Positions 1 through 64,000 of a stretch of 64,000 bases of DNA are shown one piece after another. Origin of the DNA: Cloeon dipterum (Eukaryota; Arthropoda; Insecta; Ephemeroptera; Baetidae). The DNA lies in contig NC_088788.1 of assembly GCF_949628265.1 (NCBI RefSeq), positions 21,004,335-21,068,334 of the forward strand, in the 5' to 3' direction. Below the pieces are notes generated by a model that searched no databases, had not been told where the DNA came from, and saw only the letters and a program-made list of their open reading frames with translations. The translations under genes were made by a program, and so were the position numbers. Each line of letters begins with the position of its first letter. Position 1 is the first letter of the stretch.

Positions 1-1217
1 CTAAATGGATGCAAATGCATATACATTACTGTACTTGCACGCTTCACATAATGAGACAGCTGCTGAGCACGTCCAGAGACAAAGGCGACGTTATCTTTAT
101 TATCCCCTACATTATTTCGAGCGGTGCAAAAAGAGAAAGGAACGTCAATTTGAGCCTAATCAATTTACCCGCAAACATTTACACTTAAGAACAAGCAGAG
201 CATTTCCAATTGATCCTTTTGTCAAGCAATCGTGACCTCATTTTAACAGCGCGAGGATACAAAGGAGCAAGAAAAAATTGATTCAATATACATTATTATT
301 AACGAGAGAGTCTCGCGTTTGCATTTTGCACCCATCAATAAAAGTCATCGTGATGGGATTGCCGCTGAGTTCCGCGTTGCAATAATATCACATCAGCATT
401 AAAAAATAATTACATTGATCGTGCATTAAGCTGAAATCACGATCGGACTCAGTCAATTCTTATATAGCAGAGAGCCGGGCAACATTGAAGAGAGAGCGGG
501 CCGTAAATGAAATAATTAGCACCTGCAGACACACAATCAATCACCGCGATCGGCGTCTTTTCTTTTCGAGGCTTTTTATAAACTAATTAGTCGAATTACA
601 TGTCGCTTTGATCAACATTCTGACTGTTCATTGATCGCGACGTGGTGTGTGCGGCCGGGCACCACCTCCGCGCACACCGGAGACGGTGCAAGAAGCAGGG
701 CGAAAGGCGCGACCTTGGCCAACAGGAACCGACCCATGCAGCGAGCCGCTCTGTCAGACTGACTGGTCCGCGTTTTGCAAGCTCAGGTTGATTACGCGTG
801 TGTTGCTGAATTTCGCCAGGTGTCAAATTGGCCTGGAAGGAAATTCGCGGCACGAGCCGCTCGATTTCGGAACACTCACTGTTTCTAAGAATGTCTGGCT
901 CACTTCCAAGCGGGATCGCCTTAAATATTTGAGTCAAATATATAAATAACGAATTGAATTGGACTATGTCTTCAAGATAATGCAATTAACATCAAATAAA
1001 GCTACTGGGGAACTCATCTTCTATATATAGCAAAAGAAAGTGTTAGAATGTGAAAACTGCGAATTGAAGATTGCACACCGTGAGGTCGAAGGGAGCTAGA
1101 AACGCTCTTCCGTCACATCCATGATTATTCATAAAAAGCAAAATCGCGGCTCTCACTGCGAGCATGAAGTACTCGCGGTCTGGAAAGTGCCGGATTGGGG
1201 GCGTACGGAGGACTGAC
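1..1217. other. left-edge non-coding stretch
   Basis: This stretch holds no coding region I can support firmly. It is AT-rich up to about 600 and GC-richer at 610-880. A minus-strand acceptor-like CAG lies near 833, and a short minus ORF at 612-737 (41 codons) begins like a signal peptide. It may be part of an intron or 3' portion of the gene whose first coding exon is at 1218-1278, but I could not find a next exon in the required phase. Confidence 0.3.
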
Positions 1218-1278
1218 CTGTGGAGGCTGCGGCCGCCAGCAGCAGCGCCGCAAATAGCCCTCTAAGGGCTGACGGCAT
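1218..1278 (-). CDS. candidate first coding exon of a secreted protein, rest off-window
   Basis: Read on the minus strand, an ATG at 1278 with G at -3 opens a 20-codon exon, MPSALRGLFAALLLAAAAST. It has the shape of a signal peptide: short polar N-terminus, one basic residue, a Leu/Ala core and small residues at the end. The exon closes after one further base at a good donor, ACAG then GTCAGT (GT at 1217-1216), so the intron is phase 1. A longer in-frame ORF continues upstream to an ATG at 1383, but the nearer start gives the better signal peptide. The rest of the gene would lie to the left, in the first 1.2 kb or outside the window, so no family can be assigned. A chance GC-rich ORF is possible. 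Confidence 0.35.
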
Positions 1279-4200
1279 CTCGGGGGCCGGGGGCCCGCCT
1301 GTCTTCTTGTCTCGGGACTCTGGCCGCCGTCCGCGGCTGGTTCCGCAATTGAATTCGAACGCGTGCAGCACCGACAGAACCAAACGCCAGCTCTCACGAC
1401 TCGGCTCTTCGTGCTCACCGCGCTCTCAGCCAAACTTTCACCTGTAAGACGTAACGTCACGAGCCGAGTGCCCGTCCTGACGCAGAGATGGCGCGACCCT
1501 CCGCACACCCGCCAGTTAAGAGTTGGGCCCTTTGCTTTGCTCGATCTCTCGCCCACAATCAGATGAATGATAATTCCATGCGCGCCGAGGCCGTTGCGTT
1601 TTTTCCCAGACGCGTTCACAACAGTTGATTTTTCTCCGCAGATACTGCTGCCGTCGCTCATTGTTGCAGCATTAAAAAATTTGCGTTTTAATGTATGCAT
1701 GCACGCGCCGGAGGGTGCCATGGAAAACAACCGAAGTGAATGCGCTGTGCAGCGTTCAAGGAAAATGTCCTCGGTACTACAATGTAGTAGTTGATTTGCA
1801 AGGAACGGTTAAAGAAGTTGAAAAAAACCATGGAGATTGTTTCAATGAAAAATTGATCAAGGTATATTTTTTTATAAAAAAATCAAAACATATATTTAAA
1901 TATTCTTTTGCTTGAAATATTTATTGAAACATTTTTGACATTGGTAATGAGACACCACATGAAAATATAAAGTTTTAGTGTTGTAGTTGGTATTAAAATA
2001 CAGTCGATGATGGGGTACTTTTATTGTTTAATTTAATATTGGGGTTTCAAAATTAATGCCAAAATATATTTGGTTATTATGGTATTCAGTAACATTTAAA
2101 TAGAATATTCTTAAAAAAGTGACTAATTAGATATTTATTTGTGAGTCACATGCTACCAAAAAATGGCATTGAAATCTCAAGCGCATCTAAAAAATTTCCA
2201 CTAAAACTGACTCAATCAAATACTCAAAAAGGTGAATAAGCGGGTAAGATACACAATAAACAAGCTCCTCCCTTTTACTCGATAAACCGCAATCCAGCAT
2301 TTACCGTGATATTTATGTACATACTCCTCACACTATACAATAACGCGGTTATACAATAATAGCAACATATTCTGCACACGGCCGACGTCGTTGATTGCGA
2401 TTTGAATACCTGCAATGACTCACATGAGTTACGAGAAGAAGAGGCGCATCAAGCTTGCAAAACGTCGTGAACCTTGGCTCTCCGAAACAAGTCAAGTGTA
2501 ACTGCGCTCATTAATTATTTTTATTGACTAATTGTTTCACAACCAAGCGATACTGTATTATGTAGTAGGAAATTATTAAATTTGGGGTGTGCTGTGCTCT
2601 GTCATGGGAGAGCACAGCCAAGGCTGACTCATGACTCGTTACCTTATATAATGGCAAACGAAAGAAAATCACGGCGGAGACACGCAAAAATAATAAACTT
2701 AATGATAGGAGGTCTTTTTATAGAACACTGTTGCTCGCCTGCCGCTATCATTATCTTTTAACAATAAAATGGATTTACAGCTCCTTTTTCACCTCACATA
2801 TCTCCAGCAGGGATCTCCGCGGCGAGGTAAATGAGTTAATTCCTACATTTCTATGCATCAAACTGCTTTGCTTTAACAAGTTTTTCAATAAAATGAAACA
2901 GCGTTATTTACTTTGATGCATTGACAAACGACGGTTGTTCTAGCAGTTTTAATCTCATGACAAGTCTGATGGGCTTAAAAAGTGGTCATAAATATTAAAT
3001 GATGAAGTGCAAATGTCAGATATAGAAATGGATAATGGCGTTTTCCACACTGCCACATCGTAAATATGCAGTGTCGAGAATTGAGTTGTTTAACAGCAAA
3101 AGGACAGACTTGGAAGCGGCACACTCAATGACACATTGCTCAACGGTTCAATTCCAGTAATTTGCGACGTGCACATGCAAATTCGCCTGCTGGTGCACCA
3201 CGCAGCCTTATTTTCTGACAAAGCGTGCAGCAACCTTGCAGAAAAAGACACGGCAAGCGCGGGATCCAATTTTCTACGCTGGAGACGGTCCAGAATTTAC
3301 AATAAGCGGCCAAATGTCAGCACCCAGGTTGCGTCACTGCTTTGAGCCAATTTTCTTTCAGGCTGCTGGGAGCCGAAAGAAGAGCCGGCCTGACCAAAAC
3401 ACCGAAAACACGAAGCGCGCGCGTGCTCCGAAAAGGCAAAAAATATCGGACGAGGCTGTTTTCAAGAGCGACGCCGGAAGAACACAAACAATTTCGAGGC
3501 CTTGCTGCAGCTCGCGCGAATGCATCCCCCGCGGCACTTTCACTTGAGCGCAGCGTTGCGTCAGCTCGCAGGCAGAATTATTAATAGGCAGCGCCTGCTG
3601 ATAACGCCGAGGCGAACACACACACCAGCCAGCCAGCCAACCTTAGAGCCCTAAGCTGGCCAGCAGATGCATTGCTTCAAGTAGGCGACTTTCTTTGCGG
3701 TTTTCGGAATGCCATACCAGCGGGAAATGGCAGAGTGATGAAATTTGCTGGTCCTCGAGGCAGATTTTTTTGGTATTTAAAATAATTGCAATAAAAGTAA
3801 AATTTAATCTTTCGTCAAATCGTTTTTGCAGACACATTGCTTGGAGATAATTTGTTTTTGATTTCATCACACTTAAGAAATTCTGTGATTTCAAAGTAAA
3901 TCTTATTGTTTATTTCATTTAACTATAGTACTTCATTAATTTCAATTTAGTTAATTTATTAAAAGCTAGTTAACGATTGAATTCAATTTAGAGAAATATG
4001 GATAGAATTTTAAACCATTTTTAAAGGTTTGAATAATATTGAGGTGCAGCGTACTGATTCATATTCAGCAGCAATAATCAGCTATTGCGTCAACCGTCTG
4101 AAACTTTTACGGATGCCGTTCATGCACAGGATTTTAATTAATCGGCTGAGGACTGCAGCCAGTAGGTTACACTGCACAAGGATCACGTAGCGGCAGTGGC

Positions 4201-5079
4201 TGGCGCAACGCCCTCGTCGCGAGCATCCACCGCGAACATGCGACAATGTGTGTGCTCGCGCCGAGCGATCGTTGTCCCCTCATCAGCAGAAAAGAGAACG
4301 CGCATCATCACGTGTGTCGCGTTATTGTCGCTGCGGCCGATTTCGCTTTCGATTTGGTTCAATAGGCGACGCAATTAGTATGAACCAAAAGAGCCCGCGT
4401 CGCGTTCGAAGCCAAAGAGAAACTGTATGCGGGCCGCCTGCGAAACATTTTTGATTTTAACCTGTCTGCAGGAATGCAGGAAAACAGGAGACAAAACGTC
4501 CTTTGCCTACATACGCATTTCAAAATGAAAAACCAGAGAAACTGCTTTCGGAATTAATATGCGGGAGTAAGAGTGTTTTTTGGTCAAGTAAATTTTTTAA
4601 TAATGATGTAATTGTGGAGCAGTCTTTCCTGGTTATGCCATCAAGGCTTAATTGCCATTCAGTTTTCTAATAAATTGGCTCTTTGAATTAAAAGGAGTTT
4701 CTCAGAAATCGGGAAAAAAGTTTCTAGTAGTTTCAACATACTTTGGTACATCAGATTTTTATTACATTGGATCCTCCGTACAATAAGGTTTATTCAATTT
4801 CTCGAAACCTATTTTTCGTCACGATTCTCGGGTACACCCTTTTGGCATTTTAGATACCAGGAAAGCGAATCGAATGTGTTTCAGTCAGTAATGGGATTCC
4901 CTACTCCTGGGGCAGCAAAGGTTAAAGAATCCATTTCGCTGAAAAACTGGCGAAGACAAAAGAGGTCTCTCGCGCACGAATCTCAATTAAGCTGTTGCCG
5001 CGAGTGCACATACACACACTATTTTTGAGTGTGTGTGTGTGTGTTTTGCTTACACCTGCAGAATGTGCATACGTGCATT
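1279..5079. other. intergenic stretch without a supported gene
   Basis: It contains a GC-rich patch (1279-1720) just upstream of the signal-peptide exon, which could be its promoter and 5' leader. An AT-rich block (1850-2950), a mixed block with short spurious ORFs (3130-3640) and another AT-rich block (3760-4900) follow. A short GT microsatellite lies at about 5030-5041. None of the short ORFs resembles a protein family I know. Confidence 0.4.
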
Positions 5080-5332
5080 GCGGGCCCCCGCGCGGCGCGG
5101 CGTCAGCCCAACTAGCTAGCTCGCTGGCTGGCAGAGTGTCGGAGCTGTTGCTGGCCGCTTTCACTGAGCCGTGAGAGCTCCGCCTCTGGTGAAATCTTCC
5201 ATCTAGCTAGCAGTCTCACTCGCAAGTGCCTTCGAAGGAAGACCAGCTTTCCGAGCAGCTCTTCAAGCCGTCGCCTCGATTCGGATGGGCCTGGGCCGCG
5301 CTGGGCCCCGCCCGCTGGGCCCGCACTGAACC
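5080..5332 (+). promoter_or_regulatory. GC-rich island, possible promoter and non-coding first exon of the DUOXA gene
   Basis: A locally GC-rich, CpG-containing stretch ends in a donor-like ACCAG then GTAGGC at 5332/5333. The DUOXA start codon at 8225 is preceded by an acceptor-like TTCATTACAG about 50 bases upstream (near 8178), so at least one upstream non-coding exon is expected. This island, or a second donor-like CTCAG then GTGAGA near 6208, is a reasonable source. This is inference from splice consensus and base composition only. Confidence 0.25.
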
Positions 5333-8224
5333 AGGTAGGCCCCTTGCGCGCTTTTCGCGCCACACTCTTGGTTGCCCTCTCAGGCGGCCCGTGGGCTGGA
5401 ATTACCCGCGATTTGTGCAGCAGAGTGCGTCTGCCTGCGCTCACGTTGGATGCACTTAACAAAACAATGAGAAAGTTGCACAACCGTGAAACCTAATAAT
5501 GCTCTCCGGCTGAGCGTCCGTCGCATCGGGCTAATTGTGCAAACGATTTGGAAGAATTCAGGGGACACTTTAGTAAGAAATACGATTTCCCCTTTACCGA
5601 TCAGTCATAGTTTGAAAGTGAAGAATAGAAATCTGCAAGAAATGACTCAATTCTAAAGTGTCTACAGATGCATTGATTTTCATTTACGCTGAGAAGGTTT
5701 GGAACTGCATGATTGGCACTGTGCGAAATTTCCTGCGCAGTTTCACACAAGTCCACGCGATAAAAGTTTGGTAACCGCGTTATTCTAAGCAGCGATTGTT
5801 GTTATGCGCGTCTGGGCCGCGTCGCGTAACCGGCATGGAAATGGTTGAGCGTGCCAAAAAGTGTCCAATTACTTTGGAGGCTGCGAGACACAAAGTCGAA
5901 TTCCCGGCTGGCGGAGACGTGACCTCAGTGGCCGAGACTGATGAATGGCCAAACTTATTCTTTTGTCGATTCCCTTTCTCAAACCCTTCCGCGCCAATTG
6001 GTTCACTTCCTTTTCCCCAGGCGGCCGCCCCCAAACGCGAGAAGCGACTTACCCGGTCCACCTGGGGTCAGGTTAGCCGCGTGATTTCCGCGACCCTGGC
6101 CGCAAGGTCGCGACCTACAAGGCCCGAGTGCCAGGTGAACGAGGCCGCCTCTCAGTTTCACAGTGCCCTGCATGCAGGCAATACACGGCGACCGCATCAC
6201 TCCGCTCAGGTGAGACACAGAGGGCTAACTTTTGCTGCTTCTCTACTTACGCCAACGTGCAGGTTTTCATTTTTTCTCGTGTTTTCTATTTTACGACCCG
6301 CGGTCGTGCACGCGTGTGACGAATTTCCTCGAATTGCACTTTTCCAATCGCTATTTGGTATTCGGCTCTGTTCTCGGAAACGCACCGGCTCATTAGCGTA
6401 CCGATTCGAATTGAAAGAAAGGCTTTGCCTGCTCATTAGTGCAGTTTGAGTGTTTATGGCATCACCTGCGAGTGAGTGAGAGAGTGAAACTGAAAATTTT
6501 CATTTCGATCGACTCGCATATTTCACGAGAGCCGCTCGATTAGCGAGAGGCACGGAATGCGCCCGAGAAACTCGATTTTATCGTAGCAACAAGGTATCAC
6601 AGAGATAGCAATAGAAGTGCCGCGCGCCGCCGAGTGAATGTATTGTCAGAGTGATTCAAAATAAAAGTTCACGTATTTTATTTTACTCACTCAAGCGTGC
6701 ACAAGAAAGTCCGCGTTTGTGCCCAACGCATTGCCTCTTTCTGCTCTGGCACGAGCTTTTCAACTCGCAGACGTCTCATTGGAAATGAGAGCGAAAAATC
6801 TGGTTCGGTTTGACGGTACATAACGATTTGGTTACTCGCCGTTCCAAATTCCGAAAAGTAAATGACAAAATTGGACCCTTGTGATTTTACTTATATTAAA
6901 CTTTGATTAACTTGGATATATTAGTTAAAATTTTCTGGATAATTATCATTTTTGTAGTTTAATTAATGATTTTATTTTTTGAGTTTGCGAATTTAGATTT
7001 TGCCAGCTCAGCAGCCATATTTTTCTTTTTACTTTCCGAACTTTTTAACGTACTGCTGGAATGAACCGAAAACTTGACTTTGATCCGGTTTGCGCGCTCT
7101 AAAAAGGAACTTCATTTATCATCAGTTTGAAAAAACGCACTTGCCAAGCCCTCTGAGGCAACGAGCTTATTGATTATTGCGCCTAAATTTTGTTTCTGGT
7201 TGTGTTTCACCAGGCCAGTTTATTTTCAGCGAACGCCGACCTCCTTAACAAACTCGAATAAACCAACTCTCAATGTCACGCTGGTGCTTTGAGTAAAAAT
7301 ATAGCCACCTTCACAATACGGAGAAGCCGAGATTAGGAAAATCTCCTTCGGTGTCATGACATAGCGTTGCGAATGAAATTGCAACCGCGTTTGTGTCACC
7401 GGCAATTTCATGCAAATTAGCAGCCATGCAAAATTAAATTGCCGTGGAAAGTGCAACTTGCGGCAAAATGCCGTGCATTATCCGTCCGCCGACGCCACCA
7501 CTCATCTCCCTCGTGCCGCAGCGTGCGCATAATCGTGTCTTAGTACTATTACACGCATCATTTTGCCGCTTTTTGCTCTTGAACGTTACGGCTCTCGCGG
7601 GGAAAAGCATGACTCCACAGCACTATTCAGTCAACCACCTGTGATGGAAATTTCATCTGTGGAGGTCAATGGTAATGATCTCTCGACGGCCGCCGCTTCG
7701 AATGCTTTATGCAACGCGTGAACAAGCAAATCCGTGATTCACGAGGAGGAAAACCTGGCTGTGTCGCGCCAAGAGCAAAAAAACCGAATCGTCCGGTGGG
7801 CAGCCGTGAATTTATTAAAATGCAAGACCACTTGATACGGAATGCCCAGAAATAAAACATCCGCGTGTCATAATGTGGATAGAAAAAAACGAACGCCAAC
7901 GCGGATCAAGTATAACATACGCGCGTGAGCCCACGACTCGAGAAATAATATCTCGCTGGTTCATCTGCATGCCAGCGATTGTTGGTGAACAGACAAACAA
8001 TGTGTGAGAACGCCCGAGGGAGAAGAGAGATCCGTGTTCTCCTGGTAATTGCCCTCGAAAAAGCGAATGTGCACCTGACGGCATCTACGAGATTTCCGTT
8101 TACTTGCATGATGTCAACCTCTTTCTTGAATGATGATCATTGAGGTTTTTCATCAATGTTAATTGTATTTTCATTACAGATATAACCTGCACCCCAGGAA
8201 AGTGACTGGAGGGAAAAAAGTGCC
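5333..8224. other. probable 5' non-coding region and first intron of the DUOXA gene
   Basis: No supported coding sequence. An open frame on the plus strand at 5796-6449 (217 codons) has no recognisable domain and lies in moderately GC-rich sequence where such frames arise by chance. A donor-like CTCAG/GTGAGA sits within it at about 6208. The stretch from 6840 to 7230 is AT-rich. Confidence 0.35.
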
Positions 8225-11200
8225 ATGAAGGGGTGGTTCGACGCGTTCCGCACTGATGGCGGGCCAACCCTATACAGCCATTCAAACCGGACGGCGGTCA
8301 CGGGCGACACCGACCTCATCACCGTGTTCGTCGTCTTTGGCACCCTCTTTATTGCGTTCCTCATCATATACCCGGGCGTTCGAAAAGAGGTGAGTCTCGT
8401 GGAATGCACACAACTGGCTAATTGCACGTCAAATGATTCTTGTTATTTGTTTGTGAGTACTTTATCATAATATCTCAATCTATATATTTTAATTGGATAA
8501 TTAAATTCCGAGCAATTATTTCAATGAGGATTTCACACTTGTCGTTTCATGATGAAAAACGCTGCTTATTGTTCAGGCAAACTGCATACCAAAACTAAAA
8601 TTGCTTCTTAAAACAAAGCATATTATTCAAATTATGGGGATGAAAGATAGCGAGTAGGCAACCTGCGAAACACGCGTGCAAGAATATTGCATAATTATTT
8701 CCCTGTAATGAAACAGATAAGATCCACTTAATTGTTTTGAATCCCTCCACGCCTAAAATTAATGTTTTCCGCTCCTAAAATGGAAACAACATTTATCTGT
8801 AGTTACCAATCGACGGTTTGCATTTTTTAAGAGCAATAACGACTAAATGAAGTAAAAAGTTGACGTCAGACCGCAGACAAATGCGTGAGTATAATTACGC
8901 TTAGATTAAGAAATTCCAATCTGTGCGGCATTTGAAATTCCACAATGACGGAAGTGCAGTGGGCGAATCCAAATTTAATTCATAACGCTCATAAAAGGAA
9001 AAAGGCGCTTCCGACAGCGCGATCTAGGAAGCGCGTGGACAGCGTTCTTGGTGGCAGTCGAAGCGTACGATCGCCCTTTCTTTTGACGCGGCAAGTTCAG
9101 GTGGAGACAGAGGCAGTCAATAGTCCGGGACCAATTAGTGCGACTTTTTTGCCGTTGAACATCGCGACCTTGCCGCCCTCCTAGTTCCTGTTGCAGGTCC
9201 TGTTGCCGATGCGAGAGTCAACGTCCCCAACGCCTCCCTCAGTGCCACGATTGCATCGCAAAAAAAGAGCGACTTCTTTGAATACTTAAATGCGTTCTCT
9301 TTGTTACAGCGCGTCTCAACCTTCATGAGCGTCACGCTCAGCCTCTTCGTCGGATCCTCCATTCTCGGTGAGCTCATTTATTTTTATAAAAAATTCTCCT
9401 ACACCACACACGCGTTCTTGAATCATACGTCCATATGGTTTTATTCAATGGCAGCTTAAAAATAACGTGTAGCTTGTCTTTTCAGATTTTTTTAAACATT
9501 GTATTCCATCCATGATTTTAAATCTAGCTTATATATTTAATTTTTTGAAGTCAAATCCAAACCGGTTTCTGTCTAACTTATTCAAACCATTCAAGCGGCT
9601 AAAGTAAATGAATGAAATAGAAATCATTGAAAGTCATGGCAAGATTCCAATGTCCTTTTTGACTTTCCCGCACTGGTCGTTTCGCCTGACGTAGTTTAAT
9701 CGATTCGGTGTGCGTGCCCAAACGGAAATTGAGATGCGGCGAGGCTGTCAAAGGAGCATTTTGCTCCGTCTGGTGTGACAATGACCTACTTTTGGCTGAG
9801 GCAGGCAGCAAGGATGGCTCTTCTCACTTTCATTTTCTCACAGCTACCAGCGGCGGAGGCAGCCAGCGTCGCTTGTTCGGATGTTCGCGTTATTAATTGG
9901 CCTGCTTGCCTGCCTGCCTGCTTGCTCGACACGGGAAATCCATCCTTCGCGCTCATGAGAGCAGACGATTCCCTGGCTTTTTTGAAAAGCAGCCAATTGG
10001 AAAGGCGATGGCAGCCGTGCTTACGGGGAAAAGTAGCGTAATTTATGACACCAGACGCTGCGTGGCTTTAAGTATTATATATCGACGCCGGCAAATAGTT
10101 TAATTTCACTGAATCATACTATCTGGATTAATTGCTTGCGGACTGCGTTAAGGGAACTGAAAAGCTGTTTATTCGTAGAGGCCAAGAGGGAAATAATCGA
10201 ACTTAACAAGGTTAATTAATTTGCCTGCCTTCAAAAGCTGCATAAATAAAAACAGCATTTCAATCAGAAGTCAACCTGTAAGTGAACAAAAAACCGCAAA
10301 CGCTATTAATGGCATTGAATTTTGATTTATGGGTATTTCAACCGGCAGTTCATTTGCAAAACCTGACATCGATTTGTTTTTTCGCTTTAAGGGAGATGTG
10401 TACTTGAAAACTGTTTGAGCAAATGGAGACGTCGAGCGCGAGCAATTAGCGTGTCATTTGGCGTGGGCGCAAAAAGTGGTCCGTAGACGCACGCACCGCT
10501 TTTCCTATACTCGACGTAAGGAATAATTTCCGCGCCATCGTTTGCAGTGGAATGCACACACACAGAGTCGCGATCGGTGTTCAGCCGTTTTTGTACAGAG
10601 AAGTGAGTGGCGTGTTTGTTATAAAAGTGAATGGTTCACTGACATTGAGTTGAGGAAAATTACTTCTGACCTTCTGTTCCCCCCTCGCACACTGATGCAA
10701 TTCCTGCTCTTTCTTTATTTGACTTTGCTCAATTTTTCGGTCCACGCCGACGCCATATTCGTTCGGCCGATGAAAATGAAATTTAATACACAAATTCATG
10801 ACAGAGATCGTTTCTTTTTCACTTTCACTGCACACTCGACGGTATCGGCTCGACAGCATTCAAATTCCGATTAATGACCGTGAAATCGAATTATGGTTCG
10901 CAGCTATGAGAGCTTATTGCAGGCGCCGATGAGGAAATATTTTTGTGGTTTCAATGATCTACTCGTTGGAAAACTCGACTGCTGTTCAAAATCGCTGCTC
11001 GAGCGCGCGCTCACTCCAGAGTCAATTTCCTAACGCCGAAACAATGCATCGTTAAGATGGAACGTTTATTGCCTTATTTATTGGTCCCTAATGTAACTGG
11101 TTGATTTTTATTCACCAGCTGCACATTATATTAATTGGAGTAATTTTAAATGCCGTGGCGTTAACCATTTATACTTTTCCTTTCTGGCTAATTTCTACGT

Positions 11201-14092
11201 GTGCTACAGTACCAACTGTATAGTTCAATTAAGGGAAACAACTGACAATACACATTACCAAATGTGCGAAGCAATGAATTATTCAAGCTTCAGAGTGATC
11301 TCGTTCTTTCTACTGCATAAAATTAAATGTAGCTTTTAGGCCGGAGGAAGTTCTTTCAAACAAAATTAAATAAGAGTAGAAATTCACTGAGCCGACGACC
11401 AGTTCATAACTCGTTTTCAATTTCTATAAAATGAAACTATCGCAACTTTGGGTTTCATTCACAAAAGTCAACCTTTCAATATTGTGTTTCTGTGAATAAT
11501 AAACAAGACTGGAATATTTTTGGGTATTTACAACATACAATTTTTAGATGTGAAATATTCACGGCTTTGTGCTAGCTTACTGTTATATTTTAGGAAATTA
11601 TAGGCAGCAGTGTGAACACTTAAAATTTTTTCCCACTCCTTGACCAATTTCTAAATGTAAAATTTCAGAGTAACTCTTTTTGTCAGTTGCGCATTTGTGT
11701 CATGAACATGCCACTGATTTTCAAATATTGCAGCAACCCAGTGCGGTTCAGGATGGCACGTGGCGTGCTCCCCTATCATCAGCGCATACCAGGCGTTCTC
11801 ACGCGAAAAGATCTCAGGCTCGCTGGGCGCCTACATCGGACTGAACCACATCAACGTGACCCTGACGGCGCCGCCAATCAATGGTTCCGATGTTAACTTT
11901 AACGAACGCCTGTCCTGGTCGGCTCCCAACGAACTGCAGGAACGCTACCGCGCCGCCCTCTACAGAGGCCTTCCTTTCCCCATGCTCACCGTCGCCGAAG
12001 TCCTGCAGCTCGACCAGGAGGGCTTCGCCTGGGGAAGAAACTACCGTGCAGCGGGCTACTACACATGTGCGATGTTGTGGTTAGTTTAGCATTTATTTTT
12101 ATGATCATATTCAGTGAGGAATTTGGAAAATAGGTAAATAAATCACAAATTTTAGATTTTTTATGAAACTCGAATTTTGGAAATCATTTGATCGTTAAAT
12201 TATCATTACAAAAAAGAAAGGGTTTTTGTCTGTTCAAAAATATAAAATGTAAAATTCACAATAAAAACAAAAATTTGTATACATAACAAAGAAATTTCCT
12301 TCATTTCCAGACATGATATTTTTTCAATTTTCAGGGCCGCCTTCACGTCATGGCTGTTGATGAACATCCTCCTGATGGTGGTGCCTCGGTACGGCGCGTA
12401 CACGATGGTAATGACAGGACTGCTAGTGCTTGGCGCTGATCTGACGTACCTATGGCTGCTGCCTGAGGCGCCGCTGCAGGTGCGGTTTGAGGTCGGCATC
12501 CTCAAGTTTGAACTGGGATGGTGCTTCTGGCTCAATCTTATAGCAGGTGACTCAAACTGTCCGACGCGAACGCTGGCGTCCTCATTTGATGCCCAACTGT
12601 GTTACAGGAGGAGTATGTTCGGCGATTGGTCTGGCCATCGCCTGCTTGGATCTCGTGTTCCCGCACCATTTCTCCACTATCCTCGAGGTCGACTACGACA
12701 CGCCGTACGACAGGCACGTCATCATCGAGGACAGTAGGTACAGAGGACGCAAGAAGAAAAGCGGCTCCATGTCGAGCAACAAGTCTGGCTCGCTCGAAGA
12801 GCCCCGTTCACCCTGGAGCACCAGGATCCTCAGGTACGTAATTAAAACTTTGTTCACTTCCCGTTCGTCTAAACTTTTAAAGTAAGCAGGTCAGTTGCAC
12901 CGTTCCGGCATACAATGTTTGCACTTTCGCAAACTGCCACGAGCGGTGTTTACAGTCCTGCCAGCTCAAGAATTTTATGATTGAACTTTTATCTTCTATA
13001 GAAGAGTCCAAAAGTTTCATGGCAATTTACTTCGCGGGCACGAAAATGGCATTAGCGCTGCCATCAAAAGATTAACGAAAGTTTGCCCATTCAGCACGGA
13101 AAGTTTCTCTGTTTTGTCCCGACGCATCAAAAGAGCGATTTAACGGCGCCCGACCACGCGCTTGTCGAATTACACACATATCGATCGTCGAACACGGGAA
13201 ACTTATATTTGTCGCTCGGCGATTGTTGTAATTTGCACGCGGTTATCGTCCTTTTGCGGCTGGGCGATAACACGCGTTTAACCCACCCGCTGGAATTGTG
13301 CGGCCCGTTAGAAAATCAAGTGCCTGTTTGTCCTGACAAGGTCGGTGCGACCATATATCATTGTGTGTTGAACTCGTGTCGTGAACCAGTTGAATGCTGC
13401 TTTTTCTGATGAAAATCTCTAAAAGAAAATTGAAGAATGACGTTTTCTGTTCGCCAGCTTAAGAATTTTGTTTCGAAACTGACGTTAAGAATTTCATTAT
13501 TCTAGAATAAATTCCCACATTATAACTGAAAGCGTTAAACAAGATTCCAAAAATATGTCACTGATTATAATTTGCTGTCCCATATACCGGAGGCATACTT
13601 GTATTTCAACTACCAATTCATTATTTATTTCGAAGGACCAACACAAATTTCTTTTCAAATAAAATTTAAACACACATACTAACTAGGTTAAAGTCATTTA
13701 ATCAATTTCTCAAAATAAATAAATTTCTTTAAAAAAACTTGATTGCCCGCAGGAGACTGAGCAGCAAGCAGAAGCTGGAAGGCATCCGCAACGGCGGCTT
13801 CGAGATGAACGCGCCCAAGTCTCCGTGGAACTACCCGCACCTGATGCGGCACCACGAGGCGATGCCACCGCCGCAGCACCGCGGCCTGACGCGCGTCTAC
13901 CCTGGCAAACTGACGGCGGCCGACGTGGCCCGGCAACGGCTCGAGGACTGCCGTCTGCCGGCCTTCAAACGACAGGACAGCCAGGACAGCATGGCCAGCT
14001 CGACGGCCTCCTCGCTCGGCCTGGCCGTGCTGCTTAGGTCGGGCTCGTACTCGACGCGGCCGCCGCCTGCCAGGGCCACGTCGCAGCACTGA
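8225..14092 (+). CDS. mol: dual oxidase maturation factor (DUOXA / NIP / moladietz), 448 aa
   Basis: Six coding exons: 8225-8389, 9310-9367, 11734-12079, 12335-12546, 12608-12833 and 13753-14092. Intron phases are 0, 1, 2, 1 and 2, all GT-AG, and together give 449 codons including TGA. The N-terminus MKGWFDAFRTDGGPTLYS and the later PRYGAY and TPYDRHVI motifs match insect DUOXA/NIP. Family knowledge: DUOXA is a polytopic ER and plasma-membrane partner that DUOX NADPH oxidase needs for maturation and peroxide production; in flies it was described as a Numb-interacting protein. Membrane segments are visible near residues 30-50, 58-75, 190-215 and 218-240, with another before the FPHHFST stretch. 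The large extracytosolic loop contains NVT and NGS sequons. The last exon encodes a long, polar, Ser/Arg-rich cytosolic tail that is poorly conserved. The start has Kozak-like GCCATGA. No DUOX gene is adjacent. Confidence 0.95.
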
Positions 14093-14357
14093 CCCGACCT
14101 ACCCATTCCTCCTCTTATTTATTAATCGCGTCACTGATTTGTGAATTTTTTGTGATCGACTCGAGCCGTCATTCGGCGCTCTATTCGCTTTAGTCATGTA
14201 AATGCCAAACGAGTGAGTTGTATATGTATATTAATGTATTTTGTGGAATAATTATGTACGAATTTGGCGAGTGATGTCGTTTAACGTGGGAGATTGTGAT
14301 GAGAGTGATTTTTAACAACTGTACATTTGTATAGCTCGCAGTTGCTTGTATGGCGAC

Positions 14358-14363
14358 AATAAA
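14358..14363 (+). terminator. poly(A) signal of the DUOXA gene
   Basis: An AATAAA hexamer lies 266 bases after the DUOXA stop codon, giving a 3' UTR of usual length. A second AATAAA occurs near 14435. Inference from the hexamer alone. Confidence 0.5.
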
Positions 14364-17300
14364 TATTGACGATTCGAGCGAATACATAATCCTCTGGTAA
14401 TTTATTTCTAACTATCCACCTATTCTTAGGACGCAATAAAAATTGCTGGCAATATGATAATGTATTTTAGGGAGATGTATGAGTCCATCAGGTTGAATAC
14501 GTATGTATTATGCACGCGCTCACGCATCTAAAGGATTATTTTGCACTAGTATAGTCACTTATCAAAATAGCTTCTAGTTTGAGATAAATACACTTACTGT
14601 ATAAATTAATTTCAATTTGATTTAAAACGTTATATTGATTACTAGCAAAAAATATGAGTGCCGTACAATAGATTTCCAAAAGGTAAGAAATGCTTGGCAT
14701 GTGATATAAATTAGAAAACAATAACAAGGTTTATGCTGAAAACTAAATTCCTTAACTATCTACTCATTTCTTCAACTCCCTGCATTTGAAAGTGCATGAG
14801 GAACAATTGCAATGAATCAAGAAAATATTGAAACAAAAATGGTAGCTTTATAGCCAGCGGATTTCTTTCTCCGTGCTGTTCTGGCCCTGATTGTGTTACA
14901 AAGCTCACGCTTGAGTGGCACTCTCACGTTTCTTAATTGTGAGAGGTCCACTTTAATTGTGCAAGGCCGAATCGATTATGGCGGACTAAATCCTGCACCC
15001 CTGCCTGCGACCAAAGCGGCCTAAGCCTACCCCTGGGGAAAATTCAATAGACAAGGGCACGCTCTCTCGGCAATGTGATAGCTCTCTTTCAGAATGAGCG
15101 TGTTAATGAGATGCGTGCCTCCTTAATTAAAAATGCGGCCGCACGTGTGACAAAACAAAAGGCCAGACGGCGACGGAGAAGAAGAGGAAAAGAGTGCAGC
15201 ATCTTATCAGCACTCGCCGCGTGTTTTATTATACAGCCGCTTTTCTCTCTCTCTCGCCTGCTGCGGTGTATTGTACACGAGTTGAATTACAGCATGTTGC
15301 GTGTGTGCACGGCAAATATGTAAATAGCCCGGTAATAAATCAGCCCCACCGCGTCTTATCAGCGTGCATAATACCCTTGGCTCTTAATTGTGGCACCACC
15401 ACCGCGCCGCCGGCCGTGGGGCTTAGGAACCGTAATTGCATCAAACGTACTCTCGCTATACCCTTGCTTAGTTGGCACACAAACGATTCATACCCACGGC
15501 GACTCTAATTAAGCAGCCCTTCACGGAAAGAGCAGCGGTGGTGGCGTGAACGGCGACAGCGGAAAAAATTATTTACAACCGGAGGACAGGAGGACATGCC
15601 CAGTATCGTGCAGCATACAATACGGACACCGATTTATGGCATCACAGATTTGTCTCTGATATAACAATGGCAATGTATTCTCGAGGAAAAGGCTTTTGTT
15701 AACACGCCTGGCTTACTCCGCTCTTGTCGGAAGCGAAGTTTCAATGGGCTGATTCAAAACTCCATTGTATTCTGCAAATTGCAAAACCTGAAAAGTTACC
15801 TAAAAAGTAGAAGTGGAAATCGGCAGTCTTTTTTAACAGTCTCGAAGTCGATATTTTTCAAGTCTCTACCAGCTGTTAGGAGAGCGAAACAAATACTTAA
15901 CCTTTTAACTCTAAAAAACTGTATTTTGAAGTGCACAGACAGAGAAAAATAGCCCAAAAGCATTTGGTTTTTATTCTGGATGATTTTTCCTAGCCTTCGG
16001 CAAAATTTATAATTAGTTTACACATTGACAGAAAATTACGTCTTTGTCTCACTCAGTTCAAGGCAAGAAAAGGTGGCACTTGAAAATTAATGCGACTCGC
16101 AAATTAATTTTACGCCTCATTACTCAGCAGGAAACGGCAGCTTCGAGTTATAAACATACAAACTCAAGGATAAACTTATCGGAATGAAAGTTTCGTCACC
16201 ACACCGTCTTTCCGCGTGTCAAAAGTCGATACGTGATAGGCGGGGGTCTTTTGACTGGCATTTCATTCTAATTGAATCCGGCTGTAGCACGCGCGTGTGT
16301 GCTCAAAGAGTGGGCAAGGCGTACGCCGGCGGCAAGGCGAAAATGAGAGATGGAAGTGATTAATAATAACACACGGCCCCCGATAACATCCACGAGAGTG
16401 CACGACACTCAAGGTTCATAGCCTCGGCTGCAGGGGCGAAAGGCACCACCAGCCGCTCCATCATTTGTCACACACAGGTGGTGCCAAAGGAAATTTATGA
16501 AAATCACTATATAATAACTACCGCGAAGTGTCCACTGAAATCGATAAAGGAATTCTGGTTGCGAATTATTCTGGTTAATTTAGGGCAAGGTGAATATCTC
16601 AATTTTATTTTATATAAATGTCATTAGAAAAAGTTAGTAAAAAGTCTAATAGAATTGTAAAAGAACAATATCGTGAAATCAAAGGTCGATTCGATGCGCC
16701 TGTTTCTGTTACAAGAGAAAAGTTTCATCAGCATAGAATGGAGAATAATTAGCTCCGGCGCTGTAAATCTCTCAATGGAGTCGCAGCTCATTATCCCCCT
16801 TGTGAGTCGCAACAATGCTGCACCTGCTAGCGAGTCTTTTTACATAATAAATGTATAATTGCAGCGAGCAATGTTCCCGGCGCGGTCCGATACACGAGAA
16901 GGCGTGTGTTGCAAGAATCGAGCCGTGTCGCGTCTTCATTCAGTTGCCGTTAATCTCTCTCTCACACAATTAATTACGACAGCAGTCTAATTGCTCAATG
17001 CAACGCTTAGTTTATCTAAACGCGAGATTTTCAAAGTTGCATGCACTCGTTGCGGGTGAGGCTACGCGATTAGAGAGAAAAGGTATATAACGAACAAGGA
17101 AGGTTATCAGCTCGAAGCGGAAAAGGGTGCCTTAGCCTGCCGATCAGTCTCGCGTTGTATATGTATTTGAATGTAAATGATAGGCAGATAAGGCGTAATT
17201 CAAGTGCGAAACCCGAGCGCGCCGATCAAAGTGGATGCGAAATTGGAGGAAAGACGTCAAGGGCGGTTATTTCGCAGAGCTCACGTTTCTCTACGAAGGC

Positions 17301-18719
17301 AATTTTCGGTTTCCTCTTACCTACCTAATCAACTCGTTCATAGCTAATATTCATCGTAAATTGAGGCGATTACTCTAAGATATTCCAGATATCAAAATGG
17401 TGAGTAAAAATTCTACAGCAAATTAAAAAGTAGTTAATTCCTGAATTTCGATCTATCAAACTACTCACCCCCTTTGGAATTTGGGAAAATTGTGAAAGGG
17501 CCAGCTGGCTAACTCGAGCCGAACGAACAAACCCTCTTAGGAAAGTTGTTCAGGTGTGTACGCCCTGCCCGAGGAGGCCAGCAAGCCCGCCGATGAAGCA
17601 TGCAGAAGAGGAGTCGAGCGACGTCAGACTGAATATGCTGAGAATACATCTCGCTCCCTTCGTTTTATCAGCTCACGGCATTTTCTTATCAGAGAAGAAC
17701 AGACTAACGAACCCCTTCCTTTGGGCGCTTAAAACAATAAAAATTAAGCCTGCTGCTGACACCGAGTATGCAGGTGGTGGAGAGGCCAAGGAACGGAATT
17801 GCATCCAAGACGACGAGTTGTACCAAACAGACTGATTTTTGTGTGAATTTGGATCAAACCTCATCCGTTTTATGAGTTCAATCCACTTTTTAACTTTTTT
17901 ATAGAAAACGAAATTTAAAAAATTACGCAAAAAAGGAAGCTGGGACAAAAATCAGATTGCCTCTAGGTAATATGTGTCTGCAAATTGCGTTTGGTTCCAC
18001 GTTGAAAGCGACTAATTTGGAGGTGTTTGGTTCTTTTGTCGGAACTGATTTATTTCCGCTGTTGGAAGGGGAATGTTGGGCGAGTCAGAATAAATTGTAA
18101 TGCCGCTTAGCCAATTTCCACTAAAATCATCGTTAAATACACACGCAGTTATTCAAGTGCGGTACAGTCATGGTATCGTTTGAGTTCCAATAGCATGACG
18201 TGGTGTATTGTTTCACTGTAGCGAAGAAGAAATCTACTATGAGTCTGTCGAAGATTCCAGTTAATTTCCCACTTTATACCAAGTCTAGTTAGTATTGCTT
18301 TTATTTCCCTAATTCCTTGATTCACAATTCACGTGGTTGCAGCAACTGACAGATTGTTGATCCAAAATTTCATCCGATAAGACTCATTTTAACAAGCGAG
18401 ACGGAAAATTTTGCCTGCATGACAAGAACGAGTTTTCTAGTATGCTGACCCACTCGCGAAATTGGCCGGAAGAGAGTGGTAAACGTGTCGCGCGCTACGT
18501 CGTAAATAAAAAACTAATAAATTCCACCCTAAACGTGTAAACAGGCGTCCTTGGCCTCGGCGGCTATATGCGTGGGGTGGTCAGTGGCAAGGCGAATTGT
18601 AGTTTTTTCCTCTCCGCTATATGACGAGAGCCAAGTTGGCGAGAGAATGTGCTTAAGTGTGTGCATGTGTTTATCAGGAAAAGCACACACGCGCACGCTG
18701 TGGAGCTGTGGAACTGGAG

Positions 18720-18756
<37 letters not shown>

Positions 18757-18947
18757 GAAGAAAAGAGCGATAATGATTATTGCTGTTTACCACACAAACA
18801 CGCATGCAGCCTGTGCAGTTTGTGCGCCAAGGACACGCGAGGCATAGCCAGCAACTCAGCGAGTCATGCGTGCTGCTCGCGTGACAAGGGGTGGCTGGCA
18901 CCGCGCGAGGGTGCCTCCGCCACCGGCCATTCAGCCCCGCGGTCTTG
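14364..18947. other. intergenic stretch without a supported gene
   Basis: About 4.6 kb between the DUOXA 3' end and the first possible LRRC51 exon. The short ORFs present (for example 15075-15323 and 17554-17835) have no recognisable domains or consistent splice context. Some blocks (15120-15560, 16870-17300) are GC-richer and could be regulatory. A GA microsatellite lies near the right end. Confidence 0.4.
18722..18754. repeat. GA dinucleotide microsatellite
   Basis: About 16 uninterrupted GA units on the plus strand. It lies just upstream of the possible first exons of the LRRC51 transcript, where GA tracts may act as GAGA-type sites; that role is inferred. Confidence 0.9.
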
Positions 18948-20672
18948 ATGCCTGCGCACCAGGACAGGTGATGCTCGCCTCTAGAAAATTTTCGCACTCT
19001 TTCCGTTTTAGGCGTGTGGATGGGACGCAAAATCGGGCTCGCTTGGTCACTTCTCTTTTAAAAGTATTTTCCTTTTCAATTTTAAGCTTTAAGGAGGGTG
19101 GAGTTAAAATTCAGATTAAATAACTTTTCACCTGCGTAAGCTTATTTGTATGAATCTTCTCATTTTCTGTATTTTTGGGAAATATTGTTGCCCTCTTAAT
19201 CCTCAGAATTAAATCAGGTACAGAAATTTTCGTGATTTACAATCGACAATTATTGTTTCACAATTCTATCTGTTTTCTATTGAATATAATTTTGTCAATA
19301 CTTTGTCTTATTTTATTTTCAAAATAATTTCAACATTTCCTTTCGAGTAAGAGATAAAAGAAACTCTAATTAATGAAATTAATAACTATGCTATTTTTTT
19401 CGTTCAACTAAAGAAATCATAGGTTGAATTCTGTCCACACTCAGGTTGCCAAGGGACGCGAGGCCCTGTGCTCGTCGCTGTCTGCCCACTGCTGCTGAGG
19501 CCAGGAAGAGGAATCAGAGACTCTTGGCAGTGAGTTTTCTTTTTTTCAACGTACAATTTACTTCGCGTGTGTTGCGTGTTTTGGCGAAAGAGGAGATATA
19601 ATAAAGGGTTGGGTGCTCGTGGGGGATGAGTCAGTTGTTACATCGGGGTGAATATTTAATCGCATTATAACGTATGTGAAATCAACCCAGCCCACCTCCA
19701 TTCATATGTCTGCAAAATGTTAAAAACGTGCCTCCAAAATCGCTTTTATTCTGAGCACGAAAATACGAGGATAAGTCTTCTTTCATGTATTGTGTAAAGC
19801 AGTCTTTTTGAAGTTAATTTATATTTTCTGGAAGGACTGAATCTTCCTTGTTCAATTTAATACTTGGTACAGACTGAGCGCTAAACGTGTGTACTTGATT
19901 TTAGGAAAATTGTTTACTTTAATTGTTAACTTATATGAGCTGATTTAACCGTGTTATGAAAGTAAGAAAGCATATATTGCTTACAATATTAATTGCATGG
20001 AAACGCTGATGATTTTTTGGTCGGATAGGCCTAGTCAGTCTGTGCCCTTTTGCAGTGCAGAGGACAGTGCCCATATTATAATTAATATATTAAACAGCGG
20101 CTTCTTCAATGTGACATGTGTGTAGCGAAGTGGAAAAAAATTATATAAAATTATGTGAAAATTTCCGAATTATAACAAGGGTATGCATAGATGCGCTACA
20201 CAAGAACTGATTGTAACGGTGCACAATGAGCTTCACCCCATCAAAATGATTTTAAAGCAGAAAATTGAAATACAATAATTTTGCAAAGGGAAAACACTGA
20301 TTCAGTATTTTAAAATTGAGATAAAAATTTATATGTTCCAATGGTTCCAATCTTAATTGCATATATGACAGGGAAGATGAAAAAATAATTGACATTTTTG
20401 GGCAGTGCCCAGAAGAATGCAGAGACTAAATAGACCCAATCTTGGTTTCGCCAAAAAATAATATACGCGTTACAAATATACTCAAGTTATTTGAGGTTTC
20501 TTAGGTTATTTTTTGTTATTTATTTTTTTAAGAAAAGTACTACAGTTTACAAGAAAATCTACAACGCTTTCATGTCCCGCAGGAGTTGGAACATAAGCAG
20601 GCAGTGCTGCACTCGCTAAAGGCTTACTTCCCTGCGCACGAGGTGCTGAAGCGCCTTGTGGCAGACCTATGA
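18948..20672 (+). CDS. possible 64-aa upstream ORF overlapping the LRRC51 start
   Basis: Three stretches join in phase: 18948-18967 (ATG, donor ACAG/GTGATG), 19445-19529 (acceptor CACTCAG, donor GGCA/GTGAGT) and 20583-20672 (acceptor CCCGCAG). They give 65 codons ending in TGA at 20670-20672. That stop overlaps the LRRC51 ATG at 20669-20671, so the mRNA would read ATGATG. The second half, from KRNQRLLAELEHKQ to KRLVADL, is Leu- and charge-rich like a coiled coil. I do not recognise it. The start context is weak. An open path of this length through a 5' leader is not improbable by chance, so it may simply be a non-coding leader of the LRRC51 transcript. Confidence 0.22.
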
Positions 20673-21461
20673 TGTCCTACGGTCCCCCCGTCGACCTCTC
20701 CTTCCACCACTGCTCCCTGGACAAGATCCTGAGCAAGGAGCCGCGCCAGGGTGCACTGCCGGTGGTCAGGTCGGAGTTTGGCGGCCTCATGAGCGCTTCT
20801 CTGCGCCTCAGCAACAACCGCATCCAAAACCTGAACCTACTGCCGGCGGTGGCGTGCAGGTTCCTCGAGTACCCAGAGGCTCTTGCCTGGCTCGACCTAA
20901 GCTGTAACATGCTGACCGACAACCCTGCTGAACTGCGATTCTTTCCAGGTGCATAACTGTTTTTCTTTAAAAGTCACTGTTTTATAATAAATATATGGGT
21001 CAAGTAATCGAGTCCCACACTTAGCAAGTAAACTTCAATAACTGTAAAACTCATAAATTAATTTTTATGTCTTTCAAATGTGTGCCTAACATTAATTATT
21101 CTTACCAAATATTGTCCTTCGCTAGAGTAGGCAAAGTTTTCCTATCTGAATTAGAAAATATTTAGATTTAAAATGAAAAATCAGCGGTGATCTACGCTTT
21201 TATTTTTTACTAAATAATTCATTTGTGTCTACAGGACTCCGACTCTTGTACCTTCACGGAAACCGGCTGACTGACTTGCAAGGCCTACTGGCAGTACTGA
21301 GAGACCTTCCAAACCTCTACGGTCTGACACTCTTTGGCAACCGGCTGCCTGAGAAGTACAGGTCAGCCGTGCTGCGGGCCTTGCCCCACCTCAAGTCCCT
21401 GGATTTTTGCAACGTGAGTTTGGCAGACAGGCAAAGAGCATTTCACGCTGAATGGCACTGA
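20669..21461 (+). CDS. LRRC51: leucine-rich repeat protein 51-like (LRRC51), 168 aa
   Basis: Two coding exons, 20669-20948 and 21235-21461, with a phase 1 intron; 169 codons including TGA. An in-frame TAA in the preceding exon fixes the start to one of two adjacent ATGs (20669 or 20672). The protein has the LRRC51 layout: a PPVDLSFHHCSL opening, then leucine-rich repeats seen as LRLSNNRIQNL, LAWLDLSCNMLT, LLYLHGNRLTDL and LYGLTLFGNRLPE. It ends with an LRR cap, HLKSLDFCNVSLADR, matching the human DFSGVTKADR region. In mammals this frame belongs to the LRTOMT locus; here there is no sign of the methyltransferase part. Length is close to the human 192 aa, with a shorter C-terminus. A donor-like AAC/GTGAGT at about 21414 is not used, because the conserved frame continues through it. 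Function is poorly known. Confidence 0.88.
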
Positions 21462-21754
21462 ACGGCCGCGTTTATTCATGTTTTGGTCACAACTATTCAA
21501 CATCTTGTCGCGTCCCTTGCAGGGCAAGGGAGCGCTTTGGAATATAAATGTACATACAGTTGGGTTGTTTGGAAAGTTACTTGAAAAAACTGTTTTGAGC
21601 TGCAGTTTTTTTCAGAGCCACGGCAAGGAAGATGCCCAGCTCTGGAGATTTGTAATCGCATTTTGCAGCGAAATGTCTCGTTACAGAAAACTTTTCAAAT
21701 CCGCACATCTAATAATAAAATTAAAACTTGATAGCAACCACAGTTTCGTATTTC

Positions 21755-21760
21755 AATAAA
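21755..21760 (+). terminator. poly(A) signal of the LRRC51-like gene
   Basis: AATAAA lies 294 bases after the stop codon, ahead of the convergent hydrolase gene whose stop is at 22103. Several further AATAAA-like hexamers follow. Confidence 0.4.
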
Positions 21761-22102
21761 AATGGAGCGTGTTGTAACTTGTAACTAGTTGCTGCAACGT
21801 TTTTAATAAAAATAACAAAGTACTCCGCGTCTGGCAATCAGTACAGCTACAATAAATTAAATTTGAAAACAACATAGCTTGAATATATATATATATATAC
21901 ATATATTCCTACACTCTTTGGTCAGTTTAAGAAAAAAAATTGAAGAACCAGTATGATACTTAACATAAAAAAAAATGTAACTCACAATGAGGAAGAATGA
22001 CATCAACTCTTTCACAAGTAACGAATCTAGAAAACCAAGAAGTGGATCTTTGATTTCTGTGGAAGAGATCCCAATGAGAAGAACTTGCAACCTGGACGCA
22101 GT

Positions 22103-23896
22103 TTAGATGGGCACATCCTGAGGATCAAACTCTGAGAGAAAGGCAATCACAATAGGCGCCATCTGATTGGGGTCATTGAGGTGCAGGTGGTGAGTTCCCT
22201 CCACCTCATGCCGCTCTAGTCGTTTGGCTCCAGAACGCAGGGACTCGATTACCTCGTCGTAGAAGTTTTCATTGTCAAACACCATGCCAGGTTTGCCCTG
22301 AAGAGCAAGGCACGCTCAGTATTACCACAAGAAGATGCAAAGGAAGAAAAATCACTGCACACCGAAAAAAGCCAAAAGCAAAACCAAACAGGTTCTCCTT
22401 AATTCACCAGTATTGGAACATAATTTTAAGAAGAAAAGCAACAATCCGGCCACAGCCACCGATTAGAGGTTAGCTAGGCTTAACATTACTCATATAATCC
22501 TTTCAAGAATTTTGCAGTAGGAAAAAGCATGAGTGCAATTGGAAATTTATCTACGTCGAGTTAAAAAGTGATTATGATTTCAAAATTTTCCAGGACAAAG
22601 ATTGAGTGTGTGTCAGTTTTCTTAGTTATTTGATACTACTTTTTCAGTTAATAGAATAGAATTTCACGCATTTCAAAAAACTTAAAACCCTGTTTGAAGT
22701 CCAGACATACCCAATACCCAATGATATAGATTTTGTATATCTTTTAATTTTTAAGTAACTGAGCTTTTGGATTTTGATGAAATTAAAGTTGTGTTTATCA
22801 AATCAGCAAACTTTTACACATAAATAAAATAAAAACGATAAACTTAAAGAATAATGGCAGTAAAAAATGTGGGCAACAGAAAGCTGAAGAAAGGGCACCG
22901 ACCTTTATGTTGAGCACTTCGCATCGCACCGCTTTGGCAAATTCAACGACTAGCTCCCTGGAGAATGGAGCCAGCCCAGCAATCTTAAGTCTCACATCCC
23001 TGCAAAAGTGCAGGCCCCCAGTAACTTCTGCTTCTCTTGTGCCTCTTTGCATCAAAATCTCACAACTCTCTTTGGTCAGAGAGCCCTGCGGTGAAATATT
23101 AAGTTAAAAATCCAGCATTCCAACAAAATATATAAACAAAACCTTGTAAGCGTCCATGACGAGGTCTACGACGTCGTCCCTTGAGTACGCTGGCAGCCTT
23201 TTCTCATTTAGATTTTCGTAGTCCAAAAACTTATCACAGATGAAGGCTGTGTCAGCAACTGTGCGCTTTTCAGGTTTAGTCACTGGACCAGCGATATCGA
23301 TAGACACCAACTTGTCCACATTATCAGGATAAGCGCCAGCGTACATGAGGGAGATTGCTCCTCCTAGAGAGTGACCTAACAGTGTCACGTTTGACCATTT
23401 AAAGTGGCGAACTATTCGTCTGACGAGCAGGATACCATCCCAATATAGGTAATAAAATTGTCCCTTTGGGTAATGAGATGAACGACCGTGGCCTGAAAGA
23501 AATGAAATTTTAAGCCCTGACTTTGAGGCGTTTTTTCTGTATATCTAGAGATGACTGTGCAAAATTACATAATATTTCGTGGGAAAAGCGCTGATGAATG
23601 GTAAGTTAAATTCTTAAAAATAAAACACACCAGGAAAGTCTATGGCAAATACAGAAAATCCATTTGCGACTAGCAGAGGAGCTAATTTGTCAAAGGTGCC
23701 AGCATTATCCTGCCATCCGTGAAGGGCTAAAATTGGTCGCCGACCCTCAGAGCCCCACCACTTTCCTGCAGAAGAAATCGAGAAATAATCATGAAGTTTA
23801 TGAAAGTAACGGAAAGTAATGAGAAAAATGAATCTAGGATGTACCGCTTATGTGGCCCCAAGGCACTGGGATGCTCACTTCTCTCCAACTTTGCAT
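22103..23896 (-). CDS. kraken: alpha/beta serine hydrolase, kraken/SERHL family, 304 aa
   Basis: Five exons on the minus strand: 23845-23896, 23631-23765, 23143-23492, 22903-23085 and 22103-22297. Intron phases are 1, 1, 0 and 0, and the total is 305 codons including TAA. The N-terminus EVSIPVPWGHISGKWWGS and the block HGWQDNAGTF (oxyanion region, residues 33-42) match Drosophila kraken and vertebrate SERHL. The nucleophile elbow GHSLGG places Ser at about residue 104. FPGHGRSSHYP precedes it, and a likely catalytic His lies in GTHHLHLNDP near residues 275-283. Family knowledge: these are probable serine hydrolases, reported in digestive tissue and linked to detoxification in flies, with no firmly known substrate. 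No signal peptide is visible. The gene is convergent with LRRC51 and divergent from MARCHF6, with 713 bp between start codons. Confidence 0.93.
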
Positions 23897-24609
23897 GGTG
23901 CAATCAGAAAAAAGCGTCTAATTCAGCAACAGGAGTAATCAGCAGCACAACTCCAATTCACATGGATGGGAGAACCATAACCCTTACTCATTCATACTGA
24001 TTATCGTCATATTATCCACCAGCAGTAACACCAACATGACTGTGGAAAAGTGTCAGAGAAGTAAAGTCAAGTTGTTCATCTTGTAATGAATCATTAGCAA
24101 AACAATTCAACCTACATACGCAGTTTCTAATATAAAAACTTCAATATGAACAGCATATAAAAATTATCAATTTTTTGCTAAATAATATAAGATTCTCGAT
24201 TGCGCAAGTCACAGTTGCTACTGCAATGTTGGCAAAAGTGATTGATGTACGTAGGAAGAGAAGTGAAAACTGTCATGGGAGTCGAGCAGCAATCGCATCG
24301 TAAATAAACACAATTTTGACTCCAAAAAAGGTTAGTGTAGGATATTCCTCTAATCGTTTCACAATTACAAGTGTTTTTTTGTTAGTAATCACATTGTGCT
24401 AAACTAAGTCGGTTATTAAAACCTGGCATCAGGCTACTCAACCGTGCGATCCGTTTTCATTGTTTCTCAAACATCCGTCAATCCTTTCATACAACATTAT
24501 GTGTAACACATTCTCTGAAACCAAAAAAAAATTTTAAACCACGAGAAAGTATTTAATTACTCGCCACAGTTACGCATTGATTTCATTTCCAGATTGTTGG
24601 AAAGCAGTC
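23897..24609. promoter_or_regulatory. shared upstream region between the hydrolase and MARCHF6 genes
   Basis: The two genes diverge from this 713-bp AT-rich region. An acceptor TTTCATTTCCAG ends at 24592, just 5' of the MARCHF6 start, so MARCHF6 probably has an upstream non-coding exon. A donor-like AAAAAAG/GTTAGT near 24330 could close it. No TATA box is clear. Confidence 0.4.
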
Positions 24610-27600
24610 ATGATGTCGGAAGACGACCACCAGGCAGATATCTGCCGAGTGTGTCGGTGCGAGGGCTGCACGGAGCGACCACTCTTTTACCCTTGCATCT
24701 GCACAGGCTCCATCAAGTACATCCACCAAGAATGCCTGGTGCAGTGGATGCGTTACAGCCGCAAGGAATATTGCGAGCTCTGCGGATACAGGTTCTCTTT
24801 CACCCCAATCTACTCTCCAGACATGCCTCGGCGCCTGCCTTTCAGGGACGTGGCTGCGGGTCTTCTGTCCAGTGTAGCCACTGCTGTCAAGTAAGACAAC
24901 TAAATTTGCTTAGCAATATAACTGTAGATTTAATTATAGTTATCGTTTGCTTGTCAGAATTGAAATCAATATTAAAGAGTTTATTTATTTAAGTAGAAAT
25001 TAAATGTAGCTTCTTAAAGTGTGAGGCGAGAATTAGGACTGCATTCAACGTCCAAAACGCTTTTTGAACCTGTGCTCTGCACATGGGATATTAGCTCACT
25101 GGGTGCAGGGAACACCATTGAGCGGATAACATGGAGCCCAATAATAAAGAGGAGCTTGGGCCCAATTTGGCCATCTTTTCGCCTCCCCGCAACGAGGTCT
25201 TTAATTGAAACGACAGCCACCCAGGACCTAAATCCTGGAAAGGTGCGAAAACCAGCAAGTGACGAGTCGTCGCTGGTGCGCTTCCCAGCCTGTTGAGATA
25301 TTTGAGCATTTCTAGTCACTTAAGCCAACCACCTTTTTCCATCTCTTACATTGGGTTGCCACTATTAGATCCCCAAACTAATCAATAACTCACATTGCTT
25401 TGACAGTCCTATAACAAATACAACGGGCTGGTTTTATAATACTCACTGGTAAAGCTGCACTTAATTTCATCTGACAATTATGACAACTTTGCGTTCTTAT
25501 GTCTTCATTGGCATATATCCCAACAGTAATTATTACTGCTTATTATCTTTTAAATTTTAAGCATTTGATCTTGTGTTTTGTAGACACTGGTGTCACTACA
25601 CAATTGTGGCCCTTGCCTGGCTGGGAATAGTTCCTTTGACCGCTTGCCGAATCTACCGCTGCCTCTTCACAGGATCAGTGCACTCGGTGCTGACCCTGCC
25701 TCTGGACTTGCTGTCCATGGACAATCTTGCCGCGGACATCCTGCACGGTTGCTTGGTAGTGACGTGCACCCTGTTCGCCTTCCTCAGTCTTGTGTGGCTG
25801 CGAGAACAGATCCTGCACGGTGGAGGGCCCGACTGGCTGGAGCAAGAGCTGCCAGCAGACCCCATTCCAGAGCCCGATCCCGGCTTGCCTGAAGTCGATT
25901 TGGCAGGTGGCGCTGGGCCCGTCGAAGGTATCGCCCAGATGGATGCCGAGGTGAACCAGCAGCAGCCAGACGTGCAGGACAATGCCCCAGCTCAAGCAGA
26001 TCAGCAGGAGGAGGCAGGAGGCGATGGAAATGACCTGGACGGAGGAGACGACGGTAACTGGAACCCTATGGAGTGGAACGCCGCTGGCGAGGAACTCACA
26101 TGGGAGCGGTTGCTCGGCTTGGACGGCTCGCTTGTGTTCCTTGAGCACGTTTTTTGGGTTGGTTCTCTTGCCATCAATCATGGGATATTATTTTTGTTTT
26201 TGTTTTTATAAATCTTTGAATTGATTAAGAAATTTTATTATTTTTGTGTTGAGAATCGACAATTTATGATTAGTCAGCTTTCAAACATGTGATTGGAGTT
26301 GAAATTTTTCTCTCTGTGATTTTAATTTGGTTTAAACGGTTAAAGTTCATTTTCAGAGTTCAATTGATTTGGCGGGAATAAAGTTTGCACACCATTTTAA
26401 TTATATGATAGGTTTGAATGACAAAAATGTCATTCCTCATACATCTTCTTACCCAAATTTTGATTAACTTTGTTGGCTCACTCTTTAAAGAGCAAATAAT
26501 GTTTTGTTACAGGTGGTTTCATTGAACACGCTGTTTGTGCTCATCTTCGCCTTCTTCCCTTATCATATTGGAAACTACATTGTCATGGGAATCACAATTG
26601 GACCCTACGTGGCTGCCTCGCATTTTGACGGCCTAGTAACTACCCTGGTTGGCTACTGCGCAATTGGCGTAATTTTGGTGTTACTCCATGCCATCTCCAA
26701 AGTTCTCCAGCTCAGGAAGATCTGTCGAGGACTCGGCTTATGCTACGTGGTTGTGAAGGTAAAACTAGTTTTTAATAGTTGCAAAAAATATTTAGCTGTC
26801 AGGAATACAACTACTTAAAAAAGATTATTTTAATTTAAAACAACCATGTACGCGCTAAACAATATTTCTTGCTCAATTTTTAATCACAATAAGGACACCT
26901 CCAAATTTGCGTAACGAAAACTGTCGGAAAATTATTCGATTAAGTTCGCTATTGTCAATTTAAAATATGCATCTATTGCAATTTTTTAATTTTTTACTAT
27001 TAGTAATAGATGTGTTATACATTTAGCTTTCATGTTAGGTATTTGCTCGCTGATATGTGTGAGGAAAAAATAATTCGATATATCTTAAAATATTACAAAA
27101 CTGACAAAGAAGTAGAGGGGAAAACATATAAAATGGATTCATATTTTTTTTGCTTCATACAATTTCATGCTGAATAAAATATCGTGTAGTTGCCATCAAT
27201 GGAGACTGATCCCCTGATTTTTCAGGTGTCCCTCTTGTGCGTGGTCGAGGTGGGCGTACTGCCGCTGGTGTGCGGCTGGTGGCTGGACATCTGCTCGCTG
27301 AACATGTTCGACGCGACGCTGAAGGACCGTGAGACGAGCTTCCGTCAAGCGCCAGGCACATCTCTCTTCATCCACTGGCTTGTCGGCATGGTTTACGTGT
27401 ACTACTTCGCCTCGTTCGTGCTGTTGCTGCGCGAGGTGCTCCGTCCAGGTGTGCTGTGGTTCCTCAGGAATCTCAACGACCCCGACTTCTCGCCCATCCA
27501 GGAGATGATCCACATGTCCGTGGCACTTCACGTTCGGCGTCTGCTCATGTCGGCGGTCATCTTTGGCACCGCTGTGTTGCTCATGCTGTGGTTACCAGTG

Positions 27601-30322
27601 CACCTGCTCAAGATGCTCTTTCCGGGCTTCTTGCCCTACGTCGTCACCCTGAGCACCGCCGCGGCCCCTGTCGTGCAGAATGCTGGGCAGTCTTCTCTGG
27701 CGTCAGCCGTTTTCACTGGTGACCCCCAGGTTTCGCCGGCAGCGGTGGCCCACGAGGCGTCACCCACGCACGGAAGTGAACTGTCGCTGGAGTTGCTGCT
27801 TCTACAGGTCTATCATTTTGTTTTCAAAAATTTTATGTTTTGAAATTTTGTATGTTTCAATGTTTTGCTAGAAAGTTCTAAAATTCTAATTGCATAAAAT
27901 ATATGCTTGTCAATTAAGCAATTTTTGGCCGTAATCCTATAACAGTAAACACAAATAGCCATTCTTATTCTGTCTCATACTTGTTTACGTCGCAAATTTA
28001 GAAAGTATAGATCTTGTATCTCAAATTTAACTAAATAATTTCAAAAGAGCCTGGATCAATTAAATTTTTATTTGTTACCATTGGTAACCTTGAAACGCTT
28101 GGATTTGCTGACATACTCTACGTTCTATCAATATTTTCATCCCAAATTTGTAGAAAGTGTTGTGCAAACAAAGTGTTTGTTGTTTGTTTCAGGTTGTCCT
28201 GCCAGCTCTGCTTGAGCAATCGCACACTCGGTCCTGGCTGAAAGCCAGCGTCCGCCTTTGGTGTGTCGCCGTTTCGTGGTTGCTTGGCTTGCGCTCGTAT
28301 TTACTCGGTGACGAGGAAGATCGTGACCAGAACGGCGAAGACAGCTTTGAAGGTGACAATGAGGAAGAGGAGGAACAGAACTTGGCCGAAAACAGGAACA
28401 ACTTGAATTTTGATGGGTAAGAGACTTCAATCATTGTCTATCTAGAATGGAACTCATGGTTGCTGCATAATTAGTAGTGATGATGAACAAGACGAGGGAG
28501 TGGAGGAAAATGCCAATGACGACATGGAGTGGGAAGATGTTGATCCTCTCGACCTGGGAGCTGCACACCAACAACAGGTAAATATTTTTGAAATAAATAT
28601 GGACGATCTTTTTGCTGGATGTGATAGATCAATTTAATTAATTCCATTACATTATTAATAGTTTGGAATATTCCATTGTTATCTAACGACAGTTTGTAAC
28701 ATAAGTTGAACTATAAATCAACCAAACACAAAGTGTGTTCTACAGACGAGGTAAAATAAAAAATTCAGTTCACTTCATTACTCTCTTGAGACTATGTCAG
28801 ATGGTTTTTATCACAGCTGAGAAAGTTGTTAAATTTGATTTTTATCACAGTTTGTTTTATCAGAAAATTGATGAAAGCTGGAACAGGCGTGAAATATAGA
28901 TTTGGTTAACTTTCATTAAGCGGTTACCATCCAGCTGCAGCCTAAATCAAGCACCTATTGATTCCTGCTATTCTATAATGAATTATTTGTTTTATCTTGA
29001 GTAACAATTTTTGCACAAGCTTCATAAGTTCCCGTAAAACTGACTCAAACGTTATAAATCAAATTTACAGGCCCTTCTCCATCGAGACCAGAGCAACATG
29101 GTGGGCAACCAGCCGTACCACCGGCCAGGCTGCTTTGTGGCGCGCCTGGTTGGGCTGCTGCTAGTGCTGGCCATATCGCTGGTTGTGGCTAGCGTGGTTG
29201 TGCTGACAGTGCCGGTTTGGATAGGTCGCCGACTGCTGAGCCTCATCTGGATCCGGCAGGGTGAATCGATGGCCGTGCACGAGCTGTACACAGCGGCCGC
29301 CGGCACTTACATGTGCTGGGCCTCGGCCAGGTTCGTCGCCTTCATGTCGGCATGGGCGCCACGAGGTCGCGTCGCCGTCGGCAAGAGTCTACGCCGCAAG
29401 CTGGCCACCGCCAGCAAGTCGGTGGTGGCGGCCATTGTGTTGCTTGGCCTCGTGCCTCTGCTCTTCGGCACCCTGCTTGAGGCCGTGGTCGTTGTTCCTC
29501 TCAGGGTGCCGCTCCACCAAACGCCGGTGCTGTGCGCCTGGCAGGACTGGGCCCTCGGAGTACTGTACACCAAGATTGCTTGCGCCGTCACCCTCATGGG
29601 GCCTAACTGGTGGCTCAAAGCTGCACTCGAGAGAGCCTACAGGTGCGTCACATATCTGGAATAATTCATCCATTGAATTTAGCAAACATAAAAAAATGCA
29701 CACGCAGAAAATATATTTAAAGGGATGCAAACTAGAGAGGGCAAATTGATTTAGGCAAAATGGCTTTGGACGACTTTCAAACAGTCGCTTCTTCACCTTG
29801 CTTGTGTAAGATTTAATTAAAGCCCATGAAACATGATACAATCAAAGAAATGTGTAGAAAACGATCTGGATCACTGACACTTGCATGTGCTGCAGTTTGC
29901 GTAACACATGGGTTCTTGACTTTTCAGAGATGGACTGAGGGAGTTGGATCTGGTGCGGGTGATGCGGGAGCTGGCTGCCCCGGTGTTGATGGGCTTTGGT
30001 CTCGCCCTGGCTGTGCCATACATCCTGAGTCAGTCGATTGTGCCCCTCTTTGTCACAAATCCGAGCACCAAGGTTCTCCTAGCTCGCCGCATCTATCCAT
30101 TTTTGCTGCTGGCTAGTCTTTGCATTGGTGCTGGAGCCTTCCAGGTAAATTGAGAAATAATGGAATTAAAGTTCATAGAAATTAAATATTTTTAACTGTT
30201 TTCAGGTTCGCCAGTTCCGACGATTATACGAGCATATTAAAAATGACAAGTACCTCGTTGGCAGACGCCTTGTTAATTACGATCAGCGCAAGAAACAGAA
30301 AGCTCAGAGCACAGCACACTAG
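24610..30322 (+). CDS. MARCHF6: E3 ubiquitin-protein ligase MARCHF6 (TEB4, Doa10 family), 971 aa
   Basis: Nine coding exons: 24610-24890, 25584-26157, 26513-26758, 27226-27807, 28193-28416, 28475-28577, 29071-29642, 29928-30144 and 30206-30322. Phases all agree, giving 972 codons including TAG. Residues 12-58 form a RING-CH (C4HC3) zinc finger with Cys12, Cys15, Cys29, Cys31, His39, Cys42, Cys55 and Cys58. Family landmarks follow in order: NWNPMEWNAAGEELTWERLL, VVSLNTLF, CGWWLDICSLNMFDATLKDR, LREVLRPGVLWFLRNLNDP, LELLLLQVVLPALLEQ, LRVPLHQTPV and QDWALGVL. The C-terminal element RLYEHIKNDKYLVG is preserved. Family knowledge: a many-span ER and inner nuclear membrane ligase for ER-associated degradation, with sterol-pathway enzymes and N-degron proteins among its substrates. 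It is slightly longer than the human 910 aa because of acidic, Gln-rich linkers (exon 2 end, exons 5-6). The first start (24610 or 24613) is fixed by the RING start. Confidence 0.97.
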
Positions 30323-33300
30323 GATGCTGGAGACTTCCCTGGCTGTGTGTGATCCGTGTGGTGATACTTGTTTTATTACAAAGTAATTAACAAAAATGCG
30401 ACTGCTGAATATAAAAAGACTTGCTGAAATCTTATGTCGTTGAATTCATTTTTGATTTTCTTAACGACGTAAGATGTAGAAAAGAATCTGTCAATCTTGT
30501 AAGAGAGATTTGTATTCCTTCTTGGCTAAGCAGATAGCGCTTATAAACCATACCTGTCATTTTTTTCTCATTGTAAAATATCTATTAAAATTACTACCGG
30601 CTTAAAATTTCTCATTAACATCTCAATTGTTCCAATTTTGAAGTGTAATTAGTAATACCCTTGAAAGTTTGTATGGTTGAAAGAATCGTCTCTGTATGAA
30701 AGTATGGATGTGTTACAATACAATGTGCATCAAGGCATCAATTCTGTGGCAAACTTTTATTTTTCAAATATCTGCTGAAAAGCTGGTTGTTTCAAAAGAT
30801 TATTAAAATAAATTGCGCTCTAAATTGAGAGGACTATTATATTTAATTTTTCCTAGATAATAATTTGCTGATTTTCATTTCACATAGCCAAAACAATGAT
30901 TAGTTAAAACAAACAAAAGTTGCACTGAACATATTGCCAGAGGTATCAGAAAAGAGAAATAATAATGTTTTCAAGAAATCATCAATATTAATAATATGCG
31001 ACAGACTTATATTAAGAAATCGTTGCCAGCTTGAAGAGCCCCATGGTTGGCGGAAGGGGAACAAAAAATCTCACACGGTCCCACTACCACAAAAACCGCT
31101 CCTGCTGATGAGTCTATTTTTTATCTTGAAAATAAGTTCGTTCAAAGAGCTAAAGTGCTAAACCAAATGGAAGTGCGGGCGATGCCCAGCTAAGTGCTGC
31201 GCACTGGCGGGCTGCCCCTGAACTTACGCAAGGTATGCAACTGGCACGGTCGCATGGCTGCACTGGTTGCTCACTTGGATGATATCAGGAGCTTCGTGTG
31301 TTGTGCTTTTTCGGTTCAAATCTTGACCCTGCCGTTACGTAATGCGCTGACGCAGACGCTGCTTGCTCCCATTAGCGTTTCCGAGCTGCTTCAGAGCTCA
31401 CCTTGAGGTGTCGCAAGAGAGCGGAACAAACCCTCCAAAAGAATTCCTCTCGTGGTTTCCAGGGTCTCGGCACAAACTCTGCAGTTTCGCACTGCTTTCA
31501 TTCAAAATAATGGGCTGCTTCAGCTTAAAATGAAATATCGACTCGCGTCTCGAGTTTAACCTTTGGGGGTGTAAGTAAATGTCAGAGGCAATGAAATTTG
31601 GCATTTTATTCTAATATCAAGGGTATGCTTTATTAATTTGCACCTTCGCACTTACACAACTCTCGCACTCTCGCAAAAGAGGGATAAAAGACTGAAAAAT
31701 AACAAGTATGTGTATTTTAGTCCCGCATATCAAGCAGTCGCGACGATCAGCAGTTTTTAATTTCACGCTTTTTTAGAGATTTCCACTCGCGCTCTCTCGT
31801 AACTCTAGCTCTTTATATCCAACCCTATTAATTATGTATTTCGCGAGTGTGAGTGTCCAAAATATATTTATACGCCTTTTTCCAACAGCAATTTACAAAA
31901 CAGTATTTGTACCTTGTACACGCTCTTTTTTTAATGATTTCAATTCATACTTGGTTAGTCGTCGAAACTTCACGCGCAAAATTTATCGACAAAATTTTAC
32001 AATTTACTAGCGAACTCTTTCCGTGCCACAATTTTTCTTTGTTCAAAATTTTCTCTTTAACTCTTTTAATTTACACAATAGTAATCTCTAACCAATCGAA
32101 TAAGCATAAGTAATCTCTCATCAATGCGGCCCTCGCGTGTTGCTGTTTCCGCGGCGTCCTAAGTGCAAGCTCAGGTGAGTGTGATTCATTCTGTAGGCAG
32201 TGCAAGTTAGTTACCAACCTGTCCGGCGAACACTTTGGACGCCACCGAATCACGCACGCCATTGGCTTATTTTCTCGTTCGAAAGTCGGACTCCGCATTC
32301 GCCCGATTCACGAACGGCGTGAACCGCCGGAGCGGAGGGTGCTTCCAAAATCTCGCTCATCCTCTTTCTCTCGTTTTGGTGTTCATGGACAATTGTTTCT
32401 ACTCATCGGACAAATTCCTGCGGTGCACGCCTCTATTCACCCTATCACATTGCAACCGTCAAAATCAATAACAGTTCGTGGAACGACAACCAAATCGGGG
32501 CTTTACAACAGAGCTGCTGGCTATTTACTCCGAATCCGAACCTAGGCAGGGCAGTACAGCGTGCGGGGGGTAAAAAGTGAGGCTTTTATAGCTGCGAACT
32601 GCACGCACTCTTTCTCTCGCCAACAAACACAACCGTATCGACATTGAGTTTTCAACTCAGCAGGCGCCTGGTCGCGGTAATTGTATTCTCTTTCAATTAA
32701 ACGTACCCTTAATCATCGTTTAACAGCATAAATCTCTACAAATATCATCTATCCTCTGGAATTATGAGTGTATGCGTAATTTTAACCGTGGGACGTGCTT
32801 TTTTTCTGCTGAAAGTGCATCACTTTCCTGCTCCTTAAGAGGAAGAAGAAGAAGAAGTATAGAATTATGTTCCTCGCACGCTCTGCTCTCACTGACCTTT
32901 GCAACACATTGTGCAGTCACACTCTTTTCTCACATTGTCAGGACTATATGCGTGAAGTATTCTTTGTATGTACACAGTGCGAGTTTGCTTCCCTTTTACA
33001 CTCTGCAATCGCTCTCTCTCACACACACACAGGCCCTCTGCAAAGCGAGAGGGACAAAAACAATATCACGAACAAGAATCTTTGGTGTGAGCTGCCTAAT
33101 CCACTAATCTCGAGGAAGAGTGGAGAAAAACGTTACGAAAGAAAATGTTTGCTTAATATCGAATTACATAACGAGCAACCACGTGAACGGACGTACACAC
33201 TATATATGCGTATTTTTACAAGAACAGCGCAGGGCGATTCGTGACGGCTTGGCGGAAAGCTGACTGAGGAAGAAAGCGAGAGCGGGTTATTCGCAAAACT

Positions 33301-34921
33301 TGCGAAAATAATCGGCATTAATAAATATACGTTTTGAAAAAATTAGAAATCGTCTGAAAATTGAGCAGCTGGCTCTTCGGCCGTTTAAATTTAAGATGGG
33401 GGCGGGGGTAAAAGCGACAATGCTATATACTGTGGACCGACAATTTGCAACTTACTCTGTCCATTACCGTGAGTATTATGTACATGGGGTGAAAATGCTG
33501 AGCCTGTGAGTGAGTATGGTGGAGAGACGTGTGTTTTTGCTTATTTTTTTCTGCTAAAATGCACGAATAAGACATGAAAGGCGCGCGACACTTGTTCTCC
33601 CCGCTGTCTCTCGCTCTCACTTTTACACTCGAATATCCTACGTAAAGTATGCAACTCTTTTAATCTCAATGTTATAATAACAATTAAAATTCAGCTGCCG
33701 TCTGCTTATCAGCCTACGCCACCAATTATAGAGTTCCAAGCAACAATAACGGCGGAAATTGGGCCTGTTCACCTTCGCTATGTCCTATTTTTTCATGCAA
33801 GTGGGCACTTGGCTATCGATTTCTGCGGAGCCGCGCGATTCGCGTCGGCTGAACGGCCACCGCCGCCGACAAGATGCCTCGTTCACGGAACTCGCTCTCT
33901 TATTAGCGAACGCGCACGCACGCCGCGTTCCTCGCCCGTTGCGCAAGATTTTGGCACTTGAGCGAGAAACGTCTGAAAAGCGGCGACTTGGGCTCGTCGC
34001 TAGGCGCGAGTTTTCACCGCCGAGCGTTCCGCGAACTCAAACGGGCAGGAATGTGCGAAGAGCACCTCTAAGGTGGAAGCTCCTAATTGAGACCGCGATG
34101 CTTCGACTCCTCATATTCGGTTACGAATAATTTACACTCCACTCAATTAGGAGCTTCCAAGTTTTGAGATCAACCGAATCTTACTAGAAAATATCACAGA
34201 GAAACCATCCAAGGAATGCCAAAAACGTTTTGGCCGACGCCCTCTCAAAGACGCCATTCAAAGGGCTGCCTAGGAACGCCGGCCGATCACAACACCATTC
34301 GAAAGGAGAACCGCACTCTGGCGCTCTGAAATTTGATCCGCTTGGAGTGCATCGTGGTTGTGCTATATTTTGGAGCCTACTCGTGCAAGTCAGATGCTTC
34401 TCGAAGGATTTGGACTAAATAGCAATTTGGTACTTATGAAAGACTGATTGTTTCTGCGAGAACGCGTTCTGACCCCCTTCCCCGAAAATAAACCAAGCAC
34501 GGCATCAAATTTGCAGCAGCGTCAGAAGTGCTCTCCCCGAAAAGAGAACGAAAAAGCGGCCGTTCAGTCGCGAATCGTGTCGCACCGCCACCTGCCCCCT
34601 TTAGCAACCGGCACTAAAAACACTTTTTTAGACATCAGTCCGGTCCTGGCGTCTGGTCTCGCAGCACTCGATCACGCTCGAGTTCCAGCACACTGTTGAA
34701 ACGCATCTCACTTCTGCAGTCTTTACTTCGGCCGGCCCGGTGTTTGCCCTCCGCTCTCACACGGCCGTGACCCTGAGAGGGTGCAGGTCGTGGGGTCACA
34801 CGGTCGTGATGTACTGCCTGCGCAGCTGGTGCACGCCCGGCAGCAGGCTGACCGACGTTCTCTCCAACTGGTGCACGTGGCAGACGGTGGGTGGGACGGA
34901 AGAGGCCGGGCTGAGTACGCG
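30323..34921. other. MARCHF6 3' UTR and convergent intergenic stretch
   Basis: After the MARCHF6 stop, AATAAA occurs at 30807-30812, a possible poly(A) signal. The rest, up to the CDK5 activator stop at 34922, is intergenic or its 3' UTR. A GC-rich patch (33820-34060) has an open plus frame (33759-34130) with Arg-rich composition and no domain, probably spurious. A notable inverted repeat lies at 34064-34170. No other gene could be supported. Confidence 0.4.
34064..34170. repeat. inverted repeat / hairpin, 18-bp perfect stem with extended imperfect base
   Basis: The 18 bases at 34074-34091 (TGGAAGCTCCTAATTGAG) are the exact reverse complement of 34142-34159, with a 50-base spacer. Outward, 34064-34072 pairs imperfectly with 34162-34170 after a mismatch and a one-base bulge. 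The result is a roughly 26-bp imperfect stem. It lies downstream of the CDK5 activator gene. It could be a small-RNA precursor or the remnant of a small inverted-repeat element; nothing in the sequence decides between them. Confidence 0.6.
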
Positions 34922-37497
34922 TCAGGCCGCTGGCCGCGCAACCTCGGCGCACGTCGGCGTCATCGGCGTGCTGGGCGCCGACTTGGACTCGACGCCGTGG
35001 CCGCCCGAGCCCGCCAACTGCAGCTGCTGGAACTGGTGCTGCATCTGCTGGTGCTGCTGCTGCAAATGGCGCGTGCCGCACGCCTTCAGCTCCGTGAAGA
35101 TCTCGGTGAAGAAGCCCGGCTCGGCGTTGATGCGCAGCATGCTGCGCGACAGTCTGGACACGATGTGCAGGCACCGGTCCCAGAAGCGCTCCTTGCTGTC
35201 CTCCACCAGGAAGGGCTTGAGCGGGTACGAGATCTCGTTGCCCATGTACGAGTAAGACAGGTAGAGGCAGGTCAGCACCACCGCCTGCAGCTCCTGCTCC
35301 GACTCGACGTCCTCCTGCACCAGGTCGCGCACCAGCATGTACACGAACACGATGTTGGCCGGATTGATGAAGGCCACGTCCTGTGAACCAACATTTGATT
35401 CGTTATAGTTGGACGTTAGTTCGTTAAAATTGTAAAAGATTGAGAAAAGAGGGAGCTGGGGGAAGGAGGAGGGAATGTGCTTTTAATTTTGAGGAATGCG
35501 GTCCTATATGGATTTACGGCAAGCAACCATAAATCGAACGTTGCCCCCTGATCGATGGCAAATTTTGGAAGTATACCTCACAACTGAGGTCTTAATTTTA
35601 AACGCCGTAAATTTGAAGAAACTGAGAACATGCCCGGCAGAAAGGGTGAAACATTTTGGAAATTCGATTTGGCTGCAACTGCATACTGACTGAGCATATA
35701 TATTAAAGCCAATTAAAGGTATGATGCAACTAACCATTAACGTAATTTTCAACGGCTGTGGTAGAATTATTTAATGCATCCTGCACTACCGGCTTTGATT
35801 AACTCAATGAACTCTGTGAGTTCTGTGTTACTTAGACATTTTCAGCCCAACGACTTTCCCGTAATTTTATTCCCAACGCAATTACTAGCTTGTTAAAAGC
35901 AAACAGTCGTGCAGACATATGGGAAAAAATATTTTAAATTGAAGGGCTGCTACTCTGACTTTTAAAATAGCTTTTTACTTTGTATTTTTGGGTGCTGGGT
36001 ATGTATAATTGGATAATAATTAATTACGTTTGGGAAGTAGGGAATTTAAATGTTAAACCATCAATTAGATTAAATCGACAATTGACTATGTTTCGAAAAT
36101 TTAGATATTTTTTATGGCATGAAGGCCCGCATTTATGGAGATTAATTTGCTACCAAACGTGTGTCCGATTTTGAGAATAAAGAGTTGATATATATGACGT
36201 GAAAGCGAAAGCCTAATTTTGTTTATGGCATCTATAATTTGGAGGGATATGACATAAATTTGACATGAAAGCAGCAAACGGATCGATTTCCTTAGGAGCG
36301 GATGACTCACGTACGAGCGAGAAAATATATTCCAACCCGTACCACTGAATGATAAAAACGTTTTATTCCCATTTTGAATAAAGGATAATTAACTTGTGTG
36401 GTGGATTTCGAAACGCATTAATTTGCGTTTTACGTTATCAGCCATATGATATGATATACGGAAGCGGTAAAATTGACAATAAAACCGTCGCACGTGCATA
36501 TACTTAATTAAGATTTCTCTTACTCGCATTTACATTAAAAGCCATGGAGTTGTAACAGATATGACATGTGTGCTCACATTAATTAAAAAGTCGCACTTGC
36601 TTCCACCTTCAGCTCATTTACATACAAAGCGGCCATTTAGCCAGGTCCTCGGCGAGACAAATGGGCAAAAGTTTTAGCGATTTGGCTATTTAAGTCTTTA
36701 CGAGCCGCTTTTTTAGCAACTTGCGCTGACTTTCAGGGTAGCAGAATGTTTTTCTGCAATATTACCGTTGCAAACTTGATCAAGGTCGACGGGGTGAAGC
36801 CATAGTTCGGTTGAAATTGCAACAATTCTCCAACTTTCTCGCCTTATCTGCAATAAAATTGCCTGCTTTCACGCAAAAGCGTGCGACAAACAGTTTTCCA
36901 TGCTACACTGCAATAACTGTGATCAAAGCTCATTCGCTCACGTTTACATTTGGAATTGCAATGCACAGAGCTCACAGCGTGGTTCTTAACCAGAGCGCTC
37001 TTTCCTCTCTTGGCACGCAATTACACGCAAACACTGTATTCTGTTTCAGTTTGCTCTGTGCGTCGTTTCATTTGCATGGAAATGCAAAGAGCGTAATGGA
37101 ATGGTTGCGTCATGCTCGAAGCGCTTTCATCGAACCAATAAAGCATCACAACACTTCCAAGGATTGCTGCAGCGGACGAAGCTGCTGGTGTCGCATTTGT
37201 CTGTCGACCTGTCAATAAAACGCAGAGGACTAAAGTGCGTCACACTTACGCACGTTTTAATTGCGCCTCGCACGCGGCACCTCAATTGAATTGAGAGAGA
37301 CGAATTCAGAGTCGACCAGCATGAATGGCTCGTTTGGGTATTAGGTTGATTGAATACAGTTACGTTGCGAAATACATATTTTGATCGGACGCAGTTTCTG
37401 TCACTTTTTATCGTGTTTGTGCAGCCTTTGTTTACATACAGCAACGTGCTCGGGGAAATTTGCATGTGTGGGTGAAAAGTTCTTGATGGGAGGGAGA

Positions 37498-37557
<60 letters not shown>

Positions 37558-38413
37558 TGAGTTTTCTCATGAGCTTGGTTCGTTTCCAATTACCGTGTCT
37601 AATCCGATTAAAAGTTTCAAGCTTGAGTCAAGAATAGATTTTAAGGATTTTCAACATAAACATTTCAATCATTTTTTAAAGTAAATGTTGGCTTTATCTG
37701 AATCCTTAAAGAATGGTTTGTGAAACTTCAACAAGGATTCCCTTGATCTAATTTTTGAGATGAGGCACCGATAAAACAAGCAAGAAATATATGCTAAATT
37801 TGTTGCCAATATTCCTATTTTACCCGTCCGCGCGGAATGCAATCATGTATAGACCGGTTATGATTTTTAAAAATTAAATTTATTTGTATCAGTAATTTAT
37901 TAATATCCACGCTTTCAAGCTCAATCTTGATTTTTAAATCTATTAAATTCTTAATAAATGAAGTTGTTAAAATTAACCTATCATTTTTAAAACTTTCTCA
38001 AAGTAATAAAAAACGAGAGACATATTCAGTCCACAGCAGCGTCTTGCTCCAGTTTAGGGACAAAAGAAGCCTGTATCTGTCGTAACTCGCAGTAATGTGT
38101 AATAAAGGTGGTCGAGCAGGCGTGACGAGAAAAGATGGCTGATTTAAAAGTGAAATTTATTTGGCGCAGTGCTGATTGCGCGCAGAGGGCCGATTCCCCA
38201 AACGCGCGGTGGCTGTAATTTGGCTGCGATTCGGGGGGCAATTTACGTCAGTCTCGGCATGCATTTTGTGGAAAGTCATGTCGACTACGAGGCGGCGCGC
38301 GCGGCAACTCAATGAATCGCGCCGAGTGCGCCTGCCTCCTCTGCAACACTCGGCGCGCCGATCGATAGCACCGAGACCCGGCGGGTGAGTCCACTTTGCA
38401 GGAGCAGCCGGCC

Positions 38414-38483
<70 letters not shown>

Positions 38484-41400
38484 CCCTACGCAAAATTTCT
38501 AAATAGCTGCACTCGAACACGCGAAATGCAACCCCTGGGCGGCACCCAGCAAAGTTCAACAAAAATAGTGCTCCTCCCCGCAGACGGAGAATAAACTTTG
38601 CAGCCCTGCGGAGACCGGACGCAGTCCGTTTGTCTTTCTCGTCCTGAATTTGTATATCCCGTGGGTCGTTGGCGTTTTTTTCTCCGGCTCATGTACTACG
38701 TCACGGTCCTGTGCGCTTTTGTTAGCGAAACTTTGAGTGGTAAATTCGTTTCTCGAGCGCATGAGGGGCATCTTTTCTCTCTCACACATGCTCTCTTTGG
38801 AATCTCCAACATGCACGAGTCCTCGGGGTGAGAAATTTTGTTTTGTGGCGGAGGAGCAGATCAAAAGCGCCACCCTCACCGAGGTGACAAAATGATTATC
38901 CCGTCTTAATGAGTCTTGTAACCTCGCCGCTTCAAAATAAAAACCAAAGAAGAGTGGTCTGGAAGGTACGAATTGGAGAGGTATAGAATGGGTGGGAATT
39001 CACGTAATGAATCAGCTTCAGGGAAATGTGGCTTTGTCAGCTTTTCTCTAATAGCGGGAGCGCAGCTAAAGACCTTCAAACTTTTGAAAGTATGCAACCT
39101 GCGCAGTAGTCGTGTGGAGGAATTGCCTAACTGTCGTTTGAACGAGTTAGCGTTGGTAAACAAAAACTGTGCAAGATAACTTAATCTTTTGCGTTTTATT
39201 ATTATTTATATTATTCCATGAGGGAGATTTTGAATAAATCTACTTAAATTTTCTGACGAGTTTCTATAGAAAATATCCAACTTTCCAAATGTGCGGCACT
39301 TGAATTGGGTCGCGTTCAGAAGCCCGAATTTTAGAAATCCGAAAAATCGTGCACAAAGACAGAAAATGTAATAAAGTCCAAATTGCGTAAGACCGAAAAC
39401 CGCCTAGCAGCACTCTCTCGAACAATTGTATGGAATAGCTCGTTAAATTGAGGTTTTATTAAACATGTTTCTATTTCATTTCCTAGCGTGTTTACAAAAA
39501 TTTCGATGGCAACCGCTCTCGCAGGCCATGCAGCTATAGCCTGTGGCAGTCTGGTAGGTAATTTAAAGTCGAATAATTTTTTCCCCAACCATTTAAGGTG
39601 CTTAATAAATTACCTTAAGGCTATTAGATAATGAGGGTTAATTGCACCAAAAATTGGTGTACTACTGTAGTCAGGATGCTAACAATAATTTTTTTAAATT
39701 CGTTTAAATTAAGAATTTTCAAACGATGTTATTGTTTTCTATTTCATTTCCTGGTAGATTCTTGCTTCAATTTTCATTCAAACCGCAATACTTAACATTT
39801 AAAATGAAATCAAGTCAGACAATCGGATTTCATCTATATTTTAAGTATAAAGTTGGCCGCTGTTAAAGGACAAAATCTGTTTTACTTGCGATTATATAAT
39901 GATGAAGCGAAACTGGAGGTGAAATAGAGACTTGGAGAGGTTTCTGCTATATATAGAAACAAAGATTAGCTTTTAACCATTGTGTTAACATTTTGCAGCG
40001 GAAGACAGGTCCAGGAATAGCTGTAACACTCACTCGCGAATATAATCTCAATTTATTCGTCACGTTCAGAGGTGACAAGTTGGTGTGACGCTGCTCTGTG
40101 AGAAAGAGAAAGACGTGAAACGCAAACCTTGGGAGGGTGTTTGGGCGTGCGAGCAGCCCGTCAAGTGAGCTTGTCGCGTATAGTGTTCACACATCCTTTG
40201 CTTGCCGAGTAACGGCGATCTTTTTTTTATCAGTGTGCGATCACGTGTTCGCGACCTTATCGGTCAAATGTACGGCTTCACGCACAATTCGCCGAGCGGG
40301 CGGGCACTCGTTCTCCACCAGCCCCGAGCACGCGACTTGTCTGCTAGAAATAGCATCCCTGCATGGCACGGTGCAGCCCTCCGCTGTACTTGTTGATAAC
40401 GGACGATCTCGTTAGCTTTTCTACAGAAGGAGGAAAAACGTGACTGACAATTAATATGCATGGAACTGACAACTGACGGTGAATTTAGTTGCCGCGCGCT
40501 GTGACCTTCCCCCCCGCGTGGCTAATCCGCCGCAGAGGCCAGCCGTCCAATTAATCTAATAAGCGGACCGTCCGTTGTTATGGACCGTTGAGGGTTTTTC
40601 CTAGTTAGAAAATAGGCACGAGCAAAGCCGCAATAATTCCGTCAATCACGAGAGCCCTTTGATATCTGCAACCCCCACCGGGAAGATTTGATTTGTGTTT
40701 TCAGTCTTTCAGTGCATCAAAGGGCGGCCCGACGTGTTGCTCTTTGGGGTTTCTTTTTGCTCGGTGGCGAAAGCAGGTTGGCCTTGGCAAAAAATCGAAA
40801 TGTCAGAGTGGAGGATTTTGCAAGCGTGTTTCCCCAGATAGCACTTCAAAATCTAGAGTTTTGGGTCACGTTGAACTCTCTGGGGAAAATGAAGAAAATT
40901 TGGACATCAAAGAAATCTTTTACTAATGAAATTTTCCAAGAAACGTGGACATAAAGAGAAATTCAATTAATTAAGGCCTCACGGAAACTTATTCTTGTTA
41001 AGACCGTTTTCAATCTAAAGGGAAACGAGGAAAAGTTTTTAAACGCATTAACTCGATCAATGCGGGTGACAAAAATAATGAAAATTACTTTCAGGGAAAA
41101 CATAAAAAACATTTGCGTTGGCGCGCGTTATAGCAAATTAATTGCAGACTGTATATTGTAGGCAATATGACGTTCTGAATGATTGGCTGACACCACATTT
41201 TATAAATGTTTTGAAATATTGCTAAATTAATAGTTTAGAATTTTAAACTTTTCTTTCAAACAAACATCATATAAATTTGATTTATCATTGCTCAAATGAG
41301 GTCATATTCAAATTTTAACCGTTCGTGCAGGAAGTTTAGGATTTTGTTTCGATTTTCAAATATTTTTCATTGGAAATTATTCAAATATTAATTAAGATAA

Positions 41401-44397
41401 AATATTATTGCTGTAAGTTTGTTAAGTTTTAGAGATATGCATATATAATTTTAAATCCAGAGTAGGGCGTTGGATTTCATTGAGTTGGCTTCTTGAATAA
41501 TTTTGGCTACATTTATTTGTTAGATACTTGGGCGGTACGCGTGAAGTTGCAATAGAGGAGAACATGAATGAATGACGTATGCTAAACTTGCAAATTATCG
41601 GTTTAGGAAATAATGCATGATTGGAAGTCTCATCACGCAATGCGTTCTTTGAATGTCCCCATACATGGCGTGTACCGCGCATCTTCCTTAATTAATAGCC
41701 GGCCCAAAACGAGACTAGGTAACGGAGCCAAGGTTACGCCCTCAATCGCTGCAATTTTTGGCAAATCAAGCTAATGGACGAGCACGGACCGGACTCTCAT
41801 CACGCTGAGACGCAACATAGTTAATGAAGCCGTGTGGGGCAATCGTGTCTCCTTGCCTGCACGATCTTTCTCTCACAGCTTGCTCCCCGTCCCGCAAGCG
41901 AACTGAGATCGATCGATCTTCCCGCAGTCGCGGCGTGCATTATTGACGCGCTCATCTGCTCCCCCTTGAGCAAATAAATTTTTAAAGGCCGCGAACGCCG
42001 CGAAAGGATCGGATCCTTATCGCTTAACCTGCCTTCCTGCGTGGCCCGAGAGCGCAACCCTCCCCCAGCTCACAAATTATCAGCGCATCTTCGACACGTG
42101 TGCAAATTTATTCATAAAAAGTATCAGGCGCATCGACCAACCTGAATTGAATATATATGGGGCATTAACGCACTCACAGCGATCGGCGAAATTTATTCGA
42201 ACGTCATGAGGTGCATGTGAATTACAAAAAGATGAATGGCATGGAAAACCAATTTATGGATGCGTTCTGTTTCATCTGGCAGTGAAACCAGACGTTGAAG
42301 TTTTAGATTTTTTAACAAAGGTTATTAGAAAAATAGCATATTAATTTTTAAGGGAAATTTTTTGGCTTTAATAAATTAGTGTTTAATATTTAAATTAGTA
42401 AAATTTAAATGTGTATCTCAACTCTGAACCCCCTGATCAATTATTACAATATAAACATCTAGTTTTTAATAAAAACAAGCGTTGGGCTAAGATGCTTTTA
42501 CTTTTTTCGTTCTGTGTTACAGTAATTTATAGCTCAGTTTTACATATGAATTTGACATTGTTCTTAATAAAAATGAGAATGATAGTTCTGAATCTGAATT
42601 CAGGAAATTTGGAAATTTTAGCCGTGCCATGCAGTTAATCATCACTCGCTATATCTTATTTTGTATTTTGTCATTGATTTATAGCCATTTAAAATTCTGT
42701 TTCCGCATTTTTGGCATTTTAGTTCACGTTAGTGACTCAACTAGCTTCGCGTGAGAAATTTTCCGCCCATTGCGCGATTTTAGTTGCACGCTCGGGGAAA
42801 AGGGTGCTATTGAAGTGCGGTGACCCTCGCACATATATTTGGTTTAGTGTATCGCACTCGCCGTGGCAGATGCGCAGTGACACGATTTTAAAGTGCGCTA
42901 TAGCTGGCAATAACATAGAGTGAATGTTTTGTTTGTTTTGATGGGGCTGCTTTTTGCAGATACGGCCACCACTCGGCCATTTATATGTATTGTTGCTATG
43001 CTCCCCGATGGTCGGTGTGTCTTTCTTTCGCTCTGCAGCGCCGGGAGATGTGCGCAGAATTCATCTGGCTCACACTGCAGAATTGGGGAGAGAAAGAATG
43101 CCGGAAAAGATGGCCGATAAGTTAAGACTCTCTGACTGTGAGGAGGGCGAGACGCCCGCTTTCCGCAACACGCCGATCAATTGGCTGTAATTGATCTAGC
43201 CGCCTCTGGAGTGGACTAGACGGCCCGTGTCTCGTTCAATTGTCTGCACACCCCCTGGCGTTAGCCAGCGAATCTGGCCAATTCACGTAACGAGAAGCCT
43301 TTAATTATCGGATCAGAAAACGGACAGCGGAGGAACTGATTGAGCAAAACGCAATATGGTATTGTCATATTGCTTAGGCGAACGAGTTGTAAGCCGTGAG
43401 TTTGGCCTCACTACCGAGCTGCTAATTGACTGAGCGCAAAAAATAGGATTGTGCCTGAGAGCGCGTTGCATGGCTTCGGGAGCAGCAAACTGAATTATGC
43501 GACCCTTCCAACAACTCCACCATCTGCATGCCCGTGCAGCCTTTGCGAGCACCGCGCGCGATTGATCTGCTTTCCGCGCGCGCGACTGTTGGCGATTTGG
43601 GTCAGCGCCCCTGCACCGTGCGGTCCGAACTTGTGATGAAAGAAAATAGTTTTTCGGAAGGTAAATGAGGAGGGAGCAGGGAGGGAGGGGCGAGTGTTTA
43701 CCTGCCAACCCTGCAGCAGGAGGCTTCTGTCAACAGTCCGTAACCACATGACGGCGTCGCCCGCCTGGAAGTCCTTGAGCTTGCGGCACTTGCAGTGCAA
43801 ATACAGCCCCAAGCACTTGAGCAGCTCTGAGGTGGACGCCTGGATGACCGTCTTGCGCGGGGCGCCGGCGGTGGCCGCCGAAGTCGCGATGGGCACCGTC
43901 TGCGGCCGCTGTTGGGCCGAGGCGGCCGGCACGAGGACGACGGCCGGCGGGGCCGACGGCGGCGGTGGCAGCTGTGGCTTAGACACGAGCTTGTTATCGG
44001 CATTGTTGTTGGCGGTGTTGAGGTTGTCCTTGGGGTAGTAGCAGGCGATCGCTTTGTGGATGTTCTTGTTGTTGTCGACCAGCAGCGGCGGCGGCTTGTA
44101 GGCGGCCGCCGCCTTTAAATTATTCTTGTTGTCCAGCTGCTGCTTCTTCTTGGTGGAAGCGGCCGTGGAAAAGCGCTTCCAGCTGAGCGCGTTGATGAAC
44201 AGCGAGTGCTTCTTGAAGTTGTTCTTCTCCAGGGCGTTCTTCTCCGAGATAATGTCTTGGTTGCTGTTGGCGTTGTCCAGCGGCTGCTTGTTGTTCTTGA
44301 CGTTGTTCAGCTGCTCGTAGCTGAAGTTGTTGAGCGTGAACTCGGAGTAGGGCGGCCGCCGCTGCTCGCGCGGACTAAAGCTCAGCACGGTGCCCAT
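34922..44397 (-). CDS. CDK5R1: cyclin-dependent kinase 5 activator p35 (CDK5R1 / Cdk5alpha), 384 aa
   Basis: Two coding exons on the minus strand, 43702-44397 (232 codons) and 34922-35380 (153 with TGA), join in phase 0 across an 8,321-bp intron. The protein starts [10 protein letters not shown], the conserved N-myristoylation and membrane-targeting start of p35. [14 protein letters not shown] (residues 72-85) matches the basic region of vertebrate p35. An Asn- and Pro-rich linker follows. The CDK5-binding cyclin-fold begins at about residue 187 with [18 protein letters not shown] and continues with [15 protein letters not shown]. The second exon carries [36 protein letters not shown] and [20 protein letters not shown]. 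Family knowledge: p35 binds and activates CDK5 in postmitotic neurons, controlling migration, axon and synapse biology. The C-terminus has an extra His/Gln-rich tail ([17 protein letters not shown]) absent from human p35. The intron position, right after GWQ, is typical of insect orthologues only as far as I can infer. Confidence 0.96.
37491..37557. repeat. GA microsatellite, about 67 bp
   Basis: A nearly pure AG/GA tract on the plus strand with a single GAAAG interruption near its right end. It lies inside the CDK5 activator intron and is opposite in sense to the CT tract 860 bp further on. Confidence 0.92.
38417..38480. repeat. TC microsatellite, 64 bp
   Basis: A pure TC tract on the plus strand, complementary to the GA tract at 37491-37557. 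It follows a GC-rich block ending in a donor-like GTGAGT. Confidence 0.92.
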
Positions 44398-45868
44398 GGT
44401 GGCCGTCCTGCTGCTGCTGCTGCTGCCCTTCCTGCCAAGCTGCGCTGCTGCCTTGCCTGGCCACTGCTCTCGCTCGACTGCGGCGCCCGCCGCCTCTGCC
44501 GCCGCCGCCGACCCGCCCCACTGCGCAGGTCGCCCCGGACGGAAAATCAATGTCTCCCTCGGCCTCCCTCTCGCCCGCACGCGCGCCCCGCAAATTTGAT
44601 TTGCCCGCTCGCTCTCTTCGGCCCTTTTCCTCATTGATTATTGACGATGCGGCCCTTTGCCGGTAGCATCCTCCGCGTCCGACGCGATAAACAGGACGGC
44701 AAATTTTGTCCAACGACCTTTCTTCTTCCCTTTTGCGCCTCCGATCGATAAGCTACTGGCTGAATTTTTCACGATCGTGGCAATTTACGTTTATGTCGCC
44801 CGGCCGCTCTATGCATTATTCGGCGGCGACCACCGCTAACCGCCCATCGTCCGTCGAAGGCTCGTTCCGTAAATTGCACTCGAGGTGTTTTCATCTGCGC
44901 CCCTCTTGGGAAATACATAAGAATTTCATCCTGCGCCGTTAAATATTTGACGGTCCAGCACCGAGTGACCTTTCAGCGCGCTGCAACGCGCCCAAAGTGC
45001 ATGCTTTCAGACTGATTGAGTTTCAGCTGCCTCAGCACAGCAGTGGGAATAATTAAAAGTCTCTACGTTTATTTCAATATTGAACAGTTGCATTGCTTTT
45101 TTTATACAATGCTGACTCTTTATTTATATTTAACTTACTAAATAAACAGTGATAACTTGGGTGCATATGTAATTTTTTTACATAGATTTATTTCTTACAC
45201 TCTTTGCTACCAATAAAATTATGAGGTTTTACATGCAATGCTATGATCCTTTGTTTTGCAATCAACCTTTCCCAAAGACAGTGCATAACGACAAATCCGT
45301 CGGAATGTTGTGCAATAATAATTACAATAAGCTATATAACAACCAAGGGAGAATATTCCTATCAAGGCTAGAGCATGATTATAACAACATTCTGCGGTAA
45401 CAATGGAAGAGAAATGAAACCACCAAATGAATGAATACTAATATTCAGGCAGTTTTAATATCCGTGCAACAACAATACGTCGCATAAAAACTGAATTACG
45501 TTAGATAGTCAACAAACAATATACAGTCGCAGAATGTCACTCAGATGAGAATCCGACACTTGCGGAGATAGCCGTGTCACGATATATTTTCTGTTAGATA
45601 AGCTCTGTATTTTTGCTCGTTCAAACAAAAGAAAAACTGAATAAGTTGCGCTGCTCTGAGAAAGAGATCTTTCAATTTGTCGTGGAAAGAGGCTAATTGA
45701 ATTTTCCGCCGCTGGAACTGTTCCAAGAGGCGATGAAATCGCGCGCTCGTCAGCATCTCGAGTGACCGACGCGGAGATGAAAGACCTAATCTAATTATGC
45801 AACCAGTGCGTCGGCCGCGTTGGGCCGGTTGCGGCGCTATCAAAGTCCAAGACGCGATCATTGTTCTC
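44398..45868. promoter_or_regulatory. 5' leader and promoter region of the CDK5 activator gene, then Gr 3' flank
   Basis: The 44398-44680 part is very GC-rich with CTG/CCG runs and probably holds the 5' UTR and promoter of the minus-strand p35 gene. From 45000 to 45570 the sequence is AT-rich with no gene. The part next to 45869 would be the 3' UTR of the gustatory receptor. Open plus-strand frames over 44206-44637 are shadows of p35 and its leader. Confidence 0.4.
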
Positions 45869-47725
45869 TTACGAAAGCCGCAGATTGTGGAACTGAAGGA
45901 GAATGACCACGTAAGTAAACACCGTCGAAACAACCTGCCAATTTTCACATGTGAATAATTTCGATGAATGTGGAGTTTTAAGAGCACATACCGATCCGAG
46001 CGTCCCAAAATCGAGCGTGTACATGCCGTAAATTGAGAGTGTTGTTGAGTCCATATGCTGCAACTGGACGGAAAAACGCAAAATCTGAATGCATTGAGTT
46101 AATTTTCATTTCTTATTGGTTAAGCTAAGTAAAGACCTCGTCTTTTACGTCCTGGTTTTCGCGTATTTGTTCAAGAGTTTGAACTATGGGTCTGGCCCTC
46201 TTTGCCTGAAACAAATTTAGCTTTGACATAAAATGAAAAGGATATATAGCTAACCTCCTTCGTAGAACCACTGCAAGCAGAAACAATGAGATAGAACCGT
46301 CCGAAGTTAATAGCTCCCCAACACATGCAGTCGAAAACGACAAAAACTTTGAAGCCACCGCTCAAACTGTTGAAACGAGATGTTTGGTATGCATTATTAA
46401 TAATACACTTTAGTAGGTCTGAGCCCCCTTTTGGAATTTCAGATAGCATTGCCCATTTTTAAGGTATTTTTCATTATGTTTTAATAAAAATTAAAAAATT
46501 ACCCATTTGGCCATTATTATTTCATCAGGTTTTTCCAATTTTTATACATTATTTCATAAATTAACCCTCACCTTTCCATAGATCTAGCACCGAGAGAGTC
46601 GGCAGCATTGATAGATGAGTAATACACACCCTGCACCATGTCGAGGTTGTTCATAGCAATTGTCAAGACGAGGCTGCTCTGGAACAATCCACAAATTTCT
46701 GCGCCCATGTCGCATACGTTGTGGTGGCATTTGCGCAAAATTTCCAACCTCTGCACCTCTTGCGAAGACTTCATTGGCATAAGTAAAAGAGCCTTTAAAT
46801 CATAACAATCAACAGGAATACTTCAATTTTTATTACATTAACATGTTTATTAAAAAAAATGTAATGCAATATCCAGATCCAGAAGCGTGCTAATTTAGAA
46901 AATTTTTGTTTTTAATCGTTGAGATTCGTTTTCAAAATTTTCTGTGCAGGAATTTATGCTAGCTTAAATGATTGATTTGGTTGCTAAGCTCCGAGGTATA
47001 TTAAAAACCCTACTTTTTATTAAAAAAAAAAATAACTAGATAGTTAACTAAACCATCCAAGGAAACAAAAAAGAAGGATAAGCAAATAAAGTATTTTATC
47101 GATAAAATTTAGTGTACGGAATGTTGACCTCGAGTTGCGAGTTGATATCCTGGAAAACCCATTTCTGCATCTGGACGTACGTTCTGAACTGCTCTTCGAT
47201 GTGTATTAGCGTTAGACGGTTGAAAACGGACAGGCATTCGAAAATAGTGACATAGAACTCTTTAATATCGTAGTAAATGCCGACCTCTTTAACGGACCAA
47301 TAAACGACAAAGGGCCAAAAGATGGTCAGAAAACGACGCACGCGTTGACTTAGCCTCTGGGCCAACGAAACGCCTAGCAGGTCGCAAACGTCATCTAACT
47401 TGGCTTCAAGGTCAGAGATCTTTTGGCTGCTGTTGAAAATGTGCATCAGGACGGTACAACACGCAGAGGACGAGAGCAGCGTGAAAATCAAGCCGACAAA
47501 TGTGATGGTCGCTGAGGTGAAGTCTCCCTCCTGCACGAACTTGGGAATTTCCTTCAATCGGATGCTAGTAGCTTCGAACGAGCAGTAGATGGAGAAAAAC
47601 ATCAAATAAACCAGGCTCCACACCAGATTGAATGCCCTGAAGGGTAGAAGGCCTAGGGGAGCAGCTCCGAAGGCAAGTGAAGACCACCACAGTGGCCGCA
47701 AACCATGGAACATTTCAGCACCCAT
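45869..47725 (-). CDS. insect gustatory receptor (7tm_7 family), 378 aa
   Basis: Six minus-strand exons: 47129-47725, 46572-46792, 46255-46366, 46137-46205, 45992-46063 and 45869-45934. Phases are 0, 2, 0, 0 and 0, and they give 379 codons including TAA. The N-terminus MFHGLRPLWWSSLAFGAAPL has the look of a Gr start. Membrane segments are visible at residues 33-50, 71-93, 131-148 and 157-176, then in GLFQSSLVLTIAMN and FKVFVVFDCMCWGAINFGRFY. The final exon ends FTYVVILLQF, the TY-x5-QF signature of TM7. Family knowledge: Grs are seven-pass, intracellular-N-terminus ligand-gated ion channels of taste and some smell neurons. The three small 3' exons split at phase 0 are typical of the family. 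The first donor (GAG/GTCAAC) is weak, so the exon 1-2 junction is the least certain part. Ligand cannot be inferred. Confidence 0.88.
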
Positions 47726-47923
47726 TGCGCTGCAATACTAAGTTAATATCGGAGTGGATGAACTGAATATCGATTTAATTATCAATCCACCGAAATAGAC
47801 GTTAATGAATTACATTACAGCTATCAACAAAAGAAAATTAGTTTAAATGGTGGAGGATCAATAAGAAGTACAAATAATGGATTACTTTAGAAAAAGAATT
47901 TTTATAGGAATTTGCTGAAGACT

Positions 47924-50900
47924 TCAATCAATGCCGAAAATCACGTTGTTCATGAAAATTTCATCCTCCTCCATCGGGAACTGAGGGGGTTGCACGACGA
48001 GCTGCATTTGGGCGCCGTCGTTGTTGAGTCTGCGCTCCGACTGACCTGCAGAGGTGCGAATTAACTTTCAAACCAATTCATAAACGAGTCCCCCACCCGT
48101 GAGCGTCATCCAGCGCATGAGGAAGCTCATCTGGCTGAGCAGAATGAGATCGACGTCCTGCGTGAGGTGACCGACGAGCAGGCGGACGGCAGAAAAGCGC
48201 GTCGGCTCAAACACAGTCCACCTTCGCCGGGCCAGGCGCCGACCCCACGAGACGAGCACGTATAGGCCGCAAGGAACGCGGATCCAGAACCACGAGGAAA
48301 GCCTCCGCGGGTAAAAGCTGAAGATCTATTTGTAAAATTATTATTAAACGAAAAATGTAAAAAGAAAGCGTGAGGAATGGAGGATGTCATCGTTTTAAAT
48401 ATTGATTTTAGAGCAATAAGTAAATAAATAAATAAATAAATAAATGGAGAAAATTCTCTAGTTGGAGGTGGAAATTTTGTATACATTTTTTCTGGCCCTA
48501 CAAATAAATTTAAAATTTCCACCTGCAGCAAGGGAATTTTTTATGAATTTTTGCTTTAAAATTATTCTTATAGTCGGTCTCTCACACGAAATGGCAGAAT
48601 TTAAATACCTTCAAATTCACATGAAAATCAATACATTAAAAGGTTTGATATTATAAGCCATATTTTGGCATCATGGACTCACAATCAATTTTTCAACTGC
48701 TCTCTGTGAAGTTAGTTATCGTTATCACTCTTGAGGTGAAATTTGATCATTGTTTAGCAATAAAAATTGCTCCTAAACAAATAGAAGTGCTCCCTGACTG
48801 ATAAAAATTTACAAATAATTTTTGGATCAAAATTGCGAAAGTCGTTCACTTCTATAAAGGAAACCGAAAACTAAAAAAGTCTTAATATTTATTTGCAACT
48901 TTCTGCAATCAAAAATGTATTTTTCTGAGTTTGAATAATTGGTACTTCATTCTTACATTTCCGAAACAGTCGATAAAGAGCAGAGCAAACATGCTTCTCT
49001 GGATCCCCCAGTTGCAGACGAAGGTGCTGCAGAGAACCAGCACGACGACGAGCACCATTTTGTGCTCGGTTGGCTGAATGAAGTATAGATAGCCAAGGTA
49101 GTTGATCAGCAGGTTCACGTCACTCAGGATGAAAAGCACGAACGGGAGTTGGCCGAGGAGAAGCGCACGTTTCAGCACGGGCTGGCGCCCAAGATAAGAG
49201 AGCACGTTGTTGGAACAGTTTGGCTTTGAGAGGGGAAACTTTTGCTCGAAAATTGTATTCATATCAATTGTTGAAAACTAACCACGTAGCGCTTTGAGTC
49301 GCCCATTCCGTCCTCGTCTGGAGGGAACATCTCCTAAAATACAATATTATTTACAATGAATTCTGAGAAGCAAAATATAATTATAAAACATTACAAAGCG
49401 AGAGCAATTGAGCTTATTTTTTGGATGGCCATAATTTATTTTACGATCTGGACATTTATATTTAATTTTATTAGAAATATATTCTGATTGGCAATCTGAT
49501 ATATTTTTAATTTAATGCTGAACAGATAGAACATTAATGCTTGTGAATCCCTTTAAGAAAGACTTCGATAGAAAGTTAAATATGTTGGTTAGTCGCTTGA
49601 TCCCTTATTTATAATATATCAGGTTTAGAGGTAGAGGTTTGACGGGATTTTATAAAACCACTAAGTTCTGGTTTTAAATCCAAGATAATTATGTCTTCTG
49701 CAGACCCCAAGTCGAGGAACAGTATTCATAATTTTTTATACTCTCACTGTGCTTTATAGAGATTAACCTTCCAAGAGTATTATTTAAATTATAAAAAAGT
49801 CCCTGCAGCCTGATAACTTAATGAGCAAATTATGAAAAAAGAGAACATGATATGATACTGTACAAAAGAGACAGCTGATGTTTTGTGTGTTGACATGTAT
49901 GCTGGCTGTGTCAGTTTTTAGTCAGTCACTCTGCTGTCGGCACCTCTCGCTACGGCTTTGTCGGAAATTTCATTATTCGCATCCCTTTCCATCCCTCGCT
50001 GTCGCCAACCCCTTGATTGTTAGCAGCCATGTGTGTGCATAACCTACGGTTTCCGAGCGTCAAACAGCGGACGAGGTAATAAGAAGCGAGCCGCACCCGG
50101 CTTTTAATTTCGAACAAAGGGATGCGTGCGGTAGCGGTGGAAACGAGGGTTTCATTTTTTTCAGCGCATTCCCACAACAAGCGCTCCGAACTTGTTTGTC
50201 TATAGTCTAGAGTAAGGTCCGTGTATGAATGCTTTTTTTTGCCGCAAGTCCTTGACGATTGGATTGATTTTGTGATTAGCGAAGAGTTGAATTTCACATT
50301 AACCGAGTAGAAAAAATTCATTTGATTACGTCAGCAAATCGACTCAAATTAATTGATTTTCCGCTTACCGCCTCTACAAAACTGACGGAACGCGAAATAT
50401 TCCCATACATAGTTTTCAACACCAAAAATCAAATTTATTTTTAACAAATTTAAGTCTATCAATTAAAAATAAAGAAAAGTAGTATAAATTTTGAAATTAA
50501 TTAAAATGTCGTACAATCCAGGTCACTCTAGACAGACTATCATAATTTTAAACTAAACTTCGAGTTTCGAAAAATTTGTCTTATTGCCTTCGAACTATGC
50601 ATCTCTATAAGCATATCAAATTTGTTGATAGCAGAGTTCTTCAAACATATTGTTAATAAGCCTTTTGCTTGTTTTAGTTCAACAAATCTCACAATCATTG
50701 TGACAGTCCTTAAAATCTAACTTACGTTAAATGAAATTAGTATAATGTACACATATTATTTCCTATTATAATTTACCTCAAACTCTTTGAACGCTTGCTT
50801 TTCAAACTCGTTGTAGACGTAGTAGAGGATCATGGTGGCGACCGGCTCGCAGATCAGCCCAAGCAGATAAAGCCTCTGGGCTTCAGGAGTGAAGCTGAAA

Positions 50901-51139
50901 GTGTGTTGGCCGACGCGCCGATCGGAAAGGCTGGCTAAATTAATGAGGATGTCGATGCCGGCGAACGAGAGCCACAAGTAGTACATGAACTGCAGGAAAA
51001 TAACCAGCGAAGCGCAAGACAACAGCCACTGCACGTTTCCCTCCAACTCGTTCCGCCGCCAAGCATTGTTCACCGCGGTTCCGCGCACGTCCTCCCCGTC
51101 TGGCCGCGGAAAACCAGCGTTTGGCCTCTCTACGTTCAT
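47924..51139 (-). CDS. unrecognised polytopic membrane protein, 343 aa
   Basis: Five minus-strand exons: 50777-51139, 49283-49333, 48957-49223, 48097-48325 and 47924-48045. Phases 0, 0, 0 and 1 agree, giving 344 codons including TGA. Two introns are short (59 and 51 bp). I do not recognise the protein. It has a polar N-terminus of about 35 residues, then hydrophobic segments at about 38-68, 88-109, 158-187, 194-209, 216-231 and 239-254. A basic stretch, GRRLARRRW, follows, and the C-terminus is acidic and hydrophilic (FPMEEDEIFMNNVIFGID). No Gr signature is present, although the size and five to six membrane spans resemble a receptor or channel. It ends about 200 bp upstream of the gustatory receptor on the same strand. 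The start is the first ATG of the open exon; an upstream exon cannot be excluded. Confidence 0.7.
48421..48445. repeat. TAAA tetranucleotide repeat
   Basis: About six tandem TAAA units in an intron of the unrecognised membrane protein, immediately left of the hairpin at 48466-48524. Confidence 0.85.
48466..48524. repeat. inverted repeat, 13-bp perfect arms
   Basis: AGGTGGAAATTTT at 48466-48478 is the exact reverse complement of 48512-48524, with a 33-base loop. The left flank, TGGAGAAAATTCTCTAGTTG, resembles the hairpin at 53703-53755, suggesting a related small element. It lies in the 631-bp intron of the unrecognised membrane protein gene. Confidence 0.6.
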
Positions 51140-51703
51140 GTGTTTTTATGTTTGTTCTCAACAAATTTACATTTGGTGCCAACAATGCTGACAATCTAGT
51201 TATAATTGCTACAATAATCATAAAATATTTTCAAAATATGCGACAGTTTATTATAATGTATTAAATAATGTAAAATCCATAGAGTTTATGTACTTATTGT
51301 AAAACATTTAACAAAAATACAAAATATAAATTTACCAATCAACTATGAAGGAAGTTGAAGGTTTAAATTTCAGTTAGTAATTTAAAGACCTTGCAGAAAA
51401 TTGATTTTAGGAGGAAATCCATTTTGCATAATATTATAATTTAAAAAGTAAACGAAAAAATAAGGTCGATTGATGTACGCATATTAAATACAAAATAATA
51501 TTCGAACACAATAAAATGCTTTATATTATATTATGTGAAAACAACCAACAAAACCATTTGTCGAAAAATGAAACCAACACAAATTTTACGGTTGAAGCTC
51601 TCTATTTTACTAACGAAAATTGCTCTCCGCTCTCACAGACAGAATAAATTATTCATGAAAATAAATAAAATTTTGTGCGATCATCAGTGCGTGAAAATGC
51701 AAA
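51140..51703. other. AT-rich spacer between two minus-strand genes
   Basis: About 560 bp of AT-rich sequence. It would hold the 3' UTR of the 214-aa protein gene and the promoter of the unrecognised membrane protein gene. No open frame of note and no clear TATA or poly(A) assignment. Confidence 0.4.
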
Positions 51704-53313
51704 TCATTCGCTCTGTTTGCCAAATTTTTTGTTTTTTCTCAAATTCTTGTTCGACCTGACTTTGCTCTTTGCTTGCTGATGGTTGACTTGTTCGCCAAGC
51801 ATGGCCAAGAGACGCTCGGGCAACGCGGCTAGACTGTCCTGGTGCAGCAGTCCCACCTCGTTCATAAGCTCCAAACCACGGCCCAAGAGGTCCTCGCTGC
51901 TGGCGCCGCCCACAGATCGGCGTCGACGACCCGACCTCGCAGCGACGCCTTCCACTGCACTCTGAAACATTTTGCAACACAAAAAAGCAAATTCAAAACA
52001 AATAAATGTATTGTCTTAATTATTATTTTTTAGTTTGGAATTTAGCCACATAGAGATAAATTACTTTAGGTTTGCAATGTTACAAAATTACTCCCCAAGA
52101 GGCAAAAGATATCCTGTGTCCTATGCAAATTTTTCTGTTTTTTATGAAGCGGGGTAGAGTGTGTGCTAAAAGCAAAGTTTCTTGCCTGCAAAAGGACGAG
52201 CAGGACGAGGTAGGAAATATATCCGAGGGCAGCGTTGACGTTAATGCCGCTGGGCGTGATGTTGGGGTCCATGGTGGGCTCCGGCCTGCGGGTCACAGCA
52301 CTTTACATCTCGCATCCATTTTCATGCACACGCAAAAACAATAATGGAAGCGCAAATTCAAATACGTACTCGTGGAATTTGATGTAGGTGGGCGAGTCGT
52401 GCGGGTTTCCATACGGCTCGTAATACGGCGAGGCTGAAATTGGGTTTTAATGCGAAATTTGCATATTGTTTGATGAGCAGAGATTGATATTTTACCTTCG
52501 TAATGAACATTGCTGGCTGCGACGTGGTTGGCAGACCGAGCTGAAGTCATGGCTGGGGGATATTTGTGGTGGCCTAGTGATTGCAATTGCTGAACTAAAA
52601 TAATCATAAAAATTAACTCATAAATAAAAAAGTGTCCCATATACCAAAGAATTTCCTTTTATATTGTACTTAGTTGTCATTTTTAAATAGGGAACTAAAA
52701 TTTTTCCGTGAAATCTATTGTATCGTCTTGTTTGTGCAATTTTTATTTAATCCCAAAAACATCGTATTTTGGAAACAAAAGTATATTATACTTATAGACT
52801 GAATGAAATTACAAAATAATGAAATTCGGAATAATATGAAAATGTGGTGGTCTTTGTCAAAGGGTCACAGAATAGTTCGTTTTGAAAATAAATGATTTCC
52901 GATGGGAATTGTCTACCATTTCATTGGCCAAGGTTCTGATAGAAGTCCAAAAGGATAAAATGCTGAGCCAAGTAAAAGGTAATGCTGTTAAATGTCTAAA
53001 TTTGAGAAAAGATTTGTACAATTATAAATTTCATTTATTCGAGATACAATTTTTCACAATATTCAGATCCTTAAAAATATAATTTTTAAATTTTGAAAAT
53101 AATCGTGTTAAAAAATAAAATTTAACTCTCTCTTGTATTTATTTTTTCTTATATTTGTGAATTATGAAATTCAAAGCCGAAATACTCACCGATCTGATTT
53201 GCGATGTCGGTGCTGTCGGCCACTTGGTCGGCAACCGCGGCGCGTGCCGAATGCACCTGTAGGAGGGCGGCGAACAGGAGGAGCACGGTGGTAGTCGGCG
53301 TCTTGGTGGCCAT
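51704..53313 (-). CDS. unrecognised signal-peptide protein with short hydrophobic segment, 214 aa (paralogue A)
   Basis: Five minus-strand exons: 53190-53313, 52496-52594, 52370-52433, 52186-52285 and 51704-51961. Phases are 1, 1, 2 and 0, giving 215 codons including TGA. The fourth intron uses a GC donor (CAG/GCAAGA). The N-terminus MATKTPTTTVLLLFAALLQV is a signal peptide with likely cleavage near residue 25. A Tyr/Pro/His-rich region follows (SPYYEPYGNPHDSPTY), then an acidic PEPTMDP, the motif PSGINV and a short hydrophobic run, GYISYLVLLVLLQ (about 117-129). RSGRRRRSV at 138-146 is furin-like. The tail has amphipathic Leu-rich helices and a basic end. I do not recognise the family. It is the paralogue of the divergent plus-strand neighbour: three intron phases match and exon 4 aligns with that gene's exon 3. 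Whether it is secreted, a processed precursor or a single-pass membrane protein is open. Confidence 0.78.
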
Positions 53314-53504
53314 GCTGAGTCGGACTGCAGTGGTCCTGCCGTGGCGGGGTTCGTTTTAAGGCGGCGCGATGTGGGTCAGCAGCGCGAACCAATTTCGACC
53401 CATCATGCGGCGCGGTCACCCTTACTTGGACGGGCTAACTAGCGTGTCACTCGCGGGCCTTAAGAAGAGGCCGCCGCGTCCGCGGCTCCTCAGCTGCTCC
53501 AAAG
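53314..53504. promoter_or_regulatory. compact bidirectional promoter of the paralogous pair
   Basis: Only 191 bp separate the two start codons. TTTTAAGGC at about 53354-53362 and GCCTTAAG at about 53457-53464 are TATA-like mirror-image elements, each centred about 45 bp upstream of its own ATG. A CCAAT box lies near 53389-53393. The middle contains an imperfect inverted repeat, GATGTGGGTC (53368-53377) against GACCCATCAT (53397-53406). Promoter role is inferred from position and motifs. Confidence 0.6.
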
Positions 53505-55269
53505 ATGCGGCTGCTGAGTGTCGTCGTCCTGCTGCACGTCCTCGCCGCCCTCGACGCCGCCTCCAACAGCAGCTCTGCGTCCGCCGAGCTGCCCAAGGAG
53601 CACCGCACGGCGGCGGCCAGCAGCAAGGAAATCGTCACTAAAATAGGTAAGTGCTCTAAATTCATTGAGACATTCAGATAATATTACGAGATATATTTAA
53701 GCAAACAAATTGGAGAAAAAATTCTAGTTGGAAGTTGATTTTCTCCAATTTGTTTTGACATCTATTTTGTCAATATTTTAATTGGTCTAGGCAACACTCC
53801 ACAAACTTCCTCGCAAACGGCTAAAATGTAATATTAAATTTGACATTTAATCATATTTTTCAAAATTTAGATTGGAAGTAGCCCGTATTTTTATTCTAAA
53901 AATTATAAAATAAGCTTGGAAATTTCTCAAATTAAAATAAAATGCTTATCGCAGGACAGTCGATCATTAAAACAATATTTCTACCCGTAAATTAACGCTG
54001 TTCACGATATTTCATTTTTCTAATGGCTATATGAATTTTATAAAAACAAATAAATTCGATTAATATAGCCAAAACGTTAGTTTGCTATATGTGCAATTTC
54101 TTTTCAATATCTCCAAAATATCCGCTAGAAGAAATTTAAAATTTCATAGGAAAGTTGCAAGAAATAATGCCAAGAATTTTTTTTATCATACTGAATATTC
54201 CTAACGATTACCTGATGGTCCTTTTTTATTCATGTTGAATTGAAAAGCCGAACATTTTCCTCAAAGCTATCAACGCCATTTTACACTCTACTAATTTTAA
54301 CTTCTACAATTCTATTTTGTTATATCGACAAATATGTAATGGAGTTATGTATTTTTAGATGAAATCATAATTTATTATACATATCAATGAAGGCAAAGTG
54401 CAACAATTTTCTACACTTGTACTTTGTCAATGTCTGACCTAGTAGATGAAATAAGAATGGCTGACACACTGCTTTGAATAAATTGGTTATGCAAAATACA
54501 GTGTGCAACAGCAAAATTGAACGCATTAGAACAAACTGAATAGGAAAACACATATTTTCCATATGAACCAGAAGTTGCTTCCTAAGATTTCAAGACGATT
54601 TGCGTGTTCCAGTCAAGAAGATCAAAGGCATGGCTGATCAGCACAAACTGCCGTCGTGGCTGAACGAGCAAATCTACCAGTACGAAGACCCGATCGCGTC
54701 TGGCCACCCGCACGCCTACCACGTGATCAAGTATGACATATATTTACCCTTTCGGGCATCAGCACTTTGAGAACCCATTTGTATCATATTAAGAGTCGAT
54801 TTAAGGCAGCACACTGTCCTCATTACTTTCCTGGCTGAGCGGAACCTGCGTCAGCTGCACCAACTGTGCCATTGACGTCGGCAAAGCGAGAAAAAATGAC
54901 TCAATTTCCATTTTCCGCGCTTTCCACCTGCGCGCAGTTGCATCTTTTCTAGGTTCATATATTTTATTTTTTAGGGACGAGGAGCCAACGAGCGACTCGA
55001 TTTTCAGTCCAACCGGTGTGAACATCAAAGGAATGCTAGGATTCGTTGAATACCTAATTCTGCTCATTCTTTTAAAGGTGAACTAGCATTGATTTAAATA
55101 ACAAATGACTTGCTTTTGTCACGGCACCAATGTATGGATCCAGGGCTCCATTGATCACGTAGCCGAGAGGTACAAGCTGTCCAACAAGATCAAAGACCAG
55201 GAGTTTCTGGCCAGGAAGACGCGAGACTTGAACGAACTCAGCACAAAAATCCTCCAGAGATTGCACTAA
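53505..55269 (+). CDS. unrecognised signal-peptide protein with short hydrophobic segment, 168 aa (paralogue B)
   Basis: Four exons: 53505-53646, 54595-54730, 54975-55077 and 55144-55269. Phases are 1, 2 and 0, all GT-AG, giving 169 codons including TAA. The N-terminus MRLLSVVVLLHVLAALDAAS is a clear signal peptide, followed by an NSS sequon at residue 21. Next come a Lys-rich stretch, YEDPIASGHPHAYHVIK, an acidic DEEPTSDS, the motif SPTGVNI and a hydrophobic run EYLILLILLK (about 118-127). The last exon gives an amphipathic, charged tail (YKLSNKIKDQEFLARKTRDL). The acidic/PTG/hydrophobic exon matches paralogue A in length and motif order. Retention of the last intron would end the protein two codons later (LKVN stop), so a shorter isoform of about 129 aa is possible. 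No family is recognised; secretion or single-pass membrane anchoring is inferred. Confidence 0.78.
53703..53755. repeat. hairpin with 17-bp perfect stem and 19-base loop
   Basis: Bases 53703-53719 are the exact reverse complement of 53739-53755, with core AACAAATTGGAGAAAA against TTTTCTCCAATTTGTT. It lies in the first intron of paralogue B, just after the donor. It shares the string AGTTGGA and the preceding TGGAGAAAA with the inverted repeat near 48.45 kb. Confidence 0.7.
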
Positions 55270-55307
55270 TTTATTCAACAAGCAGGGATTCCGAGTTTGG
55301 ATGGTCA

Positions 55308-55313
55308 AATAAA
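55308..55313 (+). terminator. poly(A) signal of paralogue B
   Basis: AATAAA lies 39 bases after the stop codon, with another AATAAA near 55366. A short 3' UTR fits the compact gene. Confidence 0.55.
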
Positions 55314-56380
55314 ACCAGTGGATTCAGCTTTTTACAATTGGATGATTTTTTTACTCTACAAACATCAATAAAACTGTTCTATCAGTTTGTCAATACAGCA
55401 AAGCATGCGCTTAATTTGATATAAAAAATTTGAAACTAAATTTAATCGATTTTGTTAAGCAGAGAAATGATAATTAAAGAGTTATTTATTACAAGATGAG
55501 GTTGTTGCTTTTTTGTTACATCTTCTCCGACAGACAGTCAGTGGCGACGCTGCTTTGTCTTCTTTCAAGTAAATTAACCGTAATTACAGCTCACGCACTC
55601 ACAGTTCAATTCACGACACAAACGACACTCTTTCTTTTGAACCCAGCCTTGGCCGCCAGCTGGCTTGCAAATGCAGTCAGGGTAATTTTTTTAGCTACAA
55701 CTGCGTCTGAACTGAGACGGAAAACAGTTTCAATTTTAAATAAAAACGAATCAAATCAACTAGAAATTGAACAACATAAATGCAGCCGAATTTCGGCCAA
55801 ACATGGAATAATATCACAAACCAAGGCCGGGCCAGCATTTTCCGATGAAACGAAAAACTTTATAAGTTCTTCTCTCTTTCATAATAATAATAATTAAAAC
55901 ACAATCTTGTGTGAGTCCAACAACTCACATTTTTGCAACGTTCCGCGCGCGCGCTTACTCTTTCTCTCTCTTTCTTTCTTTATCGTTCGAACCGTGAGAA
56001 TTCTTTTCCATTGAGTAGTTGTGTATTGTATTTACAGGAACATAAAAATGCCCGTCATCGCGAAGGAGATCCCTAGAAATTAATAATACGCAAGCGAGAT
56101 TGATCTTTCTTGGTAGTCGTTGTCGTCGTCGTCATTTGTGTGGTATGGCAAAGAAACCAAAGTGTTTTAAATAGTTTACAAATCAGCATCAGTGAAAATA
56201 AAAAGAACGAGCTCGTTCCAACGAGTCAGCCGCTGCGAAGTCGTCGCGCGTCGGTTCAACTTGAACTTTCTTCTTATTCATCATCATCAGTATGCACAAG
56301 AAACGGAAAACGGAAAAACAGAGTCTGTGAGCCAAACTGGTGGCGTCATCTTGTGCCTGCCCGCGCGCAAACTAGCCGGG
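55314..56380. other. convergent spacer between paralogue B and gustavus
   Basis: Mixed AT-rich sequence with pyrimidine-rich runs near 55955-55985 and GTC repeats near 56116-56136. It should hold the gustavus 3' UTR on the minus strand. The open plus frames (55496-55897 and 56110-56541) have no recognisable domain; the second overlaps the antisense of the gustavus SOCS-box exon. Confidence 0.4.
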
Positions 56381-58977
56381 CTATCTGCGGTCTTTGTACA
56401 AGAGGTATGTCTCCAACGCCGGCGGCAAGCACAGCTCGTGGATCCGCTCCTCCAGCTGCTCCTTTCCTACACCTTGCCGTATCACTCGCCGACAAAGGTC
56501 CATCAGAGGCAAAGGCTCAGCTGAAAATTACAACTCGTTAGTCAAACAGTTCAAATGCGAAAAAGTCTACTTTTTAAATAATTAACTGGACAAATAGAAG
56601 ATTTTTAGGATTAAGAATGTTGGACTAAAGACTATTGATCCTCTCTTTTATATTCAAACCCAATTTAATTTTTTTCAGGGACAATTTTAAATATCATTGA
56701 ACTTTCTTTCTCACTGTCACTTTGATTGACTTTGGTTGCGAGAAACTAGACTGCGATTAGAAAGCTATAACGCAAGTAGTGTTTTACAAAACAAATTGTT
56801 TTTGCATAACACATGATAATACATATAAGATATTAAATTTCCAGTGAGTATGACTGTTTCCCTATCAAGATCTAGCCTAGAATGAATAAAATTATAACTA
56901 AGTGGGAAATCCCACTGTTACTTTACATATCTATTTATGTATAATATTAAAATAGCTCTGAATTTAAATTGCATCCTTGTTTACGCTGCAAGTTTGGAAA
57001 AACTAGGAATTGAATATCAAAATTTTCTCAGTATTGAAAATTGCAATTATTAACAGCCTTATTTAATGAACCATTATTTGAATTAATTTTTAATCTTTTA
57101 GGGATGGAATGCTCACTCAAAAGAATAGCATTGCCCAAAGAAAAGAAAGAAAAAACTTCAATAGTGTCAGGCTTTAAAAAGATTGGGATAATTCCATAGA
57201 GTAACCTTCCAAATCTTATTTTTCTTAACGATAATTTGAGCAATAATTATCACTGCATTAAGAAAATGGTCAATAACAAAACTGATAAAATTAGAAAGAA
57301 GAGCATCATATGTCACGCTATGAAATTAAACGCTTTTCGTTTGGATGAAATACAAAAAAAAACACCATTTATTTCAGAAAAATTCTGAATTTCAGTATTT
57401 AATCTCCACTAAAATAAAAACATAAAATTGAAAAAAATACTTACGGTCAAGGCCGCCGATGTACTTAATAGTGATCTCGCAGTGTCCCCAGACAGCGCTG
57501 ACGATCGGGTGCAGTTTCCTGCCTTTGAGGCCTCGGAAGGCGACCCCCAGGTACTGGCCGTCAACGACGAACGCCAGGGTGCCCTCGTCCATGTCGAGCA
57601 CCACCAGCAGCTTGTCGGGCACGATGAAAGTCTCGTCGGGCTTGAGCAGCGCCGGGTAGGTAACCCCGCTGGCGCTGTTTTTGCTGTCGTGGTACAGCTT
57701 GTTGCGCCCCAGGTCCCAACCCCATGACTGTTCGTTGCTGCCCACCAGGCTCTGGAATTCGAAAAGAATGTTACACAGCGGCTAAGATAATTAAATAGAT
57801 TTCAACCATGGAGATTTGTTTTGAAAGACTTAAAATAAATAAAAAGAGTAATAATGAACTTTATTTGAAATCATTCAGGATTTGTTATTAGGAATATTTA
57901 ATTTTGTTCATCTATCATATACAAAAATAACGTAAACTAAATCAAAACGACAGGAAATGAAGAGCACTATTTCTTATAATTATTTTTAAGCAAAGTTGTA
58001 TTTTCGTAGCGTACCTGATAGCCGACAGAATGCAAAGGTGCATCCTGGGTCGCCACGCCAACGACAGCATGCGTCCCCCGCTGCCTCGTGGACCAGTGGA
58101 TTTCCCAGACGTGAAGCCCTTTGGTGAAGCCGACTTTACCCCTAATGCAGTCTGTGCTTTGCGCCACAGGGTGGCGATGGAAAGTCAATTTGTCATCCTC
58201 CTGCAAGAAGGGAAGCGGTCAGTGAGATGCTCAAAAAGTTTGATTTTCAGTCCAGAGAGAGGCAATGATCAATTTGTGTGGGTTCGCACCTTGACGAATA
58301 TGTTGAGGGATCTGTCCTCAGAGTTCCATGCGTGTTTCAGTTGGCACTCGCGGCTCACTGGAGGCATGTCCAGCAGCATGTCCAGCCGCGCTGGCCGCGC
58401 AAAGTCTTGAGCCAGTTCGCGTGGAATCACAGGCTTGTAGGGCTGCGGGCTCTCGCGACTCACGTTCTTAGCTCCGCCTGCGAATCGAAAGAAACCATCA
58501 AAATCTGGATATTCTGCGACTCAAAAATATCCACAGCTGTTAGGTAATATTTTTTACGCCGTCACTTTTGTTAAATAATAATTTACCAAGAGGGCAATAA
58601 AATGACTAGACTGAAAAAAATTGGCAGCTAACGAATTATTAATTAGCAGGCAAAAATTAAGAGTCAAACGTAGCATGCTTTTCATTTTGATTAAAAAAGC
58701 ACTCAATAAAAATGTTTCCCTTATTTAATTACGTTTTAAACAATTGGAAAGAAAAACTATGGAATAATAATAACCATCCACTACCATTGTTAATTTTTTA
58801 AACAGTGTTTACAAAGCCATTTAAAAGTGTTGAATTCAATAATCAAAAAATCATGGTTAAAAAACAATTTAATATCGACCGTATACCCCCACAGCCCTCT
58901 ATGTGAAGAGGGTTGTGTGATAATTTAAAACTTTAATTATTTATAGCCATTCACCAACCTGATATTTTCTGGCCCAT
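56381..58977 (-). CDS. gus: gustavus, SPRY domain and SOCS box protein (SPSB family), 279 aa
   Basis: Five minus-strand exons: 58959-58977, 58290-58477, 58015-58200, 57445-57751 and 56381-56520. Phases are 1, 0, 0 and 1, giving 280 codons including TAG. The length of 279 aa equals the Drosophila protein as I recall it. The start [19 protein letters not shown] and the block [14 protein letters not shown] match the family. The SPRY domain (about residues 40-230) includes [78 protein letters not shown] and [18 protein letters not shown]. The last exon encodes the SOCS box ([15 protein letters not shown] to TYLLYKDRR). Family knowledge: SPSB proteins are substrate receptors of Cullin-5/Elongin B-C ubiquitin ligases. 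Gustavus binds the DINNN motif of Vasa and helps place it at the posterior pole of the oocyte. The 19-base first coding exon is preceded by a spliced 5' UTR. Confidence 0.97.
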
Positions 58978-59290
58978 GTTCATTCCCGGCCGGGAGGCGC
59001 GGGTTCGAGATCTGTGTTCGAGGTGCGCGGAACTTTTGGCCGGCAGCACCGAAGACTTGTAGTTGTGCCTACGCAGCTGACGCGCGTCCAACTGGCCGCT
59101 GTAGCGCGCGCGCCGGTGGCCGCTGCCGCTGCTGCCGGTCTCGTGGGCCGCGGAGACTTCTCTGGCCGCCGCCTGCGCTCCAACGGCCGGCTCAGTGGGT
59201 CTGCGGCAGCCCGGAGCCCCGCAACAAAGCCCCTGGTTGCTGACTAGCTCTCTACTGCGTGGCACTTCGTCTATGTACCTCCTTCTTTGC
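58978..59290 (-). other. 5' UTR part of the first coding exon of gustavus
   Basis: On the minus strand an acceptor, CACTGTTTCAG, ends at 59291. The exon then runs through GC-rich sequence to the MGQKIS start at 58977. At least one further upstream non-coding exon and the promoter must lie beyond 59.3 kb. The open frames here in other phases are not conserved. Confidence 0.5.
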
Positions 59291-61259
59291 CTGAAACAGT
59301 GACAAAAACAAACTCGGTTAGACATGCGTTTCAAAAACAGTCAACTGACTATAGGTAAATAATGTTGCATTGCAACAAATTGGAAACGATTCGTTGGTCT
59401 GTTAGGAAAAGGAGCTAGCAACCAAGAAATGGTTGGACAACAATGATACTGGAAAATCAAGCATGACATCAAAAAATTCTTTCGCAAGACTTTATTTTCT
59501 TTGTGATTATTGTTAGTGTTTCAGGGGAATATCGGCTGGCTACAATTTAAAACCCGACGAAAAATTCGACTACAAGAGTACTCAGGCTGCACTCTAGAGC
59601 AATTAAAATGCTGGGAGACAAAACAGTCGTAATGCAATAATTTTATTTTCAATTTCGAGTCTGCTGCCTGTGAGAGCAGCAGCCGGTTTCATTATTTCAT
59701 CTCCGCCGGCTGGCTTTACGCGGCGGCGGCAAATTGCAAAACGAAATTGTTGGCCAATGAAATGACAAGTACCGAGAACGTGTGTAAATGTCTGCTGACT
59801 GGATCTGTGTGTGTATGTGTGTGTGAGTGTGCAAGGCAGCAGTCTCTCTGATGTTATTATTATTATCATCTGCGCGCGGATAAAATGTGCGGCGTCACAC
59901 AGTGTTTTGAAACAATTATTCCGTAAGAATATTGCGGGACGAGACGTTATTTTGGGCCCGTGATGCTAATCGAGTGGCCTCACGAAATAATTGGATTTCC
60001 TGTTTCTCTGCCGTAGGACCACGTTTCGAAATGCGATAAGCGTCCGTGTCCTTGAAAACAGTTTAAAAGTTCAAAGCCGGAGAAAGTGTTGCTCAACAGC
60101 GCGCATTATTTACGTTCGAATGGCCACGATCTCGACTTTTCAGTCCATTTTCTCAGCAGGGGGCCGAATTTTGCATTTCGGATTCTGGCCTGAATGTTAT
60201 CAGCGTGGCACGCGCTGGTGGCTGTCTATGCATTCATCCAGCAGCTTTCGGCCAAGGCCGGATGAGTTTGGCAAACTTGTGTGCGATTAGCTTTGGTGCA
60301 ATTGTTATGCAAGCCGGGTTGCCTAACGCCGCGCGCGCGCTAATCGCCGCGTCCAAGGCGCTGCTGAATATTATCTACGCCCACGTTTGCATTTCGACGA
60401 TTTCGGCGCCCTCCCGCTCAACATCGGAGCAGTTGGCTCATAATTCATTTCACTACTCGCGCAGCAAGCATTTCACGCGGCTAACCTTGAATTTTTTGCT
60501 CTCCGCCGCTGCTGTTGCTGCTGCTGCTGCTCGGTGGTGAGATAATTCGCTCTGCCATACAAGGATACTTTCTAAACTGCTAGCATGCTAAATAGCAGCA
60601 TTACACAAATTTCAACTTTTGTGTGTACACACGCACTTGTACACGCGCGTGCTCTGTGAATGGACGATAAATCAATAGCGGGCACGACAATTACAGCTGC
60701 ACGGGGCGCGTGTTTGCACGAGAAATTTAAATTCGTGCCCGAGTGTTTCGAGCATCGACTGCTGCTGACCCAGCACCACCTCGGCCAGCAAGGGCAGGCA
60801 ATCTGTCTCACTTGCAAAATACAGCAGAGGTCGACCGCTCGCGAGTGTCGAAAACGCACAGTCTAAAAAGGCTCACAGCTCACACGCAGAGCGCGAATCG
60901 CAATGTTGGAATTATTGCTTGAAAGGCGACTTATTCGCTTTGATCGATCGATTTTACCGCCTCTTTTAATGCAACGGGAATTTATTTCAAGAAAAATAGG
61001 GAAGACAAATTCGTGCCCGACTTTGAATAGTCCCCTGAAACACCTGGCGCATTCTTTGGCTTCGGAAACATTTTAATGAGCGTGCTAGGGGACGTATAAA
61101 TCACGGTGCGTTCACAAATTTGGCGGACAACCAGCAAACTAACGACCGCCGTCCGGAGCGAAAAGAGTTTTCTTTATTCCTTTACCAAATGAGTGAGTGA
61201 GTTAGTTGGGCTTATTTTTTCCTTCACCTAAGGCCACATATGACCTTCAAAAGGAGGAG

Positions 61260-61263
<4 letters not shown>

Positions 61264-61302
<39 letters not shown>
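61264..61302. repeat. GA microsatellite running into an assembly gap (left side)
   Basis: Pure GA units interrupted directly by the N block. The tract resumes on the other side, so the gap probably arose because a long GA repeat could not be assembled. Confidence 0.9.
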
Positions 61303-61802
61303 NNNNNNNNNNNNNNNNNNNNNNNNNNNNNNNNNNNNNNNNNNNNNNNNNNNNNNNNNNNNNNNNNNNNNNNNNNNNNNNNNNNNNNNNNNNNNNNNNN
61401 NNNNNNNNNNNNNNNNNNNNNNNNNNNNNNNNNNNNNNNNNNNNNNNNNNNNNNNNNNNNNNNNNNNNNNNNNNNNNNNNNNNNNNNNNNNNNNNNNNNN
61501 NNNNNNNNNNNNNNNNNNNNNNNNNNNNNNNNNNNNNNNNNNNNNNNNNNNNNNNNNNNNNNNNNNNNNNNNNNNNNNNNNNNNNNNNNNNNNNNNNNNN
61601 NNNNNNNNNNNNNNNNNNNNNNNNNNNNNNNNNNNNNNNNNNNNNNNNNNNNNNNNNNNNNNNNNNNNNNNNNNNNNNNNNNNNNNNNNNNNNNNNNNNN
61701 NNNNNNNNNNNNNNNNNNNNNNNNNNNNNNNNNNNNNNNNNNNNNNNNNNNNNNNNNNNNNNNNNNNNNNNNNNNNNNNNNNNNNNNNNNNNNNNNNNNN
61801 NN
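61303..61802. other. assembly gap, exactly 500 N
   Basis: Five hundred unknown bases. The round number suggests a placeholder, not a measured length. Open frames drawn through it are artefacts. Confidence 0.99.
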
Positions 61803-61804
61803 AG

Positions 61805-61850
<46 letters not shown>

Positions 61851-61860
61851 CAGACAGACA
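61803..61860. repeat. GA microsatellite grading into GACA repeat (right side of gap)
   Basis: GA units to about 61842, then several GACA tetranucleotides (AGACAGACAGACAGACA), the continuation of the tract left of the gap. Confidence 0.9.
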
Positions 61861-63325
61861 TCTCACAGCAGGTTGGTTTGTTGAGACGAACCCTGGTCAG
61901 CGTTGAAAAGGTTTCTTCCCAAGGGGAAGGGGAGGCAAGTGGGTGTAGCCATTTCCCTGACAATTTTCTAGACAGCTAAAAAACTGCCTTCGTTACTTTA
62001 AGGAAAAAGAATGCAATAGGAATGCAAAGTTATGCATTTACTTCAGCTGATGCATCCGAATTTGAAAAAAAGATGACGAATCGAGTGTGACTCAGAGCTA
62101 AACCCTTTTTGTCTGGGATGGCGGAACGAAAGGATAAAAGTGATGGCCCCCAAGGCCAAGGGGAAAATACGCGGCCAGACGGGCAAAAAGGCTCAAACTT
62201 CAAAGGGGGGAATTATTATCATTATTATTGCCGGGCCGGGCAGCCGTGCCAGCGGCTTTTTCCTCGGCGGCCAAAAATACTGCTTTACGCCTCTTGCTTG
62301 CTTGTTTATTTGTTTATGTGCGCGGTCTGCAAGAGTGGTGTGTATAGTGCAAGTGAGTGCCTCGCCAGTGGTGGCTAATTAACGCGCTCGGCTCGATTTG
62401 CTCGCAATTAGCAGCACCGCCGCTGCGAAAACGATAATGAGCGACGCAGTTCAATGTCAACGTTCGGCCGATAAAGCGGCCGAATCGCAATCACGGCCGC
62501 GGCAGGGCACCAACCTAATCGCCGACCAACATGCAATCTGGCTCCATCGAATGCGTTCAATACGGAAACAGAAGGGGTTGGGGGAAGAAAGAAATGACTT
62601 TCAAATCATTAAAGACTCATACACCTTTTGAATGAACAACGTTGCTCACCGCAATGCCAAACCCCCGAAAATGCAGTAAATTTGGCACATCTGTATTGCA
62701 GAAGAGCACATACTCATTTTAACCCATGGCATTTGAATGAAGACGTTTTTAATTGCCTAAAATATATAAAAAAGGTATCACGTCTCTTTTTTATTTATTA
62801 ACGTAAGAATAAAAAGTCATTAATTTTGCTCCTAAACTCAGAAAACGCCCCTAGTCATTAAAATTCGGTCTGATTATTTGCTAATCTGTCGAAAAGGGTT
62901 TGAACGAGGCACGCAATTAACGGGGAAAAAGAAACAGCGGTGTGCATGCCATTACCAAATTCACACGCGATTGCCCCGCTCGAATCGACCACCTTCTTTC
63001 AACCCTCGCGTTCACACACGTGGCCCGGAATTTCGAGGGCTTGAAATCGAGGCTGTTGTGTGTAATTAAATCGTTGCGGGTCGAATGTAGATCAAGATTA
63101 GAGACATAATCCAGAAGGCGGTGGGCGCTCACGCAATTGAGCCGAAAGGTGGCTCATTGTCAGCCAGAATAATGCAACACCAAACTATTCTACGCCAGAA
63201 TGATAATTGTGCCTGGACAGAGATTTTGTAATTCATGAATAAAAACGCTGCTGTAGACGCGATATGCATTAAATCGGCCGTAATTGGCATTACAAATAAT
63301 GAAATAAATAAAACAGGCGGCCGAG

Positions 63326-63345
63326 ACACACACACACACACACAC
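63326..63345. repeat. AC dinucleotide microsatellite
   Basis: Ten AC units on the plus strand in non-coding sequence. Confidence 0.9.
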
Positions 63346-64000
63346 GACGGCTGACCCTGAATGAAAGTGAAAGCGACACCAACCGACCAACAATGAATAA
63401 TATTACATTATTTGCCCCTTGACGTCACTCAACGTGAGAGTACGCGTTGCGCATACACGCGCGCGCGCGAAACAACCACCGCAAATGAACCTGCTGCAAC
63501 CCTTGGGACTAGGCTTTGGCTCAAAATAACGAACGAGAGTGCTTTTGAGTTCGTTAAAGCCAAAACTGGAAAGAAATATTGTAAAAGACAAGTATAACAG
63601 ACTGCTTGAAGGGGGTATGCAGGAAGTCTAATAACATTTTAGCAATATACTGTAAAAAATTCAGACTAGAAATAATTTATGAAGTGTTGAAATATTATGA
63701 TATTAACGCCATGATTTATAAAAGGGGTTAACTGTCTGAACAGATTCAGCATTCATGTCTCTTTAGTTGATTAAAAATGGTAACAAACAAAATAAAAATA
63801 TTAATATCATTTTCTCCAGTACAAGTTTAAGGCCAATATAGACAGGACTTAGCCGAAAATTTGAATAGTCTGGAATCCATGTCGTAAGACAAGTAAATTC
63901 AAAATGAAGGTGATATTTGAAGGTGTGAATTAAGCAGCAGTTAAAATCGTTAATGATTCATTAGTTTCGATCCTTTCACTTGATTTTGGAAATTTCAAGC

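Follow-up and report, generated by a model that had tools for sequence, protein, structure and literature searches.

Two genes lying head to head at positions 51704-55269 of the window (the whole 64-kb stretch of Cloeon dipterum DNA that was analysed, G000:C3:21004335-21068334) are, judged by the alignment of their products and their intron positions, old paralogous copies, hereafter A and B, and probably encode small proteins of the secretory pathway that are anchored in the membrane. We regard them as a real and probably uncharacterised gene pair, not as a categorically new system. Gene A consists of five exons on the minus strand (214 aa; intron phases 1,1,2,0) and gene B of four exons on the plus strand (162 aa; intron phases 1,2,0), and each yields an open frame once spliced, the exons having been joined from the sequence:

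51704..51961, minus strand: gene A exon 5, basic (RRRR), predicted helical tail and stop codon
52186..52285, minus strand: gene A exon 4, the core exon of this gene, (E)PEPTMDPNITPSGINVNAALGYISYLVLLVLLQ; the intron after it is GC-AG
52370..52433, minus strand: gene A exon 3, rich in Pro/Tyr and including GNPHDSPTYIK; only in A does this stretch have an exon to itself
52496..52594, minus strand: gene A exon 2, remainder of the N-terminal block and on into a His/Ala/Ser-containing stretch
53190..53313, minus strand: gene A exon 1, opening with the start codon and a hydrophobic stretch like that of a signal peptide, then the beginning of an amphipathic N-terminal block
53314..53504, no strand assigned: interval between the start codons, candidate bidirectional promoter (191 bp, 64% GC)
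53505..53646, plus strand: gene B exon 1, opening with the start codon and a stretch resembling a signal peptide, then the beginning of the N-terminal block
54613..54730, plus strand: gene B exon 2, remainder of the N-terminal block, together with the stretch that contains GHPHAYHVIK
54975..55077, plus strand: gene B exon 3, the core exon of this gene, (K)DEEPTSDSIFSPTGVNIKGMLGFVEYLILLILLK
55144..55269, plus strand: gene B exon 4, charged tail and stop codon
55308..55313, plus strand: candidate poly-A signal AATAAA, 38 bases past the gene B stop codon

All nine exons lie where the initial annotation had placed them and join in frame, and its description of the layout and the intron phases, with one extra phase 1 intron in gene A, proved accurate. 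Six of the seven introns in the two genes are of the GT-AG type, the exception being intron 4 of gene A, a GC-AG intron that had gone unremarked (donor CAG/GCAAGA, in a context that is otherwise consensus-like); introns of this type can be missed by gene finders, and the exact exon models are of value for annotation. The GC content at third codon positions is 0.69 in A and 0.75 in B, and that of the introns 0.26-0.43. Within the 900 bases past the gene A stop codon there is a single AATAAA/ATTAAA hexamer, 451 bases downstream.

Several neighbouring frames were noted in the window. Tail to tail with gene B, at 56384-57781 on the minus strand, lie exons whose frames match the SOCS box (E 5e-12) and the SPRY domain (E 4e-13), in an order that we take to be that of SPRY/SOCS-box proteins such as gustavus. 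On the other side of the pair, an open frame at 50759-51145 (minus strand) contains MNVERPNAGF, hydrophobic stretches recognisable by eye and a possible splice donor near its end, with no Pfam match, and a hydrophobic frame of 213 aa at 47099-47737 (minus strand) looks like an insect chemoreceptor by eye, with no Pfam support at E 0.01. Farther away are frames with a CDK5 activator domain (34925-35482, minus strand, E 9e-66), the MARCHF6 C-terminal domain (29044-29661, plus strand, E 2e-27), an alpha/beta hydrolase domain (23107-23544, minus strand, E 2e-13) and the dual oxidase maturation factor domain, DuoxA (12246-12734, plus strand, E 4e-22); the frames 25561-26208 and 27190-27840, for which Pfam gave nothing at E 0.01, may share a gene with the MARCHF6 frame. 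About 61200-61900, the 500 N of the window, which fall inside frames and have GA/CT simple repeats on both sides, probably mark an assembly gap.

The proposal that A and B are paralogues stands, with BLASTP, shuffling tests and the common intron structure in agreement. Compared as a single pair by BLASTP, the two proteins align with an E value of 6e-15 and 37/137 identities. When B sequences were shuffled and the scores of their alignment to A compared, none of 2000 shuffles reached the score of 133 for the mature proteins (shuffle maximum 60), and none of 5000 reached the score of 95 for the core exon (shuffle maximum 44). An N-terminal block, ADSTDIANQIVQQLQSLG-HHKYP in A and ASSKEIVTKIVKKIKGMADQHKLP in B, had its score reached by 3 of 5000 shuffles, a figure that applies to a block picked after the alignment had been seen, and the whole N region, with 254 of 5000 shuffles reaching its score, is not convincing alone. 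The initial annotation had also matched the Pro/Tyr/His-rich stretches and the tails, and neither likeness is significant when taken alone: the score of A exons 2 and 3 against B exon 2 was reached by 1549 of 5000 shuffles and that of the tail exons by 3817 of 5000. The homology resides in the core exon (EPTxD...P[ST]G[IV]N and the hydrophobic run) and in the N-terminal amphipathic block, and these alignments do not establish homology of the tails past their first nine residues (up to VAxR), which the end of the core alignment still takes in.

Intron positions and codon usage were compared along the same alignment. A and B share the exact position of intron 1 (column 49, phase 1) and of the last intron (column 139, phase 0), and the phase 2 introns lie one codon apart (columns 106 and 105, respectively), an offset that a one-residue indel would explain. 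Over the 41 codons of the aligned core, identity at the first, second and third codon positions is 0.66, 0.76 and 0.39, respectively, and A and B use different codons for 9 of the 18 identical residues. This is the pattern of selection or constraint acting at the protein level.

From the head-to-head arrangement of the genes, together with the failure to find a third copy, we infer that the pair arose by an old local inverted duplication. The copy search, conducted with the whole proteins and the core peptides at E up to 10, covered the animal's own genome only (190 Mb, 10 contigs), and its counts are lower bounds; it took no account of introns, so that exons both short and diverged may have escaped it. 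The core exon of each gene was recovered with the query from the other at E 4e-4 to 6e-5, which sets the sensitivity limit. The only match besides the exons of A and B, at C3:13323962-13324132 (locus L008, E 3.9), was attributed to chance; a zinc-finger-like exon lies nearby, and the product of this locus is presumably an HNF4-like nuclear receptor. A scan of the 64-kb window in six frames for P[STA]G[IVL]N returned A, B and one further occurrence (8280-8294, minus strand), which is not accompanied by a hydrophobic run. A search of 52000-55300 for inverted repeats gave 19 short pairs, which we did not count as evidence; the two longest (I1 and I2) link coding exons of the two genes, A exon 1 with B exon 1 and A exon 3 with B exon 2, and the remaining pairs are mostly AT-rich.

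The statement that the proteins belong to no recognised family holds in Pfam, NCBIfam and the PDB sequences, in which neither A nor B has a credible match. No Pfam family was matched by either protein at E up to 10, a threshold to be read with the HMMER filters, which discard most matches above E ~0.1. The single NCBIfam match, of B only to a transferase model (E 0.015), was judged to be due to chance, as were the PDB matches, four for A (the best, E 0.035, to a lysozyme chain) and one for B (E 2.1). A peptide pattern occurred in 16 stretches of the prokaryote collection and 28 of the viral collection, none of which was confirmed. A literature search with the motif string 'PSGINV' returned no match, from which we do not claim that the family is absent from print. 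We see about an even chance that it is already present in insect proteomes under the name 'uncharacterized protein', conserved and with no Pfam entry; the splicing and codon pattern of A and B, which resemble those of ordinary genes, speak for this possibility, and it is compatible with the other readings considered here.

Divergently paired genes are adjacent genes on opposite strands whose start sites lie less than 1 kb apart, as the class is defined in PMC2670823. A and B resemble such pairs in their opposite orientation and in the 191 bp between their start codons (codons, not mapped start sites), but differ in being paralogous to one another. Because the start codons are so close, the genes may be co-expressed from this common interval. 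Symmetry of core promoter elements in the interval is only weakly suggested by its comparison with its own reverse complement, the score of which was reached by 14 of 500 mononucleotide shuffles, and Rfam, at the gathering threshold, gave no match in the window.

We next consider what the two proteins may be. Each begins with a hydrophobic stretch that is predicted to be signal-peptide-like (Kyte-Doolittle value 1.75 in A and 1.93 in B), and neither contains a cysteine. Outside the N-terminus, the maxima over 19 residues are 1.96 in A (from residue 114) and 1.92 in B (from residue 102), comparable to the N-terminal stretches in both proteins and within the range usual for membrane segments on this scale. 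AlphaFold2, when given B's core exon and, as a second row, A, predicts a single helix (residues 17-33) that starts just past the PTGVN motif (residues 12-16) and runs to the end of the exon (block pLDDT 94 and 87, pTM 0.40, for a fragment of 34 residues). Because the predicted helix begins directly after PTGVN, the P[ST]G[IV]N motif most likely caps it. The tails that follow are net basic, with basic/acidic residue counts of 16/9 in A and 10/6 in B (the last Lys of the core exon included), and the tail of A modelled alone is predicted, at moderate confidence, to be helical (mean pLDDT 69.5, pTM 0.31), the fold itself not being reliable.

On this basis we tentatively propose, at somewhat less than an even chance, that A and B are epithelial membrane proteins with a single type I span, their genes being expressed together from the 191 bp in between. 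An old local inverted duplication would have produced two protein-coding paralogues that are expressed together from the short interval, and each protein would enter the secretory pathway by way of its N-terminal signal peptide. A cysteine-free segment, passing from an amphipathic helix into a flexible Pro/Tyr/His-containing stretch, would be exposed on the lumenal or extracellular side, and the hydrophobic helix capped by P[ST]G[IV]N would anchor the chain in the membrane. The type I topology is suggested by the signal-peptide-like start, the hydrophobic core helix and the net basic tails, which by the positive-inside rule would be placed on the cytosolic side. The tails would since have diverged or been replaced, so that the two proteins would probably work as partners or as variants with specialised roles on the surface of one epithelium, secretory or cuticle-forming; a counterpoint to this model is that the putative cytosolic tails have no significant similarity to each other. 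An elaboration in which the family is undescribed, restricted to insects and forms an obligate two-subunit membrane complex, with the P[ST]G[IV]N-capped helices pairing, one bidirectional promoter balancing dosage and the tails recruiting different cytosolic partners, strikes us as improbable.

As a membrane anchor the hydrophobic run is borderline: summed naively and without weights on the Hessa scale it comes out positive (+1.6 in A and +3.3 in B), and in B it includes a Glu. Packing within a soluble helical assembly is an alternative for it. The main rival to the membrane model, which we consider only a little less probable, is accordingly that A and B are soluble secreted proteins, products of cuticle, egg-shell, silk or gland, whose hydrophobic helix serves self-assembly and not anchoring. 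The marginal insertion energy and the Glu in the helix of B favour it, as do the signal-peptide-like stretch, the lack of cysteine and the Pro/Tyr/His content, but the run falls within the usual Kyte-Doolittle range of membrane segments in both proteins and sits in the best conserved exon, with a basic tail after it.

Precursors of secreted peptides, cleaved at basic sites, were also considered, since A contains an RX[KR]R site (RRRR, residues 141-144, preceded by Gly). In peptide hormone precursors, conserved dibasic or furin sites flank the conserved peptide, whereas the part conserved in A and B is the hydrophobic core and not a stretch that such sites enclose. An RX[KR]R site is absent from B, whose two dibasic sites (49 and 145) do not evidently correspond to the RRRR of A; this reading, to which we assign little probability, fails on the absence from B of the basic cleavage site seen in A.

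Least probable is that A and B are diverged members of the Osiris family (DUF1676, PF07898), whose homologues have been reported almost exclusively from insects and whose published description in PMC3284338 lists five features: an N-terminal hydrophobic region or likely signal peptide, a two-Cys region, DUF1676, a putative transmembrane segment and an AQXLAY motif. The general layout is similar, with a start resembling a signal peptide, a single hydrophobic, putative membrane segment farther on and a tail, encoded by local duplicates in an insect genome, but A and B fail three of the five features: they lack the two-Cys region, the AQXLAY motif is absent from both and DUF1676 is matched by neither in the Pfam search. 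As a positive control, DUF1676 was matched 31 times in the same genome, 27 times on contig C5, three times on C2, once on C1 and not at all on C3, the contig that carries A and B. For PF01395 the genome gave a single match, against the 191 odorant-binding protein genes reported for Cloeon dipterum (PMC7250882); genes split over several exons are difficult for such a search. Comparison of A and B by tblastn with 20 of the 31 DUF1676 loci returned only three pieces, all at chance level (E 1.8 to 9).

For the membrane pair proposed here, the practical value at present lies in annotation, and the core motif shared by A and B can be used to search other arthropods. If the family is truly undescribed, the two genes would offer a clean test of how head-to-head duplicates diverge while a short membrane-helix core and the intron positions stay fixed.
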